Positions 1 to 64,000 of a stretch of DNA of 64,000 nucleotides are shown in pieces; the stretch's first letter is position 1; each line of letters starts with the position of its first letter. Position numbers and translations under genes: made by a program. The stretch comes from Parapedobacter soli (GTDB lineage Bacteria > Bacteroidota > Bacteroidia > Sphingobacteriales > Sphingobacteriaceae): NCBI RefSeq assembly GCF_025460835.1, contig NZ_JAMXAY010000001.1:124001-188000 (forward strand), written 5' to 3'. The notes under the pieces were generated by a model. It saw only the letters and a list, made by a program, of their open reading frames with translations. It was not told the origin of the DNA and did not search any database.

Positions 1-631
1 GGGCTTTAAAGATGGTTCCGATACCCATCGTAATCGCCTTGGTGGGTACGTTTTCTTTACCCCCGAATCCCCGCGACGCATCCCGGCGTGTCAGGTCATT
101 AAGCGTCACAAGCCGTGTACCGGAGTTGGGGGCAGACCCGGGCTCATTAAAGCCGATGTGCCCGGTACGGCCGATGCCGAGGATCTGCAGGTCCAATCCA
201 CCCAATGCGGTGATTTTCTGTTCGTAAGCCAAACAATACTCATGGATCGCCTCTTCTGCCAAGGTCCCGTCGGGGATATGCACATTTGCCCGTTCAATGT
301 CTACATGGTCAAAAAGGTGCCTGTTCATGAAGGTTACATAGCTCTGTTCAGAGTCAGGCTGCATCGGGTAATATTCATCGAGGTTGAAGGTTACCACGTT
401 TTGGAAACTGAGCCCTTCTTCCCGGTGCATACGGATCAGCTCCGCATACACTTTTACAGGGGTTGCACCTGTAGCAAGGCCAAGGATAGCCTGCTCACCT
501 CTTTCTTTCTTGCCGCGGATCAGATCTGCGATACGCTTTGCCACGGCCAGTGAGGCCGCGGTAGGATCGGAGTAAACACTCACGGGAACTTTCTCGAAGC
601 GTGTTTCTTCCAGTAAATTTAATCTTGCCAT
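1..631 (-). CDS. nagB: Glucosamine-6-phosphate deaminase (partial, C-terminus outside window)
   Basis: The minus-strand frame from the ATG at 631-629 runs off the left edge, giving about 210 residues. It shows the NagB fold signatures: LGLATGATPVKVY near residue 52, FNLDEYYPM near 83 and GIGRTGHIGFNEPGS near 155. The enzyme converts cytosolic glucosamine-6-phosphate to fructose-6-phosphate and ammonia. It is divergent from a susC/susD locus that encodes a hexosaminidase, which fits use of the amino sugar released there. Many Bacteroidota homologues carry a C-terminal PIG-L-type extension; the window is too short to tell. A TATTTTTG box on the minus strand (660-667) is a candidate -7 element. 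Confidence 0.93.
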   Translation of the reverse strand, partial: MARLNLLEETRFEKVPVSVYSDPTAASLAVAKRIADLIRGKKERGEQAILGLATGATPVKVYAELIRMHREEGLSFQNVVTFNLDEYYPMQPDSEQSYVTFMNRHLFDHVDIERANVHIPDGTLAEEAIHEYCLAYEQKITALGGLDLQILGIGRTGHIGFNEPGSAPNSGTRLVTLNDLTRRDASRGFGGKENVPTKAITMGIGTIFKA

Positions 632-659
632 TATAAGGTATTACGTAAAAGGTGAGTAG

Positions 660-667
660 CAAAAATA
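660..667 (-). promoter_or_regulatory. Candidate -7 promoter box for nagB
   Basis: Read on the minus strand this is TATTTTTG, a match to the Bacteroidota -7 consensus TAnnTTTG. It lies 28 bp before the nagB start. I see no convincing TTG box at the expected upstream distance, so it is a weak call. Confidence 0.35.
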
Positions 668-734
668 GGCATAAATGCCATATATACGGTATGTTTTCAT
701 CGAAATATTTGCTAATCGGGGAAGATTACTGTAT

Positions 735-857
735 GCAATCGAGTGCGTTTGACGGTAATCGTTTGCAATATACTGATCATATTGATACTATCTATCGAAT
801 AACTGTTGCAAACCGAATAGAAAACAAACGATTGCGTAAAATTAAGCAAACGATTGC
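735..857. promoter_or_regulatory. Cluster of four LacI-type operator-like sites
   Basis: Four 12-mers resemble the near-palindrome GCAAnCGnTTGC: GCAATCGAGTGC (735-746), GTAATCGTTTGC (755-766), ACAAACGATTGC (824-835) and GCAAACGATTGC (846-857). They fall in two pairs spaced 20 and 22 bp, about two helical turns. The central CG with GCAA/TTGC arms is typical of LacI/PurR-family operators. The block lies between divergent nagB and susC, so one regulator could control both. No LacI-family gene is present in the window. Confidence 0.55.
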
Positions 858-1127
858 GTTGTGCTAACGCTTCTTTATTTGATTAACCCTTTCTAAATTG
901 CTAGACCAAAACGGAAACAATAGGCATAATAATGCTGTTCTATTTAAACAAAAAGAAAGGAGCTAAATGACAGATTAACTTTTACAAACCTACCACCCTA
1001 CAGAAAACATATTTGCCGAAAGACAAGTATCAATGAAATGATTGTAAATATTATAAACACACCTCTTTATGATACCAAAAAAACTAATCCCCTTACCCAA
1101 TAGTTGGGTATGCACAGTTAGACGGAC

Positions 1128-1252
1128 ATGTACCGCAGGCTTATTAAGCGCCTTAATGTCTACTGTGGAGTGCTGCTGATGCGAATGCTGCATCGATACC
1201 TTCTCTTACCGAGACCAATCCGATATCCGCCCAGCGGAACATCACAGGTAAA
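1128..1252 (+). other. Detached susC signal-peptide region (apparent frameshift)
   Basis: An ATG at 1128 opens a frame starting MYRRLIKRLNVYCGVLL, which looks like the basic and hydrophobic start of a SusC signal peptide. That frame stops at 1254-1256. The susC frame, one register away, is open back to a stop at 1154-1156. There it encodes the mature N-terminus (ANAASIPSLTETN, then QRNITGKVVDESG) but has no ATG. Joining the two frames somewhere between about 1164 and 1200 would restore a normal precursor. Confidence 0.6.
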
Positions 1253-4246
1253 GTGGTAGACGAGTCGGGAAATCCCATTGTGGGGGCTACTGTTGCTATA
1301 AAAGGTAGCGGCCGTTCGTCCATCACCGACGCGTCGGGTAGCTTCCGGCTAAGTGTTGATGATAGCAACGCCGTGTTCGTTGTTTCTTACATCGGCTACG
1401 AGAACCAAGAAATCACCATTGGCAACCAAACCGAGCTGAACATCATATTAAATCCCTCCGTCAGCAGTTTGAGTGAAGTTGTGGTTGTCGGATTCGGAAC
1501 CCAGCGAAAGGAAAACCTCACCGGGTCTGTTTCGTCCATCAATATGGCTGAACAGGCAGAAGGCCGCCCCATCACCTCGCTTTCTGCCAGCTTGGCGGGA
1601 TTGGCATCGGGCTTACATGTAAATCAAGGAAATGGCAGGCCAGGTGGCGATGGTGCCACATTGAGAATACGCGGACAGGGCACACTAAACAATGCAAACC
1701 CGCTGGTCATTATCGACGGTGCGGTGGGAGATATGAACCTGTTGAACCCACAAGATGTCGAAAGCGTTTCTGTGTTGAAAGATGCTGCTTCGGCCGCCAT
1801 CTACGGGTCGAGGGCAGCAAACGGCGTCATCCTTATCACCACAAAAAAGGGCCGATCCGGAGATTTCAGGGTAAACTATAACGCGCTCTTCTCCAATGCA
1901 CAGCCTTCAAACCTGATTAAAATGGTATCCAATTATGCGGATTATATGGAGTTGGTCAATGAAGGATTCAGGAACTCAGACCCTAATGTCACACCAACAT
2001 TTTCGCAAGACATGATCGATCTCTGGAGGCAAAATGAAGGCGGCGACCCATTGAAATATCCCAACACAGAATGGACAGACGAGGTTTTCCAGCCAAACCT
2101 GCTGCAAAACCACAACCTTTCATTTTCCGGCGGATCCCCCAACATCATCTATTTCGGGTCATTTGGCTACCTCGATAATCCAGGGATCATCGAAAAAGCA
2201 GGTTACGAAAGGTACTCCGGCCGGGTCAACCTGGAAGCGAAAGTAAAACCCTGGCTTACACTGGGCTCTAACCTCCATGGCATCGTCGCCAGAACAGATA
2301 TCGGAACAAATATCCTTGACGACGTATTCACGTATGCGGGCGCAAGCACCCCCGGCATGGTATTGAGAACGCCGGACGGCCGATTCGGCAGCCCGAATAA
2401 TCCGGAGGATGACCCCCAATCCAACAACGTATTGCATCGGCTGTATAGCCAAAAAGGCGATATCCGCGAAAACAGGATGTCGGCCCGATTCTATGGCAAA
2501 CTGCAGCCGCTCGAAGGGCTGTCTATCGAGGGGTCATTTAATTATGTCTTTCGCGATCGTCTTCGCTATCAACAACCGGTCTTCAATGATCGGTGGAACT
2601 TCCTGACCAACAGTATTGCAAATGCGGGAACGGGACGGACATCGGTGACTAATCAGAACGATAAGAACTTCCAATATTACATGGACGGCATCGCGCGCTA
2701 TGAACGGACCTTTATGGACCGCTTACAGATGAACATCATGATAGGTGCCAGCCAAGAGTACTACAAAGATCAATGGTTCAATGCCAGTAAACTGGATTTA
2801 ATCGATCCTTCGCTCAGTGTTATCAATGCCGCAACTGTCGACGCTTCTGCCGGAGGAAACGCCACCGATTGGGCCATGCAGTCTTATTTCGGAAGGCTTA
2901 ATCTGAATCTGGACCAAAAGTACCTCTTCGAAGCCAATTTGAGGCGCGACGGCACATCCCGCTTTGCTGCCGGCCCGGGCCGTTGGGGATGGTTTCCCTC
3001 ATTCTCCGCAGGATGGCGTATCTCTGAAGAGAGCTTCTATGATGTGCCTTGGCTCAGCGATTTAAAAATCAGGGCCTCTTATGGGTCGTTGGGCAACAAT
3101 GCCATCGGCGACTATGAGTACCAGGCCGTATACAACTCCGCCAATTATGTCCTGAATAACGCACTGTTTGTGGGATTTGCGCAAACCGCACTGTCGAACA
3201 TCGGGCTGACATGGGAAAGCACCTATATCGCCAATGCCGGTCTTGACTTCGGGCTATTCGGCAACCGGGTGAGCGGCTCCTTAGAAGTATTCGATAAAAC
3301 AACAAAAAATATACTCATCGACCTACCCGCACCATTGGTTGTCGGAAACGCCTCCATCCCTAAGCAAAATGCGGCTGAAGTGAAAAATAAGGGGGTTGAG
3401 CTTAACGTAGCCTACCGGAATCAAACCGACGGAGGATTCAACTATGAGATCGGTGGTAATTTCTCCTTTGTAGACAATAAAGTGACCAGATATAAAGGCG
3501 GCGAGCGTACCATCAGTGGTGCCAACCTGATCCAGGAAGGGTACGCAATAAACACACAGTATATCCTACAGGTCGATCGGCTGATCCAGACGGAGGCAGA
3601 CCTTCAGCTGGTGCAGCAAATGATAGACAACGCCCCGGTGAACGAGGAAACCGGACAGAAACTCAATCCATTCTCAGCATACGGTACGCCGACATTGGGC
3701 GACTTCTTATATAAAGACACCAACAATGACGGGTTGATTAACGACGACGACCGAACAGAAATAGGGCATGGAACCGCTCCCCGCTACTCCTTCGGCCTTA
3801 ACTTCGGCTTCGATTACAAAAACTTCGATTTTTCACTGTTGTTGCAAGGCAATGCCGGCCTGCAGACGATTTGGAGAGACCTTTATTATACTACCGGTGT
3901 GAGGTGGGGGTACCAAATCAACCAGGAAATTGCCGATGGAAGGTGGTACGAGGGACGAACCGACGCTACCTATCCGAGATTGCTGAACTATACGGATAAC
4001 CGTAACCTGATTAACAGCGATTTCTGGCTACAAGACAGGTCGTTCATGCGTGTGAAAAATATCCAACTTGGATATACCATCCCTTCATCGATTTCCGAGA
4101 AAGCCAAAATCTCAGCATTGCGGATCTACGGGTCGTTAGAAAATTATTTCACGCTCACTTCCTATAAGGGCTTCGACCCGGAAGTTAGCGGAACGAACTA
4201 CCCCACCTTGAAGCAGGCTTTATTTGGCATAAGTGTCACCTTTTAA
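1253..4246 (+). CDS. SusC/RagA-family TonB-dependent outer-membrane transporter
   Basis: This is the outer-membrane barrel that imports oligosaccharides with SusD as its lid. From the GTG at 1253 the frame gives 997 residues. The carboxypeptidase-regulatory-like domain begins just upstream in the same frame (ITGKVVDESGNPIVGATV). It is followed by a TonB-box-like segment (LSEVVVVGFGTQRKENLTGS), the plug (LRIRGQGTLNNANPLVIIDG, then SVLKDAASAAIYGSRAANG) and a long barrel ending in FGISVTF with a terminal Phe. GTG 1253 cannot be the natural start because no signal peptide would remain; the true start is probably ATG 1128, disrupted by a one-base frameshift. susD follows directly. Confidence 0.9.
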   Translation: MVDESGNPIVGATVAIKGSGRSSITDASGSFRLSVDDSNAVFVVSYIGYENQEITIGNQTELNIILNPSVSSLSEVVVVGFGTQRKENLTGSVSSINMAEQAEGRPITSLSASLAGLASGLHVNQGNGRPGGDGATLRIRGQGTLNNANPLVIIDGAVGDMNLLNPQDVESVSVLKDAASAAIYGSRAANGVILITTKKGRSGDFRVNYNALFSNAQPSNLIKMVSNYADYMELVNEGFRNSDPNVTPTFSQDMIDLWRQNEGGDPLKYPNTEWTDEVFQPNLLQNHNLSFSGGSPNIIYFGSFGYLDNPGIIEKAGYERYSGRVNLEAKVKPWLTLGSNLHGIVARTDIGTNILDDVFTYAGASTPGMVLRTPDGRFGSPNNPEDDPQSNNVLHRLYSQKGDIRENRMSARFYGKLQPLEGLSIEGSFNYVFRDRLRYQQPVFNDRWNFLTNSIANAGTGRTSVTNQNDKNFQYYMDGIARYERTFMDRLQMNIMIGASQEYYKDQWFNASKLDLIDPSLSVINAATVDASAGGNATDWAMQSYFGRLNLNLDQKYLFEANLRRDGTSRFAAGPGRWGWFPSFSAGWRISEESFYDVPWLSDLKIRASYGSLGNNAIGDYEYQAVYNSANYVLNNALFVGFAQTALSNIGLTWESTYIANAGLDFGLFGNRVSGSLEVFDKTTKNILIDLPAPLVVGNASIPKQNAAEVKNKGVELNVAYRNQTDGGFNYEIGGNFSFVDNKVTRYKGGERTISGANLIQEGYAINTQYILQVDRLIQTEADLQLVQQMIDNAPVNEETGQKLNPFSAYGTPTLGDFLYKDTNNDGLINDDDRTEIGHGTAPRYSFGLNFGFDYKNFDFSLLLQGNAGLQTIWRDLYYTTGVRWGYQINQEIADGRWYEGRTDATYPRLLNYTDNRNLINSDFWLQDRSFMRVKNIQLGYTIPSSISEKAKISALRIYGSLENYFTLTSYKGFDPEVSGTNYPTLKQALFGISVTF

Positions 4247-4248
4247 TT

Positions 4249-5961
4249 ATGACAACAATGAAAAAATTAACATATTTAATCACGATTCTTATCCTATCAT
4301 CGTGTTATAAGTTAGACACGGCACCCTATGACAAGGTGAGCGCAAGTTCGTTTTGGAAAACAGAGGAACATGCATTGCAAGGGATACTGGGCTGTTACGC
4401 CGATATGAGAGATGGCAATTTGTTCGGTCAATTTTTCTTCTACGATAATCTTACAGACATTGCAATGGGATATGACATTGGGTTTGGAGATGTCATCGGA
4501 GGAGCAATCACCAACCGCACAGGCTCCATCGTCAATCGGTGGCGCCGTACGTTTGATGGTATACAACGTACCAACCACGCTATCCAGAACATTACTGCAA
4601 TGGATATCGAGGCAGACAAAAAAGAAGCCTTTATTGCCGAGGCAAAGTTTCTACGGGCATTATTTTACTTCCATCTGATGAACCTTTTCGGTGGTGTGCC
4701 GCTATATGACGAAACAGTTGACCTCAACAAAGATTTCAACAATTTGATGGAACCCCGGGCATCGGAAGATGAAGTGCGTGCGTTCATTCTCAGGGATCTG
4801 GAAACTGCGATTGGCGGTCTACCCGTCCAGTATGACACACAACATGCTGGCCGGGCCACCAAAGGAGCTGCCTATGCCCTAAGGGGTAAAGTTTACCTCT
4901 ACAACCAGCAATGGGACAACGCCATACAGGATTTTGAAGAAATCGTTTACAACAAGTCCAACAACTATGGATATGCCTTGCATACAAGCTATGCGGAGTT
5001 GTTTAACCTGAAAGGCGACAACAGCGCCGAGATGATTTTTGCTATCCAAAATAAAGGGGGAGTTGGTTTTCCTTATGGTATGCCAATGGCATTTTATTTA
5101 GGAACACGGTCAACATTTGGAAGCTGCTGGAACAACGGTATGCCCAGCACCGCATTTGCCGACAGCTACGAAAATCTGGATGGCACCCCATTCAATTGGG
5201 ATGACCACTTCCCCGGCTATACCACTGATAACAATGTGAAGCGGGCGGCAATGATATCGACCCATACGAACGGGGTCTACAACACCCTGCCCGACACCGC
5301 GAAACTAGGCGAAATTTACCGGAACCGCGACCCGCGTATGATGGAAACATTGGTGGTGCCGTATTCTTGGTATACCGGTTGGGTGGCAAACCAAGCACGC
5401 CCTATGCAACTGGTGATGGCAACCGGCGTGAATGAAAATTTCGGCCAAATCCGGAATAACAGGGGATGGCTGACCTACGTGTGGAGAAAGTTTGTGCCAG
5501 AGGGAAATCTGGACGGCGAGCTGACAAATAGAGAGCATACGCCTTTCAACTTCCCGCTGATCCGCCTGGGAGATGTGCTACTGATGCTAGCCGAAGCTTA
5601 TAACGAGACCGGCCAGTTAGACAAGGCCATCGTCGAATTGAATAAAGTGAGGGCCCGCTCGAATATGCCCGGACTGAATAGCGGTCCCGCCTGGCTGGCC
5701 GTGAACAATGGTGAAGAAGTGTTCGACCGCATTTTCCACGAGCGTGCCGTTGAGCTTGCCGGCGAAGGACTACGTTACTTCGACCTCAAGCGCTGGAACA
5801 TGCTGGAAGAGGTAACCGGGGGTGGAGTGATTGAAAAAAGCGTGGTGGGCGACAACCTGCTGACCCGCGGATTCCAGAGCCGGCACGTCCTCTGGCCGGT
5901 GCCTGCCCAGGAAATTGAGCTGAATCCGGCACTTGCACCAAATAACCCCGGTTGGGAATAA
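4249..5961 (+). CDS. SusD/RagB-family outer-membrane lipoprotein
   Basis: This is the surface glycan-binding partner of the preceding SusC. The 570-residue protein starts with a lipoprotein signal (KKLTYLITILILSSC, with Cys as the acylation site). It has the SusD N-terminal segment (YDKVSASSFWKTEEHALQGI) and the TPR-containing domain (EAKFLRALFYFHLMNLFGGVPL). The C-terminal SusD domain (FPLIRLGDVLLMLAEAYNETG, then FHERAVELAGEGLRYFDLKRW) ends with the usual NPGW motif. An ATG six residues in (4258) could also be the start. The gene begins 2 bp after the susC stop, so the two are cotranscribed. A strong hairpin follows at 5973-6009. Confidence 0.95.
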   Translation: MTTMKKLTYLITILILSSCYKLDTAPYDKVSASSFWKTEEHALQGILGCYADMRDGNLFGQFFFYDNLTDIAMGYDIGFGDVIGGAITNRTGSIVNRWRRTFDGIQRTNHAIQNITAMDIEADKKEAFIAEAKFLRALFYFHLMNLFGGVPLYDETVDLNKDFNNLMEPRASEDEVRAFILRDLETAIGGLPVQYDTQHAGRATKGAAYALRGKVYLYNQQWDNAIQDFEEIVYNKSNNYGYALHTSYAELFNLKGDNSAEMIFAIQNKGGVGFPYGMPMAFYLGTRSTFGSCWNNGMPSTAFADSYENLDGTPFNWDDHFPGYTTDNNVKRAAMISTHTNGVYNTLPDTAKLGEIYRNRDPRMMETLVVPYSWYTGWVANQARPMQLVMATGVNENFGQIRNNRGWLTYVWRKFVPEGNLDGELTNREHTPFNFPLIRLGDVLLMLAEAYNETGQLDKAIVELNKVRARSNMPGLNSGPAWLAVNNGEEVFDRIFHERAVELAGEGLRYFDLKRWNMLEEVTGGGVIEKSVVGDNLLTRGFQSRHVLWPVPAQEIELNPALAPNNPGWE

Positions 5962-5972
5962 TCCATTGTAAT

Positions 5973-6009
5973 AGGTACCGCCTTTCAGCATATAAAAAAG
6001 GCGGTACCT
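5973..6009 (+). terminator. Strong hairpin between susD and the lyase gene
   Basis: AGGTACCGCCTTT (5973-5985) is perfectly complementary to AAAGGCGGTACCT (5997-6009), giving a 13-bp stem with an 11-nt loop. The 3' side has only a short T-rich stretch. It may be a partial terminator or an mRNA-stabilising hairpin that sets susCD expression above that of the downstream enzymes. Confidence 0.65.
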
Positions 6010-6053
6010 TTAACTAATTTTAATGCAAAGCTTTCCACTAAAAAGACCACACA

Positions 6054-7982
6054 ATGAGAAAGACCCTGCTTATTGCCGTTGCCTTTATTACCTGCATGGC
6101 CGCCCGCGCAGGTGAGAAAAGAGATCTATTGCAACATGCCGCTTCCGAAGCCGAGCTGAAACCATTGCTGGTAACCGACAAATCTTGGATCCCCTATCCT
6201 GCCTACCAAGATCGGGCCGGCTGGGAAAAGCTTACGGAGCCGGTGCGGGAACAACTGATAGCAGCTGGAGAAAAATACCTCGACTATCCATGGCGGGTCG
6301 TAAAAGCCACCGACTACATCGAATATGAGAAAAGTGGCTCACGTACCGCAATGGAAGCACCGTTCGGAGCAAACACCAATGCCCTAAGTGCGCTCGTAAT
6401 GGCCGAGCTGTGTGAAGGAAAGGGGAGATTCGTGGACCAAATCGTCAACGGTGTTTGGCTGTTCACAGAAATGACTTCCTGGGCGCTGTCGGCTCATTTA
6501 CCGGGTCCCCAAAAGTCCAATCGGTCGCTCCCGGATGATAGCGGACACGTAATCGACCTGACAGCAGGCGACATGGGTTCATTCTTATCATGGACCTATT
6601 ACTTTTTCAAGGAATCTTTTGATGAAGTCAATCCCAGCATCTCCTCCAGGCTCCTCGCCACACTGAAAGAGCGCATACTTGACACCTATATGGAGCGCGA
6701 CGATTTCTGGTGGCAGGCCATCAACCTGAAAGAGGGCGGCATGGTAAATAACTGGAACCCATGGTGCAATTTCAATGTGCTTACCTGTTTCATGCTGTTG
6801 GAAGACAACCCGGATAAATTGGCAGCCGGAGTTTACCGCTCGATGCGCTCTGTCGATCAGTTCATAAACTATAACCATTCGGATGGCGCCTGCGAAGAAG
6901 GCCCATCTTATTGGGGGCACGCGGCAGGCAAGCTATACGACTACCTGCAACTGTTGAGTTATGCCACAAAAAACCAAGTGACCATCTTTGATCATCCAAT
7001 TGTCCGGAATATGGGCGAATATATTGCCAAGTCTTATGTTGGCAATGGATGGGTGGTTAATTTCGCAGATGCTTCAGCTAAGGGAGGCGGCGATATGTCG
7101 CTTATTTACCGGTATGGCACCGCCGTCAAAAGCGCGGAAATGCAACAATTCGCCGCTTATCTCTTTGAACGTGCCAACCGGAAATTCAGTATTTCCCCCG
7201 GGCGCGATATTTTCCGCGCGATGGAAGCACTCACCTCTCATGACGCATTGATTGCTGAAAATCCCGCACTTCCCGATTTCGACCACGCCTGGTACAACGA
7301 AACCGAATTCTGCTATATGAAAACCGATAAAGGGCTGTTTTTTGCCGCGAAAGGGGGCTACAATAGCGAAAGCCATAACCATAATGATATCGGCACATTC
7401 TCGCTCTATGCAGACAATACGCCATTCTTTATCGACGCAGGCGTAGGCACCTATACCAGGCAAACGTTTAGCAGCGAACGATACACCATCTGGACCATGC
7501 AAAGCGGCTACCACAACGTGCCGAAGGTGAATGGGTTCGAGCAGCAGTTCGGAGCAAAATACCGTTCGGCTGATGTGAAGTTTAATGACTCCAAACATGA
7601 GTTTTCCCTCAATATCGGGAACGCATACCCGTCGCAAGCCAAAATTGACCACTGGACACGCAGCTACCGACTGGACGGCGGCACGTTGTATATCAGTGAT
7701 CGGTTTACGCTGGATGAGGCAATTGAACCGCAAGAAGTCCATTTCCTCACGTGGGCAAAACCCGATACGGCAACACCAGGAGAAGTGCTACTGGTTAAAG
7801 ACGGCCAGCGGATGAAACTGGTCTATCCTTCGAATAGCTTTACGGTGGAGACAGAAGCCATCGAACTCACAGACCGGCGGCTCTCCAATGTTTGGGGAGG
7901 CGAAATCCACCGGCTAATCTTAAAAGAAAAGAAGGCGGCAAAAAAAGGCAACTACAAATTCCGCATTGAGAAATTACAATAA
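6054..7982 (+). CDS. Heparinase II/III-like polysaccharide lyase
   Basis: A 642-residue secreted protein with a cleavable signal peptide (MRKTLLIAVAFITCMAARA). It has an alpha-helical toroid domain in the N-terminal half (about residues 60-390) and a heparinase II/III-like beta-sandwich after it. The beta-sandwich hallmark is GGYNSESHNHNDIGTFSLYA near residue 435, followed by FIDAGVGTY and a Tyr/His-rich HNVPKVNG segment. Such enzymes cleave uronic-acid-containing polymers by beta-elimination, leaving a 4,5-unsaturated uronyl end. The GH88 gene downstream encodes exactly the enzyme that removes such ends. The PL family cannot be fixed by eye: PL12, PL21, PL33 or another heparinase-II/III-fold family are possible. 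Confidence 0.82.
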   Translation: MRKTLLIAVAFITCMAARAGEKRDLLQHAASEAELKPLLVTDKSWIPYPAYQDRAGWEKLTEPVREQLIAAGEKYLDYPWRVVKATDYIEYEKSGSRTAMEAPFGANTNALSALVMAELCEGKGRFVDQIVNGVWLFTEMTSWALSAHLPGPQKSNRSLPDDSGHVIDLTAGDMGSFLSWTYYFFKESFDEVNPSISSRLLATLKERILDTYMERDDFWWQAINLKEGGMVNNWNPWCNFNVLTCFMLLEDNPDKLAAGVYRSMRSVDQFINYNHSDGACEEGPSYWGHAAGKLYDYLQLLSYATKNQVTIFDHPIVRNMGEYIAKSYVGNGWVVNFADASAKGGGDMSLIYRYGTAVKSAEMQQFAAYLFERANRKFSISPGRDIFRAMEALTSHDALIAENPALPDFDHAWYNETEFCYMKTDKGLFFAAKGGYNSESHNHNDIGTFSLYADNTPFFIDAGVGTYTRQTFSSERYTIWTMQSGYHNVPKVNGFEQQFGAKYRSADVKFNDSKHEFSLNIGNAYPSQAKIDHWTRSYRLDGGTLYISDRFTLDEAIEPQEVHFLTWAKPDTATPGEVLLVKDGQRMKLVYPSNSFTVETEAIELTDRRLSNVWGGEIHRLILKEKKAAKKGNYKFRIEKLQ

Positions 7983-8033
7983 TCTCCCGTAATTAGCAAG
8001 CCAAGCACGGGTTGTTGAATATTTAAAAACGCT

Positions 8034-9689
8034 ATGAGGTTCGAGGCATTTATATTTATTGTCCTATTCCTGACAGCCCGTATTGCTACGGTATACGGAA
8101 AGGAAGTACCCATCATACCGAAGCCCCTGGTGAGTACGCCCGTGGATGAGGTATTTGTGCTTACCCGGGCAACACCGATTATTATCGCGGATAAGGAAGC
8201 AGAGAAAACAGGTTATTTCCTGCAAAAGGAACTATTGAAACATACCGGGATTCCGGTCACTATCCAGGATTCCGGAACTGAACCAGCTATCGTGTTGAGT
8301 TTATCAACAGACAGCGACTTGGCGGATAAGGCCTACCGGCTCACCATGGACGCCCAACAGATCCATATCATGTCGTCGGATGATGAAGGATTGTTTTTGG
8401 GCACCATGAGTTTGATGCAGATTATCCGGCAAACAGACCTAAAAGACAGCGCGTTGCACCTTGCTTGCTGGCACATCGAAGATAAACCTCACTTTGAGTG
8501 GCGGGGGGTCATGCTCGACGAATCCCGCCATTTTTTTGGAAAGGAAACGGTGAAGCGTATACTGGATTGGATGGCTTTCTACAAACTGAACCGGTTCCAT
8601 TGGCACCTGACTGATCAAACGGGTTGGCGGATTGAAATAAAACAGTACCCCAAGTTGACATTGGTGGGCGGAATAGGAAATCATTCGAATCCACTCTCAA
8701 CAGCGGCATACTACACACAGGAAGACATTACGGAAATCGTTGCTTATGCTACGGAACGGCATATCGAGATCATCCCCGAAATTGATATGCCGGGACATGC
8801 AACCGCCGCTAACATGGCATATCCGGAGTTCAGCGGCGGGGGATCGGAACGGTATCCCGAATTTACGTTCAATCCCGGAAAGGAAGCGGTTTATGAATAC
8901 CTGACGAATATTTTAAGGGAAGTGGATGCGCTATTCCCGTTTCAGAAAATTCACCTGGGCGGTGATGAAGTCCATTTTGGAAATGCAAATTGGAAGGTAG
9001 ACATATCTGTGCAAAGGCTAATGCGCGAGCAGGGGCTGGAGACGTTAAAGGAAGTGGAAAATTACTTCATCCGGCGGATGGCCGACAGTGTATTCAGCTT
9101 GAATAACGAAGTGATGGCCTGGGATGAAGTGGTGGGGGCTGATCTCCCTACCAAGGGAACAACCGTGTTGTGGTGGCGGCATGATAAACCGGAGGAATTA
9201 AGAAAAGGTCTTGATAGGGGCTTCAACACGATATTGTGCCCACGGATCCCGCTTTATTTTGATTTCGTCCAGGATAGTTCACACACCATCGGCCGCAAAT
9301 GGCAGAAAGCATTCGTTCCTATCGAGGCCGTTTACGGCTTCCCTTCCAAAGAGCTCATGGATTATCCAAATGCAGATAAACTGGTCAAAGGGATACAGGC
9401 TAACCTTTGGACAGAAGCCTTATCTGCCGATGAACATATTGAGTACATGCTGTTTCCCCGGATTACGGCACTTGCCGAATCAGCGTGGTCCGACCCGAAA
9501 CAGAAGGATTATTCGAAATTTACAAAAAGGTTAGCGAATCATCTGGTTCTTTTTGCAAGAGCAGGCCTCTATTATTTTGATCCTTTTGACCCTAAAAAGT
9601 TCCCAGAGTACCTCAGCCCGGTTCAACGGAATAACATAGCCCCGGATTTTGAGGAGTTGATGCGACAAGAACAAAAATCAACTGATTAA
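8034..9689 (+). CDS. GH20 beta-N-acetylhexosaminidase
   Basis: This 551-residue exported enzyme releases terminal beta-linked GlcNAc or GalNAc. After the signal peptide come a GH20b domain (about residues 25-150) and the GH20 catalytic barrel, beginning at FEWRGVMLDESRHFFGKETV. Family motifs include NRFHWHLTDQTGWRIE, EIIPEIDMPGHATAA and the catalytic Asp-Glu pair in KIHLGGDEVHF, where the Glu is the acid/base and the Asp orients the substrate N-acetyl group. It sits 51 bp after the lyase and 38 bp before GH88, in one operon. Its product would feed the nearby NagB pathway after uptake and phosphorylation. Confidence 0.93.
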   Translation: MRFEAFIFIVLFLTARIATVYGKEVPIIPKPLVSTPVDEVFVLTRATPIIIADKEAEKTGYFLQKELLKHTGIPVTIQDSGTEPAIVLSLSTDSDLADKAYRLTMDAQQIHIMSSDDEGLFLGTMSLMQIIRQTDLKDSALHLACWHIEDKPHFEWRGVMLDESRHFFGKETVKRILDWMAFYKLNRFHWHLTDQTGWRIEIKQYPKLTLVGGIGNHSNPLSTAAYYTQEDITEIVAYATERHIEIIPEIDMPGHATAANMAYPEFSGGGSERYPEFTFNPGKEAVYEYLTNILREVDALFPFQKIHLGGDEVHFGNANWKVDISVQRLMREQGLETLKEVENYFIRRMADSVFSLNNEVMAWDEVVGADLPTKGTTVLWWRHDKPEELRKGLDRGFNTILCPRIPLYFDFVQDSSHTIGRKWQKAFVPIEAVYGFPSKELMDYPNADKLVKGIQANLWTEALSADEHIEYMLFPRITALAESAWSDPKQKDYSKFTKRLANHLVLFARAGLYYFDPFDPKKFPEYLSPVQRNNIAPDFEELMRQEQKSTD

Positions 9690-9727
9690 TAACAAGTCAT
9701 TAGTTAAGACTGAAAGATAGAAAAATT

Positions 9728-10969
9728 ATGCTAAAGTTAAATTTATTAGGAATAGCGGGGCTGTGCTTTATAGCTTCATCATTCATGGGATGCACCGCAC
9801 AAAAGGGCGAAACTCCGCAGGGGGCAATCATCGACACCGGGTTTACAAGGGCATCGGTTCAATTTACGAACATGCTGGATACGGTTGCTAAATACCGGAC
9901 TGATAATAAATTCTTACCCAAATCAGTAGGTAAAGATGGTAAAAATACGTTGTCGGGCATTTACGATTGGACGAGTGGCTTTTTCCCTGGTTCCCTGTGG
10001 TACCTTTATGAATACAGCCAGGACCAGAAGTGGAAAGCAGAAGCAGAAAAATGGACGTCTTTTTTAGAGCCGGTGAAAGACTTCCACGGCCATCATGATG
10101 TCGGTTTTATGATTTATAGCAGCTATGGCAACGGTTACCGGTTGATGGGGAACGACGCGTATAAAGCGGTAATCATTCAGGCGGCCCGATCATTGAGCAA
10201 GCGTTATAATGAAAAGGTAGGCGCCATCTTATCATGGGATACGGACAAGGGGTGGCAGTCTGAAAGGGGATGGGAATATCCAGTAATCATCGATAACATG
10301 ATTAACCTGGAACTCCTTTTCAAAGCAACGGAGTTCAGTGGCGACTCCTCCTTTTATAAAATTGCCGTTTCGCATGCAGATCGGACCCTTGAAAACCACT
10401 TCCGGCCAGACTACAGTTCTTTCCATGTGGTCGACTACGACCCTGAAACAGGAGAAGTGAGGCATCGGCACACGGCTCAGGGCTTCTCACACGAATCTGC
10501 GTGGGCACGTGGACAGGCGTGGGCCGTATATGGTTATGCCCTTTGTTACAGCGCAACGGGGGACGAACGCTATTTGGTGCAGGCGCAACACATCGCCGAC
10601 TATATTTTGAACCATCCTAACCTACCGGCTGATCTCATTCCCTATTGGGATTTTAATGACCCCAAAATCCCCAATACGTATCGGGATGCCTCCGCCGGTG
10701 CAATCATCGCTTCGGCGTTATTGAGCCTTGCGGATATGGCCGATCCGGAGAAAGCAGCTACCTATCAGGATGCAGCGGTCAAGATGTTGCAATCGCTTTC
10801 GTCTGACGATTATTTAGCGAAACCGGGCACCAACAATGGCTTTATCCTAAAGCATAGTGTGGGCTCCATTCCGCATGACAATGAAATCGATGTGCCATTA
10901 TCCTACGCGGATTATTATTACTTGGAAGCTTTATTAAAATACCAGGCCATCTTGAAAGCTGGGAACTGA
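9728..10969 (+). CDS. GH88 unsaturated glucuronyl hydrolase (lipoprotein)
   Basis: A 413-residue (alpha/alpha)6-barrel enzyme that removes 4,5-unsaturated uronic acid from lyase-generated oligosaccharides. The N-terminus is a lipoprotein signal (LCFIASSFMGC), implying periplasmic or outer-membrane anchoring. GH88 features include GIYDWTSGFFPGSLWYLYEY, FHGHHDVGFMIYSSYG, HTAQGFSHESAWARGQAW and IPYWDFNDPKIPNTYRDASA. Its pairing with a heparinase-like lyase and a GH20 supports a hexosamine-uronate polymer as substrate. Its stop codon lies within a stable hairpin (10955-10996). Confidence 0.93.
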   Translation: MLKLNLLGIAGLCFIASSFMGCTAQKGETPQGAIIDTGFTRASVQFTNMLDTVAKYRTDNKFLPKSVGKDGKNTLSGIYDWTSGFFPGSLWYLYEYSQDQKWKAEAEKWTSFLEPVKDFHGHHDVGFMIYSSYGNGYRLMGNDAYKAVIIQAARSLSKRYNEKVGAILSWDTDKGWQSERGWEYPVIIDNMINLELLFKATEFSGDSSFYKIAVSHADRTLENHFRPDYSSFHVVDYDPETGEVRHRHTAQGFSHESAWARGQAWAVYGYALCYSATGDERYLVQAQHIADYILNHPNLPADLIPYWDFNDPKIPNTYRDASAGAIIASALLSLADMADPEKAATYQDAAVKMLQSLSSDDYLAKPGTNNGFILKHSVGSIPHDNEIDVPLSYADYYYLEALLKYQAILKAGN

Positions 10970-10996
10970 TATAACCGTCAGTTACAGCCCAGCTTT
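10955..10996 (+). terminator. Hairpin overlapping the GH88 stop codon
   Basis: AAAGCTGGG (10955-10963) pairs with CCCAGCTTT (10988-10996). Inside it AACTGA (10964-10969) pairs with TCAGTT (10978-10983), with a short bulge between the stems. No long U-tract follows, so termination may be incomplete. It marks the end of the susC-to-GH88 unit. Confidence 0.55.
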
Positions 10997-11029
10997 GGTT
11001 TAGTCAAATAGCGATAGACAATCGCCCTC

Positions 11030-11047
11030 TTAGACAATCGGTTGCGT
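11030..11047. repeat. 18-bp direct repeat, copy 1 (operator-like)
   Basis: TTAGACAATCGGTTGCGT occurs here and again at 11834-11851, bracketing the toxin-antitoxin genes and a coding remnant. Its core (GCAACCGATTGT on the other strand) matches the GCAAnCGnTTGC pattern seen upstream of susC. Confidence 0.6.
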
Positions 11048-11088
11048 GAGGGAAAGCTCAAGCGGTGAGACAATATATAGTAAAGGCA

Positions 11089-11367
11089 TCATTTATCCTC
11101 ATAATGCCCTCATAATGAAAGTATTAAGACAATGACAGTCTCCTCTTGGATTCTATATACTAACCGGTGCTTGCCAGTAATCCTCCTTGACCAGGTAGGT
11201 GTATGGTAATACTTCAATTTCTCTGGTTTCCCAGTTCCGAAGCTAGGGTGTTCGCGGAGTTCATCCAATAACTTGTCGATCTTAACAAGCACTTTCCTAT
11301 CCCCCGCCTTTTTATGCCTTTCTATATCCTGTTCAGCCTCAGGCGTTACCTCAATGGCATAACTCAT
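11089..11367 (-). pseudogene. RelE/ParE-superfamily toxin of the Txe/YoeB type, interrupted by an in-frame stop
   Basis: The frame from 11367 encodes 85 residues and then stops at 11110. Recognisable features are SYAIEVTPEAEQDIERHKK at the start, a central KPEKLKYY segment and WSRRITGKHRLVYRI. Such toxins are ribosome-dependent mRNA endonucleases. Directly after the TGA at 11112-11110 the same frame continues with GHYEDK and then a second stop at 11089. GHY-type endings are the usual C-terminus of this family and contribute active-site residues. The first TGA therefore looks like a nonsense change of an Arg or Trp codon and probably inactivates the toxin. The start overlaps the antitoxin stop by 4 bp. 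Confidence 0.75.
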
Positions 11368-11588
11368 AATCCCAAAAATTCGCGTTGCTTATCTTTAGTG
11401 AGTGTTTTGGTGTTCCCTTGTTCGGCCTGGGTCAGCGACTTGTCTATTTTGGCGACAAAATCTTCTTCACTTAACCATATGTCGTCTTTCGTGTTTGCTA
11501 TTTCAAACCGGACCTTCATTTCTTCCAACAGGGACTTGAGCAAAGATTTTTGCTTTTCATTCTTCGGATAAATGGTGATACTTTCCAT
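11364..11588 (-). CDS. Antitoxin-like small protein paired with the Txe/YoeB-like toxin
   Basis: A 74-residue acidic/basic protein starting MESITIYPKNEKQKSLLKSL. The N-terminal half is predicted to mix strand and helix; the C-terminal half (EEDFVAKIDKSLTQAEQGNT onward) is helical and charged, as in antitoxins that wrap their toxin. It resembles the small DUF2683-like antitoxins common in Bacteroidota. The 4-bp overlap with the toxin (11364-11367) is typical of toxin-antitoxin operons. Because the toxin appears truncated, this antitoxin may now be an orphan. Confidence 0.7.
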   Translation of the reverse strand: MESITIYPKNEKQKSLLKSLLEEMKVRFEIANTKDDIWLSEEDFVAKIDKSLTQAEQGNTKTLTKDKQREFLGL

Positions 11589-11679
11589 GACTCCAACGTT
11601 ATAACCGCAATATTATACCTGAGGCAAAAATACAAATTTTATTTAACGAAACCGTGAATCGCGACTGAGCCCGGCGAAT

Positions 11680-11826
11680 CAGCCTCCTCGGTTTAGCAGG
11701 TTAAATTTAAGCAGCTATACGTGCGAGATGACCGAAGAAATGGCCAACGCCTGCAAAGCAGCAATCAAAGCGATGGACTTACCCAAGCCGAAAGTGGATA
11801 TCAGCAGGCTGACAGGCAAGCGGTAA
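11680..11826 (+). pseudogene. Possible C-terminal remnant of a lost gene
   Basis: The plus frame ending at the TAA 11824-11826 reads RLNLSSYTCEMTEEM, then ANACKAAIKAMDLPKPKVD, then ISRLTGKR. It looks like the C-terminus of a real protein, but no complete gene precedes it and the only ATG (11727) would give 32 residues. I do not recognise the family. It lies between the toxin-antitoxin pair and the second direct repeat, which suggests rearrangement here. Confidence 0.35.
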
Positions 11827-11833
11827 CCTGAAA

Positions 11834-11851
11834 TTAGACAATCGGTTGCGT
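11834..11851. repeat. 18-bp direct repeat, copy 2, upstream of the GH109 promoter
   Basis: Exact copy of the 11030-11047 repeat. Its operator-like core (ACAATCGGTTGC, 11838-11849) ends 13 bp before the -33 box of the next promoter, a position suited to transcriptional control of the GH109 gene. Confidence 0.6.
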
Positions 11852-11862
11852 TGCTCTCCTAT

Positions 11863-11893
11863 TTTGATAACTCAGCAAACTATCTTATACTTG
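11863..11893 (+). promoter_or_regulatory. Bacteroidota-type promoter for the GH109 gene
   Basis: TTTG (11863-11866), then exactly 19 bp, then TATACTTG (11886-11893), one mismatch from TAnnTTTG. A CTTGTT/AACAAG inverted repeat follows at 11890-11906. The GH109 start lies about 70 bp downstream. Confidence 0.6.
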
Positions 11894-11961
11894 TTAAACA
11901 AACAAGTCCGTCCGGCTAAGGCAGGACAGTCGCTGGTCAATGAAGATTAAATGATAAGCAG

Positions 11962-13383
11962 ATGAACTATAATCGCAGAAATTTCCTGAAAAGCGCCACA
12001 CTCCTCTCAGGGGCTGTCGCCGCACTGCCCGCCGTGGCACGCGAGGTACATGAAACCGGCAACGATTGGTTGCTCAATACCCAGCCGGGACTTCCGCAGC
12101 GATTCAATATGAGTGGCTATGCCGCACCAAAAATCGATAAAGTCCGCATCGGATTCATCGGCCTGGGCCAGCGCGGCCCGGGTGCCGTGACCCGTATGTC
12201 GCGCATCGAAGGGGTTGAAATCAAAGCATTGTGCGATAAGTTCCCCGATCGCGCAGCAAAGGCCCAAAACATCCTGGCAAAAGCAGGCCTGCCCAAAGCC
12301 AAAGAGTATTCGGGCGAGGATGGCTGGAAAGATATGGTGGCCAATGAGGACCTGGACCTCGTATACATCTGCACACCATGGGACCTCCATACGCCCATGG
12401 CAGTATATGCCATGGAGCACGGCAAACACGCGGCAAGCGAAGTGCCTATCGCCATCACACTGGATGAATGCTGGCAACTGGTGGAAACATCGGAACGAAC
12501 GAAGAAGCACTGCATGATGCTCGAGAACTGCTGCTACGACTTCTTCGAGATGCTCACCCTCAACATGGCCCGCAACGGCCTGTTCGGCGAAATCCTGCAT
12601 GCCGAGGGGGCATATATCCACGATCTGCTCGATCTCAACTTCGATAAAGACGGGTATGCCGACATGTGGCGGCTGCGGATGAATGCCACCCACAACGGTA
12701 ACCTCTACCCCACACATGGCCTAGGCCCCATCGCACAGTGCCTCAATATAAACCGTGGCGACAAGATGGACTACCTCGTGTCGATGTCTACCAACGACTT
12801 CATGATGGCCGAAACAGCCGATGCGAAAGCTGCCGATGATTCGTTTTTCGAACGGTTTGCCGGGCGCACCTACCGCGGCAACATGAACACCACGCTCATA
12901 CATACCGCTAAGGGCAAGACGATGATGGTACAGCACGACGTAACCTCTCCACGGCCATACTCCCGTATCCACCTCATCAGTGGTACCAAAGGCGTGGCCC
13001 GCAAATGGCCATCGCCCGAGCGCATCGCTTTTGGCCACAACTGGGTAAAAGACGACGAACTGAAAGACCTTTACGATAAGCATACCCCCGCACTCATTAA
13101 ACATGTGGGTGAAGTAGCAAAGCAGGTGGGTGGCCACGGCGGTATGGACTTCATTATGGACTGGCGGTTGATCGATTGCCTGCGCAACGGGCTGCCGTTA
13201 GACCAGGATGTCTACGACGGCGTGGCGTGGAGCTGCATATTCCCGCTGAGCGAACAGTCAGTTGCACGGCGCTCGCAGTCGCTGGATATCCCCGATTTTA
13301 CCCGGGGGGCCTGGAAACACAACAAGCCCGTAGATCTGACCCTCGAAGGTGGGGCCACCACCGGCGTACGTAAAGTCGGATAA
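11962..13383 (+). CDS. GH109 alpha-N-acetylgalactosaminidase (Gfo/Idh/MocA fold, exported)
   Basis: A 473-residue protein with a Tat-type signal (NRRNFLKSATLLSGAVAALP) and the NAD-binding Rossmann motif GFIGLGQRGPGAV near residue 55. Features resembling known GH109 enzymes include CTPWDLHTPMAVYAMEHGKH, LNMARNGLFGEILHAEGAYI and ATHNGNLYPTHGLGPIAQ. GH109 enzymes remove alpha-linked GalNAc by an NAD-dependent redox-elimination mechanism; folding with cofactor before export explains the Tat signal. It shares the operator-like motif of the upstream PUL, suggesting membership of the same regulon. A generic Gfo/Idh/MocA oxidoreductase is the alternative. Confidence 0.85.
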   Translation: MNYNRRNFLKSATLLSGAVAALPAVAREVHETGNDWLLNTQPGLPQRFNMSGYAAPKIDKVRIGFIGLGQRGPGAVTRMSRIEGVEIKALCDKFPDRAAKAQNILAKAGLPKAKEYSGEDGWKDMVANEDLDLVYICTPWDLHTPMAVYAMEHGKHAASEVPIAITLDECWQLVETSERTKKHCMMLENCCYDFFEMLTLNMARNGLFGEILHAEGAYIHDLLDLNFDKDGYADMWRLRMNATHNGNLYPTHGLGPIAQCLNINRGDKMDYLVSMSTNDFMMAETADAKAADDSFFERFAGRTYRGNMNTTLIHTAKGKTMMVQHDVTSPRPYSRIHLISGTKGVARKWPSPERIAFGHNWVKDDELKDLYDKHTPALIKHVGEVAKQVGGHGGMDFIMDWRLIDCLRNGLPLDQDVYDGVAWSCIFPLSEQSVARRSQSLDIPDFTRGAWKHNKPVDLTLEGGATTGVRKVG

Positions 13384-13405
13384 CATCACTATTCACAGAT
13401 GCGCC

Positions 13406-14560
13406 TCATACCGCTTTGACGGCCATGAGGTGCTCTATTGCCCTTTCTAGAGTTTCTTCGCGCTTGGCAAAGCAAATCCTGATCAACCCCTGATTGACCG
13501 CACCACTGTAGAATGCCGATACCGGTATCGTGGCCACACTGTGCTTGCGGGTAAGCCATTGGCAGAATGCCAGCTCGGACTGGTCGCTGATGGCAGCATA
13601 ATCCGCCAGCAGAAAATACGTGCCTTGGCAGGGTAACGGCACAAACGGGGTGCCCGCAAGCCCATGCAGCAACAGGTCACGTTTTTTCTGGAAAAATGTA
13701 TGGAGCCACCGGTATTCATCCGGTATGCCCAAGAAATCGGCCAGCGCATATTGGATAGGGGTATTAACACTGAACACATTGAACTGATGCACCTTGCGGA
13801 ACTCTGCCATCAGGTCGCGCGCCGCAAGGCAGTATCCCACTTTCCAGCCCGTTATATGGTAGAGCTTGCCAAACGACGCCACAACGAACGTACGCTCGCG
13901 TAAGTCGGCATAATGGGCTGCACTACGGTGTGTCTTGCCGTCGAATACCACATGTTCGTAAACCTCATCGCTCAACAGGAAACAATCTGTCCTCCGGACG
14001 ATGTTTGAAAGCATACGGTAATCAGCATCATCCAATACACGTGCCGTCGGATTGTTGGGCGAATTGATAACAATGAGCCTGGTCCTGCTGGTCACCAGCT
14101 CCGCCACAGTTTGCCAATCGATCGCAAAATCAGGCGCCAACAAAGCAATGGGTTTGGGAATACCCCCGAATATACGTACGGTGGGCGAGTAGGCATCATA
14201 CGCAGGTTCGAAAAGGATAACCTCATCGCCCGGCCGTATAAGCGCTGCCATCGCGGTAAACAACGCTTGGGTAGCCCCAGCAGTCACGGTAATTTCAGTT
14301 TCAGGGTGATAACAATTGCCCGAACTCGCCTCCACTTTGGCGGCAATACGTTCGCGAAGGGCCGTTACGCCGGCCATCGGGGCGTACTGATTGTGGCCGG
14401 CCCGCATGTAGTGGCCAACCAATTCGACAAGCCGCGGCGAACAGTCAAAATCAGGGAACCCCTGGGAAAGGTTAATCGCCCCATATTGGGCAGCCAGCGA
14501 AGACATCTCGCTGAAGATAGATGTACCGGTATCGGGCAACTTTGATTTCAACAGTACCAT
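13406..14560 (-). CDS. Class I/II PLP aminotransferase, methionine (kynurenine)-type
   Basis: A 384-residue cytosolic fold-type I aminotransferase. Visible features are INLSQGFPDFDCSP near the N-terminus, the cofactor region TAGATQALFTAM, INSPNNPTARV, LLSDEVYEHVVF and the PLP-lysine motif SFGKLYHITGWKVGY. This combination is closest to the YbdL/methionine-aminotransferase group, which interconverts methionine and 2-keto-4-methylthiobutyrate, the last step of methionine salvage. It starts 14 bp after the XRE regulator stop, so the two form an operon. A SAM riboswitch controls the divergent operon, which strengthens a methionine role. Substrate assignment is by resemblance and context. Confidence 0.85.
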   Translation of the reverse strand: MVLLKSKLPDTGTSIFSEMSSLAAQYGAINLSQGFPDFDCSPRLVELVGHYMRAGHNQYAPMAGVTALRERIAAKVEASSGNCYHPETEITVTAGATQALFTAMAALIRPGDEVILFEPAYDAYSPTVRIFGGIPKPIALLAPDFAIDWQTVAELVTSRTRLIVINSPNNPTARVLDDADYRMLSNIVRRTDCFLLSDEVYEHVVFDGKTHRSAAHYADLRERTFVVASFGKLYHITGWKVGYCLAARDLMAEFRKVHQFNVFSVNTPIQYALADFLGIPDEYRWLHTFFQKKRDLLLHGLAGTPFVPLPCQGTYFLLADYAAISDQSELAFCQWLTRKHSVATIPVSAFYSGAVNQGLIRICFAKREETLERAIEHLMAVKAV

Positions 14561-14574
14561 ATAGATGTAACCAA

Positions 14575-14967
14575 TTAGAATGCCTTGGTCTCCTTCAGGA
14601 TTTCCTGATAGAAACGGATGTTGTCTTCCAACCGTGCAATATACGCTTCTTTATCGTGTATGATTTTATCATATAATGCTTTCTCTTCGTTGATAAACCG
14701 CTCGACATCTTCCTGAGGCAGTTTTTCGGCACCTACCAGTGTAGCCAATGTTACGTCCAATACGGCTGCTATCTGGTCAAGCCGGTCGATATCTATCCGT
14801 GTAATACTCCCCTCAATGTTCTGGTAGGTCTTCAGGGCAATGTGCAAGGCCGTGGCCATTTCGGCTTGGGACAAGCCCCGATCTTTTCGCAACCGTTTAA
14901 TTTTCGCCAGAATAGTTGTCTGTCCCATCATCGTATCGTTTGGTAAAAAATAGTTGGTGTCCGACAT
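14575..14967 (-). CDS. XRE-family helix-turn-helix regulator
   Basis: A 130-residue DNA-binding protein from the ATG at 14967 (MSDTNYFLPND), preceded by an AAGG ribosome-binding-like stretch. A longer TTG-started form to 15021 is possible, but its start would fall in the -7 box. The HTH is clear: KRLRKDRGLSQAEMATALH, then KTYQNIEGSITRIDIDRLDQ. A charged helical tail (about residues 85-130) probably forms a coiled coil. It is cotranscribed with the aminotransferase and divergent from the riboswitch operon. Palindromes at 15044-15058 and 15146-15168 overlap both promoters, implying autoregulation plus control of the import operon. Confidence 0.9.
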   Translation of the reverse strand: MSDTNYFLPNDTMMGQTTILAKIKRLRKDRGLSQAEMATALHIALKTYQNIEGSITRIDIDRLDQIAAVLDVTLATLVGAEKLPQEDVERFINEEKALYDKIIHDKEAYIARLEDNIRFYQEILKETKAF

Positions 14968-15018
14968 GCCTTGTCCCTTTTTAGTGACTTTACCAATACC
15001 CCGCTGTTGTCGACGAGG

Positions 15019-15026
15019 CAAATGTA
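15019..15026 (-). promoter_or_regulatory. -7 promoter box for the XRE-aminotransferase operon
   Basis: On the minus strand this reads TACATTTG, identical to the -7 box of the divergent operon. No clear TTG lies at the -33 distance; the palindrome at 15044-15058 occupies that position. Confidence 0.5.
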
Positions 15027-15043
15027 TAATTTTTTTAAAAAGA

Positions 15044-15058
15044 CTACTTGAATAGTAG
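15044..15058. promoter_or_regulatory. Inverted repeat, candidate XRE operator 1
   Basis: CTACT-tgaat-AGTAG, with perfect 5-bp arms, lies at the -33 region of the XRE promoter. It shares the core TTGAATA(A)GTAGATT with the second repeat at 15146-15168. Confidence 0.5.
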
Positions 15059-15145
15059 ATTATTTTTTTACATACAGATGATGCAAGAATGATTAGTAAA
15101 ACAGCTTTGTCATACGAATATCACAACATTCCACTCACACAGATA

Positions 15146-15168
15146 AAATCTATTGAATAAGTAGATTT
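15146..15168. promoter_or_regulatory. Inverted repeat, candidate XRE operator 2
   Basis: AAATCTA (15146-15152) and TAGATTT (15162-15168) are a perfect 7-bp inverted repeat with a 9-bp spacer. The spacer contains the -33 TTG of the import-operon promoter, so a bound protein would block RNA polymerase. Confidence 0.55.
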
Positions 15169-15182
15169 AATTCCTACATTTG
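15153..15182 (+). promoter_or_regulatory. Promoter of the SAM-riboswitch operon
   Basis: TTG (15153-15155), 19 bp, then TACATTTG (15175-15182), an exact TAnnTTTG match. Transcription should start near 15188-15192, about 20 nt before the riboswitch. Confidence 0.7.
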
Positions 15183-15208
15183 CGGCGCATCAGTTCTTTT
15201 GTTTTATG

Positions 15209-15308
15209 CTTATCAAGAAAGACCGAGGGAAAGGCCCAGTGACGTCTTAGCAACCTGAAGCTCTCTTAAGGTGCTAAATCCTGCTTCCGATGTAGAGGCA
15301 AAGATAAG
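15209..15308 (+). ncRNA. SAM-I (S-box) riboswitch
   Basis: Conserved S-box elements occur in the right order. P1 is CTTATC (15209-15214) with GATAAG (15303-15308). Next comes CAAGAAAGACCGAGGGA with GGCCC (15233-15237). GTCTTAGCAACC (15244-15255) follows, where GTCT pairs back to AGAC. Then AAGGTGCTAAATCC (15268-15281), and a P4 stem TGCTTC/GAGGCA (15282-15287 with 15295-15300). SAM binding normally switches the downstream genes off. I see no classical terminator before the start at 15430. AAGTG/AAGAT near the 3' P1 strand could pair with CACTT (15391-15395) and ATCTT (15403-15407) as an alternative fold, which is speculative. Confidence 0.9.
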
Positions 15309-15429
15309 TGACTACAATCTTGGTAACCCTGAAAATACCGCAACGGCATGTCGCCGGCACAAGGAAAATGAACAGCAAAAGAGCTCGTTGCACTTGACTG
15401 GCATCTTACTTAACATTAATAGATTTCAT

Positions 15430-16872
15430 ATGATCAATAAACAGACAATAATAATCGGGGCAGTGGCTTTAATGTTTCCGGCCATATTGCTGGGGCAGCA
15501 ACAGGCGGCAGTACCGCTCAACTACCTCGATAACGAGTTCACTACGTACGACCGTATTCAAAAGGCGATATGGTCTGCGCCCGAGCTGGGCTTTTTGGAA
15601 ACGCAGAGTTCGGGCCTGCTGCAGGAGCACCTCCGGTCGGAAGGGTTTACTGTCGAGACCGGACAGGCCGGCATGCCTACCGCTTTTGTTGCCACGTATG
15701 GGAGTGGTGCACCTGTCATCGGGCTCCTGGCCGAGTTTGACGCCCTACCCGGCATTTCGCAAGATACCGTACCGTACCGCAAGCCCGTGGAGGCTGACGG
15801 AGACGGCCACGCTTGCGGCCATAATGTATTCGGCACAGCCTCCGTCGCCGGTGCTGTAGCCATCAAGAAGTGGCTCGCCGAAACCGGCCACCAGGGCACC
15901 GTCAAAGTATATGGCACACCGGCCGAAGAAGGCGGCGGCGGTAAGGTTTACCTCGTACGCGACGGGTTCTTCGAGGGTGTCGACATCGTGCTGGATTGGC
16001 ATCCATCCACCAGGAATGCAGTGAATATGACCACCGGCACAGCCATCCAGATGGTAGACTATACCTTCAGGGGCAAAGCAGCGCACGCGGCTGCCAGCCC
16101 CGATAAAGGGCGGTCTGCGCTCGATGGTGTGGAGGCATTCAATTACATGGTCAATATGCTGCGCGAACATATCCCAACCGCATCACGGATCCATTACGTA
16201 ATCACAAACGGCGGCGAAGCACCCAACATCGTCCCCGAAGTCGCAACGGTATCCTACTACATACGCCACCCGAACCGGGAAGTGCTGCAAGATCTCACCA
16301 AATGGTTGGGTGAAGCCGCAGCAGGCGCAGCCCAGGGCACGCAGACCACCGTAGAAACGGAGATTGTCGCCGGGTTTTACGAAAGGTTGCCTAATAGGGC
16401 CCTGGCCGAAGTGGTACAGAAAAACCTGGAGTCGGTCGGCGGTATCCATTACGATACCCGCGAGCGGGCATTCGCCGAAGAAATCGTCAAAGGCAACGGC
16501 CTGCCCATCACCGCCCTCGATGAAGTGGCTAGGGTACAACCCCTGGCCGATGAAAAACCCTCCCAGGGAGGCGGGTCGTCGGATGTAGGCGACGTCAGTT
16601 GGAATGTACCCACCGTCTCATTCGGAACAGCTACATTCGTTCCGGGAAGTCCGGGCCATAGCTGGCAGAATGTAGCCGCCGGCGGCACCACCATTGGCAC
16701 CAAATCGCTCATCAACACCGCCAAAGTCTTTGCACTTACCGCCATCGACCTGTATACGAAGCCCACACTGGTTGAGGAAGTGAAAAAAGAATTTGACTCC
16801 CGGAGAGGTGCCGGTTTCAAATACGAGTCGTTGCTTGGCGACCGCACACCCGCATTGGATTACCGAAAATAA
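15430..16872 (+). CDS. Secreted M20 (AbgB-like) amidohydrolase/peptidase
   Basis: A 480-residue metal-dependent amidohydrolase with signal peptide MINKQTIIIGAVALMFPAIL. The ATG at 15430 is the right start; the frame is open further upstream but would run into the riboswitch. Metal-site motifs are HACGHN (127-132), PAEEGGGGK (164-172) and DWHPS (189-193), with a late His in GSPGHSW. The lid domain lies at about residues 200-320. Relatives hydrolyse N-acyl amino acids, aminobenzoyl-glutamate or dipeptides. As first gene of a SAM-controlled operon with SusC/SusD, it may release methionine or another sulfur amino acid from a conjugate in the periplasm; the substrate is unknown. Confidence 0.88.
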   Translation: MINKQTIIIGAVALMFPAILLGQQQAAVPLNYLDNEFTTYDRIQKAIWSAPELGFLETQSSGLLQEHLRSEGFTVETGQAGMPTAFVATYGSGAPVIGLLAEFDALPGISQDTVPYRKPVEADGDGHACGHNVFGTASVAGAVAIKKWLAETGHQGTVKVYGTPAEEGGGGKVYLVRDGFFEGVDIVLDWHPSTRNAVNMTTGTAIQMVDYTFRGKAAHAAASPDKGRSALDGVEAFNYMVNMLREHIPTASRIHYVITNGGEAPNIVPEVATVSYYIRHPNREVLQDLTKWLGEAAAGAAQGTQTTVETEIVAGFYERLPNRALAEVVQKNLESVGGIHYDTRERAFAEEIVKGNGLPITALDEVARVQPLADEKPSQGGGSSDVGDVSWNVPTVSFGTATFVPGSPGHSWQNVAAGGTTIGTKSLINTAKVFALTAIDLYTKPTLVEEVKKEFDSRRGAGFKYESLLGDRTPALDYRK

Positions 16873-16882
16873 ATGATTGGAT

Positions 16883-17875
16883 ATGAAAAGGAAAATATCA
16901 ATAGGAACTCTTCTCCTGCTGTTCTTGGCTTCAGCCCAAGCACAGCAACTAACCGCGCTGCAGCTCGAAGGGACCGTAACCGGAAGCGACAATGGCACCA
17001 TCTACCTCCAGCGTTTCGATAACAAGATCTTCCGTGTAGTAGACTCGGCAGCGATACGGAATGGCAACTTCGCTTTCAGCACAGCTGTGGAGCTGCCCGA
17101 ACTCTATGGCCTTACCCTCGATACCAACAGGACACCGCTCTATGTCTTTTTGGAAGACGCACCCATTACCGTAGCCTTTGATACCGACGACTACCGGAAT
17201 TCAGTCGTCACGGGGTCCAAATCCCACGATCGGTTCGTCGACTACAATGAGCGCCAGCGAAACGTCCAAATCGCAGACTTCATCAAAGAAGATCCCGCAT
17301 CTATCACCACAGCCTACGTGCTGTACCGCAATTTCGCCTACCGGATGGGGCCCCAAGAGATCAGGGAACATACCGCCCTCCTGGCCCCCTCACTCCAAAA
17401 CACGCAATACGTAACCGTTTTGCATGGCCTGGCTAATACATTGAAAACCGTTTTGCCGGGGAAAAAGGCGCCCGATTTCACGTCGACCGCCCCCGATGGC
17501 AGTACCGTCCGGTTTTCAGACCACCTGGGTAAGGGCTATGTATTGCTCGATTTCTGGGCAGCGTGGTGCGGGCCATGCCGCCGCGAAAACCCCAATGTCG
17601 TGGCCGCATACCAGCAGTATAAAGACAAAGGGTTTACCGTGTTCGGCGTATCGCTCGATAAGACCAAAGCCGCCTGGCTCAAAGCCATTGAAGCAGATGG
17701 GCTTACTTGGCCCCATGTGTCAGAACTTACTTTCTGGGACAGCAAAGCCGCTGCGATTTACGGTGTACGGGCCATCCCCAGCAACTTCCTCATCGGACCC
17801 GACGGAACCATCGTAGCACGGAACCTCCGTGGAGAAGAGCTGCACAACAAACTTAAGGAGCTCATCGGTGGGTAA
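16883..17875 (+). CDS. TlpA-like thiol-disulfide oxidoreductase with DUF4369-like N-terminus
   Basis: A 330-residue exported protein (signal MKRKISIGTLLLLFLASAQA). Residues 25-120 form a DUF4369-like beta domain (LEGTVTGSDNGTIYLQRFDN). Residues 193-330 form a thioredoxin fold with the active site WCGPC (Cys 229 and 232), followed by the cis-Pro segment AIPSNFLIG. It reduces or isomerises disulfides in the periplasm. It begins 10 bp after the M20 gene. Such proteins are widespread in Bacteroidota, but their presence in a SAM-regulated import operon would suit a thiol or disulfide cargo such as cystine- or homocystine-like compounds. The ATG at 16883 is preferred over a TTG two codons earlier. 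Confidence 0.9.
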   Translation: MKRKISIGTLLLLFLASAQAQQLTALQLEGTVTGSDNGTIYLQRFDNKIFRVVDSAAIRNGNFAFSTAVELPELYGLTLDTNRTPLYVFLEDAPITVAFDTDDYRNSVVTGSKSHDRFVDYNERQRNVQIADFIKEDPASITTAYVLYRNFAYRMGPQEIREHTALLAPSLQNTQYVTVLHGLANTLKTVLPGKKAPDFTSTAPDGSTVRFSDHLGKGYVLLDFWAAWCGPCRRENPNVVAAYQQYKDKGFTVFGVSLDKTKAAWLKAIEADGLTWPHVSELTFWDSKAAAIYGVRAIPSNFLIGPDGTIVARNLRGEELHNKLKELIGG

Positions 17876-17919
17876 CCAGATACGTTAAGAAGAAATCAAA
17901 CATATCCATAAAAAAAGAT

Positions 17920-17964
17920 AAGCGCTCCCTGAAGCCAATTGCAGTCGGACACTCGGAAGCGCTT
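17920..17964 (+). other. Intercistronic hairpin upstream of the second susC
   Basis: AAGCGCTCC (17920-17928) pairs with GGAAGCGCTT (17955-17964) with a single bulged base, about 25 nt before the susC start. It sits in a 114-bp gap inside an otherwise tight operon. It could be an mRNA-processing or attenuation point; no U-tract follows. Confidence 0.45.
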
Positions 17965-17989
17965 ACTTCTAAAGCAACTGTTCAGAATT

Positions 17990-20900
17990 ATGACAAATAT
18001 AACGCTTTTTAATAGCGGCAGGTTTTCTAATCGGCTGCTAAACCGATATATCCCCGCATTTTTTATCTTTTTCCTATACGCCATCGCCTCCTATGGGCAA
18101 CACACCATACGCGGCACGGTTGTAGACGATGCCGGAAATGCCATAGCCGGAGCCACCATTGCTATCCAATCGACAAACAAAAGCACGGTTACCGATACGG
18201 ATGGCAACTTTGCCATCACTGCCGACGGGTCGCTGCCCGTTACCCTTACGGCAACATTCATCGGGTACAAGCCCCAGCAGCTCACCGTGGCAACTGCCAG
18301 CACCCCGCTCACCATCAGCTTAGCCGAAGACGTGAACGTACTGGATGAAACCGTGGTGGTAGGCTACACCACTGCCAAACGATCGAGCTATACGGGGTCG
18401 GTGGCGGTGGTGGGCGCCCGCGAACTGGAAAACCTGCAGATCACCACGGTAGGGAAAGCGCTGCAAGGGACAGTCCCCGGCATGCAGTCCGTTGCCCAAG
18501 CCGGCCAGCCCGGAAGTGATGCAGAGCTGTTCGTACGCGGGGTGGGTTCCGTAAATGCGTCCACGGCACCGCTCTATGTGATAGACGGCGTGCCCGGTGC
18601 AAGCATCAACCAATTGAACCCGAAAGACATCCAATCCATATCGGTATTGAAAGACGCCACGGCGAGTGCGCTCTATGGATCGAGGGGCGCCAACGGTGTC
18701 ATCGTGGTAACCACCAAATCAGGCCGCTTGAACGCGAAGCCTACCGTCAATTTTTCCACCAACTTCGGGTACACCGGCCGGGCAGTGAAAGATTACGAAT
18801 ACCTTTCCACAACGGCATATTACGAACTGCAATGGGAGGCTATACGCAACACCCAACTGGACCAGGGCAAATCGGCCGCCGAAGCCGCACAATACGCCAC
18901 GGATTACCTCGTGGATGGGGCACTGAAGGTCAACATTTTCGGGCCACAGTACCCGAATCCCGTCGGCACGGATGGCCAATTGGCTGCCGGGGCAACACCG
19001 CTGTGGAATGACGACTGGGGGAGTGCTATCTCACGCCCGGGCCTGCGGCAACAGTATGACCTGAGTGTAAGCGGCGGAAGCAGCAATACCAAATATTATT
19101 TTTCAGGTGGCTACCTGAATGAGCAGGGCTGGATCAGGACGTCCGAATTCGAGCGTTACAATTTCCGCACGAACGTACAGTCGAAAATAAACGATTGGTT
19201 CGATATCGGCGCAAACGTCTCGCTATCGTCCAGCCACCAGCGCGCACCCACGCAGAGCGACAGCAACCAAGGCAATGTTGCCAATTTCCAGCGGCTCATC
19301 TCGAATATTTACCCCGTGTACGAACGCAATCCGGACGGATCCTATAAACTCGATGAAAATGGCAACAAGAAGTGGGACTACGGCATCTGGCGTCCCACCA
19401 CTGCGGCCAGTGGCTTCAATGTGCTGGGAAGTTCGGAACATGCCATCTTCGGCAACCGGACCGACGCCGTACTGCTCGGCACCAACCTAACGGTGACCTT
19501 CCTGGATGGCTTGTTTTTGCGCTCCACGGCAAGTATCGACTATAGGGCCGGCAACGCCCACACCTATTCCCACCCGTATTACAGCACGGGCGTGATCGCA
19601 GACGGTGCGGGCTCCGCCAGCAGAAGCTCCAGCCGTACACTCAACTACACCATAAATAGCTTCATCAACTACGCGCCTTACCTGGGTGGTTCACACAATG
19701 TCACTCTCCTGGCTGGCCCGGAAGTCTACGTAAACCGGATAGAATCGCTCTCGGGGAGCAGGTCTGGATTCCCTATTTTGGGAAAAACCGAACCCTCTGC
19801 CGGAACGGTGATCGACGGGTTCGACGGTACTTCGGCCGACTACCACCTATCAAGCTGGCTGGCGCAGGTAAACTACGACTACCTGGGCCGATACCATTTC
19901 TCGGCCAGTTTCCGCCGCGATGGCTCGTCCCGCTTCAGCCAACAGGCACGCTGGGGTAATTTCTGGTCGGTAGGGGCAGCCTGGAATGTTAAGCAGGAGA
20001 ACTTCTTGAACGATGTGAGTGCCATAGACAATGCCAACCTGCGGTTCAGCTATGGTGCACAGGGCAATGACAATGTAGGCAACTACGCTTACGGCGGCTT
20101 CTATTCGATCTACAACAGCTTGGATATGCTCGGCTTACTGCCCTCGGACCTCCCCACGCCCAACCTGAAATGGGAAACCAACCTGAACCTCAACTTCGGG
20201 GTTGATATCTCATTGTTCAACAACCGCCTCATTGCCCAGCTCGACGTATTCGACCGGCAGTCGAAAGACCTGCTGTTCACCAAACCGCTCTCCCCTTCGA
20301 CGGGTTACAGCGGCATCGATGCCAACATCGGCTCCTTGAGCAACCGCGGTATCGACGGGCAGATTACGGGTGTCCCCATCCGCAACAACGACTTCCGCTG
20401 GGACGTGACGCTCAATTTCGGGCACTATACAAACAAAATCACCAAGCTGCCGCAAGATGAGATACTGACCGGCTCGATCGGCCAATACGGCAACACCAAA
20501 AAAATGGTGGAAGGTGGGTCAATCTACGATTTCTACATCAAGGAATGGGCTGGCGTGAACCCTGAGAATGGCAAAGCCATGTGGTATAAGGACGTGGTAG
20601 ATGCAAATGGAAATGTCACGGGAAGGACTACAACAGAAAACCAGACCGAAGCGACCCCTTACTTCCAAGGAAGTTCGCTCCCCGATCTCTACGGGGGCTT
20701 GAGCAACAGCTTTTCGTACAAGGGATTCGATCTCTCATTCCTTCTGTCATACAATATCGGCGGCAAAATTTTCGATGGCGACCAGCCAATGGTCATGCAC
20801 CTGGGCTACGCACCGGGGCGCAACTGGTCTAACGAAGCACTCACCCGATGGACACCGGAAAATACCGATACGGATTTCCCACGGCTCTCCTACGTTTCTG

Positions 20901-21166
20901 ACTCCTGGAACACCATCCCCTCCACCCGCTTCCTGTTCGACGCGACGTATGCACGGCTGAGGAATGTCAACCTCTCGTATACCTTGCCGCAAAACCTCGT
21001 TTCGCGGTGGGGGCTCGACGATATACGGATTGGATTGGTCGGTGAAAACCTATTGACCTTTTATGGGCATAAAGGGCTAGACCCCGAACAAACCGTGTCG
21101 GGCACAACCTATTACCGCTACCCGGCCCAAAAAGCGTATTCCTTGGTGCTCAATGTTTCTTTTTAA
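17990..21166 (+). CDS. SusC/RagA-family TonB-dependent transporter of the SAM-riboswitch operon
   Basis: A 1058-residue outer-membrane transporter from the ATG at 17990 (MTNITLFNSGRFSNRLLN, then YIPAFFIFFLYAIASYG). It has a carboxypeptidase-regulatory-like domain (HTIRGTVVDDAGNAIAGATI), a TonB-box-like segment (VLDETVVVGYTTAKRSSYTG) and plug motifs (LFVRGVGSVNASTAPLYVID, SVLKDATASALYGSRGANG). A C-terminal barrel ends in YSLVLNVSF. No CAZyme lies in this operon; it is preceded by a peptidase and a thioredoxin and controlled by a SAM riboswitch. The cargo is therefore probably not a glycan. A peptide, an acylated amino acid or another sulfur metabolite is more likely. This is inference. Confidence 0.92.
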   Translation: MTNITLFNSGRFSNRLLNRYIPAFFIFFLYAIASYGQHTIRGTVVDDAGNAIAGATIAIQSTNKSTVTDTDGNFAITADGSLPVTLTATFIGYKPQQLTVATASTPLTISLAEDVNVLDETVVVGYTTAKRSSYTGSVAVVGARELENLQITTVGKALQGTVPGMQSVAQAGQPGSDAELFVRGVGSVNASTAPLYVIDGVPGASINQLNPKDIQSISVLKDATASALYGSRGANGVIVVTTKSGRLNAKPTVNFSTNFGYTGRAVKDYEYLSTTAYYELQWEAIRNTQLDQGKSAAEAAQYATDYLVDGALKVNIFGPQYPNPVGTDGQLAAGATPLWNDDWGSAISRPGLRQQYDLSVSGGSSNTKYYFSGGYLNEQGWIRTSEFERYNFRTNVQSKINDWFDIGANVSLSSSHQRAPTQSDSNQGNVANFQRLISNIYPVYERNPDGSYKLDENGNKKWDYGIWRPTTAASGFNVLGSSEHAIFGNRTDAVLLGTNLTVTFLDGLFLRSTASIDYRAGNAHTYSHPYYSTGVIADGAGSASRSSSRTLNYTINSFINYAPYLGGSHNVTLLAGPEVYVNRIESLSGSRSGFPILGKTEPSAGTVIDGFDGTSADYHLSSWLAQVNYDYLGRYHFSASFRRDGSSRFSQQARWGNFWSVGAAWNVKQENFLNDVSAIDNANLRFSYGAQGNDNVGNYAYGGFYSIYNSLDMLGLLPSDLPTPNLKWETNLNLNFGVDISLFNNRLIAQLDVFDRQSKDLLFTKPLSPSTGYSGIDANIGSLSNRGIDGQITGVPIRNNDFRWDVTLNFGHYTNKITKLPQDEILTGSIGQYGNTKKMVEGGSIYDFYIKEWAGVNPENGKAMWYKDVVDANGNVTGRTTTENQTEATPYFQGSSLPDLYGGLSNSFSYKGFDLSFLLSYNIGGKIFDGDQPMVMHLGYAPGRNWSNEALTRWTPENTDTDFPRLSYVSDSWNTIPSTRFLFDATYARLRNVNLSYTLPQNLVSRWGLDDIRIGLVGENLLTFYGHKGLDPEQTVSGTTYYRYPAQKAYSLVLNVSF

Positions 21167-21185
21167 CCTACTTATCTTTTCATAT

Positions 21186-22688
21186 ATGAAACGCAGATCT
21201 AATTATATAGCAATAGCGCTGATTCTATTCGCCTCATGCAGCGACAGCTTTTTCGACACCACCCCAGCAACACAGGTTACTACGCCCGAAGTTTTCTCTT
21301 CCGAGAGTAATATCGATGCTTTTGTCAATGGAGCTATCCGCTTCCTGATGGAAAACAGCACCTCGCAAGACAACCCCGGGCTCCCCACTATTTTCCTTAC
21401 CCACGATGTGATGGGGGAAGATGCCTTCGCCCGCGATGGCCGATACGGTTACCGCGACTCCTACCCCTACCGGGACCCTTTTGACAATACGACCCGCCGT
21501 GCATTGTTTTTCTGGACGTTGCAATACACGTCAATAGACCATGCAAACAACATCATCGCCAACATTGCACTTGATGATAACAGCACGCCTACCCTGAGGT
21601 ATCTCAAAGGACAGGGTTATGCATTGCGTGCCCTCAACTACCTGAACCTGGTGCGGCAGTACCAATTCACTTATGCAAAAGACGCGAATGCGAAAGCCAT
21701 ACCGATTTATACCGAGCCAACCACACCCGAAACGGAGCCCAAACCGCTGTCTACCGTCCAAGAGGTGTATAACCAAGTAATCAGCGACCTCACGGAAGCC
21801 GAGAAACTATTGCCGGGCTTTGAGCGGGTCGTAAAGAACCGGCTCGATATCCATGTAGTCTATGGCTTGTTTGCCCGTACCTACCTGACGCTCGAAAACT
21901 GGGACCTCGCCAAAACCTATGCTGCCAAAGCACGGGAGGGATATCCCATTATGACCGCCGTACAGTATACCGAAGGTTTCAACGATGTCAACAATCCCGA
22001 ATGGATTTGGGGCCACCCCCAAACCGCCACCCAGAACCTCGGCGGCGCCTCCTATCTCGCATACATCGAGACAACACCCTATACAACCAACGCCGAAGGC
22101 ACCAACCTGTATTACGGATATAATAGCATCATGCCCGACCCGTATTTCATTGCCTTGTTTGAGGATGGCGATATCCGTAAGTCGTTGTTCGAGATTGCCT
22201 CCCAACCCAACGAGGCGCTGTACCGCCACTACCGCTACCGCAAATTCCGCAACAAATACCCCAACCATGATGGGCATATCGTGCTGATGCGCGCATCCGA
22301 GCAACTGCTCATCGAGGCCGAAAGCGAAGCGCGGCTGGGCGATGTGGCTGCGGCCGTGGAGACGCTCAACGAATTGCGGCGCAACCGCAACCTTCCCGAC
22401 CTGTCGCCAGCGGAATACAACCAGACCACCATCATCGATGAAATCCTGTTGGAGCGCCGGAAGGAACTCTGGGGCGAAGGATTCCGTTTATACGACATCC
22501 TACGGCTGCAGACCGCGCCCGTAAGACGGGAAACAACACAAACCTTTGTCGACGATGCGGGTAACACGGTATCGCTCAGGGGGCACTGGATCACCAAATT
22601 CCCCGATGGATCGGAACTGACACCCAACAGCAAATACTACCTGTTCCCGATACCGCTGAATGAAATCAATAACAACCCGAACCTGTGA
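21186..22688 (+). CDS. SusD/RagB-family lipoprotein of the SAM-riboswitch operon
   Basis: A 500-residue substrate-capture lipoprotein from ATG 21186, with signal KRRSNYIAIALILFASC and Cys acylation. It has the SusD N-domain (SDSFFDTTPATQVTTPEVF), the TPR core (LKGQGYALRALNYLNLVRQY) and the C-terminal SusD domain (LMRASEQLLIEAESEARLGD, then LERRKELWGEGFRLYDILR). It ends at NNPNL. It starts 19 bp after susC and is followed by a strong terminator. Together with the preceding SusC it would form the lid and barrel of one transporter. Confidence 0.93.
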   Translation: MKRRSNYIAIALILFASCSDSFFDTTPATQVTTPEVFSSESNIDAFVNGAIRFLMENSTSQDNPGLPTIFLTHDVMGEDAFARDGRYGYRDSYPYRDPFDNTTRRALFFWTLQYTSIDHANNIIANIALDDNSTPTLRYLKGQGYALRALNYLNLVRQYQFTYAKDANAKAIPIYTEPTTPETEPKPLSTVQEVYNQVISDLTEAEKLLPGFERVVKNRLDIHVVYGLFARTYLTLENWDLAKTYAAKAREGYPIMTAVQYTEGFNDVNNPEWIWGHPQTATQNLGGASYLAYIETTPYTTNAEGTNLYYGYNSIMPDPYFIALFEDGDIRKSLFEIASQPNEALYRHYRYRKFRNKYPNHDGHIVLMRASEQLLIEAESEARLGDVAAAVETLNELRRNRNLPDLSPAEYNQTTIIDEILLERRKELWGEGFRLYDILRLQTAPVRRETTQTFVDDAGNTVSLRGHWITKFPDGSELTPNSKYYLFPIPLNEINNNPNL

Positions 22689-22722
22689 CAACCACAGAAA
22701 CAGGCAATAAACATAAGCGATA

Positions 22723-22759
22723 AAAAAAGCGAAGGTCGTATCACCTTCGCTTTTTTTTT
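22723..22759. terminator. Strong bidirectional Rho-independent terminator
   Basis: AAAAAAGCGAAGGT and ACCTTCGCTTTTTT form a long stem around a short loop (CGTATC), with U-tracts in both directions. It ends the riboswitch operon and can also serve the convergent transporter gene that ends at 22849. Confidence 0.93.
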
Positions 22760-22848
22760 ACTTATTATCACCCGAGAGGCCCACAGCCCATTAAAACACA
22801 TCAAAGCCCTCACCTATCTCGCGGCATCATGGTCTAGTTGAGGCCACA

Positions 22849-24096
22849 CTAGGCAAACAGCCACCAGGCAACGGCCAATGTGATCAAGATATTGAAAAAC
22901 TGGGCGGCAAGGAACACGTAGAAAGGTTTGATGCTATTGTTGCCCAACAGGTCTTTGAAATTCGTTTCGAGGCCTATACTGGTAAAGGCCAGCGCGAACC
23001 ATAGCCCTTGTATACTTTTCACCCCTCCTTTCACGGCGCTTACCGTGGCGGCATCAAGCACGAACGAGAACAAGAGAGATGCCCCGATGAATCCCAGCAC
23101 GAACTTGGGGAAGCGCTCCCAGATCACACCCAGGCCGGGCTTTTCCACATACTGCCCATCAGGCGTGCCCCGGTAAGTCCAGTAGATGGAAATGGCCAAT
23201 GCGGCAATACCCAGCAATACGTTCTGTGAAAATTTCACAATGGTACTGATCTCGAGCGCACGCTCGCCCACCAAGCTACCCGAGGCCACCACGGCACCTG
23301 TGGTATCGATACTCCCGCCCAGCCATGCACCGGTCACCTCCTCGGGGAAGCCCAGCGCATTGGCTATATAGGGCATGCCGATCATCATCGGTATAGCCGC
23401 TATCAGCACCATCGAAACAACGTATGACAGCTTCTTGGAATCACCTTTGATGGCGCCGGATGTGGCAATGGCTGCCGACACACCGCAGATAGAGACCGCA
23501 CTCGAAATCATCATCGTCAGCTCATCATCCACCTTGAACTTGCGGCAGAGCCAAAATGCAAAATACCATACCGACAATACGACAATAAGCGATTGCACCA
23601 GCCCCAGCGACCCGGCTTTGAGGATATCGGAGAAGATTACCCGGGTACCCAACAGCACCAGCCCGATCTTCACCAGCAGCTCGGCATTCAACGAATCGCG
23701 GAACCACTGCGGCAGTTTGAATAAGTTGCCCACCAGCAGCCCGAGCAATAAGCTGAAAATAACCGTCTCCAGGCCGAGATCATTCAGAAAAGCATTGCCC
23801 GACAGGACCAGCGCCACGAGGGTAAGCATGAAAACGAACGGAAATCCCACAAGCTGGGATCTGACCGATTTACCGGTGATAAACGCTCCGATGATGACAA
23901 TGGCGTAGGCAAACAGGAACTGGAAGAAAACACTCGTGCCATTGCTAGCGGTAAGGAGGGAGGCCAAAGCGGTACCGTCGTTCCACTTATACTGCGGGGT
24001 AGGTATAGATAGGCCCGCAACGGCCAATAAGATAATGAGAAAACCCAAAAAAACGACAGCCCAATCTTCGGATAGCGTTATACGTGATGATGACAT
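22849..24096 (-). CDS. YeiH/UPF0324-family putative sulfate exporter
   Basis: A 415-residue polytopic inner-membrane protein with about ten hydrophobic segments. Family signatures are LLLGLLVGN near residue 135, AELLVKIGLVLLGTRV, ISSAVSICGVSAAIATSGAI and GAWLGGSIDTTGAVVASGSLVG. The family is annotated as putative sulfate exporters; experimental support is thin. It sits next to the SAM-controlled operon, which makes a sulfur-homeostasis role, such as export of sulfite or sulfate from organosulfur breakdown, attractive but unproven. It lies 21 bp downstream of the FAD oxidoreductase gene and probably shares its transcript. Confidence 0.87.
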   Translation of the reverse strand: MSSSRITLSEDWAVVFLGFLIILLAVAGLSIPTPQYKWNDGTALASLLTASNGTSVFFQFLFAYAIVIIGAFITGKSVRSQLVGFPFVFMLTLVALVLSGNAFLNDLGLETVIFSLLLGLLVGNLFKLPQWFRDSLNAELLVKIGLVLLGTRVIFSDILKAGSLGLVQSLIVVLSVWYFAFWLCRKFKVDDELTMMISSAVSICGVSAAIATSGAIKGDSKKLSYVVSMVLIAAIPMMIGMPYIANALGFPEEVTGAWLGGSIDTTGAVVASGSLVGERALEISTIVKFSQNVLLGIAALAISIYWTYRGTPDGQYVEKPGLGVIWERFPKFVLGFIGASLLFSFVLDAATVSAVKGGVKSIQGLWFALAFTSIGLETNFKDLLGNNSIKPFYVFLAAQFFNILITLAVAWWLFA

Positions 24097-24117
24097 AGTA
24101 AAAAGAAAATAGTTAGC

Positions 24118-25545
24118 TTAAAAAATATCTTTTAGCGCCTGCGTTGCTGCATAGTAACCACACATGCCGTGCACTCCTCCACCCGGCGGCGTCGACGCGG
24201 AGCAAATATAAACACCTTTGGCGGAAGTACGGTAAGGTGAAGGGCGAAAAACCGGGCGATTGAACAAATGGGCAATATTGACCACCCCACCGTTGATATC
24301 GCCACCGATGTAATTCGCATTATATCCCTCCATCTGGGCGGTATTGAATGTATGCGTAGCTAAAACAGTATCCCTGAACCCCGGAGCGAAGCGTTCCACC
24401 TGGTCGGTAATGGCCTCGGTCATGTCTCTCGTGGATCCATTGGGTACGTGGCAATAGGCCCAACCGGTATGTTGGCCTGCGGGTGCCCGCGATGCGTCGA
24501 ATATACTTTGCTGTGCAAAAAGCACAAAAGGTTTCTCGGGGTGCCTCCCTTTCCATACCTGGCGCTCGCCATGGGCAATCGCTTCAAATGTGCCGCCCAG
24601 GTGCACGGTGCCGGCTTTCCTTGCCGCCTCCGCTCGGAAAGGAACGGGCTCACTCAGCGCCCAGTCCACTTTAAACACCCCCATACCATAACGGTGGTGC
24701 CCCAGTTGCCATCGGTAAAGTGACGACAGCCTATCCCCGCAGATCTCCATGAGCTGCTTGGGCGACGTGTCGAATAATATAGCCTTTGTTTCGGGGATAT
24801 CGCTTAACCTTTTAACTTCCCTGTTGGTCTCAATGGTCCCGCCGAGTGACCTGAAGTAGGCCTTCATGGCATCGGCAATGGATTGCGACCCTCCTCTTGG
24901 GATGGGCCAACCGCCGCAATGGCCAGCTATGGTGAGTACAAAACCTATCGCCGACGAAGTGAGCGCATCCAGGGGAATCATGCTGTGTGCTACGATACCC
25001 GCCCAAAGTCCACGGGCCTCGCGGGTACGGAACCGATTAGCTATCTGTTTACCCGATTGCAGTGATTTTATGCCAAAAGCCGCTAATGCCAGCGGACTCT
25101 TCGGTATTTTCAGTATCGGCCCTAAAATGTGGCTATCGATTTTAGACCAGTTTCTCACCAGTGGCCCGAACAGCTGCTTATAGGCAGCACCATCTTCCCC
25201 CAATGTTGATGCCGTGCCGTCGAGGGATGCATCCAATGCCGCTGCCGTGCCGTCGTCGAACGGATGGGCCGCCAGCACGTCGGGATGGATGTACTCAAGT
25301 CCGAACTCGTGCAAGGGCAGCGATCGCAGGAACGGCGAAGCCATGCCCATGGGGTGCACAGCGGAGCACACGTCATGGTGGAAGCCCGGCAGTGTGAGTT
25401 CGGCCGTCCGCATTCCACCACCAATAGTCGGTTTGGCCTCCAGCAGCAGCACCTGTACGCCTGCTTGCTGCAGGGTGATGGCAGCAGCCAGTCCGTTCGG
25501 ACCGGAGCCGATCACGATGGCGTCGTATGATTGTCGGTCGCTCAC
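24118..25545 (-). CDS. FAD-dependent oxidoreductase, phytoene-desaturase/PYROXD2-like
   Basis: A 475-residue flavoprotein. The N-terminus has the dinucleotide-binding motif YDAIVIGSGPNGLAAAITL and the amine-oxidase/desaturase-type LLEAKPTIGGGMRTAELTLP. The C-terminus has the second FAD motif (GVYICSASTPPGGGVHGMCG). There is no signal peptide, so it is cytosolic. This group is often annotated as phytoene dehydrogenase-like, but no carotenoid genes are nearby and the substrate is unknown. Confidence 0.85.
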   Translation of the reverse strand: MSDRQSYDAIVIGSGPNGLAAAITLQQAGVQVLLLEAKPTIGGGMRTAELTLPGFHHDVCSAVHPMGMASPFLRSLPLHEFGLEYIHPDVLAAHPFDDGTAAALDASLDGTASTLGEDGAAYKQLFGPLVRNWSKIDSHILGPILKIPKSPLALAAFGIKSLQSGKQIANRFRTREARGLWAGIVAHSMIPLDALTSSAIGFVLTIAGHCGGWPIPRGGSQSIADAMKAYFRSLGGTIETNREVKRLSDIPETKAILFDTSPKQLMEICGDRLSSLYRWQLGHHRYGMGVFKVDWALSEPVPFRAEAARKAGTVHLGGTFEAIAHGERQVWKGRHPEKPFVLFAQQSIFDASRAPAGQHTGWAYCHVPNGSTRDMTEAITDQVERFAPGFRDTVLATHTFNTAQMEGYNANYIGGDINGGVVNIAHLFNRPVFRPSPYRTSAKGVYICSASTPPGGGVHGMCGYYAATQALKDIF

Positions 25546-25673
25546 TGTCTTGCAATTATACTATTAAATTGTGAAGTGCTTCGTTCAATTCTGGAAATGG
25601 CAGTATTCATGGTGCCAGTGTTGCACCTCATCCGACACTTATACGATATTCATTTAATATTAATAGTGATTAT

Positions 25674-25726
25674 ATAGTGGGTTAATAGTGTCTTGATAGT
25701 GGGTTAACATAGGTAAAACCACTATC
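25674..25726. repeat. Direct and inverted ATAGTGGGTTAA-type repeats
   Basis: ATAGTGGGTTAA occurs at 25674-25685 and 25696-25707, spaced 22 bp. An inverted GATAGTGG (as CCACTATC, 25719-25726) follows. The arrangement resembles a regulator-binding array upstream of the DUF6266 gene. Confidence 0.45.
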
Positions 25727-25764
25727 AATTATATATCAGCACACTACTAATAATTTATTAATAC

Positions 25765-25772
25765 TATATTTG
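25765..25772 (+). promoter_or_regulatory. -7 promoter box upstream of the DUF6266 gene
   Basis: TATATTTG matches TAnnTTTG and lies 44 bp before the start codon. No clear TTG box is found 19-21 bp upstream, so the promoter may depend on an activator binding the repeats just upstream. Confidence 0.45.
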
Positions 25773-25816
25773 TATGGACTGAGCCTCGAATGAGGTACAA
25801 ATAAAGCACGAATATC

Positions 25817-26455
25817 ATGGCAATAGCACACGGGGGCATCAATGGCCCCTTCAGCGGAAAAGTAGGAACCGTCGTTGGGTATACGCTCAACGGGCAGCAA
25901 GTGATGCGGATGGTAGGCAGGCGCAAGCGGCCGTTTACGGCGCTGGAACTTCTAAACCAGGCAAAGATGAGGGCCGTTTCAAAGTTTCTGGCTCCCATCA
26001 AGCCATTTGTGAAATTTGGATACCAGCGTGAAGCTCCTCCGGGGAGCCGGGTAGGCGCATTTCAGCTGGCCCAATCGTATGTCTGGAAAAATGCAATTGT
26101 GGTGAATGATGGTGGAGAGGTTTTCGTCGATCCGGCGAAGGTGTTGATTTCGCGGGGCACACTGGCGCCCCCACTGAACGCCACCGTGGAACTCGAAGAT
26201 ACCCGGTTTACCATCCGTTGGGAACAATCGGACGGAGCCAGGGGTGATGACCGGCTTATGTTTTTATTATATGACGGCGGCACATTCCGCCATTTCCAGG
26301 AAATCGGTGCCGAACGGAAGGCGGGGATGGAGAGCAAGGAAATAAGCTGGCTACGTTTTGCTGAAAATCCGATACATGTATATGCGGCGTTCCGGGACAC
26401 ATTTTTCGATCGGATTTCCGACAGTGTGCATTGCGGTGTCTTAACACCTGCGTAA
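25817..26455 (+). CDS. DUF6266-family protein of unknown function
   Basis: A 212-residue protein starting MAIAHGGINGPFSGKVGTVV. It has the family's Gly-rich start, a basic segment (MRMVGRRKRPFTALELLNQAK) and beta-rich central and C-terminal parts (VELEDTRFTIRWEQ, LMFLLYDGG). There is no signal peptide or membrane segment. The family is common and often multicopy in Sphingobacteriia; its function is unknown. It is a monocistronic gene between divergent and convergent neighbours. Confidence 0.8.
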   Translation: MAIAHGGINGPFSGKVGTVVGYTLNGQQVMRMVGRRKRPFTALELLNQAKMRAVSKFLAPIKPFVKFGYQREAPPGSRVGAFQLAQSYVWKNAIVVNDGGEVFVDPAKVLISRGTLAPPLNATVELEDTRFTIRWEQSDGARGDDRLMFLLYDGGTFRHFQEIGAERKAGMESKEISWLRFAENPIHVYAAFRDTFFDRISDSVHCGVLTPA

Positions 26456-26465
26456 ACCGGTTGTA

Positions 26466-26942
26466 TTAAAACAGGGCCTGCTGTCTGTAGGGGCTCTCGT
26501 GCTCCAGCAGCCACTTTTTGCGCCATAGGCCGCCGGCATATCCGGTAAGCGACCCATCGCGACCGATTACCCGGTGACAGGGCACCATAATCCAAAGCGG
26601 GTTCTGTCCGTTGGCGGCGGCCACAGCGCGTATCGCTTTCACGTCGCCTAGGCGCCGGGATAATTCCAAGTAGGAGATGGTTTTCCCGTAAGGGATGTTC
26701 AGCAGTTCTTTCCAGACACGCTGCTGGAAATCCGTTCCCGACGGGTTCAGCTTCAGCTGGAACGTCTGCCGTGTTCCTGCAAAATACTCATTGAGTTGTT
26801 GGGCGGCTTCAGTCAATGCTTCTGGGATATCCCCGGACGGTTTAATGGCACCTTCTTCCATCACGGAGACAGCCATTATTCCCCCGCCGTCGCCCTTGAT
26901 GGCGGCGATTCCGAGTGGTGTTTGTATGAAAACTTCCTCCAT
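26466..26942 (-). CDS. ogt: Methylated-DNA--protein-cysteine methyltransferase
   Basis: A 158-residue DNA-repair protein that moves the methyl group from O6-methylguanine to its own cysteine. The active site PCHRVIG is present near residue 120, preceded by the recognition-helix region (GTDFQQRVWKELLNIPYGKT, AIRAVAAANGQNPL) and followed by LTGYAGGLWRKKWLLEHE. A ribonuclease-like N-terminal domain occupies residues 1-70. Length is normal for the Ogt class. It lies 32 bp downstream of lipA on the same strand. Confidence 0.95.
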   Translation of the reverse strand: MEEVFIQTPLGIAAIKGDGGGIMAVSVMEEGAIKPSGDIPEALTEAAQQLNEYFAGTRQTFQLKLNPSGTDFQQRVWKELLNIPYGKTISYLELSRRLGDVKAIRAVAAANGQNPLWIMVPCHRVIGRDGSLTGYAGGLWRKKWLLEHESPYRQQALF

Positions 26943-26974
26943 ATTTCCCGCTGGCCGGGGTCACGTGGTTTTCG

Positions 26975-27853
26975 CTACATATCGAACAGGTGCTTCTCAG
27001 CATGGTAAGACGAGCGCACCAAGGGGCCGCTTTCCACGTATTTGAAGCCCATGCGCAACCCTATTTCCTGGTAGTACTTGAACTGTTCGGGCGTAATCCA
27101 CTCCACAACGGGGTGGTGTGCCTTGGTAGGTTGCAGGTATTGCCCCAATGTGAGCACGTGTACGCCCACGTTATAGAGATCGGTCATTGCTTCGATCACA
27201 TCAGCCTCCGTTTCGCCAAAGCCCAGCATGATGCCCGACTTGGTACGCAGACCCGCAGCTGAGATACGGCGCAGGCATTCGAGGCTACGGTCGTATTTCG
27301 CCTGGATCCGCACCTCGCGAGTGAGCCGCCGTACTGTTTCCAGGTTGTGCGATACCACTTCCGGGCGTACGGCCAATACGCGGTCGAGGTTTTCCCACTG
27401 CCCCTTGAAATCGGGGATCAGGGTTTCCAACGTTGTGCCGGGGCTTTCGCGCCGTATGGCGTTCACCGTCTCTGCCCATATCGTTGAGCCCCCGTCTTTG
27501 AGGTCATCGCGGTCTACGGAGGTGATTACACAGTGTTTCACCTCCATGAGTTTCACCGACTGGGCGACCCTGTTGGGTTCATCCCAGTCGACCGCCAGCG
27601 GCCGGCCGGTAGCCACGGCACAGAAAGAGCACGAGCGGGTGCAGATATTTCCCAATATCATGAATGTTGCCGTGCCGGCGCCCCAGCACTCCCCCATATT
27701 GGGGCAATTGCCGCTCTCGCAGATGGTATGGAGTTTATGCTCATCTACCAAACTGCGCACATGCCGGTATTCTTTGCCTACCGGCAGTTTCACGCGCAGC
27801 CAATCGGGCTTGCGCTGCAATTGGTTCGCTGGAATAACGGGAAGCTCGATCAT
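26975..27853 (-). CDS. lipA: Lipoyl synthase
   Basis: A 292-residue radical-SAM enzyme that inserts two sulfurs into octanoyl groups on lipoyl domains. Both iron-sulfur sites are visible: [12 protein letters not shown] for the auxiliary cluster and [10 protein letters not shown] for the radical-SAM cluster. [15 protein letters not shown] and the C-terminal [10 protein letters not shown], including the conserved Ser ligand region, are also present. The ATG at 27853 is preferred; a GTG two codons upstream is possible. It is a housekeeping gene with ogt directly behind it. Confidence 0.97.
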
Positions 27854-28050
27854 AGGCACAAAGTTAAAGATTAATATCGGAATTACCGCCAGTGGGGCTG
27901 TCCATCTTATAATCTGACGTTAGTCAAACAGTTGGCCTATAGGTTGCACTAAACCAACAGGTTGTTTCCTCTAAATCACCTTCAAGTAGGTTAAAGACGA
28001 TGGTTTCGGTAATCGAGACAGGCCTATGCAATACACCCATGCGCACGTAG
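27854..28050. other. Intergenic region between lutA end and lipA start
   Basis: About 200 bp with no gene. A GTTGG/CCAAC inverted pair flanks roughly 18 bases near 27930-27955. No clear terminator for the long deoxysugar operon and no clear lipA promoter was seen. Confidence 0.3.
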
Positions 28051-28782
28051 TCAGTGCCTCCCCTTCCGGGAAGCTAGCACGTCAGCGATATGCATAACTT
28101 TGATATTGCATTTGTGTTTTCTGATATATGCATCCAGCTGCATTAGGCAAGAGGAATCCGTGGAGATAATATACTCCGCGCCTAATTTCATTGCATTCAC
28201 TACTTTTTGTTCAGCCATGCTCGTGGAAATAGGCTCAAATTTAACAGCAAATGTTCCACCGAAGCCACAGCACACCTCACAATCGGCTGCCTCGACCAAT
28301 TCGAGACCCAAGACTTTCTGCAACAATTTTCTAGGCGCGTCTTTTATGCCACACTCCCGTAAAGCTCCGCATGCATCGTGATAAGTAGCCTTTGCATGCA
28401 AAGCAGCACCAACATTCGTCACACCTAACACATCGACAAGAAATTCAGAAAACTCATAGACCTGCTTTTGGATGGGCAAGATTTCACCATCACCGGGCCC
28501 TTCTTCTTGAAAAAGCTGCCCGTAGTAATTCCTTACAAATCCGGTACATGATCCGCTTGGTGCGACAATCGGGTCTGCTGCGTTAAAGTCTCCAATAAAC
28601 TTTTCCGCTACCGCACGGCAATCATTCCGAAAACCTGCATTGAATGCGGGTTGTCCGCAACAGGTTTGTTCAGGATTGTAGCACACTTCACATCCCAAAC
28701 CTTCCAAGATGCTCACCATATTGAATGCGGTATCCGGAAAAAGTTGATCCACAAAACAAGGAACGAATAGCTGTATTTTCAC
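28051..28782 (-). CDS. lutA: L-lactate oxidation iron-sulfur protein LutA
   Basis: A 243-residue protein with two cysteine-rich CCG domains (PEQTCCGQPAFNAG near residue 40 and DCEVCCGFGGTFAV near residue 165), as in heterodisulfide-reductase-like subunits. LutA acts with LutB and LutC in oxidising L-lactate to pyruvate. The GTG start overlaps the stop of the SDR gene by 4 bp, so the two are translationally coupled. It is the last gene of the long deoxysugar operon. Fucose or rhamnose oxidation yields L-lactate or L-lactaldehyde, which explains its presence. Confidence 0.92.
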   Translation of the reverse strand: MKIQLFVPCFVDQLFPDTAFNMVSILEGLGCEVCYNPEQTCCGQPAFNAGFRNDCRAVAEKFIGDFNAADPIVAPSGSCTGFVRNYYGQLFQEEGPGDGEILPIQKQVYEFSEFLVDVLGVTNVGAALHAKATYHDACGALRECGIKDAPRKLLQKVLGLELVEAADCEVCCGFGGTFAVKFEPISTSMAEQKVVNAMKLGAEYIISTDSSCLMQLDAYIRKHKCNIKVMHIADVLASRKGRH

Positions 28783-29564
28783 GGTTGAATCGAGCGGTCT
28801 AAATGTACATAACCTCCATCAACATGGATAAGCTGCCCAGTGGTATGGCTAGAACGCTCCGACAACAGGAAAGCAACCATGTTACCCAGTTCTTCTGCCG
28901 TGGTCATCCGGTTTTCAAACGGAATGACAGCGAGAATTGATTTCAACTTTTCTTCGGGGTTAGGGAAAGTGTTAACCCAATAGTCGTACAATGGCGTCCA
29001 GCAATCGCCCACGATGAGCGCGTTCACACGGATGCCATATGGAAGCAATTCTACTGCCCACTCTCTCGTCAGTGCATTACGCCCCCCGTTGGACGCAGCA
29101 TAGGCTGATGTGCCACCCTGCCCGGTCTCCGCGGTACGCGAACCGATATTTACAATCGGACCTTTAGATGCTTTCAGATAAGGGAGGGCGTGGTGTGCCA
29201 TCAAGTAGTAGTGCACCAAGTTTTTATGCAGACTGTCCATGAATCGCTCATAACTTCCGCCTTCCAATCCCACGCCGTCATTCACTCCGGCATTATTGAC
29301 CAAACCATCTATACGACCAAATTGACCAACCACCTGCTGAACGGCTGCGCCGCATTGTTCCGGCTGCGTCAGTTCGGCTACTACCTGCTCAGCTCGTCCA
29401 CCAGCTTTGCCCACCTGGGTCACCACCCTCAGGTTGTCTTTTTCATTTCGCCCCACGATCACGGGTATCGCCCCTTCGTTGGCCAGGACGTGTACGATTC
29501 CTTCTCCAATCCCCTTACCCCCTCCGGTGACGATGATTACCTTATCTTTTAGTCCTAAATCCAT
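28779..29564 (-). CDS. SDR-family sugar dehydrogenase, probably L-fucose (or rhamnose) dehydrogenase; catalytic Lys replaced
   Basis: A 261-residue cytosolic short-chain dehydrogenase with the cofactor motif TGGGKGIG (13-20), the NNAG motif (90-93) and catalytic Ser in NIGSRTAETGQG. The Tyr motif reads YAASN: Tyr155 is present, but the position of the catalytic Lys (YxxxK) is Asn159 (codon AAC at 29090-29088). The segment CWTPLYDYW resembles L-fucose dehydrogenases of the HSD17B14 type. It sits between lutC and lutA in an operon encoding fucosidases and a mutarotase, so oxidation of L-fucose or L-rhamnose to the lactone is the likely role. Whether the Asn form is active is doubtful. Confidence 0.8.
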   Translation of the reverse strand: MDLGLKDKVIIVTGGGKGIGEGIVHVLANEGAIPVIVGRNEKDNLRVVTQVGKAGGRAEQVVAELTQPEQCGAAVQQVVGQFGRIDGLVNNAGVNDGVGLEGGSYERFMDSLHKNLVHYYLMAHHALPYLKASKGPIVNIGSRTAETGQGGTSAYAASNGGRNALTREWAVELLPYGIRVNALIVGDCWTPLYDYWVNTFPNPEEKLKSILAVIPFENRMTTAEELGNMVAFLLSERSSHTTGQLIHVDGGYVHLDRSIQP

Positions 29565-29588
29565 TTTATTGTTATTATATCAATTCCA

Positions 29589-30227
29589 CTATTTTAGTAT
29601 AAACACATACACCTCGACCGGTCCATGAACACCCAGCACCAGAGTTTTCTCGATGTCGCCCGTTCGGCTGGGGCCCGAGACCAGGTACCACCCTGATGGA
29701 TAATCGGGGTGGTAGCGCTGTTCCATCACCGCAATAGCCTCACCCAGATCATAAACAAGCTGCTTTTCATGAGCAATAACGATATGCTTGGGTATGTAAA
29801 TCGGGAACGTCCTGCCGGCTTGTTGAGCGGTACTCATCACAATGGTACCGGTTCGTGCAACCAAGCATTCACAATCGGTAATCCCGACCTCCACCCGCCC
29901 CAGATTTTCATCATCAACAACAGTGCTAATCGATTCAAGCTGGGTTTGTTCTCCACACTTTTTTAGTATAGCCGACTTCGCCACCACATTCTTCCAGTTA
30001 TTACATTTGATTAGTTCTGTTAACTTTTCAGCTAGTTGTTGAAAATCGTCACAACGTATTACGTTACCATCAATAGCTAAAAATTCACGTACGAATCCTT
30101 CAACCAACCCCCCTTCGCGATTTTTAAATAACAGGCTACTGTCCGTTGGTTTGGCCGTAGTGTGCTCCACCCCATCTTTCAACGCCAACCGGATATCGGT
30201 GAGTATTTTATCCCTAATTGTATCCAT
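29589..30227 (-). CDS. lutC: Lactate utilization protein LutC (LUD domain)
   Basis: A 212-residue LUD-domain protein (MDTIRDKILTDIRLALKDG). The diagnostic C-terminal part reads VGITDCECLVARTGTIVMST and then GPSRTGDIEKTLVLGVHGP. LutC works with LutA and LutB in L-lactate oxidation. It starts 4 bp after lutB and ends 24 bp before the SDR gene, all on one strand. Confidence 0.93.
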   Translation of the reverse strand: MDTIRDKILTDIRLALKDGVEHTTAKPTDSSLLFKNREGGLVEGFVREFLAIDGNVIRCDDFQQLAEKLTELIKCNNWKNVVAKSAILKKCGEQTQLESISTVVDDENLGRVEVGITDCECLVARTGTIVMSTAQQAGRTFPIYIPKHIVIAHEKQLVYDLGEAIAVMEQRYHPDYPSGWYLVSGPSRTGDIEKTLVLGVHGPVEVYVFILK

Positions 30228-30231
30228 AAGG

Positions 30232-31614
30232 TTATTTCTGTTGCCTCCTGGCTTTCCATTGCTGACTAAAATTTTTCTTGGGGAACATAGGGAGTTCCCG
30301 ATCTTTGCCCCAGATTTTTGACACGAATACTTTAAATACCCAATTTTTTACGTCACCACTTCCCGCATTCATAAGCTTCCGGTTTAACATCATCTTTTTC
30401 CACGTTAAAAACATTACTTTCTCCATCCCACTGTTATAACCGGCCGCAACGGATTGTTGTCGGTTGTAAAGCAACAAGTTGTGTAGCGGAATACGGACAG
30501 GGCACACTTCAGTACAGCTTCCACAAAGTGATGAAGCATAACTGAGGTGTTTATTATCTTTCAATCCATTCAGATGCGGCGTAATCACAGAACCGATCGG
30601 TCCGCTATATGTCGTATCATAGGTGTGCCCACCAATATTTTTATAGACCGGGCACACGTTGAGGCACGCCCCGCATCGGATACAATACAGGCTTTCACGT
30701 GCGGTAGGATCTGCCAAGATGTTGGTTCGCCCGTTATCCAGCAATATGATATACATCTCCTCGGGTCCATCTGCTTCATCGGCCTTACGGGGGCCGGTCA
30801 GGATAGCATTGTATACCGTGATATGCTGCCCCGATGCGTGGGTCGCAAGCAACGGCAGAAACAAGCTGAGCTGATGGACCGAAGGCAATATCTTTTCGAT
30901 GCCAGTCAGGGCAATGTGCACTTTGGGGAACCCCGTTGTTAACCTGCCGTTACCTTCATTTTCAGTCAGCACCATCCCTCCGATATCAGCCAACAGAAAG
31001 TTAACACCGGTAATACCGACTTCGGCTTCCCTAAACTTCTTGCGAAGCACCTTTCTGGCCACCTGCGTGAGCTGATCTGGGCGGAGCTCCGGCTCGGTGC
31101 CCAGTTTGTCTACAAACAGCTGCGCCACCTCTTCTTTACTCTTATGCAAGGAAGGAGCCACGATATGATAGGGAGCTTCATCAGCCAACTGCTGGATATA
31201 CTCGCCCAAGTCGGTCTCAACCACTTCCACGCCCCCATCCTTCAATGCCTGATTAAGACGGATCTCTTCCGAGACCATTGATTTGCTTTTCACCACCGTC
31301 TTTGCCCGATGCCTACTACAAATCGCTTTGACAGCCTCAACGGCCTGGTCTGCGGTCTGTGCCCAGATTACCTTACCCCCTCTGCTCGTAAATTTCCGCT
31401 CAAATTCGCAAAGATAGGTGTCCAGTTGCATGATGGCGTCGCGCTTGATGGCATTTGCCCAGTCGCGGGCCAATTCCAAATCCGAAAACTGCCCTTTTCC
31501 TTTTTCAAACGCATCGTCAGACTGCTTTAACGCGTGGTTCATTTTTTGGCGATGGGCCAAGTCCTTGCTCTTTTCGAGACTTTGCTTCAAAAAAATCTGC
31601 TCTCTATTTCCCAC
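30232..31614 (-). CDS. lutB: Lactate utilization iron-sulfur protein LutB
   Basis: A 460-residue protein from the GTG at 31614 (VGNREQIFLKQSLEKSKDL). The frame is open further upstream, but that would overlap the mutarotase gene, whereas GTG 31614 lies 5 bp after its stop and gives the normal LutB length. The N-terminal LUD domain is followed by two 4Fe-4S motifs (CIRCGACLNVCPVYKN and CGSCTEVCPVRIP) and a basic C-terminal tail. It carries electrons in the LutABC L-lactate oxidation complex, consuming the lactate expected from deoxysugar breakdown. Confidence 0.93.
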   Translation of the reverse strand: MGNREQIFLKQSLEKSKDLAHRQKMNHALKQSDDAFEKGKGQFSDLELARDWANAIKRDAIMQLDTYLCEFERKFTSRGGKVIWAQTADQAVEAVKAICSRHRAKTVVKSKSMVSEEIRLNQALKDGGVEVVETDLGEYIQQLADEAPYHIVAPSLHKSKEEVAQLFVDKLGTEPELRPDQLTQVARKVLRKKFREAEVGITGVNFLLADIGGMVLTENEGNGRLTTGFPKVHIALTGIEKILPSVHQLSLFLPLLATHASGQHITVYNAILTGPRKADEADGPEEMYIILLDNGRTNILADPTARESLYCIRCGACLNVCPVYKNIGGHTYDTTYSGPIGSVITPHLNGLKDNKHLSYASSLCGSCTEVCPVRIPLHNLLLYNRQQSVAAGYNSGMEKVMFLTWKKMMLNRKLMNAGSGDVKNWVFKVFVSKIWGKDRELPMFPKKNFSQQWKARRQQK

Positions 31615-31619
31615 CGCTA

Positions 31620-32093
31620 TCAATTTGTATGAAATACCTCTTCCATTGGTGTCCACACTTCCCCTTTCGCTAGTGCCTCGGGCAGCGGCAATTGACAAGG
31701 GTCGGTTTCCTGCCACCAACGCTGGGTTGTGGTATCTGCCGCAATCCGCTTCATATCCGCCTCGTAGTCATCGCCGATATACTCATAATAGCTGAACAAG
31801 TACAGTTTACCCTCGATTTCATGGAGGTAGATGGAGTAATTCCGGATATTGTATTGTCTTATTGCAGCCAACACACCTTCCCAGGTGTCCGCATGGAGTT
31901 TTTTGTAATACTCGGCTTTTTCCGGGCTCAATCCGGTAACCATGCCAACACGTTGGGGTTCCGTAACGGTTGACGGCTCGCCGGATTCATCCTTCGTGGT
32001 ATCGGTATCCCGTGCCGTTTGGCACGAAAACAACAAAAGCCCTGCTAACAAGTACAGGCATATCAAATTGTTCCTCATATTCAATCTGTTCAT
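31620..32093 (-). CDS. L-rhamnose/L-fucose mutarotase, lipoprotein form
   Basis: A 157-residue protein of the RhaM-type mutarotase family: VGMVTGLSPEKAEYYKKLHA, then YNIRNYSIYLHEIEGKLYLF, then WWQETDPCQLPLP. It interconverts alpha and beta anomers of a 6-deoxyhexose. Unusually it carries a lipoprotein signal (RNNLICLYLLAGLLLFSC) and a Thr/Glu-rich linker, so it should sit in the periplasm or outer membrane; characterised RhaM is cytosolic. It starts 2 bp after the symporter gene and precedes lutB, so periplasmic anomer conversion before uptake is plausible. Confidence 0.85.
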   Translation of the reverse strand: MNRLNMRNNLICLYLLAGLLLFSCQTARDTDTTKDESGEPSTVTEPQRVGMVTGLSPEKAEYYKKLHADTWEGVLAAIRQYNIRNYSIYLHEIEGKLYLFSYYEYIGDDYEADMKRIAADTTTQRWWQETDPCQLPLPEALAKGEVWTPMEEVFHTN

Positions 32094-32095
32094 GA

Positions 32096-33751
32096 CTAGT
32101 TAAAAAAAACATACAAAATGGCCATGGTAATGAGCAGTAACGCTGATAACAGTTTGTAGTTACCGAGTCCCTTCCAAGCCGGACGGCGGAGCGGCTCCCA
32201 CGGTGATTTCCAATACAGGGCGCCACTCACAGCATTATGCACGGCTGGATACCAAACGGACAGCATTACCTGCAGCAATACGCAGGCACAAAACAGGTAA
32301 AACGCCATCATCATAAACGGCACCTGTCCGATGAGGCCGCCTGGAAACAATTTGCCGGTTGCATATACCATTACCCCTAACAGCGAACCAATCCATAGCG
32401 TCCACTTCGCCGCTACGGCTGATGCCCTTTTCCAAAAAACACCCAATAAAAAAACACAGGTAATCGGCGGCGCTATGTGGGCAATGATATCATTCAATCC
32501 CACAAAAAGGCTTTCATACCGGTTCAACAAGGGTAACAGACCGATAGACAACACCAGGGCTACAGCTGCTGACCAACGGCCGTACCCTATCAAGCGGCTA
32601 TCGGATACGTGCGGCCGGTGCCGTTTAATGAGATCGTAACTCACCAACGTAGCAATGGAGTTCAGTGCCCCCGATACCTGGCTCATCAGGCCAGACAGCA
32701 ATGCCGCCACCACCACCCCAACCAACCCCGTGGGAAGCAGCTGGGTAATCATCAGGGTATAAATGCCCTTACTGTTTACATCGGCCTTACCGTCCGCGGC
32801 CGCAGACGTAATCGAAGAAAGATCGAGTTGGCCATTCTGGGCCAATGCATAGGCAAACAATCCGGGGAGCACAAAAATAAAAACCGGTAAAATCTTGATG
32901 AATCCACAGAAAAGTGCACCAATACGTGCATGGTTTTCATCCTTTGCCCCCAGCACACGCTGTACGATTGTCTGGTCGGCGCACCAGTACCAAATGCCCA
33001 ATACAGGATATCCCAGGAAAATGGCATACCACGCCATGCCGCTGCTGTCTCCCTTAGGCCTGAGCATGGATAGCTTGTCCATGTCGCCCGTCGTCTGCAA
33101 GGTATCGACCAACGCACCCCACCCGCCCAATTTCATCCAAGCAGCTACCGTAATGACCAACGCACCTGCTACCAGCACAATGGTTTGCACAGATTCGGTC
33201 ACCACCACTGCACGCAAGCCGCCAATGATCGTGTAAAGGGCCACCAATACCGATATGGCTGATACGCTGATGTACATATCGACACCGAAAAGTGCCTCAA
33301 TGACGATACCTCCGGCCAATAGGGAGAATGCGATGTGCAACACTACCGCAGATACCAGCGAGATGACGGTCAGCCAATCGCGACATGCGCTGTTATAACG
33401 CTGTTCCATAAAAACCGGCAACGTAGGCACGCCTGATTTGATATAGAACGGCACGAAAAACAAGGCCAGCAGGATGAGCGTAAAAGCTGCCATCCATTCG
33501 AAATTACCATTGAGCAGCCCGGTATCAAAGCCCGATTGTGCTAAACTCACCAGGTGGATACAGGAAATATTGGTAGCAAACAACGCCAAGCCGATCATGG
33601 GCCAGCGGAGGGATTGCCCGGCAAGGAAGTAGCCTGCCGACAGGCTGCCTTTTGTTGCACCCTTTCGGTGTGCCACCCCGACCCAGAAACCGATGCCAAC
33701 CATCACCAGGATGTAGCAAGCACTTATGAACGTATCGAGCCCCGAAATCAT
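32096..33751 (-). CDS. Sodium:solute symporter (SSS/SglT family)
   Basis: A 551-residue inner-membrane transporter with about 14 hydrophobic segments. SSS signatures include an N-terminal GFWVGVAHRKGATKGSLSAG, LRWPMIGLALFATNISCIHL, YTIIGGLRAVVVTESVQTIV and the sodium-site region VVAALLSGLMSQVSGALNSI. It probably imports L-fucose, L-rhamnose or a related sugar with Na+ from the periplasm. It is packed between the GH151-like gene (3 bp gap) and the mutarotase (2 bp gap), so enzyme, mutarotase and uptake are made together. Confidence 0.9.
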   Translation of the reverse strand: MISGLDTFISACYILVMVGIGFWVGVAHRKGATKGSLSAGYFLAGQSLRWPMIGLALFATNISCIHLVSLAQSGFDTGLLNGNFEWMAAFTLILLALFFVPFYIKSGVPTLPVFMEQRYNSACRDWLTVISLVSAVVLHIAFSLLAGGIVIEALFGVDMYISVSAISVLVALYTIIGGLRAVVVTESVQTIVLVAGALVITVAAWMKLGGWGALVDTLQTTGDMDKLSMLRPKGDSSGMAWYAIFLGYPVLGIWYWCADQTIVQRVLGAKDENHARIGALFCGFIKILPVFIFVLPGLFAYALAQNGQLDLSSITSAAADGKADVNSKGIYTLMITQLLPTGLVGVVVAALLSGLMSQVSGALNSIATLVSYDLIKRHRPHVSDSRLIGYGRWSAAVALVLSIGLLPLLNRYESLFVGLNDIIAHIAPPITCVFLLGVFWKRASAVAAKWTLWIGSLLGVMVYATGKLFPGGLIGQVPFMMMAFYLFCACVLLQVMLSVWYPAVHNAVSGALYWKSPWEPLRRPAWKGLGNYKLLSALLLITMAILYVFFN

Positions 33752-33754
33752 TCG

Positions 33755-35785
33755 TTATTTCTCTTCATTTACAAATTGTACAATACTATGAATCGCGACG
33801 GCAGGCACTGCTACCGTGACGATACCGCTTTCCCGGTCATAGCCATATTTTAATGGCCTATTTTCGGGCTGTAACAAAACCCTTCTTGGTTTGCGATTAA
33901 TTTTTAAGCGAACCGATAAGGGAGCTGACGGCGCAATGTGATCATAAGCCATTACCTGATCATTAACATGCGGTCCGTCCGCATTAATCAAATTGACCAA
34001 GATGTCACTATCCTTGTAGGTAAGCGTCGTATGGATTTTATCTGAACCGATAACCTGAAGTTTCGGATTAGGAAAAATGTTTTGAATCAGTGTATTGATC
34101 AGCCTATTATAGACCGGATGACGAGACCCTTTGTAAGGTGCTGTCAGGTCAAAATAAACAGCCGCAATTTTTCCTGCTCCAAGGGGGGTAATACTCGCTG
34201 CAACGTAGGGGGTAGCGAAGCGGTAATCACGTTGGTGGTAGATATGCCCCACCGTTTGGGTAGTGGGTTGGGCAATTGCACGTTGCCATCGGGTACGTAT
34301 GCCTGTGACACCGCCCAATACCGCACTTCCTATATTAAACTGTTCTTCTTTATCAGGCCCTTCGAATGTGACGCCAAGCCAAGGCTCAAACTCACGAGTA
34401 GCTTTCGCGCCTATTACAAGCAAGCTTGCCCCGTTAGCCACATGATCCAAGAGCCTCTTTTTTAGCACGTCGTCAAAATTATCCCATTCAGGAATAACGA
34501 TTAGTGGGTACGCTTCAAGATTGTCCTGCAGGTGGTGGTCCATTGTGATATCCACAACGTGTTGCCCATCTAGGAGCAAGCTGGTTAGTGACTCCAAGTG
34601 GGAAGGCCAACCATACACCCCCATGTTGTGTTTTTTCCAACCCGCTACGGAATACCATAGCGCAACCTGTGGTATGGTCCGGGCGTTTTCGGTAAAGGGC
34701 TGCCTGGCCCTACAAAAAGCTGCCAAATCAGCCATTGCATCCACATCGATGGTCGTTTGAAAGGAGGCGTCCCGGTTTTGCTGGAAGTACACCTGGAACC
34801 CTCCTCCCATCGCAAGCACTTCGGCCGCTTCTTGTTTCAGCTGTACAGCGGATTTCGGGCTATGTATGCCTCCAGAAAAATCCATAGGCACAAAGCCCCA
34901 TGCCATAAGGTCCCAAGGCTTGCCTTGCAAAGCCAAACAACGGGATTGAAAGGCTGCGCTGTAAATGCTGTTCCGTCCGGAAACGTCTCCTGAAAGGAAA
35001 TCGACATCGGTATCGACAGGCTCGGGCATCATCGACGAATAAGCCCAGTTACTGGCTACCTGGAATGTCGGCATAAATCGATGGAGTTCATCGACGTAGC
35101 CGCGTAAATAATCCCGGAAGATTCGTCTGTTATAGTCCTGCCAGCTAGAAAAACCCGGTTCACCCGCTGAACGGGGCACTTCGGCCATGCCGGAAGACTC
35201 CAGAAACCCGGCGACAACATTGGGCGAATAATCAAGACCGGTAGACCAACAATCGCCATCTATCCAAATGCCGTCGATTTCATAACGGTTGATTATTTCT
35301 TTAATTTGCGGGACCATCAGTTCTTGCGGATAGCCTCCCAATACGGAGGCTTTGGTTAAATCAACTGACCCATCTGCATTGATACGGCCCCATTCAGGGT
35401 TAGTTCCAATTGCTTTGTCATCCCATATCGAAGAGTAATGTACATATAGCGGTAAGTTGAAACGGGCGGTAACATCACGCCACTGCCGAATCGGGTCACC
35501 GAAAAATGACCCCGAAGAATAACCTACCTCCGTAGGATAGCTCGAATAGCCGGGGTGCCCTTTACTGTCTATTTGGATAAAGTCGGGCTTCGTCCGCATG
35601 AGGAAGTCTTCCAACGTTGACGCTTCAAAGTATTTCCCGATTTCCTTATCATTAGCTGAAGCGTGAAAATCAAAATGAAATCCGAAAAACCGGTCTACCC
35701 GCCGCGGCATTTCTTGCGAATACGTGGGAAACACATATAGCATACAAATGGCTAACGGTATCAATATATTTTCCTTTAAAATCAT
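33755..35785 (-). CDS. GH151-like glycoside hydrolase, candidate alpha-L-fucosidase
   Basis: A 676-residue exported protein (signal MILKENILIPLAICMLYVFP). It has an N-terminal TIM-barrel-like region (FGFHFDFHASANDKEIGKYF, PDFIQIDSKGHPGYSSYPTE, then EIDGIWIDGDCW near residue 175). A class-I-amidotransferase-like domain follows (LEAYPLIVIPEWDN, VANGASLLVIGAKATREF) and then a C-terminal beta domain. This layout matches GH42/GH151-type enzymes with a trimerisation domain. GH151 members include alpha-L-fucosidases, and two GH29 enzymes precede this gene, so a fucosidase role is reasonable. Family assignment is by architecture only; an unclassified GH is the alternative. Confidence 0.55.
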   Translation of the reverse strand: MILKENILIPLAICMLYVFPTYSQEMPRRVDRFFGFHFDFHASANDKEIGKYFEASTLEDFLMRTKPDFIQIDSKGHPGYSSYPTEVGYSSGSFFGDPIRQWRDVTARFNLPLYVHYSSIWDDKAIGTNPEWGRINADGSVDLTKASVLGGYPQELMVPQIKEIINRYEIDGIWIDGDCWSTGLDYSPNVVAGFLESSGMAEVPRSAGEPGFSSWQDYNRRIFRDYLRGYVDELHRFMPTFQVASNWAYSSMMPEPVDTDVDFLSGDVSGRNSIYSAAFQSRCLALQGKPWDLMAWGFVPMDFSGGIHSPKSAVQLKQEAAEVLAMGGGFQVYFQQNRDASFQTTIDVDAMADLAAFCRARQPFTENARTIPQVALWYSVAGWKKHNMGVYGWPSHLESLTSLLLDGQHVVDITMDHHLQDNLEAYPLIVIPEWDNFDDVLKKRLLDHVANGASLLVIGAKATREFEPWLGVTFEGPDKEEQFNIGSAVLGGVTGIRTRWQRAIAQPTTQTVGHIYHQRDYRFATPYVAASITPLGAGKIAAVYFDLTAPYKGSRHPVYNRLINTLIQNIFPNPKLQVIGSDKIHTTLTYKDSDILVNLINADGPHVNDQVMAYDHIAPSAPLSVRLKINRKPRRVLLQPENRPLKYGYDRESGIVTVAVPAVAIHSIVQFVNEEK

Positions 35786-35820
35786 TTTTATTGCACTGAA
35801 AAAAACAAAGATTAAAGCCC

Positions 35821-37206
35821 CTAGCTTGTTATTTTAATTACGATAGGCAAGTGAGTTTCCGGATGGTCAGGCACTTCTATCCTGATTCCGTTGTCGACCC
35901 TCGTGTAGGCTAGCCCCCGTTTCTTACGATCTGACAACGCATGGACATGTTTTATCGTGTACCCGATGTCAGGCAACCAAACATTGCCGTCTATTGGGCG
36001 GGTAAAGACATGCAGGTAAAGTATCGACCCTTTCTTTGTCACCCGCCCCCAATCGAACGATTGTGGAAATGGACTGGCCGCTGCGCCATAAATACTCTCG
36101 CTATTGATGCTCATCCATTTCCCTATCGTATCAAGCCGGGCAATACTGGCAGCCGGAAAGCGGCCAAGCGGATCTGGCCCAACATTCAGTAGGTAATTGC
36201 CGCCTTTGCTCGCTGCGTCAACCAACTGTTGGATAAGGACCTTTGCAGTCTTCCAATTGTTATCTTGCTTTACATAAAACCATGTGTCGTTCATGGTCAT
36301 ACAAGTTTCCCAATAAGCATCAGGAACTCCAGTAGCGGGTATCGTCTGTTCGGGCGTAAAATAATCCCCGTCTACTTCGCTCTTACCGATACGGTTGTTG
36401 ATGATGATATGCGGTTGAAGATTACGGATAAAAGCTTCCAGATCATTTGCCATGTCCATTGTCCAATCATCAATCCATTGGCCATCAAACCACAGCAGGT
36501 CAATCTTTCCGTAGCGCGTTAACAAATCCTTAATTTGCGATTTCACCCGAGGGATAAATTTTTCCGGATTAACGATCCATCCATCCGGAAATGTCCTTGC
36601 CACATGATTACCCATCGCATCCGGATCATGCCAATCCAATTGCGAATAATAAAACCCGATTTTCATGCCGTGTTTCCGACAAGCCTCGACAAACATGGCC
36701 ACGGGGTCACCTCCAAATTGGGTTTCCCGAATGTCATATCCCGCCAGCCCCGGCCACATTAGAAAACCGTTATGGTGTTTAGTGGTCAATACCACGTATT
36801 TCATACCCGCCTCTTTTGCCATCTTCACCCAAGCCTCCGGATCGTAGGCTGTTGGGTTAAAATTTACGATGACATCATCTTCCCAATCCGTTCGTGGAAT
36901 ATTCAGTATTGACTCATGCGCAGGATAAAGTGGTATCTGGTGCCTTTCGCCTAATTGCGGCACATGGCCATTCCAGTACACACCCTTCCATTGCAGGGAA
37001 GGAACTGCATCGGGGCCCCAATGTATGAACATGCCGAACCGGGCATCGGCCCACCACTTCATCCGGGCCCGTTTGGGGTCATCAACATGTACCAGATTGT
37101 CGCCAGGAGCATATCCCAAGTCGCTTACCGGTTCGGCCCCCTGGCTCCGTGTGGCTAACGAAACCAAACTGATCATATAAACAATTACGGCACCGATTTC
37201 TCTCAT
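35821..37206 (-). CDS. GH29 alpha-L-fucosidase
   Basis: A 461-residue exported retaining fucosidase. Signal peptide covers about residues 1-23, then the catalytic barrel: WWADARFGMFIHWGPDAVPS, MKYVVLTTKHHNGFLMWPG, and the nucleophile Asp241 in KIDLLWFDGQW. A C-terminal beta-sandwich ends the protein (LYLHVFTRPIDGNVWLPD). It removes alpha-linked L-fucose from the target glycan. It is one of three GH29-type genes here and lies 26 bp after the propeller/GH29 fusion and 35 bp before the GH151-like gene. Confidence 0.94.
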   Translation of the reverse strand: MREIGAVIVYMISLVSLATRSQGAEPVSDLGYAPGDNLVHVDDPKRARMKWWADARFGMFIHWGPDAVPSLQWKGVYWNGHVPQLGERHQIPLYPAHESILNIPRTDWEDDVIVNFNPTAYDPEAWVKMAKEAGMKYVVLTTKHHNGFLMWPGLAGYDIRETQFGGDPVAMFVEACRKHGMKIGFYYSQLDWHDPDAMGNHVARTFPDGWIVNPEKFIPRVKSQIKDLLTRYGKIDLLWFDGQWIDDWTMDMANDLEAFIRNLQPHIIINNRIGKSEVDGDYFTPEQTIPATGVPDAYWETCMTMNDTWFYVKQDNNWKTAKVLIQQLVDAASKGGNYLLNVGPDPLGRFPAASIARLDTIGKWMSINSESIYGAAASPFPQSFDWGRVTKKGSILYLHVFTRPIDGNVWLPDIGYTIKHVHALSDRKKRGLAYTRVDNGIRIEVPDHPETHLPIVIKITS

Positions 37207-37232
37207 AACTTTTTCCTGAATTTTTGGGTATC

Positions 37233-39596
37233 CTAATACACGGCAATTTTTTTGATTACGGGTGGCAGGGTTCCATTCCCCACCAGATGGATCCGCAGGC
37301 GGTCCGTCGTGAGCGAGTCGTGCCTTTCAAGCCTCCGCCGGCCGATGCTTTGGCCTTCGCTGATTGTTTTCCACTCCTGATTGACCAATGCGTCAATCGA
37401 GTACCTAGCTACCCGTTGACCCTGCTTGATATCTTCCACCAGTTCAATGACCCGGACATCATTTTTAGGAATTGTTAGTTCGATATAATTGTCGCCTTCC
37501 ATTTGCGGAAAATCTTTGATGACCAGTGGGGTGCCGAATGTGTGCTCCAGGTGTTTGCCGAATTTCTTGAGGAACTCAACTTCCGCGGGAGGAACAAGGC
37601 CACTCGTATCCGGAGACATGTTTATCAGCAGATTAGCTCCCCTTCCAATCGATTGAAAGTACACCTCTTCCATAAACGGGATATCCCGCAATGTATGGTC
37701 GGAGTCGGGTGTCCAAAACCACGTACTTCTGGGGTGTATATTGGCCTCGGCAGGTATCCAGCCCGTATTCTGGGGACCAACCCAATTCTGCAGTTGCTCC
37801 CCATCCCTTATAACGTTCCAAAGGGGATAAGAAGCCCATCCCTGTTCGCTACCAGACCACCGCACATCGGGCTGGGTTCCACCAAAAACCACTGCCTGTG
37901 GTTGTAAATTACGAATTAGCGCCCTTATGGCATCACCATAGGCAGTTCCCAATGGCAACCCCGTTTCCGGGTGGCTAACATCCCATCCAAACGGATCGTG
38001 TGCTCCGTCAAACCACACATAATCAATTGCACCGTAGTTGGTGAGTAGTTCCCGTACCTGCTCAAAAAAAACCGGAAAATAAGTATCGATATCGCCTACC
38101 AATTTTCGTTCGCCCATCGGGTCGGGTGTACTTGTGCAACCTAAGTATTTATCACCCGACGAAATATATAGCCCCGGTTTCACTCCATATTTCCGGCAGG
38201 CAGCAACGAATTCGGCGACTACATCGCCTTGGCCATCCCGCCACGGTACATTTTTAACGGAGTAGTCCGTTGTTATGGTTGGCCACAGGCAAAAGCCGTT
38301 GTGGTGTTTTGCCGTCAGCACAACATGCTTAGCACCAAATGATACTGCGGTTTTCACCCACTGCTCTGCATCGAGTTGGGTCGGATTAAAAATTTCTACT
38401 TCCGGTACGCTCATCATATCGGAATAAATGTATGTAGCCGGGCCGAAATGGATGAAAGCACCGAGCTGGCGTTCTTGCAACTCCAGCTGTTGCGGTGTGG
38501 GATAATCCGAGTCGGCAGCTGCTTTGCTATCACCCGAACGTTGCTGTCCGGTGGGCGCGATCAATACCGGCGCCCAGTCTCCGCGATGTTCTGGCGGGGT
38601 GGTATCAGACACCAATTTAGATTCAACGCCTTCAAAGAAATACTCAAATAAAGCCCGAGGAGTACCCTCATAAATGGCCCATTGCAAATCTCCCGCAGTT
38701 GTTTGGTCACTTCCCGTAAAATACAGGATGGTTTGCCCTTTGAAATAGCACAGCTCAACGTCCGACGCGTTATTCTCCCGAACATTCGGATCGAGTAAGG
38801 GTATATTTTGATGGGATTTATCAAATGTCACAAAAGGCCTGTCCTCCGGTGCGTCCTGCCAATTCACAAGATCCTGCGAACGGGTTATCCTCGTCTCAAA
38901 TCCGCCTTCTACAATTTGCAAATACAGTGTATAGTACCAACCATCCTCAAAATACAATGCGGGTCCGCCCACATATTTATCCCTTCCGTAGATACCATCA
39001 GGGACCACGTCCCATTCCACCATATCGGAAGAAGTGAGGTACTTAAATGTAAATGGAGGCCATTGGGCATCGTTCGTTTCGTAGAGCATGACAAATTGGT
39101 CGTTCGCCCTGCAGACAGCCGTGTTATAGATGAATTCGCCCGGATCTGCCTCTAGCACGGTTATGGGCTCTGTCCAGTTTTTCAAGTCGGAAGAGCTGGT
39201 CATGGTTATCGAGGTCATTTGGCGCCAAGGTTTGCCTCGTCCATAGTTGCCTGCAAAAATATAGACGCGGTTGTTCCACACCAACACCGTACCGAATCCG
39301 TGGTTGGTTAAGGGAACGGAAACCAGCTCTCCAGAAGCAACATCCCTGATTCTGACTTCATCTTCATGGAAATTATCGCCGGGCTTTCCATCGGGAAGAT
39401 CCCAAAACCGTTGATTGTTTTCCAGCAAGTATAACCTATCATCAAAGACAAATGGTGAAACTTCCACCAACGGTGAGCCCAAGCGTCCCTGTTTCACAAT
39501 CGGATTTGTCCAATCGCCTTGGGAAAATGCTGGTAACGTGATTAATGCGCAAAAAAGAACCGGGAAAAAGCGAAAAATCAAATTGTTCAAAAGCAT
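37233..39596 (-). CDS. Fusion of a GH43-like beta-propeller and a GH29 alpha-L-fucosidase
   Basis: A 787-residue exported protein from ATG 39596 (MLLNNLIFRFFPVLFCALIT); an ATG 15 codons upstream would overlap GH78. Residues 28-325 form a five-bladed-propeller-like domain with repeated blade motifs (SPFVFDDRLYLLENNQRFWD, MTSSSDLKNWTEPI, GGPALYFEDGWYYTLYLQI, TRSQDLVNWQDAP). After a Ser/Ala/Asp-rich linker, residues 365-690 are a GH29 barrel (GAFIHFGPATYIYSDM, VVLTAKHHNGFCLWP, nucleophile Asp530 in YVWFDGAHD). A C-terminal beta domain follows. It may be bifunctional, or the propeller may only bind sugar. I could not assign the propeller to a GH family or identify its catalytic residues. Confidence 0.85.
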   Translation of the reverse strand: MLLNNLIFRFFPVLFCALITLPAFSQGDWTNPIVKQGRLGSPLVEVSPFVFDDRLYLLENNQRFWDLPDGKPGDNFHEDEVRIRDVASGELVSVPLTNHGFGTVLVWNNRVYIFAGNYGRGKPWRQMTSITMTSSSDLKNWTEPITVLEADPGEFIYNTAVCRANDQFVMLYETNDAQWPPFTFKYLTSSDMVEWDVVPDGIYGRDKYVGGPALYFEDGWYYTLYLQIVEGGFETRITRSQDLVNWQDAPEDRPFVTFDKSHQNIPLLDPNVRENNASDVELCYFKGQTILYFTGSDQTTAGDLQWAIYEGTPRALFEYFFEGVESKLVSDTTPPEHRGDWAPVLIAPTGQQRSGDSKAAADSDYPTPQQLELQERQLGAFIHFGPATYIYSDMMSVPEVEIFNPTQLDAEQWVKTAVSFGAKHVVLTAKHHNGFCLWPTITTDYSVKNVPWRDGQGDVVAEFVAACRKYGVKPGLYISSGDKYLGCTSTPDPMGERKLVGDIDTYFPVFFEQVRELLTNYGAIDYVWFDGAHDPFGWDVSHPETGLPLGTAYGDAIRALIRNLQPQAVVFGGTQPDVRWSGSEQGWASYPLWNVIRDGEQLQNWVGPQNTGWIPAEANIHPRSTWFWTPDSDHTLRDIPFMEEVYFQSIGRGANLLINMSPDTSGLVPPAEVEFLKKFGKHLEHTFGTPLVIKDFPQMEGDNYIELTIPKNDVRVIELVEDIKQGQRVARYSIDALVNQEWKTISEGQSIGRRRLERHDSLTTDRLRIHLVGNGTLPPVIKKIAVY

Positions 39597-39600
39597 AAAA

Positions 39601-41841
39601 TTAATGGTTAGCAATAGCATATACGGGTAAATTCGTTTCATTCACTAATTCGACACCGTACCCGTTAGGCACCTGTAGCGAATACGCAAGGCCATCCGCC
39701 TCGATTTTCCAACTGATCGAGAGGGTGCCCTCGTCAAGGGGCACTTCATACACGCACCAATCCAAGCCGGTGTTTCTAAACACCAATCGAATCTTTCTGT
39801 CCAATACGTTGACTTCATCAATACCGGCCAAGGCACGTTGGTACAAGTAGGCGACGTGGGCGGCAAAACCGTGGGAACAGCTGGTATTAAGGGTACGGTA
39901 CTGCTGCTCCCATAGCGTTCCAGTAAGTTCTACCTGTTTCATCAGATTAGCCGTGTTTTCTTCGATAAACCGCGGCACCTCATCGTAACGGCACAGCAAT
40001 TCCATCCTCATGTATTCACCCATAAACGTATTGGACAAATACACATCTGGGTATTGGTTTACATGGTTGTCTCGATACCTTTTCGGTCCAAGTTCTTCGG
40101 TGATGACCCGCCACAGCCAAGGGTGCGATTCCGGACTTGCGACATCAAAATAAAATGCATAGTACTGACATGCCTCGGTAGTTGGCGGCTGAACCACAAG
40201 GCTGCCCCCTTCCCTCACTGCATGGTCACGAAAAAACCGGCCGTCGAAAGCTTGCTCAAGCACCACGCTTTTGATGTGCCGGGCTTGGTCTTTCCAGGCT
40301 TGGTTGCCGTATAGTCTGCCAGCCGCTTCCAATACGCGGGCAAATTGCATATTCGTGGGATAATTAACTCCCGCTGTAAAATCGTTAGATGCTGACCAAT
40401 CCAGAAAAACCCATTTTTCAAGATTTTCCAATAGCCCGTCCTTATTAAGAAACCCATCGAAATAAGCAATGAGTTTGGCAACACGTTCCTTCAACCCGTG
40501 AACCATCTCAACGTCTCCGCTACGGGTGTAATACTCTTCTAACTGAATAACAAACCACATGGCCCAATTGGGGATGAACAATCCATTGGGATGGTCGCAT
40601 GGATAGCACATAGGCAGCATGCCATCCGGAACATTGTCAAAACTGGCAGGCAACAAGTAATTCTGGAAGAAATTCCGCTCCACGAGCGTATTGCCGGAGA
40701 TGGTCGCCGCCGCCCTCGCCACAAAATAGCCATCACCAAGCCACGCGCCACGCTCTCGCGAGGGGCAATCCGTTAACACATCCAATGCGTTTTGCCTTAC
40801 GGTTTCGCGAGCCGCTTCGAACACTTTTTCTAGTCTGGGATCAGATGCGCCAAACGAAGATCCGGCGACATCAGCACTCACGTATTGCCGAACATACCAG
40901 TCGGAAATACGACCTTTTCCCCGCCTGAAAACAGGTTTGACGTATTGCATGGTATAGGGCTCGAACGTCTCTAGCGAATAGGTACCCGGTTGTAGTTCGT
41001 AGATTAAATAATTCTGGCATACTAGTCGCGTCGGATCGACGTCATCATACTTGAGAATTTCATCGAAATACACCACGAGCTCGGAAGGTTCAGAGACCTG
41101 TAAGGTAAAACCGAGGAATCCTGTCGCGTTATATGGAAAACGGTATATGGAGTCACCAATGCTTCCGATTGCCGCGATGACGGAATAGTCTGGATACTTT
41201 ACCCCCCGAGGTATGATCTCCTTTTCCTCCGTCCGGTGTTGTTCAACGGCTTCAAACGCTGCCTTTTTGTTTGTCTTCCAGTCATGGCTCATATCGTCCA
41301 GTATATAATACTCCGTAAAAGGCCGGGCATGACTGTATCGGATTACATCCCGCTTCCGTTGGCCGGAAATCCGCGCTTCAAACTCTTTTTTACCGATGTC
41401 GGATCCGGTAGCCACCAGTACTTCTCCATCGGCTATAACCTCCGCTTGCAAAAAAGCAGGCTGGTCGAGCAAATAAAACGAAGGCATATTGTAACCTGCA
41501 ACCTCGATAGCAATCAGGTTTTCGCCATCTTGCAATAGGTGGCTAAAGTGATATTGGTCGAGACGAAAAAAGCCGTGAGCCGCCACGCAGGGCCCGTGTG
41601 CCAGAAACCGGCCATTAACGTGGACTTTATACGCTGACGAAGCCGTGATCGCTAACCGCGTATTTTGCCCCATCGTATGGTCAATCACTGCCCGAAAATG
41701 GACGGTGAGGTTTTTTTCTTTTTCCATTCCGACGGGCCAAACTGCCTTGGCTTCACGGAAGGCGGTCTGATTGGGTTCTACCGCAAACGCACCATGAATG
41801 CCGATTATGTAAGCCAAAAAAAATAAAACCAACCTTCTCAC
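39601..41841 (-). CDS. GH78-type alpha-L-rhamnosidase
   Basis: A 746-residue exported enzyme from the GTG at 41841, which gives a good signal peptide (VRRLVLFFLAYIIGIHGAFA). The frame is open upstream but would run into the preceding gene. N-terminal beta domains include ITASSAYKVHVNGRFLAHGP. The (alpha/alpha)6 barrel begins near residue 345 with the GH78-like signature DVLTDCPSRERGAWLGDGYF. A C-terminal beta-sandwich ends the protein. It would remove terminal alpha-L-rhamnose. It shows only moderate likeness to classical GH78, so a related (alpha/alpha)6 family is possible. Confidence 0.8.
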   Translation of the reverse strand: MRRLVLFFLAYIIGIHGAFAVEPNQTAFREAKAVWPVGMEKEKNLTVHFRAVIDHTMGQNTRLAITASSAYKVHVNGRFLAHGPCVAAHGFFRLDQYHFSHLLQDGENLIAIEVAGYNMPSFYLLDQPAFLQAEVIADGEVLVATGSDIGKKEFEARISGQRKRDVIRYSHARPFTEYYILDDMSHDWKTNKKAAFEAVEQHRTEEKEIIPRGVKYPDYSVIAAIGSIGDSIYRFPYNATGFLGFTLQVSEPSELVVYFDEILKYDDVDPTRLVCQNYLIYELQPGTYSLETFEPYTMQYVKPVFRRGKGRISDWYVRQYVSADVAGSSFGASDPRLEKVFEAARETVRQNALDVLTDCPSRERGAWLGDGYFVARAAATISGNTLVERNFFQNYLLPASFDNVPDGMLPMCYPCDHPNGLFIPNWAMWFVIQLEEYYTRSGDVEMVHGLKERVAKLIAYFDGFLNKDGLLENLEKWVFLDWSASNDFTAGVNYPTNMQFARVLEAAGRLYGNQAWKDQARHIKSVVLEQAFDGRFFRDHAVREGGSLVVQPPTTEACQYYAFYFDVASPESHPWLWRVITEELGPKRYRDNHVNQYPDVYLSNTFMGEYMRMELLCRYDEVPRFIEENTANLMKQVELTGTLWEQQYRTLNTSCSHGFAAHVAYLYQRALAGIDEVNVLDRKIRLVFRNTGLDWCVYEVPLDEGTLSISWKIEADGLAYSLQVPNGYGVELVNETNLPVYAIANH

Positions 41842-41891
41842 CTCAAAATACGTCTTTTTCTGAATAGTATAATTCCTATGTTCAGTATGCA

Positions 41892-43208
41892 CTATTGTCC
41901 AGTCGGCGTCGGCACCCCCTTTATTACCCCGCTGGCACGAATATCCCATTCCGTCAAATGCGTAAATGTGTTACTATACGTCTCTTCAACCCGATAGCGA
42001 ACGAAGCGAACAGCGATGTTTGAAGGAATCGTTACATCAATCGGCGCATTACCTGATGCTTCGTCAGGGTTGGTCCTCACCTCACGTTTCAAGAGGGTCC
42101 AGCCTTTATCCAATGCCTCCTGCTTCCAATTCGGATCGCTTCCGGGTAGTGATGGCACAGCATTCGTAGTGTCACTGATCCCCCAAAATTCAAAAACCTT
42201 CGGATTAACATCATAACAACACTCGATACGGGGATAAAGTCTCACCGACGACAATATTGCCTCTACTCCCAAATCAACCGTAAACATATGGGGGAACGGC
42301 TCACCCGGTGCCGAATGGTACCAGTCACCAACAGCAGCGCTATTATTCCATAATTTGGCCAAATCACCGCCAAAGTTAGCACCAGTGATATCGCCCCACA
42401 GCAGTGCGGTCCGAAACCTTTGCTTATCGAGTATCAAGTCGTTGGGAATTTCATCCTCATTGGTATAACCATCCTCATACGGCGTGTACACGACATCTAA
42501 GGCAGATGGAAGAGGCTTGTAGCCTGTACGATAGCTAAAATTCGTACCTAGCTGATAACTGGGTAACGTCGACATATTTTGGTCTTCTGGTGCTTCGGTG
42601 CTCAGAAGCGTATCCGTTATAGTGACTAAGTGGCCATTTTCATCCGTATAGCCAATTTCTACTTCCACCACCTCATCAGCCGCATCATACCACTCAATAG
42701 AAAGCCCACCGAAAGCCAGATCACCGGACGGCGTCAGATCTACTCGATAAGTGGCTGCCCGAACCGTCCGATTGCTTAGCGAATTAATGTACTGTTCGCC
42801 ATACGCAAACGTATTGATTTCAGACTTCAGTGAAATCTGTCCTTCTGAATTTCGGGTAAAAATTTCAAACGTATAGAAATCTTCAGGCAATTCATCGATA
42901 ATCACATTCACAGTATCAATACCTTCTCTGCGATTTATTGGAATGGATAACGAATCTGATTTAAAATCCCAATACACCATACATTCCACAATATTGGGAT
43001 CGGATACCAATAACCACTGCAACCCTACTCGGTTCTTACCAGGAAAAGCTCTTAACGAATCCACACGTGCTGGATATATTCTTTCCCCGCCCTCCAAATA
43101 TTGAGCGTATGTATCCTCATGTCGTTCACATGCTAACATTCCCAAACTAGCACAACCTGCGAGTAATAAAATTACGATCGGAAAATTATTCTTCATTTCA
43201 ATGCTCAT
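41892..43208 (-). CDS. Surface lipoprotein with DUF4998-like and F5/8-type C-like domains
   Basis: A 438-residue lipoprotein (signal NNFPIVILLLAGCASLGMLAC; a late Cys fits the lipobox). The N-terminal part contains fibronectin-like repeats (PARVDSLRAFPGKNRVGLQW, DELPEDFYTFEIFTRNSEG), as in DUF4998. The C-terminal part (about residues 275-430) is a discoidin/F5-8C-like beta-sandwich (MFTVDLGVEAILSSVRLYPR, PSNIAVRFVRYRVEETYSN). It is encoded directly after the first of two such genes behind susCD, so it is probably a surface glycan-binding protein that helps SusD capture the substrate. Confidence 0.75.
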   Translation of the reverse strand: MSIEMKNNFPIVILLLAGCASLGMLACERHEDTYAQYLEGGERIYPARVDSLRAFPGKNRVGLQWLLVSDPNIVECMVYWDFKSDSLSIPINRREGIDTVNVIIDELPEDFYTFEIFTRNSEGQISLKSEINTFAYGEQYINSLSNRTVRAATYRVDLTPSGDLAFGGLSIEWYDAADEVVEVEIGYTDENGHLVTITDTLLSTEAPEDQNMSTLPSYQLGTNFSYRTGYKPLPSALDVVYTPYEDGYTNEDEIPNDLILDKQRFRTALLWGDITGANFGGDLAKLWNNSAAVGDWYHSAPGEPFPHMFTVDLGVEAILSSVRLYPRIECCYDVNPKVFEFWGISDTTNAVPSLPGSDPNWKQEALDKGWTLLKREVRTNPDEASGNAPIDVTIPSNIAVRFVRYRVEETYSNTFTHLTEWDIRASGVIKGVPTPTGQ

Positions 43209-43234
43209 TATGATTTATAGAAAGCAGGCGACTC

Positions 43235-44470
43235 CTATTGGATGGACTGCCCAAAAAATGTCAACTCGGACAGGTGAAACCCGCCTTGCGGTGCCCGCGC
43301 AGAAGACCAACTATTGATATGTTTCCATGCAATATATCTTACGGCGGGTATTCCGTCTTCAAACTCATATTCCTGGCCGGCTTCGGCTACCTCCGTATCT
43401 TCCTGTGAAAGCATAGCGAAAGGAAGCCCGGATGGCTTCACCATAACGCGATGATCCAGTTTAATCCAGCTATTTACGTCTTCCGGAGTATTCGTACCCC
43501 AAAGCTCCCATTCGCGAGGATTCGACACGGAAAATTCGAAATCAAAATCAGCCCGTTGCCAAATCTTGTACCGACTAAGCCGAGCTTCGACACCCAAATC
43601 CATGGGTAGCCATGAAGGTTGGTCGACGGATATAGCTGAGTGGAACATCGAAGACGTGCCACTGGTATTGAAATCAAACATCGCGGAGAAAGGAAATTGA
43701 GGTTGGTAAGTAACCATTTCCACGAGGGGTCTTCCGGACATGGGTAATGGCGCAATTTGCGGCACGGGATAGCGCCCCCTAGCATCCATAATTTTTGTAC
43801 GATCCAGCTCCTCCTCAAACCAAGGTGTCAATTCAAACTGCAACGTATCTGAGTGATTGTCCCATCGATCCCTAACATACAGTCCGAATTTCGTTTCAAG
43901 GTCCTCCATTCCTCGAATAGCAACCCGCCCAGTGGCCGACGACGTATAATGGCCACCGATATCTTCCCATAATTGGTTTTCAACATTGAATTTAACTGCA
44001 AAAATAGCTACACTTTCCTCTTCCTCATTGGTATATCTGGAGACAAAGCCTCCCCATGATACCTTCGGGTCGAGACTTGTAAATACTTTTTCAATGGGGG
44101 GAGCAGTGGGGTGGATAACTACAGATACCGGCTCAGATGACTTTCCACTGCGACTAACAACGTATAGCTTAACAACACGTTCCGAAGTATTGGGAAACCC
44201 CTCCACTTTGATGAAGTTATTATAATAGGAGGTAATTGTCTCCACCTCTTCGCCATTCCGATCGAACACCGCCTTTACGTGGAGTATGTCTTTGTTTTGA
44301 GGTAAAGTATACGTAATCCGTGCCCCTCCTGACAAATTCTCTACACTGGGATTGCTAATAGGCCCCGGCACTTCTCCTCCCTCATTAATGGGGCCAAATT
44401 CGCCGTCTGAGCAGGAAAGCCACATGCCTTGCAGCAACACGAGACAACCTAGAAATTTAACTGCGTTCAT
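43235..44470 (-). CDS. Surface lipoprotein with DUF4959/DUF5126/DUF5000-like domains
   Basis: A 411-residue lipoprotein (signal MNAVKFLGCLVLLQGMWLSC). The N-terminus is DUF4959-like (GPISNPSVENLSGGARITYT, ILHVKAVFDRNGEEVET). A middle DUF5126-like segment follows (VAIRGMEDLETKFGLYVRDR) and the C-terminus is a DUF5000/F5-8C-like domain (SWLPMDLGVEARLSRYKIWQ, AVRYIAWKHINSW). Proteins of this type typically follow susD in Bacteroidota PULs and act as surface glycan-binding proteins. It lies 48 bp after susD and 26 bp before the DUF4998-like lipoprotein. Confidence 0.8.
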   Translation of the reverse strand: MNAVKFLGCLVLLQGMWLSCSDGEFGPINEGGEVPGPISNPSVENLSGGARITYTLPQNKDILHVKAVFDRNGEEVETITSYYNNFIKVEGFPNTSERVVKLYVVSRSGKSSEPVSVVIHPTAPPIEKVFTSLDPKVSWGGFVSRYTNEEEESVAIFAVKFNVENQLWEDIGGHYTSSATGRVAIRGMEDLETKFGLYVRDRWDNHSDTLQFELTPWFEEELDRTKIMDARGRYPVPQIAPLPMSGRPLVEMVTYQPQFPFSAMFDFNTSGTSSMFHSAISVDQPSWLPMDLGVEARLSRYKIWQRADFDFEFSVSNPREWELWGTNTPEDVNSWIKLDHRVMVKPSGLPFAMLSQEDTEVAEAGQEYEFEDGIPAVRYIAWKHINSWSSARAPQGGFHLSELTFFGQSIQ

Positions 44471-44518
44471 AATTACTATATTTTCGTAATAATTGATATT
44501 TATAATGTTCGTAACTAT

Positions 44519-46465
44519 TTACCAGCCCGGGTTCTGCGTCAAATTCCCATTGATACGCAATTCTGCGTGTTCAATTGGCCATAGATAGTCTTGTATTCTA
44601 AATTGTTGATTAAACAACACTGTTCTTCGGTAGTAGGTGGCAGCCGTCTCACCTTCAATATTCCAACCTACAATGGGTTCATTAAGATCAACATGCGCGC
44701 GTTTCCATCTTCGCAAATCCCAATACCTGACACCCTCAAACGCCAGCTCGATTGTTCGTTCCTGTTGAATAATGGCCCTTAACCCTTCCTTTGATCGAAA
44801 CTTGTCGGGATTAGAGGAAAACGCTGTCCAGCTCGACTCAATAGATTGAAGTCCGGCACGCTCCCTAACCAGGTTTACCCAACTAAGTGCCTCATCCGAA
44901 GGACCCTCCCATTCATTCGACGCCTCGGCGGCTAATAGGTATAGGTCGGCCATTCTTATTTCCGGCCAAGGATAAGGTCTAATATTTGCCAGCATATTTC
45001 CAGTAGACCGGCTTGCAAAAGTCTCTATGTTTACCAACTTCTTCGGCCAATAGCCCGTAATCACATACCCATCAACGTCAATCCTTGCCGATATTTCTCC
45101 AAATCGCGCCCGAGGAAACAACAAACCACCTGCGGCATTTACATTGTAGTTGCCCTCCCAGTTGCCGAACCAAATACCTCGGTCAAAGCCAATCGATGCA
45201 TAAAAACGGGGTTCCCTATCAAAATGGAGATTTACAGTTTGTTCCCCATCAGCGATTATAAACTTGTCCTCATCCCCGGCAATCCGGAGCGAATACCGTT
45301 CGTTGTAATCCCAAGATGTATCCTCTTCAATCGGCACACCATTTTTCGTATAGTATTTTTCGACGAGTTTGAGTGTTGGAGAAATCAATCCCCACGGGTC
45401 ATTTCCTGAAAACACATATGACGAAAGTCTAGGCATCGAGAGGTGTTGGTTTTTGCTCACCGACGAGTTCACATTCGGCCATATAACCTCAATATTATCA
45501 TTAACTTCCGTTAATGCCGATCGGATATCCAATTGTGTCGAGATCGTGTCATTGATTACATAACTGGAATTGCCCCGAAATCTAGACAGTCCGTAACCGT
45601 TCGCTTCACAAAATGCGATAGCTTCCTTACAAGCCGTTGCTGCTCGCTCCCATTTTTGTTCATTATATTGAGGATTGAATAATGGGCTACCTTTCGCATC
45701 GACCAAAAGACTATTATAGTCTGTGTTACCATTAAAAAACGGGCTAGCTGCAGTCACTAATACCTTCGCTTTAATAGCATAAACTACTGCCTTAGTTATC
45801 CTTCCTAATTCTGAAGTCTCTGTGCCCGCTATTCGGTTCGGTAACGATTCATTCGTTATAGCTTCATCCAGAAGCGATACAACATAATCTACACATTCAT
45901 CAATTGGTGCCCGGTAAACACGCACCTCTTCTGACGCAGCAGAGATCGGTAGCGCCTCCCTCATCAATGGGATAGGACCGTACATCCGCATTAGCAAAAA
46001 GTGATAATACGCTTTTAAAAAGGTTACCTCACCAATCCACCGTTGCTGTTCAAACGGCTCCATATCGGGCACTTTGTGAATGTTTTCAAGAAAAATATTG
46101 CAGGTACGCAAAGCCTCGTACAAGGGTTTACCGCTTCGGCGTCCAGACCAATAGTTTCCAATAGGATCTGTAGCATTTTGCAGCCCTCTTGCCAGACTTA
46201 TATAGTCTGAACTGTATTGCGCCGAAATCGGGGAGTAATACCACACTTCATCACCGGAGCTAAACCCAGGATTGGTACTCCACGAACCGTTTCCAGGCAA
46301 GTAAGAATAGCAGGTATGGAGGAATTTTTCGGCTGAACTTCGTAGGGAAAATGCATGTTCAATCGTAGGCACATTATCTGGCATTACATCCAAATAATTA
46401 CTACACGCTCCTAAAGTCAATAAGTAAACAGAAAGTGTTAGCGAACGCATCGTTATATTTTTCAT
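44519..46465 (-). CDS. SusD/RagB-family lipoprotein of the deoxysugar PUL
   Basis: A 648-residue surface lipoprotein (signal KNITMRSLTLSVYLLTLGAC). It has SusD N-terminal features (YLDVMPDNVPTIEHAFSLRS, IGEVTFLKAYYHFLLMRMYG). The C-terminal SusD domain (IRMADLYLLAAEASNEWEG, then QQERTIELAFEGVRYWDLRR) ends with NLTQNPGW. It belongs to the large SusD type with long insertions. It starts 12 bp after its susC partner and heads the run of surface proteins and enzymes. It would bind the fucose/rhamnose-containing glycan at the cell surface. Confidence 0.93.
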   Translation of the reverse strand: MKNITMRSLTLSVYLLTLGACSNYLDVMPDNVPTIEHAFSLRSSAEKFLHTCYSYLPGNGSWSTNPGFSSGDEVWYYSPISAQYSSDYISLARGLQNATDPIGNYWSGRRSGKPLYEALRTCNIFLENIHKVPDMEPFEQQRWIGEVTFLKAYYHFLLMRMYGPIPLMREALPISAASEEVRVYRAPIDECVDYVVSLLDEAITNESLPNRIAGTETSELGRITKAVVYAIKAKVLVTAASPFFNGNTDYNSLLVDAKGSPLFNPQYNEQKWERAATACKEAIAFCEANGYGLSRFRGNSSYVINDTISTQLDIRSALTEVNDNIEVIWPNVNSSVSKNQHLSMPRLSSYVFSGNDPWGLISPTLKLVEKYYTKNGVPIEEDTSWDYNERYSLRIAGDEDKFIIADGEQTVNLHFDREPRFYASIGFDRGIWFGNWEGNYNVNAAGGLLFPRARFGEISARIDVDGYVITGYWPKKLVNIETFASRSTGNMLANIRPYPWPEIRMADLYLLAAEASNEWEGPSDEALSWVNLVRERAGLQSIESSWTAFSSNPDKFRSKEGLRAIIQQERTIELAFEGVRYWDLRRWKRAHVDLNEPIVGWNIEGETAATYYRRTVLFNQQFRIQDYLWPIEHAELRINGNLTQNPGW

Positions 46466-46477
46466 ACTATAATTAGT

Positions 46478-49400
46478 TTAGAGTTCTAGTTGGAGACCAA
46501 AATTTATCACTCGCTGCAATGGATAACCTAAACCGTTTCCGCCCATCTCGATATCCCACATATCGAAGCCGCTCCACACAGCGAGGTTGGTTCCATTCAT
46601 GTATAACCTGAAATTATCGATTCCGATTGACTTCAACCACGTGCTGGGAACTGTATAACCGATTTCTACTTGCTTGAGCCGAATGAATGACCCGTCACGA
46701 AGAAACCATGTGCTGGGTTGGGTATTGTTTCCATTTTCGACATTACTCAACCTAGGCCACAATGCGTAGAGATTGTTGCTATTGTCTTCTGACCAATGAT
46801 TCTCAGCGTATGCCTTCAGCAATTGCTTATCATCAACAAAAGGTGAAGTAGCAACCGGATCCATCCAGAACGATGAGCGCCCGGACCCCTGTGCAAATAA
46901 AGAGAAGTCAACTTGCTTATACTTGGCCGAGAATCCAAAGCCGAACACAATTTCCGGAACCGTGGGAAAGCCGATCGGCACCATATCATCTTCGTTAATG
47001 AAGCCATTGTTATCTATATCGCGATATTTAATGTCACCCCCTCTGGTTGGCTGATCACCAAAAATCTGGGTGGGTGAGTTCCGCACCTCTTCATCGTCTA
47101 CAAATAGCCGTTCGGCAATATATCCATAAAACTGGTGAATAGGTCTACCAGCACGATAGGACCATTGATTGGCATATATCGGTTCTTCATATGCAACGAA
47201 CTCGTTCTTAGCATACGTTAGGTTTCCAAGGGCCGATAGATAAAAACCGTTTGAAAAAGTATTATTATAATTCAAGCTGATATCTAAAGACCTCGATTTA
47301 GCCTTTCCGACATTAGCTTTCGGAACACTCCCTTGGAGTCCCAATGTTTTGGGTATTGAGGCCCTTGTCATTAAAATATTTGTGCGATTCTCAAAAAAGT
47401 ATTCGGCTATCAGATCTAATTGATTTAATAGGCCCAACTCTAACCCGATGGTGGAATTTTTTGCAGTTTCCCAGGTGATTGCTTGATTTTCGTACCGCAA
47501 AAACGAAATTCCATTTCTCACAACAGCCCCCCCACGCCCAAAAGCGACTGCATAATTAGGATCGTTCATATTAATCTCGGACATGTAAAAAAAGCGTTCG
47601 TCTGCACTGCCAATTGCATCATTCCCCACCAAACCGTAATTTGCTCTTAGTCTCAGTTTATTAATTATTGGCTGGGTGCTTTCAAAAAAAGGCTCATTTG
47701 ATATATTCCAGGCAACACCAGCAGAAGGGAAGAATCCAAAGCGCTCAGTCCTATAGAAACGCTCAGATCCATTATAACCAAAATTGAACTCAGCAAAGTA
47801 CCTGTCATCATAATCATATGTCAACCGACCACCTAGTGTCGCATTGCGATAAGGCAATGACTGCTGTAGCGTCTCTTCATTACTATTAACGGAACTCCTT
47901 GCTATAAATAAAAGCATTGCAGAAACGCCGCTCTTACCAAACGAGCCGTTGTAGTTCGCCGCAGCTTCACTATGGAATGTGGAAGACACTAACTTCTCGC
48001 CCGGCTCATAACTTAAATAGTCCGTCCCTGTCTCGGGATTAATGGCATTCAAGACATATCGATTACTTAACCGGTCATATCCCGACAACCGATAATAGAA
48101 TGGATTATAAGAGCGACTCAAAGTGAAGAAAGCCTGCCTATTTGTGTTTAGCATTCCACGGAGCGACAACCCGGGTATTAGCATCGAAAGGTCCTGTTTT
48201 AACTCGTATTGAACACCCATCAGCGTTCTGGAGTATTCACGATAGCCTTTCACCAAGTCGGCATAAGGATTAAGAAAATTTCCCGTATCATAGTTACCAA
48301 ATAGTATATGATTTACATCGGCAACGTCGCCAACAGGTGTATAGTACGGTTGAAATAAAACCGGATTTGATCTAACAACTTTTTGGTAGATTTCAGCCCC
48401 TCCTTCCAAAGGTCCAGTATAGTCATCGAATGTCCCGAACATCCGGATCATTGATTCAGTACTTTTCGTTAATCTCACGTTGATGTTAGATCTCAACGAA
48501 TACGTTTTTAAATCTACATTGCTATTGAAATTATTCCGCTGATCAACTTTCAGGTTTCCTTTGTCCACATTGGCCGCAGCCGCAATATAGTAAGTGGCGA
48601 TTTGTCCTCCTCCATGGATGTTAAAGTTCAGCCGCTGGTTAAGGGTATTTTCCTTGAAGATTATTTTTCGCCAATCCAATGCGGGAAATACTTCGGGGTT
48701 TAATCCGGCCTCGGTATTGTCAATTTTGCCTTGCGGATAACGGGCTACACCCAGCGGATTTCTAGTGAGGATAGACTCATTATGTAACTTCATGTAGGTA
48801 ATGGGGTCAGCCATTTCAACCATCCGTGTGGGCGAGGAGATTGAATTCTCCAAGCGTATACTCATTCTGGCTTTCCCTTCTCTACCCTCTTTCGTCGTAA
48901 TCAGAATTACGCCATTGGCTCCTCTTGCTCCATAAAGTGCATTTGCAGTTGCATCTTTCAATATAGAAAACCCCGCAATATCATCGATATTCAATCTGGC
49001 CAATTCCGTCGTTGAATATTCCATGCCGTCTATCATAATTAGTGGGTCTACTTTGTACCCAAATGTGGTAGCACCACGTATAAAAAATTCCGCATTGTCG
49101 AGTCCAGGCTCGCCACTACGCTGATAAGCAATCAACCCGGCAAGCCGACCCGCCAACGCTGTCGTCAAGTTACTAGAGGGCACCTTCAATTCGGTGGGGT
49201 TTATCGACGTAACAGACCCAATAACAGACGTCTTCTTCTGCGTACCATAAGCGACCACTACAGCCTCTTCTATCTGTTGCACGTCTTTGACGAGGTGAAC
49301 GTCCATTGAGCGTTGCCGGTCAATCCGAACCTCTTGAGTAAGGTGGCCCACAAATGAAATTATCAGTATACTGTCGGTATCTAAAACATCTAAGACAAAC

Positions 49401-49621
49401 TTGCCATTCAAATCCGTCGAAGTACCAACAGAAGGCCTTTCCTTTACTTTCACCGACACCCCCGGTACAGCCTCATCGTCGACATACACAGTGCCGTAAA
49501 TCGATCGTTGCTGATGGCTAGTAGCCCCTCGTACGCTTAAGGGTATTATACACCATATCGCTATGGACACGATACATAAACTTCTCAGTGTTTCAAGCAC
49601 TCGTGTAGTTTTCCTTTTCAT
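46478..49621 (-). CDS. SusC/RagA-family TonB-dependent transporter of the deoxysugar PUL
   Basis: A 1047-residue outer-membrane transporter from ATG 49621 (KRKTTRVLETLRSLCIVSIA signal region); ATGs upstream in the same frame would add an unlikely extension. Features include the carboxypeptidase-regulatory-like domain (RSIYGTVYVDDEAVPGVSVK), TonB-box-like IEEAVVVAYGTQKKTSVIGS, plug motifs (NAEFFIRGATTFGYKVDPLI, SILKDATANALYGARGANG) and a barrel ending in FGLQLEL. It begins the tightly spaced run that ends with lutA. A 232-bp gap separates it from GH2 upstream, so it probably has its own promoter; I could not identify one. Confidence 0.93.
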   Translation of the reverse strand: MKRKTTRVLETLRSLCIVSIAIWCIIPLSVRGATSHQQRSIYGTVYVDDEAVPGVSVKVKERPSVGTSTDLNGKFVLDVLDTDSILIISFVGHLTQEVRIDRQRSMDVHLVKDVQQIEEAVVVAYGTQKKTSVIGSVTSINPTELKVPSSNLTTALAGRLAGLIAYQRSGEPGLDNAEFFIRGATTFGYKVDPLIMIDGMEYSTTELARLNIDDIAGFSILKDATANALYGARGANGVILITTKEGREGKARMSIRLENSISSPTRMVEMADPITYMKLHNESILTRNPLGVARYPQGKIDNTEAGLNPEVFPALDWRKIIFKENTLNQRLNFNIHGGGQIATYYIAAAANVDKGNLKVDQRNNFNSNVDLKTYSLRSNINVRLTKSTESMIRMFGTFDDYTGPLEGGAEIYQKVVRSNPVLFQPYYTPVGDVADVNHILFGNYDTGNFLNPYADLVKGYREYSRTLMGVQYELKQDLSMLIPGLSLRGMLNTNRQAFFTLSRSYNPFYYRLSGYDRLSNRYVLNAINPETGTDYLSYEPGEKLVSSTFHSEAAANYNGSFGKSGVSAMLLFIARSSVNSNEETLQQSLPYRNATLGGRLTYDYDDRYFAEFNFGYNGSERFYRTERFGFFPSAGVAWNISNEPFFESTQPIINKLRLRANYGLVGNDAIGSADERFFYMSEINMNDPNYAVAFGRGGAVVRNGISFLRYENQAITWETAKNSTIGLELGLLNQLDLIAEYFFENRTNILMTRASIPKTLGLQGSVPKANVGKAKSRSLDISLNYNNTFSNGFYLSALGNLTYAKNEFVAYEEPIYANQWSYRAGRPIHQFYGYIAERLFVDDEEVRNSPTQIFGDQPTRGGDIKYRDIDNNGFINEDDMVPIGFPTVPEIVFGFGFSAKYKQVDFSLFAQGSGRSSFWMDPVATSPFVDDKQLLKAYAENHWSEDNSNNLYALWPRLSNVENGNNTQPSTWFLRDGSFIRLKQVEIGYTVPSTWLKSIGIDNFRLYMNGTNLAVWSGFDMWDIEMGGNGLGYPLQRVINFGLQLEL

Positions 49622-49853
49622 AAAAATTCTATCGATCATAATTAGTTTATTATTGAAAATGTCTGCCCTTTTAAATACAACAACCGGCATCAGCCTTATC
49701 AAGCATTTCACCAATTCTGGTCACGGCTTCTTAGTTAATCAGCATTTAAGATTATTTATAATATAGTCAATACAAAGATTGGTATAAGCAAAGTTCAAAA
49801 TAGCCACTTATTCATTCATTTTTAACACTATTTTAACAAGTGTGGTTACCTAA
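49622..49853. other. Intergenic region between GH2 and the third susC
   Basis: A 232-bp AT-rich gap that should hold the promoter of the long susC-to-lutA operon and the end of the GH2 transcript. I found no exact TAnnTTTG on the minus strand. An imperfect CCACTT/AAGTGTGG pair (around 49802-49850) could form a weak hairpin. Confidence 0.3.
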
Positions 49854-52800
49854 TCATTTAGTAAAAACTTCAAATTTTTGCAGCGTGACTTCACCGCTAA
49901 CTTCCATCACAATTTCCCCATCCTGCGTATCTTCCCGCATAATCGGCAAATGCAACGCATACGCTCCATTTGTGTGGGCCAACGAATAGTGTCGGTTTTC
50001 GATTTTGATGCTACACTCATTCCCTATTTCTCGGAAGACCACATTCAAATCGCCCAACAGCCCCTGTGGGACCTTCACGACCAATCGAATATCATTACCG
50101 CTCCACCCGGCAGCATGCTCGTCTTTCTGATAAACTACGTTGTAGAATTCGTATGAGCTGGTATCGCCAATCAGTACCTGGTCCATTGATTTGCGATAAA
50201 CACTTTGGCCATCTGTTTCGGGGCCGGGCAACACGGACAACAGCACATCGGCGAGCGCCGGGGCTTCCTGTTGGTTATCCGGCTGCTCAAATAATTCTCC
50301 CAACTGCAATAAATCCATGTCTACCTCCGGACTGAAGCGATTGCTCTCCATATACTTTAAAATACTATACCGGAGTTGCTTGGCCTCGATGGACTGATTG
50401 GCCTCGCTGATATCGTAACCGCAGACCAATAGTCGGCCGCCCCCGGCAGTCACTTCGAATATCGACCCTATCCGATCGCTGAAGTGAAAATCACTAATCG
50501 GCATGACAATCGGCATGTAAGTCTCGGGGAAGTCATTAAGTAGGAACCCGCGCGCACCCGCCGCGATATTCCACCATTGCCAATTAGAGTAATACGATGT
50601 TGGGAAATGATCAAACGAGGGATGATCGTGCTGGATAAGCGCTCCTATTGTTTTTATGCCCTGCCCCGGAAAAAAAGTTGCCGACCAATACAGTGGTTTC
50701 CAAGCCGCGAGCGCCCGATTCTCGGTAGGGCCCAAATTATTCGCGATCAACAATACCCTGCGCCCTGCTGCCAACGCAGCTATGGCAGTGTCATCAAACG
50801 CGCCTGTTATAAAAATATCATTACTAGCTATCAGATCGGTCTCGCTCGGGAAAATCCAAAGCGGCCAACTATTTGCGTATCCAGTACCTTCGATCCAGAC
50901 ATGTAGTGTTATTTGTGTATTCGCCAGACCCTCGGGGATGATTGCCTCTATCGTTCCCGCTTGGTGCAACTGTCCACTTTCGAACACCTTCTGCCCTAAA
51001 CTTCCGCTTAACAATATACTTCCATGTTCATCTTTTAAATCCCAACACAGATTGCCGGCTATCGATGCTGCGGCATATTGGTGAAGTAACATGGGCACAT
51101 TCATGGTCTGCCCCTCTTTCCAGCTGTATGTAGTTAGCTTTACCAGTGGGACCACCTCGTTGCAAAACTGTTTGAAATCGGACGGAGAAGTAATACCCTT
51201 TTCATCGTAAAAGGCGTCCAACCAACCAATTAATGCCTCGCCTTGGCCAGTATAATCCTGCATCCCCAACAATTGAAAGCCTGTGGCAGATGGTGTGCGC
51301 AAATACGATTCAATTTCATCCTTATAAAGCAGCAAGGCCAGCTTCCCTGAAGCCAACCGAAATTGCGAATCCAACCCATGAACCCTTTTCTGTTTAGCCA
51401 GCTGCGCCAATTGGTCTAAGTTCCACGCTTTGAGATTGCCCTGGTATTTTGTGTTTTCAGCCCAGACGGGATGTGTAGGCCACTGTCCGATCTCGTGTGC
51501 AATGGTCGGTACGGCAACTTGACTCAGCAGCTCTTCATAATCCCAATTATTATGGTTATACATCCTTTGGCGCACCTGACCCAGCGACGGATAATCATGA
51601 GTGACTGCATAGTCGCAGTAAGGCGTGATCGTTCTCGCCGTGGAGGCGGCGTATAGCCGACTTGGGTCTTTAGCTTTCAACGCTTCCACCCAGCGGCCGA
51701 TTTCCTCGAAATCGGAACTACCTAGCTCGTTCCCCACGCATACCATAAGTAACGACGGGTGATTCCCATACCAATTCACAATATTCGCCAATTCACGTTT
51801 TACAAAATCATCCTTGGCCAGGTCGCCCCTTCCCAACCCCAATGGTTTACCCCGGGTAGCCAACTCCGCCCTTCCCTTTTCACTCATATCGACTTCCATC
51901 CATGAATCAATCCAAACAGCGGCCTCCGCTTGAATATATATGCCAATCTGATCGGCCGCTTCGAATGCTGCTTCAGGCGGACACCATGAATGAAACCTGA
52001 CGTGGTTCAATCCATACGCCTTGTATTTCGCGAAAATAGCTTTCCACTCATCGATGTCCATCGGTGGATAACCCTTTAAAGGAAATAATCCGCAATCGTT
52101 ATTGCCGCGCAGAAATACAGGCCGGTTATTCAGCAGGATACGATTCTTCTGCTTAGTCACTTCCCTGAATCCAACGCTCAACCGTTTACTGCTTCTATTC
52201 TTACCCACTTTCAAATCCACTGTCAACGTATATAAAACCGGATTGTGCTCACTCCACTGCACTAATGCCACAGACGGGGCCAGTCCAACCATTACAGAAT
52301 CAGCATTTACCTGTTGCCTACTTCTGGTAACCAACTTGCCTGCATCGTCATGCAACGTCAGCGTCATTTCACCCTTCTCGGCCAGCAAGTTGGCAATAGA
52401 TACCCTCGCTTTGATGGTGTTGGCTGCTACATCAGCGCGTACATTTACCGATCGGATATGGATAGGGTCATATGCCTGCAGTTCAATCTTCCCAATGATA
52501 CCATTCCATAAGGTCTGTGTGTATTCGCCGTACGCGTGCCCCTTATCTCCGATATTGTAAATCATGTCGTTATCTACACATATGGTCAGCGTATGTTCCC
52601 CCCGTGTCAGGTGACCCAAAACATGGTTATGAGGACTACCCAGTGCGTTCAGTTTAGACACTTCTTCGCCATCAATAAACACAGTTGATTCCCATAAAAC
52701 GCGCTCCAACAGCAAGTTAATCTGTTTATCCTCCCAATGACGGGGGACCGTTATCTTTTTCTGGTACCATGCCTTGCCCACGTATTTGTGCAACGGGGTA

Positions 52801-53027
52801 AGCCGGCCATAGTCTGATACGCTAGCACGGGTTCCATAACCTGCATCGCCAAGGGTCCCGGGAAGCATAATCGTATCGTTAAAATCCAAATTTTGCCAGT
52901 CCGCCGCTTTCGCCACACCGCTATGGTCTAAAACAACATTCCAACGTCCGGTTAGCGGAATTAATTCGTTGGAAAACGAACGAGTGAATAAAAACAAAAA
53001 GGCACTGAAACAAAGTAAACTCTTCAT
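49854..53027 (-). CDS. GH2-family glycoside hydrolase (large, exported)
   Basis: A 1057-residue protein from ATG 53027 (MKSLLCFSAFLFLFTRSFS signal). GH2 domains are in order: sugar-binding jelly roll (about residues 20-190; AWYQKKITVPRHWEDKQINL), immunoglobulin-like domain (190-290) and catalytic barrel. The barrel shows FLRGNNDCGLFPLKGYP, acid/base Glu434 in VCVGNELGSSD and nucleophile Glu512 in TIAHEIGQWPT. About 450 further residues form accessory domains. GH2 covers beta-galactosidases, beta-glucuronidases and others; the substrate cannot be told by eye. It is divergent from an AraC-type regulator at 53264. Confidence 0.9.
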   Translation of the reverse strand: MKSLLCFSAFLFLFTRSFSNELIPLTGRWNVVLDHSGVAKAADWQNLDFNDTIMLPGTLGDAGYGTRASVSDYGRLTPLHKYVGKAWYQKKITVPRHWEDKQINLLLERVLWESTVFIDGEEVSKLNALGSPHNHVLGHLTRGEHTLTICVDNDMIYNIGDKGHAYGEYTQTLWNGIIGKIELQAYDPIHIRSVNVRADVAANTIKARVSIANLLAEKGEMTLTLHDDAGKLVTRSRQQVNADSVMVGLAPSVALVQWSEHNPVLYTLTVDLKVGKNRSSKRLSVGFREVTKQKNRILLNNRPVFLRGNNDCGLFPLKGYPPMDIDEWKAIFAKYKAYGLNHVRFHSWCPPEAAFEAADQIGIYIQAEAAVWIDSWMEVDMSEKGRAELATRGKPLGLGRGDLAKDDFVKRELANIVNWYGNHPSLLMVCVGNELGSSDFEEIGRWVEALKAKDPSRLYAASTARTITPYCDYAVTHDYPSLGQVRQRMYNHNNWDYEELLSQVAVPTIAHEIGQWPTHPVWAENTKYQGNLKAWNLDQLAQLAKQKRVHGLDSQFRLASGKLALLLYKDEIESYLRTPSATGFQLLGMQDYTGQGEALIGWLDAFYDEKGITSPSDFKQFCNEVVPLVKLTTYSWKEGQTMNVPMLLHQYAAASIAGNLCWDLKDEHGSILLSGSLGQKVFESGQLHQAGTIEAIIPEGLANTQITLHVWIEGTGYANSWPLWIFPSETDLIASNDIFITGAFDDTAIAALAAGRRVLLIANNLGPTENRALAAWKPLYWSATFFPGQGIKTIGALIQHDHPSFDHFPTSYYSNWQWWNIAAGARGFLLNDFPETYMPIVMPISDFHFSDRIGSIFEVTAGGGRLLVCGYDISEANQSIEAKQLRYSILKYMESNRFSPEVDMDLLQLGELFEQPDNQQEAPALADVLLSVLPGPETDGQSVYRKSMDQVLIGDTSSYEFYNVVYQKDEHAAGWSGNDIRLVVKVPQGLLGDLNVVFREIGNECSIKIENRHYSLAHTNGAYALHLPIMREDTQDGEIVMEVSGEVTLQKFEVFTK

Positions 53028-53208
53028 CGCTATACTTTTCAACTCCGACCGCTCTATAGTGATCATCCGACTTAGTGCAATCACAAAATGTCAATGTTAT
53101 GGGTCTACAATCATCCGTACAAATAAAGGCCATTATTTAAGCTGATTTTTTCACTTTTTTAACAAAAAAAACACTATTCAAACACGTTTCAGAAAAGAAA
53201 GTGAAATT

Positions 53209-53240
53209 TTTGGCATTATAATGTTAAATATTTAGTTTTG
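53209..53240 (+). promoter_or_regulatory. Promoter of the AraC-family regulator gene
   Basis: TTTG (53209-53212), 20 bp, then TAGTTTTG (53233-53240), matching TAnnTTTG. The start codon lies 23 bp downstream. The region back to 53028 is shared with the divergent GH2 gene. Confidence 0.65.
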
Positions 53241-53263
53241 ATGAGAAGCTCGCCAAAGAGAAT

Positions 53264-54157
53264 ATGAAACCTCAATTGATAAACCTAGATTTTGTCCTGA
53301 AAGGTGATTTCCTGATGAAGGAGATCACTGCCCCTTATTTTATCAACACACATCATTTCCACGACGACTACGAGTTGGTTTATGTGGTCGAGAGTTCCGG
53401 CAAACGGATTATTGGTAATAGTGTGGGGAATTTCAAGAAACACGATATGGTGTTGGTAAGTCCCAACCTGCCCCATGCGTGGTTTAATGACCGGGAGTAC
53501 TATGATAACGATGCGTTAACAGCCAAATCCATCGTCACATACTTCCGAAAAAATTGGATAGAAAAACAGTTGCTTGATCGGACCGGAGGAGAAAAATTCA
53601 AAACAATGCTTGATCACGCGTCCCGGGGCATTAAAATCACTGGAAAAACCAACAGACGGATCGCCGCCATGCTAGACGAAGCCCTGCATGCCCCCGAATT
53701 ACTAAAGGCGGCGCAGATTCTGATGATTTTGCACGAATTATCAGAAACAACAGAATTTGAGCTCCTCGCTGATGCGCATTACGTAAACTCCTATGACCAA
53801 CATGAAGCAATGCGCATCAACCAAGTATATGAGTATGTGATGAAGAATTTCACATCGGAAATCAAACTGGCTACCGTGGCAGACATGGCTCATATGTCGC
53901 CCAATGCCTTCAGCCGGTATTTCAAATCACGAACGCAAAAGACATTTTCACTTTTCGTCAATGAAATCCGCATCGGCCACGCGTGCAAACTTTTACAGAG
54001 CGAAGATTTTACCATGTCGCAGATTTGCTATGCGTCGGGATTCCAGAGCATGACCAACTTCACCAAGTTTTTCAAGCGGTTCATAAAAAAAAGCCCATTA
54101 AGATACCGTAAGGACATTATTGAACTTAATGCGGCTTATAAGAAAAAAACAATGTGA
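53264..54157 (+). CDS. AraC-family transcriptional regulator with cupin-type sensor domain
   Basis: A 297-residue cytosolic regulator. The N-terminal half is a cupin-like ligand domain (FINTHHFHDDYELVYVVESS, HDMVLVSPNLPHAWFND). The C-terminal AraC DNA-binding domain has two HTH motifs (KLATVADMAHMSPNAFSRYF and FTMSQICYASGFQSMTNFTK, then FFKRFIKKSPLRYRK). It is divergent from the GH2 gene and is the only clear plus-strand gene in the deoxysugar locus. It is likely a local activator that senses a sugar released from the glycan. Confidence 0.92.
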   Translation: MKPQLINLDFVLKGDFLMKEITAPYFINTHHFHDDYELVYVVESSGKRIIGNSVGNFKKHDMVLVSPNLPHAWFNDREYYDNDALTAKSIVTYFRKNWIEKQLLDRTGGEKFKTMLDHASRGIKITGKTNRRIAAMLDEALHAPELLKAAQILMILHELSETTEFELLADAHYVNSYDQHEAMRINQVYEYVMKNFTSEIKLATVADMAHMSPNAFSRYFKSRTQKTFSLFVNEIRIGHACKLLQSEDFTMSQICYASGFQSMTNFTKFFKRFIKKSPLRYRKDIIELNAAYKKKTM

Positions 54158-54193
54158 AATAGTTGAATCAACGGGCGAATTTGGGGTACATGT

Positions 54194-54418
54194 ATGTTCG
54201 ATGCAAGCGCTTTATCAGCCTGTCGAATCAATCATTGGTACGCCTACCTCGCACCCGATGTCATTTACTACTGCTGCTGGGCCTTCAGCACTCCATTATT
54301 CATATACAAACAAGCCGACGCCCCATGGTTGGCAATCGCGGGATCGCTGGCATGGGCGGCAGCCATGATTTATTTCACTTACCTACTAACACGGATATCC
54401 ATCCGACTCAAACTCTAG
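54194..54418 (+). CDS. Small hypothetical membrane protein or membrane-protein remnant
   Basis: A 74-residue frame with two hydrophobic segments (LAPDVIYYCCWAFSTPLFI and WLAIAGSLAWAAAMIYFTYL) and a basic tail (TRISIRLKL). Codon use and hydrophobic pattern look protein-like, but I do not recognise it and the N-terminus (MFDASALSACRINHW) looks poor. It is the only content of the 352-bp gap between the AraC gene and the GH20-like gene. It may be a fragment of a larger gene. Confidence 0.35.
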   Translation: MFDASALSACRINHWYAYLAPDVIYYCCWAFSTPLFIYKQADAPWLAIAGSLAWAAAMIYFTYLLTRISIRLKL

Positions 54419-54509
54419 TAGCCTTGAAACAAGCATTATTCATCCTCATCGGCACAATATCCGCTGGGGTATGTTTTGACCACCAATCCACAACAGGCAC
54501 TAGTTTTCG

Positions 54510-55589
54510 CTACAGTTTCCCTATTTCAGCAAACAGCGCTTTGAAACAAGCCACATCGCTCTCTTCGCTAAACGGCTCCGCGCTGTAAAATTCATCCATG
54601 AATGCCCCCGCACTACGCCATACCGTTTGCATCATGCCTTGGTAACGTGGCGTCATCTCTTCGTTGGCGTGTTGTTTGGAACGGACCATATCCTGTAATT
54701 GGGCAATGGCGACATCACCTTTTCTCCATGGGCATGTAACTACCGAGAAACCCTTCGTCGCGAAGTATACCGCCGTCTGAACAGGCTGTTCGTAATGCCA
54801 ATCACAGATCATCACGTCTTTGTTGATGAGGTCTATGGCGCGGTGCGTGTTGTTCATGCTGGCTTCCCACATACCGATGCCGGTGGTTCTGCCGTCGATG
54901 AGACGGTCTCCCCAAATCCAGAGCTGGCGATCGCGCTGCGCCAGATGGCTGGCGATCTTGTTCACTTCATTGGCAAACAGTTCAGCCTTATCATGCCCTG
55001 CACAACGTTCGCAACTGTCGTGACCGATGTAAAACACCTCATCCATTCCCGCATGGAAAGCATCGGCTTCAAAAACATCGCAGATTTCGTCCACGAGGTC
55101 AAACACCACGCCGTGCACTTCGGGGTGCAGTGGGCAATAGCTTTTACAGTACAGGCCATCAGCGTTAGGCCATGCATATTCTTCGGGCATCTGCACGTGG
55201 GGCGTTTCGTCAAACTGTGGATAAACTTCGAGTAGTTTTCCCAATTGCCCGGCCCACGATTGATGACCCAGCAGGTTAATCTGGGGGATGATCCGTATGT
55301 TGTGTTTCTGGCAGACGGCGACCAACTGCTTCACTTCCTTCTTGGATAGCGTGTTGTCGCTACGGAGTTCCGGTCGGCTTTTGAACGCGTAGTTGTGATC
55401 TACCCGTAGCACCAAGGTATTGACGCCGCGCGGGGCTAATTCTCCATCTATAAATTTGACAAAGTCGTCTAGCCTGTCGGGACTCGGGGCGGCGATACAA
55501 AAGCCGCGGACGGCTAGCTCGGTTTGACCTACCGCAACGCGGCAGCTAAGTAGCGCCAACAGTGCGATAATCGGATAACGTATACGCAT
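54510..55589 (-). CDS. Short GH20-like family glycoside hydrolase
   Basis: A 359-residue exported protein (signal MRIRYPIIALLALLSCRVAV). The barrel resembles a GH20 catalytic domain: HNIRIIPQINLLGHQSWAG, FHAGMDEVFYIGHDSCERC with the Asp-Glu pair, QLWIWGDRLIDGR, and WRKGDVAIAQ near the end. It lacks the N-terminal GH20b domain and the GG of the usual GGDE motif, so it is a divergent member. It starts 2 bp after the hybrid two-component gene stop and is therefore cotranscribed with the regulator. Confidence 0.75.
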   Translation of the reverse strand: MRIRYPIIALLALLSCRVAVGQTELAVRGFCIAAPSPDRLDDFVKFIDGELAPRGVNTLVLRVDHNYAFKSRPELRSDNTLSKKEVKQLVAVCQKHNIRIIPQINLLGHQSWAGQLGKLLEVYPQFDETPHVQMPEEYAWPNADGLYCKSYCPLHPEVHGVVFDLVDEICDVFEADAFHAGMDEVFYIGHDSCERCAGHDKAELFANEVNKIASHLAQRDRQLWIWGDRLIDGRTTGIGMWEASMNNTHRAIDLINKDVMICDWHYEQPVQTAVYFATKGFSVVTCPWRKGDVAIAQLQDMVRSKQHANEEMTPRYQGMMQTVWRSAGAFMDEFYSAEPFSEESDVACFKALFAEIGKL

Positions 55590-55591
55590 GG

Positions 55592-58500
55592 TTAAAATGA
55601 ATTGATTTTCTGTGTCAGTACATCCTGTTGCTCCACTGCATCTAGCGCCGTATAAGCCGTGGGCGACTTGCCAAAATAGCCCTTGAATGACTTACCGAAA
55701 TATTTCGGGTCGCTGAATCCGACCTGATAGGCTACCTCACTCACCGACAGCTGGCCCTGAGCCAGGAGCTGGGCAGCTTTCTTCAGCCGGAGCACGTTGA
55801 TAAGTTCGATGACGCTAAGATCGGTCATCTGTTTCAGCTTGCGATAAAGCACCGGACGGCTCATGCCCAATTCGCTGGCCAGGGCATTGACATTGAACTG
55901 TGTTTCCGTCAGGTTGTCTTCGATCAGTTTGATTACTTTTCCAAGAAACTGCTGCTCAGCGTCTGATATACCTACCGCTTGCTGCGGCGTGAGGACGTAA
56001 TCCCGGATGAATTTTTTCCGGAAGCGTTCACGGGCTGCCAAGCTGTTGCGAATTTTGAGCGAAAGCACATCGAGGTGGAAGGGTTTGGTGATGTAATCGT
56101 CGCTACCGAGCTGGAGCCCTTCGATCACATTTTCCATAGACGTACGTGCGGTAAGCAACAGCACCGGGATGTGGTTGGTATCCACATGCTGCTTGATGTT
56201 TTTCAGCAGCGAGATGCCGTCTGCAACGGGCATCATGATATCGGTAATGACCAAATCGGGCAGCTTGGATTGGACCAACGCCCAACCATCCAAGCCATCG
56301 GCTGCTTCCAATACGGTGTAGTGTGTGCGGAGATGGTTGGCAATAAATGCACGGATGTCGGTATGATCTTCGACAACCAGAACGACCGGGCGTGAGGTGC
56401 CGGCGGTCAAGTTTTCAGTCGGCTCTTCGGGTACCGGGGCTACTATGGGCAAATGCTCGCCCTTCCCGCCGTTGCCGGAAAGTTGCCGTTCCTCGATATG
56501 CGTATTACCCAGTGGGAGTTCTACGGTAAAGGCGGTGTAGGTAGGCCTGTCATGGCCATCATAGCTCGTCACATTAATTTCCCCACCATGCATTTCCGTC
56601 AGGCTTTTCGCTAAAGCGAGGCCAATACCGGAGCCTAAATTGCCACGGTGCTGTTCACTATTGTGGCGAAGCTGGTAGTAGAATTCGAAGATGGATGTCA
56701 GTTTGTCTTCGGGTATTCCTTTTCCGTTGTCCCAGATGGTCACCATCGCCGACCCTTCCCGGTAACGCACCGAAGGTGCGATCTTTTCGACAGTTACCCG
56801 TACACTGCCGCCTACCGGCGCGAATTTAAACGCATTCGATAGCAGATTATAGATCACTTTCTCGAATTGATCGGCATCAAAGCAGGCCACAATGGTCGTA
56901 GTGGGCTTGCTATACTCCAAGTGGATGTGTTGCTCCTCAGCAAAATGCTGAAATTCGCTGACAATACGGTCGATGAACGCAATGAAATCGTGGGGCGAAA
57001 CGTTCAATTCGAAACTACCGTTTTCCTGCTTCCTGAAATCCAACAATTGATTAACGAGATTGAGCAGCCGCAGGGAGTTGTTTTTTACGGTCGTCATCAT
57101 GGCCCGCGCATGCCCATCGAGGGCCGCACCGGCCAGCAGGTGCTGCACGGGTGCCAAGATAAGGGTGAGTGGCGTACGGAACTCGTGGGATATGCTGGTG
57201 AAAAAATTGAGCTTGATTTCGTTGATTTCCCGCTGCCGTTCGTTTTCGAGATGCTCCAGTGCCAACTGGTGCTCAAGGCGGCTTCTGATTTTGGTAAACC
57301 GGATGACGGTGTAGAGGCCCGTTGCTACCAACAGCGCATAGATGAGGTACGCCCACCATGTTTTCCATAGGGGCGGTAAGATTTTGATGGTGAGCTTGGC
57401 CGGCACCTCGTTCCAAATGCCGTCGTTGCTGGACCCCATGGCCAATAGGTTGTACGTACCCGCGTGCAAATTGGTGTAGGTTGCCGAGGGTACATCGACG
57501 TAATTCCATTGGTCTTCCAAACCGTCGAGGCGATAAGCGTATTCGTTCTTTTCGGGCAGCACATAGTTGATCGCTGCAAACTCGACGGTGAAGATACGTT
57601 GCGAATGGCTAAGCACAACGGTGTCGGTGATGGAAATCGGCTTGTGCAGCACACTTCCCCCTCCGGGCGTAACCGGCTTGTTGAACAGCCTGAAATCGGT
57701 AAAAAGGATCGGCGGGACGTAGCTGCTCGAACTGAAATCATTCGGATTGAAAAGGGTAAGGCCGTGGGACCCACCGAATATCAACTGCCCAGATGCCGTA
57801 CGGCAGTAGGCCCCGATGGAGAACTCATTGCCGCCGATGCCGTCTTTGGTATTATACGATTTCATGGTGCCCGAGTCGGGGTCGAACCGGCATATGCCGT
57901 TGTTGGTGCTTAACCACAGGTGGCCTGCATCTTCGAGGATGCCGAAGACGTTGTTGCCGGGAAGTCCGTCCTCCGCCGTCAGGTGGCTGAATGTTCCGGT
58001 ATCGTAGTGGTACTGATTCAACCCGTTTTTGAAGGTGCCGAACCAGATGCGTCCCTTGCTGTCTTCGAAGATGCTGATGATGATGTCGCCGCTGATGCTT
58101 TGGGGGTCGTCGAGCGAAAAGCGGAAAACCTCGAATCGGTCGGCACCCGGGCGTTTGAGGTTTAGGCCGTCTTCGGTGCCTACCCAAAGGTTACCGCGGC
58201 TATCGATGAACACGGTCCGCACCAGATCTGAACTGAGGTGGTAACGTCCCGTTTTCCGCGCCCGGTAGCTTTCGAATTGCATCGCATCGCCGGGTTTTTT
58301 CACGTTCAAACCACCACCGTAGGTGCCAAACCATAGGTTGCCGTGCGCATCTTCCTTGATGGCATAGACGTTGTCGTTTGATATCGAGTGGGACACCGAA
58401 GGGTTATGCCGGATGTGCCGAAACGTATGGGTGCCTTTTTTCAATACGTTCAACCCTCCTGCATAGGTGCCCACCCATAGGTTTTCGTCTTTGTCGAGGT

Positions 58501-59806
58501 AAAGTGATTTGACGTGGTTATGGCTCAGGGAACCGGGAACGCCCGGGTTATGTTTAAAATGGCGATACACGTGACCTGACTGGTCCATATAGTTCAGGCC
58601 GCCCCCCTCGGTACCCACCCACAGGTTTCCTCGCGCGTCTTCCAGGATGCTGCTCACCACGTTATAACTCAGGCTACTGGTATAGGGCTGATGTGCGTGG
58701 TTTTGGAAGGTGGGGATATGGCGGTCATAAACGCAGACGCCACCGTAATACGTGCCTATCCATACCGATCCCCGCTTGTCTTGAAAGATAGGTCGGATGG
58801 AGTTGTTGCTGAGGGAGAATTGATCGTAGTCCTTGGCCGAAAACGTTCGGAAGCCCTCTTCCGGCGTATAATAATTGAGACCATTGATAGTCCCAATCCA
58901 AAAACCGCCGAATCGGTCCTCGATAATCGAACGGACGTCATTGTTGGCCAATGACCGGCCATTGGCCTCAGGCTGGTGGGTGATGTAAGCAAACGCGCCG
59001 GTATGGCTGTCATACACATTGATGCCGCCATCTTTGGTTCCGAACCAAAAAATACCGTCGGTTACCTCTCGTATCACACGCACCTCATCGCTATTCAATT
59101 GGCCCTCGCGACATCGGAAATAGTGGACAATACGTAGTGGCGTACCGGGTTGATAGGAGTCAAAAACGAGCACACCTTTTTCAGTTCCCAGCCAGATCCC
59201 ACCGAGGGAATCTTCGTAGAACGAAAGGACACTGTTGCATTCCAACGGTACACCTTGGTCATTATACATGGTAGCGTCAAATACCAATATGAGCTGATTT
59301 GAGTTTACCTGATCATCGAGGCAGTACAGCCCCTGTGACGTGGCAAACCACACCCGGCCTTTACGGTCTTCCACGATGGCCGATACGTCGGGCTCTGATA
59401 GGATGTTACCCGATTGGTTGTTGACCAACGGGAATCGTACAAAGCGATCGAGATGCCGATCGTAAAGGGTGATGCCCGAACTGGTGCCCACCCATAGCCG
59501 CTTTTTGCTGTCCTCCAGGATGGACAGGATATAATTGTCGGTAAGTGAAGTGCTATCGGAAGGGATATTCCGGTAGGTAGTAAACTTACGCGCATCGTAC
59601 CGGTTCAGTCCATCCCGTGTGCCTACCCACATGAAACCGAGGTAATCCTGGCAAAGTGCAAATACGCTGCTTTGTGACAGCCCTTCGCGTAGCCCAATGT
59701 GTGTGAACTTGGCCGTGTTTTCCGTGGGTTGGCCAAATGCGCCAACCGCTAGCAGGGTGGCAATTGCCAAGAGAAAGTAACGTATACCCACAGTGTGCAT
59801 GATCAC
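55592..59806 (-). CDS. Hybrid two-component system sensor/regulator (HTCS)
   Basis: A 1404-residue one-protein signalling system. In order: signal peptide (to about 26); a periplasmic two-propeller sensor of about 700 residues with repeated GxxWVGTxxGLN blades; a Y_Y_Y-like domain (about 745-810); a transmembrane helix (WWAYLIYALLVATGLYTVIR); a histidine kinase with the phospho-His in FFTSISHEFRTPLTLIL; an ATPase domain (NLLSNAFKFAPVGG, GLALAKSLTEMHGG); a receiver (VVLVVEDHTDIRAFI, phospho-Asp in VITDIMMP); and a C-terminal AraC HTH (VSEVAYQVGFSDPKYFGKSF). HTCS proteins bind an oligosaccharide in the periplasm and activate their PUL. Confidence 0.96.
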   Translation of the reverse strand: MIMHTVGIRYFLLAIATLLAVGAFGQPTENTAKFTHIGLREGLSQSSVFALCQDYLGFMWVGTRDGLNRYDARKFTTYRNIPSDSTSLTDNYILSILEDSKKRLWVGTSSGITLYDRHLDRFVRFPLVNNQSGNILSEPDVSAIVEDRKGRVWFATSQGLYCLDDQVNSNQLILVFDATMYNDQGVPLECNSVLSFYEDSLGGIWLGTEKGVLVFDSYQPGTPLRIVHYFRCREGQLNSDEVRVIREVTDGIFWFGTKDGGINVYDSHTGAFAYITHQPEANGRSLANNDVRSIIEDRFGGFWIGTINGLNYYTPEEGFRTFSAKDYDQFSLSNNSIRPIFQDKRGSVWIGTYYGGVCVYDRHIPTFQNHAHQPYTSSLSYNVVSSILEDARGNLWVGTEGGGLNYMDQSGHVYRHFKHNPGVPGSLSHNHVKSLYLDKDENLWVGTYAGGLNVLKKGTHTFRHIRHNPSVSHSISNDNVYAIKEDAHGNLWFGTYGGGLNVKKPGDAMQFESYRARKTGRYHLSSDLVRTVFIDSRGNLWVGTEDGLNLKRPGADRFEVFRFSLDDPQSISGDIIISIFEDSKGRIWFGTFKNGLNQYHYDTGTFSHLTAEDGLPGNNVFGILEDAGHLWLSTNNGICRFDPDSGTMKSYNTKDGIGGNEFSIGAYCRTASGQLIFGGSHGLTLFNPNDFSSSSYVPPILFTDFRLFNKPVTPGGGSVLHKPISITDTVVLSHSQRIFTVEFAAINYVLPEKNEYAYRLDGLEDQWNYVDVPSATYTNLHAGTYNLLAMGSSNDGIWNEVPAKLTIKILPPLWKTWWAYLIYALLVATGLYTVIRFTKIRSRLEHQLALEHLENERQREINEIKLNFFTSISHEFRTPLTLILAPVQHLLAGAALDGHARAMMTTVKNNSLRLLNLVNQLLDFRKQENGSFELNVSPHDFIAFIDRIVSEFQHFAEEQHIHLEYSKPTTTIVACFDADQFEKVIYNLLSNAFKFAPVGGSVRVTVEKIAPSVRYREGSAMVTIWDNGKGIPEDKLTSIFEFYYQLRHNSEQHRGNLGSGIGLALAKSLTEMHGGEINVTSYDGHDRPTYTAFTVELPLGNTHIEERQLSGNGGKGEHLPIVAPVPEEPTENLTAGTSRPVVLVVEDHTDIRAFIANHLRTHYTVLEAADGLDGWALVQSKLPDLVITDIMMPVADGISLLKNIKQHVDTNHIPVLLLTARTSMENVIEGLQLGSDDYITKPFHLDVLSLKIRNSLAARERFRKKFIRDYVLTPQQAVGISDAEQQFLGKVIKLIEDNLTETQFNVNALASELGMSRPVLYRKLKQMTDLSVIELINVLRLKKAAQLLAQGQLSVSEVAYQVGFSDPKYFGKSFKGYFGKSPTAYTALDAVEQQDVLTQKINSF

Positions 59807-59892
59807 TCGCTTAATTACTAGGCAACAATCGTAACTGCAATATCGAAAATTAATTGGCGATATGCAATTTTTATATTTCGTTGTCCATACAG

Positions 59893-61701
59893 CTAATCGG
59901 CGGAAGCGAGGGTACGGACTGGTCTGACAACAATCGATTTTAATTTGAATAACTCTTTGCCGTTCGTTAACGGTGTAATCTTGATATTATAAAGTTGTGA
60001 GCTGTGGAGCTTTATCGTGGCAACATTGTGTTCAATGAATAACAAAGGCGCTTTCCGATCATATTCTCCTGTTTTCAGCGTGCGGAATAGAAAGCGTTCA
60101 CCGTTGATGTCGAGTATTGCCTCTTGACCCGCACTCGCTTGTGGACAGGAATATTCCAACGCCACCTGATACACGCCTTCGTCGACGACTTTTACCTGAA
60201 ACAGCGTACTGTCTGCCAAGCCAGCCATACCTACAATACAGTTTGTGTGCTTCCAATCGCCGTAGTAGTGACTGTGCGTTAGGCTTTCCAGTTTGGTTCC
60301 TCCATAGGGCTTACCATACACCGCATCTACCACACTTTCCTTATTATACTTGTCGGAAACCACTATTGGAGAATCCGCACCCAAGACCGATGCTGCATCT
60401 TGATAGGCTAAGACAATGACATTATGGGGGATGTCTTGCGGAAAGTCGCCGATATCAATCCACAAGTCGGCACCTTTATTTTCCCAGGCGAGGTCTCGGT
60501 TTCCGACAAGGGTATATATTCTTGTGGGCGTTGCGCCGAAATCTGGTATTAATAGCTTTCCGTCGATCGGTTTTTCCCAAACATGCAAGTATTGCTTTCC
60601 TTCCTTGGAGGTACTTACCCCCCATTGCTGTGGGGGTATCAACCCTTGTGTGGTACCATAAATGCTCTCGCCATTCAGCGCTAACCATTGGCCAACACTA
60701 CGCAAAAAGCTTGCGGAATATGGAGGAATATTCCCAAGGCCGTCCGGCCCCACATTGAGCATTAAATTACCGCCTTTGGATGCTGCTTCCGAAAGTAATC
60801 TGATAATGACTTCAGGGGTTTTGAAATTCATATCGTGTTTGATAAACCCCCATGAGTCGTTATGGGTATAAATCGATTCCCAGGCTCCGGCAATAGGGAA
60901 TGCAGGCATTTCGGAGTCACCGTAATCCCGGTAATCGCCTAACCCGTGGCCCACCCGGCTACTAAAAAGAGCGTTGGGTTGTAACGTCCTTAGGTCTGAA
61001 ATAAATTCTTTGGTTTGCTCTTTTGTCAACCCTCCAGGTGTATCAAACCATACGATTCCTAGAGGGCCGTAATTTGTCATGATTTCTTTAAGTTGTGGAA
61101 TCGCCTTCTCGTTATAATATTTTTGATAATCCTTTTCTGACTCATTAAAGTCCCAGGTATTCTTTCCCCCATTGGGTTCATACCAATCTTGAAACTGTGA
61201 GTAGTAGAATCCAAATTGGATACCTCGCTTTCTAACCGCTTCGGAAAGCGCTTTCATCGGATCTTTCTGATAAGGTGTGGCATCGACAATATTGAAGTTG
61301 CTCACGGCCGACTTGTACATCGCAAAACCCTCATGATGTTTTGCGGTAATGACCACGTACTTCATGCCGGCATCTTCGGCGAGCTGGGCCCATTCCTCTG
61401 CATCAAAGTTTACAGGATTAAATCCCTTTGCCGCGGCCTCATATTCTTTAACGGGTATTCGTGCCTGATTCATGATCCATTCCCCACTTCCGTAATAACG
61501 TTTGCCATTCCATTCCCCACCTAGATGGGAGTAAAGGCCCCAATGGATAAACATGCCAAATTTAGCGTCTTTAAACCATTGCACATTTGGATGCTCTTCG
61601 CCTGATGAACGACTGTCCCACATCTCATCCATCGTTTGCGTATTGGCCGTCAGGCATATCATAAGCGCTAAAAGCGCTGTTATCATGTTTTCTTTCTTCA
61701 T
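59893..61701 (-). CDS. GH29 alpha-L-fucosidase with C-terminal beta domain
   Basis: A 602-residue exported enzyme from ATG 61701 (MKKENMITALLALMICLTAN); upstream in-frame ATGs would overlap the esterase gene. GH29 features: WFKDAKFGMFIHWGLYSHLG, MKYVVITAKHHEGFAMYKS, GFYYSQFQDWYEPNGG and nucleophile Asp220 in GIVWFDTPGG. A C-terminal part of about 130 residues resembles a carbohydrate-binding beta-sandwich (VVDEGVYQVALEYSCPQ). It lies 28 bp after the esterase gene and 86 bp before the HTCS gene on the same strand. Confidence 0.93.
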   Translation of the reverse strand: MKKENMITALLALMICLTANTQTMDEMWDSRSSGEEHPNVQWFKDAKFGMFIHWGLYSHLGGEWNGKRYYGSGEWIMNQARIPVKEYEAAAKGFNPVNFDAEEWAQLAEDAGMKYVVITAKHHEGFAMYKSAVSNFNIVDATPYQKDPMKALSEAVRKRGIQFGFYYSQFQDWYEPNGGKNTWDFNESEKDYQKYYNEKAIPQLKEIMTNYGPLGIVWFDTPGGLTKEQTKEFISDLRTLQPNALFSSRVGHGLGDYRDYGDSEMPAFPIAGAWESIYTHNDSWGFIKHDMNFKTPEVIIRLLSEAASKGGNLMLNVGPDGLGNIPPYSASFLRSVGQWLALNGESIYGTTQGLIPPQQWGVSTSKEGKQYLHVWEKPIDGKLLIPDFGATPTRIYTLVGNRDLAWENKGADLWIDIGDFPQDIPHNVIVLAYQDAASVLGADSPIVVSDKYNKESVVDAVYGKPYGGTKLESLTHSHYYGDWKHTNCIVGMAGLADSTLFQVKVVDEGVYQVALEYSCPQASAGQEAILDINGERFLFRTLKTGEYDRKAPLLFIEHNVATIKLHSSQLYNIKITPLTNGKELFKLKSIVVRPVRTLASAD

Positions 61702-61729
61702 ATTTCTTTTGTGTTTAACTGATAGGGGT

Positions 61730-63163
61730 TCACCATTCCCAATTATCGGTTCGAAAAGGGGAGGCTGGCAGGCCCGCCTCATTGTATAAATTTGGGCGTG
61801 GAAAATTTTTCCATGCGAAACGTACTGCAATGGGCTGATTCACCTCGCTACTGGAGACCACAATAATATCCTGTTCGATGATGGCGTTTGCTTTGACAAA
61901 TACCCGGTCCGCACCGCAAATCTCAAATTCCGTCAATGCCCCACCATTTGCATGCAAGCCTTCCGCGTATTTGAAAGAAAGCTCGATTTTCCTACCCGCT
62001 ATCCTCATGGTATCATAAATCGGACCTGATGGACACACCCCCTCGATCTGATATACGTTCGCCAAGGCAAGTCTGGCCAGCCTATTGCCTGGTGTTTTTT
62101 TATCCCTTGGGTGAATATCTAACGAATCGGCTGCATCCGTGATGACGGCCATGCCCGTATGAGAAACTTGCTTCAATGTAAGTAGTTGCGCTTCTCGGAT
62201 CAGAGGCCCTTTTTGGGCATGAGGTGCTATTTGCACATAGTAAAAAGGCAATATTGCCTTCCATTCGTTTCTCCAACTCTCAATTAGCGCGGGAAACAGG
62301 TGTCTATATTCTTTGGGTCGGTCCGAATTGGATTCACCCTGGTACCAGGCAATGCCCCTCATCGTAAAAGGAGCTAGCGGAGCAATCATGCCATTGTAAA
62401 GGACCGTAGGGTATTTAACCGGTGCATTCCGACCAACATGCTTTTGTTCCCAATTGGAAAGCTCGGACACTTGTTCGCGGATGTTGGCATACCTGGTGAT
62501 ATCATCATAAAAGACTTCCTTTCTCATCCAACTTTCAATTGCGGTCCCTCCGTATGAAGCATGAATAATGCCTATGGGATATGCCGTTTTTGCTGCTAAT
62601 TCTTTAGCAAAATAATAGGCCACCGCCGAAAAATTATCAGCAAATTCCGGCTCACAGTACTCCCATTTCCCGTTAACATCGGTTTGGGGTGTGGCAGCGG
62701 TATGGCGTTTCACTTGAAACATTCGGATATTGGCATGAGACGCTGCTTTGATTTCTTTTTCGTAATCAAATACCCCCGTTTTCCACCTGCCTTGGAAGCC
62801 CAAAGGAAACTCCATGTTAGACTGCCCCGAACACAACCAGACCTCGCCGATGAGCACCTGTTTTAGCACGATAGCATCGCCCACTCCAGAGACCTTGATT
62901 TCATACGGCCCTCCTGCAGATGGAGTAGGAATGCGAACAAACCATCGCCCGGTGGAGTCGGCGGTAGCTTTTTCTTCTCGTAAACCCCAATCCGTACGTA
63001 TCGTTATTTCGTCAAACGGTGTTGTCCAACCCCAGAAAGCAACCGAAGCATTTTGCTGAAGGACCATGCCGTCTGAAAACAACGCCGGCAGTCTAAGGTC
63101 TGCATAGGCGTGGACAGGGATAAACCAAGTCAGTATGCACACAAATCTTAATAAAACAACCAT
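61730..63163 (-). CDS. Sialate O-acetylesterase-like SGNH carbohydrate esterase
   Basis: A 477-residue exported esterase from ATG 63163 (MVVLLRFVCILTWFIPVHAY); an ATG six codons earlier overlaps the upstream stop. Motifs: LPALFSDGMVLQQNASVAFW, the nucleophile block WLCSGQSNMEFPL, GIIHASYGGTAIESW, IAWYQGESN and the late catalytic Asp-His in DSLDIHPRDK. Relatives remove O-acetyl groups from sialic acid or from plant or microbial polysaccharides. No sialidase is visible here, so deacetylation of an O-acetylated glycan is more likely than a sialate-specific role. Confidence 0.9.
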   Translation of the reverse strand: MVVLLRFVCILTWFIPVHAYADLRLPALFSDGMVLQQNASVAFWGWTTPFDEITIRTDWGLREEKATADSTGRWFVRIPTPSAGGPYEIKVSGVGDAIVLKQVLIGEVWLCSGQSNMEFPLGFQGRWKTGVFDYEKEIKAASHANIRMFQVKRHTAATPQTDVNGKWEYCEPEFADNFSAVAYYFAKELAAKTAYPIGIIHASYGGTAIESWMRKEVFYDDITRYANIREQVSELSNWEQKHVGRNAPVKYPTVLYNGMIAPLAPFTMRGIAWYQGESNSDRPKEYRHLFPALIESWRNEWKAILPFYYVQIAPHAQKGPLIREAQLLTLKQVSHTGMAVITDAADSLDIHPRDKKTPGNRLARLALANVYQIEGVCPSGPIYDTMRIAGRKIELSFKYAEGLHANGGALTEFEICGADRVFVKANAIIEQDIIVVSSSEVNQPIAVRFAWKNFPRPNLYNEAGLPASPFRTDNWEW

Positions 63164-63170
63164 CTGGCAA

Positions 63171-64000
63171 TCAACTATCATTATCTTCTGGAAGCAACAA
63201 TAGCTGCTGGTCTTCAGCTACTTGTAGTGTTACTTTATTATTTAAAATATCGATGCTGGCGATTCTTTTTTTTCCTTCGAAATCCACTTGGTATATGGCC
63301 GCTTTCTTAACCCCTTTCCATTCATCCGGCAATTCCCATGTTTTGGAAGTATAGCCTGCTGTACTGTATGCAATAATCGCTTGGCTATTTATCCATTGTG
63401 CGGGCACAAAGACATCTCCGTTTATCATCAATGCCCGCCCATCTTGCGTGAGCGAATAGTTCCCCGCTTTATCGAGGCGCGATTCCACGCCTTCAGAAAA
63501 AATAGCAGTCTGAAAATCGCTATTTTTTTGGTAAGCTAGCCGCTCCAGCCTATTGAGGAAATACCAAGGTAATGTTTTTGTGCAAAAGTTGGCTTTAATA
63601 TTCCCCATATTTAAGTGGAAACTCGTGCCAAATAGCCTTCCTAACTCGGTTTTATCCAATCCTCCGCAATAATAGGAGGCAGGCCAGTCTAAATATTCCT
63701 GGGCAGTGATTCTAAAATGCCAAGCAAAATGTTGATACCCCTGAAACCCAAAATCCCGAAATTCATGGACAAACTCCGAGGTCACATTAGCCCCTTTGGA
63801 GGCAACATATGCGAACATTTCTTTTTGGGCTTCTTCTTCTTGTTCGACCGTATAACCCAGATATGGACTCATGGGCCCTCGCGGATCGAGGGGACTGTAC
63901 GTATGAAATGCATCTACATGCACCACACCGGCATCTTTTAATGGAAGGAGTTCAAATAGCCGGTCTACTCTTTTTTTGAAGTAGCCGGTTTTTAGTTCTT
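63171..64000 (-). CDS. Secreted-glycoside-hydrolase-like protein (partial, N-terminus outside window)
   Basis: The minus-strand frame is open from the right edge (FKKRVDRLFELLPLKDAGVV) to the stop at 63171, about 275 residues. It contains HVDAFHTYSPLDPRGPMSPY, ASKGANVTSEFVHEFRDFGF and LDWPASYYCGG, which look like the later strands of a TIM barrel. A beta-rich C-terminal domain follows (WELPDEWKGVKKAAIYQVD). The arrangement recalls endo- or exo-alpha-N-acetylgalactosaminidase-type enzymes (GH101/GH129-like), but I cannot assign a family. It overlaps the possible upstream start of the esterase gene, implying cotranscription. Confidence 0.6.
   Translation of the reverse strand, partial: ELKTGYFKKRVDRLFELLPLKDAGVVHVDAFHTYSPLDPRGPMSPYLGYTVEQEEEAQKEMFAYVASKGANVTSEFVHEFRDFGFQGYQHFAWHFRITAQEYLDWPASYYCGGLDKTELGRLFGTSFHLNMGNIKANFCTKTLPWYFLNRLERLAYQKNSDFQTAIFSEGVESRLDKAGNYSLTQDGRALMINGDVFVPAQWINSQAIIAYSTAGYTSKTWELPDEWKGVKKAAIYQVDFEGKKRIASIDILNNKVTLQVAEDQQLLLLPEDNDS

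Follow-up and report, generated by a model that had tools for sequence, protein, structure and literature searches.

What does an outer-membrane importer of the SusC/SusD type take up when its genes lie behind a SAM-sensing RNA? The question is raised by a locus in a 64,000-nucleotide stretch of Parapedobacter soli DNA, referred to here as the window, for which a preliminary description had reported a well-formed SAM-I riboswitch followed by genes for an M20 amidohydrolase, a thioredoxin-like protein, SusC and SusD, with no CAZyme among them. The features of the locus are collected in Table 1.

Table 1. Features of the S-box-SusCD locus and its flanks (window coordinates)
Feature	Position	Strand	Evidence and remarks
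PLP aminotransferase, methionine-aminotransferase subfamily	13406-14560	-	PRK09082 572 bits, cut-off 420; beside XRE, divergent
XRE/HTH_3 regulator	14575-14967	-	PF01381 43.2 bits; start codon chosen by us
Palindrome CTAC-N7-GTAG, putative operator 1	15044-15058	.	Upstream of XRE-aminotransferase
Palindrome CTAT-N7-GTAG, putative operator 2	15150-15164	.	Upstream of S-box; conserved in L007 and L008
-7 box TAnnTTTG, Bacteroidota-type	15175-15182	+	Sequence; kept in L007 and L008
SAM-I (S-box) riboswitch aptamer	15207-15310	+	RF00162 75.1 bits, cut-off 44.4, E 8.7e-16
Leader, aptamer to first gene	15311-15429	+	
M20D amidohydrolase, secreted (by eye)	15430-16872	+	TIGR01891 250.9 bits, cut-off 153.75; PDB 3ram 182 bits
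DUF4369 + AhpC-TSA, TlpA/thioredoxin-like protein, secreted (by eye)	16883-17875	+	PF14289, PF00578
SusC/RagA TonB-dependent outer-membrane transporter	17990-21166	+	TIGR04056 825 bits, cut-off 368.25
SusD-like surface lipoprotein	21186-22688	+	PF07980, PF14322; PDB 3snx 293 bits
Intrinsic terminator after SusD	22722-22757	+	15-pair stem and T run
YeiH-type transporter	22849-24096	-	PF03601 175 bits; convergent neighbour, outside operon

The riboswitch was borne out by a covariance-model search. With cmscan at the gathering score, the RF00162 match extends over model positions 1–108 of 108, that is, over the complete aptamer, and it is the sole Rfam match in the window. Its place in this family suggests that the RNA would act as a SAM-dependent switch of expression. 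Aptamer and promoter are conserved, and the flanks divergent, in the orthologous loci L007 of P. luteus and L008 of P. koreensis; the promoter contains TAnnTTTG, which we take to be the Bacteroidota-type -7 box. Among 152 aptamer entries, in which three loci are entered twice, the 12 nearest to that of the window (0.83–0.89) are all of the SusC, nifS or peroxiredoxin types, and the aptamers before metE and metY in the same genome stand at 0.75 and 0.68. In the leader, the terminator scan found no terminator on the plus strand. Nor does the leader encode a Cys-rich peptide, defined as a short ATG open reading frame with at least two Cys in its last five codons between aptamer and gene; its only reading frames are MSPAQGK and MNSKRARCT. 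Before this definition was fixed, a looser criterion (two or more Cys, any start codon) took in 18 of 23 SusC leaders and 46 of 107 met leaders. The leaders of L155 and L284 have, by eye, a hairpin and a T run.

Family scans recovered the described gene order behind the S-box and detected no CAZyme or sulfatase in the four genes (15430–22688); a polysaccharide utilization locus, with a CAZyme within the SusCD operon, is not what is found here. SusC is a TonB-dependent barrel with CarboxypepD_reg and plug domains and is adjoined by a SusD lipoprotein, as expected of a SusCD importer; its nearest solved structures are 8aa4 (412 bits) and then RagA (PDB 6sli, 369 bits). The gaps between successive genes are 10, 114 and 19 bp, and the terminator scan gave nine candidates, against a mean of 9.1 in shuffled sequences, with a single long one, that following SusD. 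The four genes apparently form one operon, and their order behind an S-box is repeated in P. luteus and P. koreensis. The 114-bp gap before SusC would, however, accommodate a separate promoter, in which case the S-box would govern the M20 and thioredoxin genes alone and the SusCD pair would serve an unrelated cargo. The P. luteus locus, where another SusC/SusD pair (54% and 61% identity) takes this position, is in keeping with such an arrangement. We nevertheless consider it very unlikely, since no terminator rises above scan background in 15311–22688 and since the closest neighbour of the P. luteus protein in the SusC tree is the SusC of G025, whose gene is immediately preceded by an S-box and palindrome.

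The amidohydrolase can be assigned to M20D with some precision. Its family score exceeds the cut-off, and residues C129, H131, E166, H191 and H410, presumably the conserved Cys/His/Glu/His/His metal site of M20D, are invariant across nine aligned proteins. Against solved structures it scores 182 bits with HmrA, 149 bits with an Xaa-Arg dipeptidase and 49.7 bits with 3io1, an aminobenzoyl-glutamate utilization protein. The last match, though distant, allows the enzyme to be regarded as AbgB-like and the operon as a system for the uptake of folate fragments or other glutamyl conjugates, salvaging Glu conjugates under a SAM control explained by the link between folate and methionine. An SDF symporter of the glutamate/dicarboxylate type, which follows the M20 gene in the Bacteroidales locus L011 and, as judged by reading, in L009 and L010, fits a Glu-containing cargo. 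However, HmrA and the Xaa-Arg dipeptidase are much nearer relatives of the enzyme, no folate gene was noticed in the part of the window read, and glutamyl-conjugate uptake leaves TlpA, NifS and the palindrome shared with cobA (see below) unexplained; we think it highly improbable. Glutathione or another thiol peptide containing Glu would be compatible with glutamyl uptake and sulfur scavenging alike.

Sulfur-amino-acid genes are found near M20 in two of the five Bacteroidales loci (L009–L013), neither with an S-box: in L011, PatB and a fragment of MetY type close to SusCD-S9-M20, and in L012, MetY with nitrogenase-like genes close to Trx/SusD/M20. Gaps of approximately 420 and 355 bp separate these genes from the M20 side. 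Among M20 relatives at 50–57% identity, no consistent sulfur neighbour was seen in L081, L082, L084 and L086, the four loci read of the six in the series L081–L086. At 72% identity, the M20 of G111, from another genus, lies in a locus of glycan type, where no S-box occurs within 1.5 kb; it adjoins SusD as well as a heparinase-like protein, with GH88 nearby. Because of this relative, and because sulfur genes accompany M20 in only two of the five Bacteroidales loci, the presence of M20 does not by itself mark a sulfur locus.

The G111 locus bears on whether the cargo might after all be a glycan, N-acylated or sulfated (glycosaminoglycan-like), whose amide M20 would cleave, with a borrowed control in which the S-box tunes uptake to biosynthetic state or sulfate content. 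SusCD pairs are mostly known as glycan importers, and in the window itself GH20, GH88 and GH109-like genes, absent from the preliminary description, lie at 8034–13383, beyond the aminotransferase. We judge a glycan cargo unlikely, given that no CAZyme or sulfatase was detected in the operon, that P. luteus retains the S-box, M20, Trx, SusC and SusD without the GH109-aminotransferase neighbours, and that S-box and palindrome are also placed on SusCD genes accompanied by TlpA or NifS, with no CAZyme seen between. As for the divergent genes, the XRE regulator and the methionine-type aminotransferase were both recovered as described, but the link of the latter to the operon is weak. The XRE-aminotransferase pair adjoins the operon in the window and in P. 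koreensis but not at the P. luteus locus, though the palindrome is present in its promoter in all three copies read (window, L008 and L282).

Control by SAM or methionine status is consistent with the other S-boxes of the genus. The nine Parapedobacter genomes examined contain 23, of which three precede the M20-SusCD operon and the remaining 20 precede metY (9), metE (9) or metF (2); the window's own genome has S-boxes before metY and metE. An M20 orthologue is present in three of the nine genomes only, and the S-box is found at the operon in all three. A comparative search for further S-boxes upstream of susC, as had been suggested, yielded at least 25 distinct loci, spread over six genera of the family, one of which accounts for 16. 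In an even draw across the family (100 of the 102 non-genus S-boxes above the cut-off), five S-boxes precede SusC, and three more precede a Cys/Met PLP enzyme that is followed by a TonB receptor; the proportion is 18 of 30 loci in a set biased by being drawn from the 31 best-scoring family S-boxes. Outside the family, none of 28 class-level S-boxes, the best-scoring ones with 1.5 kb each, was associated with SusC. Targets were named by manual reading and blastp between loci, and some were scanned against family libraries. The S-box-SusC loci fall on two separate clades of the SusC tree and include the gene orders TlpA-SusC-SusD and NifS-SusC-SusD.

A second element, the palindrome CTAY-N7-RTAG, sets the S-box-SusCD class apart from 108 methionine and other S-boxes. 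The pattern was derived from the window locus and its two orthologous loci, and in the window it is placed no more than 100 bp ahead of the S-box. Within that distance it is found at 23 of 25 SusC/M20 S-boxes and at none of the 108; it is also found at 10 of 12 nifS S-boxes (9 of 11 when a locus entered twice is counted once) and at both peroxiredoxin S-boxes. The first count had given 21/23 SusC, 3/3 M20, 13/124 other and 0/3 PLP-enzyme/TonB; only afterwards were the nifS and peroxiredoxin classes split from the 'other' loci, the 13 positives of which are nifS (10), peroxiredoxin (2) and L163. The Fisher p for the association with SusC is inflated because 16 of the 25 SusC loci come from one genus. 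The distance from palindrome to -7 box varies among loci, and when a spacing of 7–11 bases to TAnnTTTG is imposed the counts become 4/23 SusC, 3/3 M20 and 12/124 others, doubles still included. As a general feature of SusC promoters the palindrome finds no support, with one of 11 SusC genes without an S-box having it within 900 bp, and the same holds for S-box promoters, given the 0/108 count.

The palindrome also lies upstream of the siroheme-type gene cobA in all nine genus genomes. Across these genomes, palindrome plus -7 box is not enriched by raw count: it matches 28 times and its reversed control 34 times (an earlier, narrower pattern gave 11 against 9). The 28 comprise cobA (9), the M20 operon (3), a site after the YeiH gene in G045 (1), copies of one sequence in G078 (7) and eight others, two of which precede a gene common to G003 and G078. 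Within the window the bare palindrome has five matches against 1.65 expected. No exact match was found in the promoter of the sulfite-reductase-like operon in the nine genomes; by eye, the main such promoter has the left half of the site, and its right half is an imperfect copy. Taken together, the recurrence of S-box-SusC loci and the palindrome common to cobA point to sulfur.

From control and context we infer that the cargo would be a methionine or other organosulfur compound. Our preferred reading, to which we give a probability of about 0.68, is that the operon encodes a doubly controlled SusCD-type importer with periplasmic enzymes for scavenging compounds of the sulfur amino acids; sulfur neighbours at two of the five Bacteroidales loci and the recurrent glutamate-type symporter are the reasons for holding it at this value and for the standing given to glutamyl conjugates. 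A sulfur-responsive regulator would act at the conserved CTAY-N7-RTAG site upstream of the -7 box. With abundant SAM, the S-box would fold in the nascent RNA and expression would be cut; with little SAM, expression would continue. SusD and SusC, to judge by their families, would capture and import the cargo, for which the likeliest candidate is a Cys- or Met-containing compound: a short peptide, an N-acyl amino acid or a disulfide. In the periplasm, the TlpA-like protein may reduce disulfides and M20D may cleave the amide, giving free Cys or Met. A second, distant SusCD family in sister genera appears to be under a like control unit, at some loci with TlpA or NifS. We lean, by a little, towards the wider view that a Sphingobacteriaceae unit of sulfur-type palindrome and SAM-I aptamer, with a Cys-rich leader peptide at some loci, has come to precede SusCD genes of at least two distant families as well as M20, TlpA and NifS genes; it would define a class of SusCD systems dedicated to organic sulfur rather than glycans, in which up to three sulfur signals are read before the importer is made.

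The locus resembles known SAM-I/S-box (RF00162) methionine regulons in its complete aptamer and in having metY and metE of its own genome as further targets, and differs in that an outer-membrane SusCD importer is among the targets. RagAB of Porphyromonas (PDB 6sli), which we take to import peptides, is another pair of SusCD type, and among solved structures RagA ranks second for the window SusC, whereas the window SusD is nearer to 3snx and 3lew, and we know of no riboswitch at RagAB. Methylthio-alkane reductase (Mar) clusters also concern organosulfur supply to methionine. A Tannerella MAG carries MetY and NifH/D/K/B-like genes near M20, whereas such genes are absent from the part of the window read; we take PDB 9fmg and 9d9u, labelled only 'Nitrogenase', to be Mar. 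The Cys-rich leaders of Sphingobacteriaceae recall the polycysteine leader attenuators of mycobacteria, short Cys-rich reading frames before sulfur operons, but differ in lying behind a SAM-I aptamer, before many metY and some SusC genes; the window leader is not of this kind. A similar layout is provided by the cobalamin-riboswitch BtuB/BtuG loci of Bacteroides, where a metabolite riboswitch precedes a TonB-dependent importer and surface lipoprotein (PMC6143338); riboswitch and transporter family are different here, and the cargo is predicted from control and context.

Glycans are assigned to SusCD pairs almost by default, and a cargo is known for only a minority of pairs. A metabolite-sensing RNA before such a pair points to a class of nutrient, here the sulfur amino acids, and two distant transporter families are found under like control. 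The recurring palindrome-S-box unit supplies a rule by which other genomes can be searched for such importers, and it suggests a route by which these Bacteroidota could acquire organic sulfur.

A covariance-type search recovered a complete SAM-I riboswitch aptamer (S-box; RF00162), the only Rfam match at gathering score in the whole 64-kb window. The preliminary description had placed this element ahead of M20, thioredoxin, SusC and SusD genes, with a divergent XRE regulator and aminotransferase, and both the aptamer and the gene content were borne out. The four genes are closely spaced. The terminator scan returned nine terminator-like sites in the window, against 9.1 expected, and none was seen in the leader between the S-box and the M20 gene; a hairpin with a T run was recognised by eye in the leaders of two retrieved loci, L155 and L284.

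Features of the S-box operon and its divergent neighbours in the window
Feature	Coordinates	Strand	Remarks
SAM-I riboswitch	15207-15310	+	complete; 75.1 bits against gathering score of 44.4, E 8.7e-16
M20 amidohydrolase	15430-16872	+	first gene behind S-box
DUF4369/TlpA-like thioredoxin protein	16883-17875	+	second gene
SusC	17990-21166	+	third gene
SusD	21186-22688	+	fourth gene
Terminator	22722-22757	+	only long site among those scanned
XRE regulator and methionine-type aminotransferase		-	divergent pair, opposite side of S-box; aminotransferase PRK09082, 572 bits

The M20 protein carries a Cys/His/Glu/His/His motif, invariant in all nine aligned proteins, which we take to be the M20D metal site. 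Its closest solved relatives in the PDB comparison are HmrA (182 bits) and an Xaa-Arg dipeptidase (149 bits). Signal sequences were called by eye.

An S-box upstream of M20, thioredoxin, SusC and SusD genes is found in both Parapedobacter luteus and Parapedobacter koreensis, where the aptamer and promoter are kept and the flanking DNA differs. The XRE-aminotransferase pair adjoins the operon in P. koreensis and is absent from the P. luteus locus, and P. luteus SusC and SusD are a different pair, with 54% and 61% identity to those of the window. Close M20 orthologues occur in three of the nine genus genomes, each with an S-box. Together the nine genomes hold 23 S-boxes, whose first downstream genes, named by reading, are metY (nine), metE (nine), metF (two) and the M20 operon (three).

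Across 51 genomes of the family, 112 of the 113 S-box matches listed lay above the cut-off, 10 in genus genomes and 102 elsewhere, and 100 of the latter were retrieved and examined. SusC is among the first three downstream genes in five (L141, L142, L153, L155 and L208), and a TonB receptor lies behind a Cys/Met PLP enzyme in three (L156, L195 and L198). Nearly all the remaining targets are metY, metX, hom, metH, metF or metE; a few S-boxes precede nifS, a peroxiredoxin gene, cysH-cysD or a cystathionine-synthase-like gene. The cysH-cysD loci (L240, family-scanned, with L244 and L245) belong to one genus. In a 201-genome family search, the 31 best-scoring S-boxes supplied 30 loci, a biased set, of which 18 lead to SusC. 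After one double was dropped, the comparative search gave 25 distinct S-box-SusC loci in the family: 16 in genus g13, three each in g14 and Parapedobacter, and one each in g2, g3 and g25. An S-box ahead of SusCD is a recurring arrangement and not a one-off, and is wider than the preliminary description knew. In g20, locus L289 has an S-box followed by NifS-SusC-SusD; the palindrome discussed below, the S-box, a NifS-like cysteine desulfurase, SusC and SusD lie in one strand order at 3371-9690.

A tree of 19 SusC proteins, 12 with and seven without an S-box, placed the 12 in two separate, fully supported sets. The first comprises the proteins of the window, P. koreensis, P. luteus and comparison genome G025. 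The second comprises eight proteins from g2, g3, g13, g14 and g20, paired with SusD-like_2 proteins (L284 by family scan, the others by blastp), and within it both TlpA-SusC-SusD and NifS-SusC-SusD gene orders occur.

The conserved stretch ahead of the window S-box carries a palindrome, CTAY-N7-RTAG, ten bases before TAnnTTTG, a Bacteroidota -7 box. The palindrome is found no more than 100 bp ahead of the S-box in 23 of the 25 SusC/M20 loci (20/22 without the three M20 loci from which the pattern was derived), L044 and L208 lacking it; in 10 of 12 nifS loci (9/11, one having been counted twice); in both peroxiredoxin loci; and in L163. None of 108 methionine and other S-boxes and none of the three PLP-enzyme/TonB loci has it; the nifS and peroxiredoxin classes were separated after a first count of 13/124 'other' S-boxes. 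Fisher's test gives p 8e-24, a value inflated because the loci are related by kinship. The palindrome is present in five of the six genera having S-box-SusC, shuffled upstream sequences match it at 0.6%, and it lies within 900 bp of one of 11 SusC genes without an S-box. The 12 aptamers closest to that of the window (0.83-0.89) are SusC, nifS or peroxiredoxin types from other genomes; the S-boxes of metE and metY in its own genome reach 0.75 and 0.68.

The palindrome and S-box look like one regulatory unit common to transport and scavenging operons. Against this, the palindrome with a -7 box has 28 matches and the reversed control 34 (raw counts), and the copy at the sulfite-reductase-like operon is imperfect. 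The spacing to the -7 box is variable, being 7-11 bases in only four of 23 SusC loci. With that spacing, the window's genome has two matches, this promoter and a cobA-type gene (uroporphyrinogen-III methyltransferase, siroheme), which is preceded by the same pattern in all nine genus genomes (one copy family-scanned). The XRE-aminotransferase pair has its own palindrome copy (window 15044-15058), as it does in P. koreensis and in G068, a genome in which no close M20 relative was found.

Several further occurrences were noted. L163 lacks a clear target: for about 3.4 kb no gene of at least 70 aa occurs on its strand. The peroxiredoxin loci are L166 (family-scanned) and L046. The same 286-aa gene stands behind a palindrome with a -7 box in P. 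luteus and P. koreensis (L254 and L262). A YeiH-type (PF03601) transporter gene (22849-24096) adjoins the SusD end of the window operon, and YeiH-like genes were read beside the palindrome or cobA in other Parapedobacter genomes (L251, L258 and L271). A 33-base palindrome-like sequence in seven near-identical copies in P. koreensis (contigs C18, C25 and C27) is perhaps a repeat element.

Short ATG open reading frames with at least two Cys among their last five codons, a criterion fixed after a looser first look, lie between the S-box and first gene in 26/30 metY (0.25 expected from shuffles), 6/18 SusC (0.40), 3/11 metX (0.08) and 1/1 cystathionine-synthase-like leaders. The same criterion found none in metH (0/40), metE (0/11), hom (0/7), nifS (0/12), metF (0/4), TlpA-first (0/3), M20 (0/2), peroxiredoxin (0/2) or PLP-enzyme (0/3) leaders, or in the window leader. 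These frames suggest that a Cys-sensing attenuator may act in tandem with the riboswitch. Examples include metY loci L145, L177, L178 and L002, among others, and SusC loci L153, L155 and L033; several metY frames end in Cys runs such as CCCC just before the stop. Short Cys-containing frames also precede a NirA-like sulfite/nitrite reductase gene in six of nine genus genomes (L323-L328), and in several of these inspection by eye showed a hairpin and T run after them. Polycysteine attenuators are reported for mycobacteria; a search of the open-access literature for Bacteroidetes brought up none of apparent relevance.

Five Bacteroidales loci contain an M20 relative (L009-L012, about 70% identity; L013, 59%). 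In the DNA examined no S-box reaches the gathering score at any of the five, and sulfur-amino-acid genes lie near two of them. Parabacteroides massiliensis (L011) has the order SusC-SusD-S9 peptidase-M20-SDF symporter behind a MetY-type fragment, which lies at the edge of the locus, and a gene for a PatB C-S lyase, after which comes a gap of about 420 bp. In a Tannerella MAG (L012), SusD (68%), thioredoxin (54%) and M20 (70%) occur with an M14 peptidase, followed after 355 bp by MetY together with nitrogenase-like genes (H, D, K and B). Compared with PDB entries 9fmg and 9d9u, the D-like protein reaches 847 and 845 bits, and with the next nitrogenase 119 bits; we take the first two entries to be methylthio-alkane reductase, and this NifH/NifD/NifK/NifB-like cluster (12050-18456) is probably one. 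No sulfur-amino-acid or nitrogenase-like genes were read near L009, L010 or L013. By reading, M20 is also followed by an SDF-type symporter gene in L009 and L010, an arrangement that would be compatible with a cargo peptide containing Glu. Against a sulfur cargo, the M20 protein of G111, from another genus (72%), has glycan-type surroundings that include a heparinase-like protein and GH88, and the window itself has GH20, GH88 and GH109-like genes at 8034-13383.

Our searches of the open-access literature turned up no account of SusCD under a SAM riboswitch; Table 2 of PMC3766115 gives two RNA regulogs for Bacteroidaceae. The aptamer, gene order, palindrome association, terminator and two SusC sets are read directly from sequence. 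In the mechanism we propose, a sulfur-responsive regulator would act on the operon, SAM would shut off its expression, SusCD would import the cargo, the TlpA-like protein would reduce disulfides and M20 would cleave an amide. We put the probability that the operon scavenges sulfur compounds at about two in three (0.68). The preliminary proposal of a SusCD system for a methionine-containing or organosulfur compound was right in kind, its cargo being putative. The cargo, we infer, is most likely a peptide, N-acyl amino acid or disulfide containing Cys or Met; any single named compound is held to be much less probable. SusCD operons with an S-box and the second shared site form a recurring class in the Sphingobacteriaceae.
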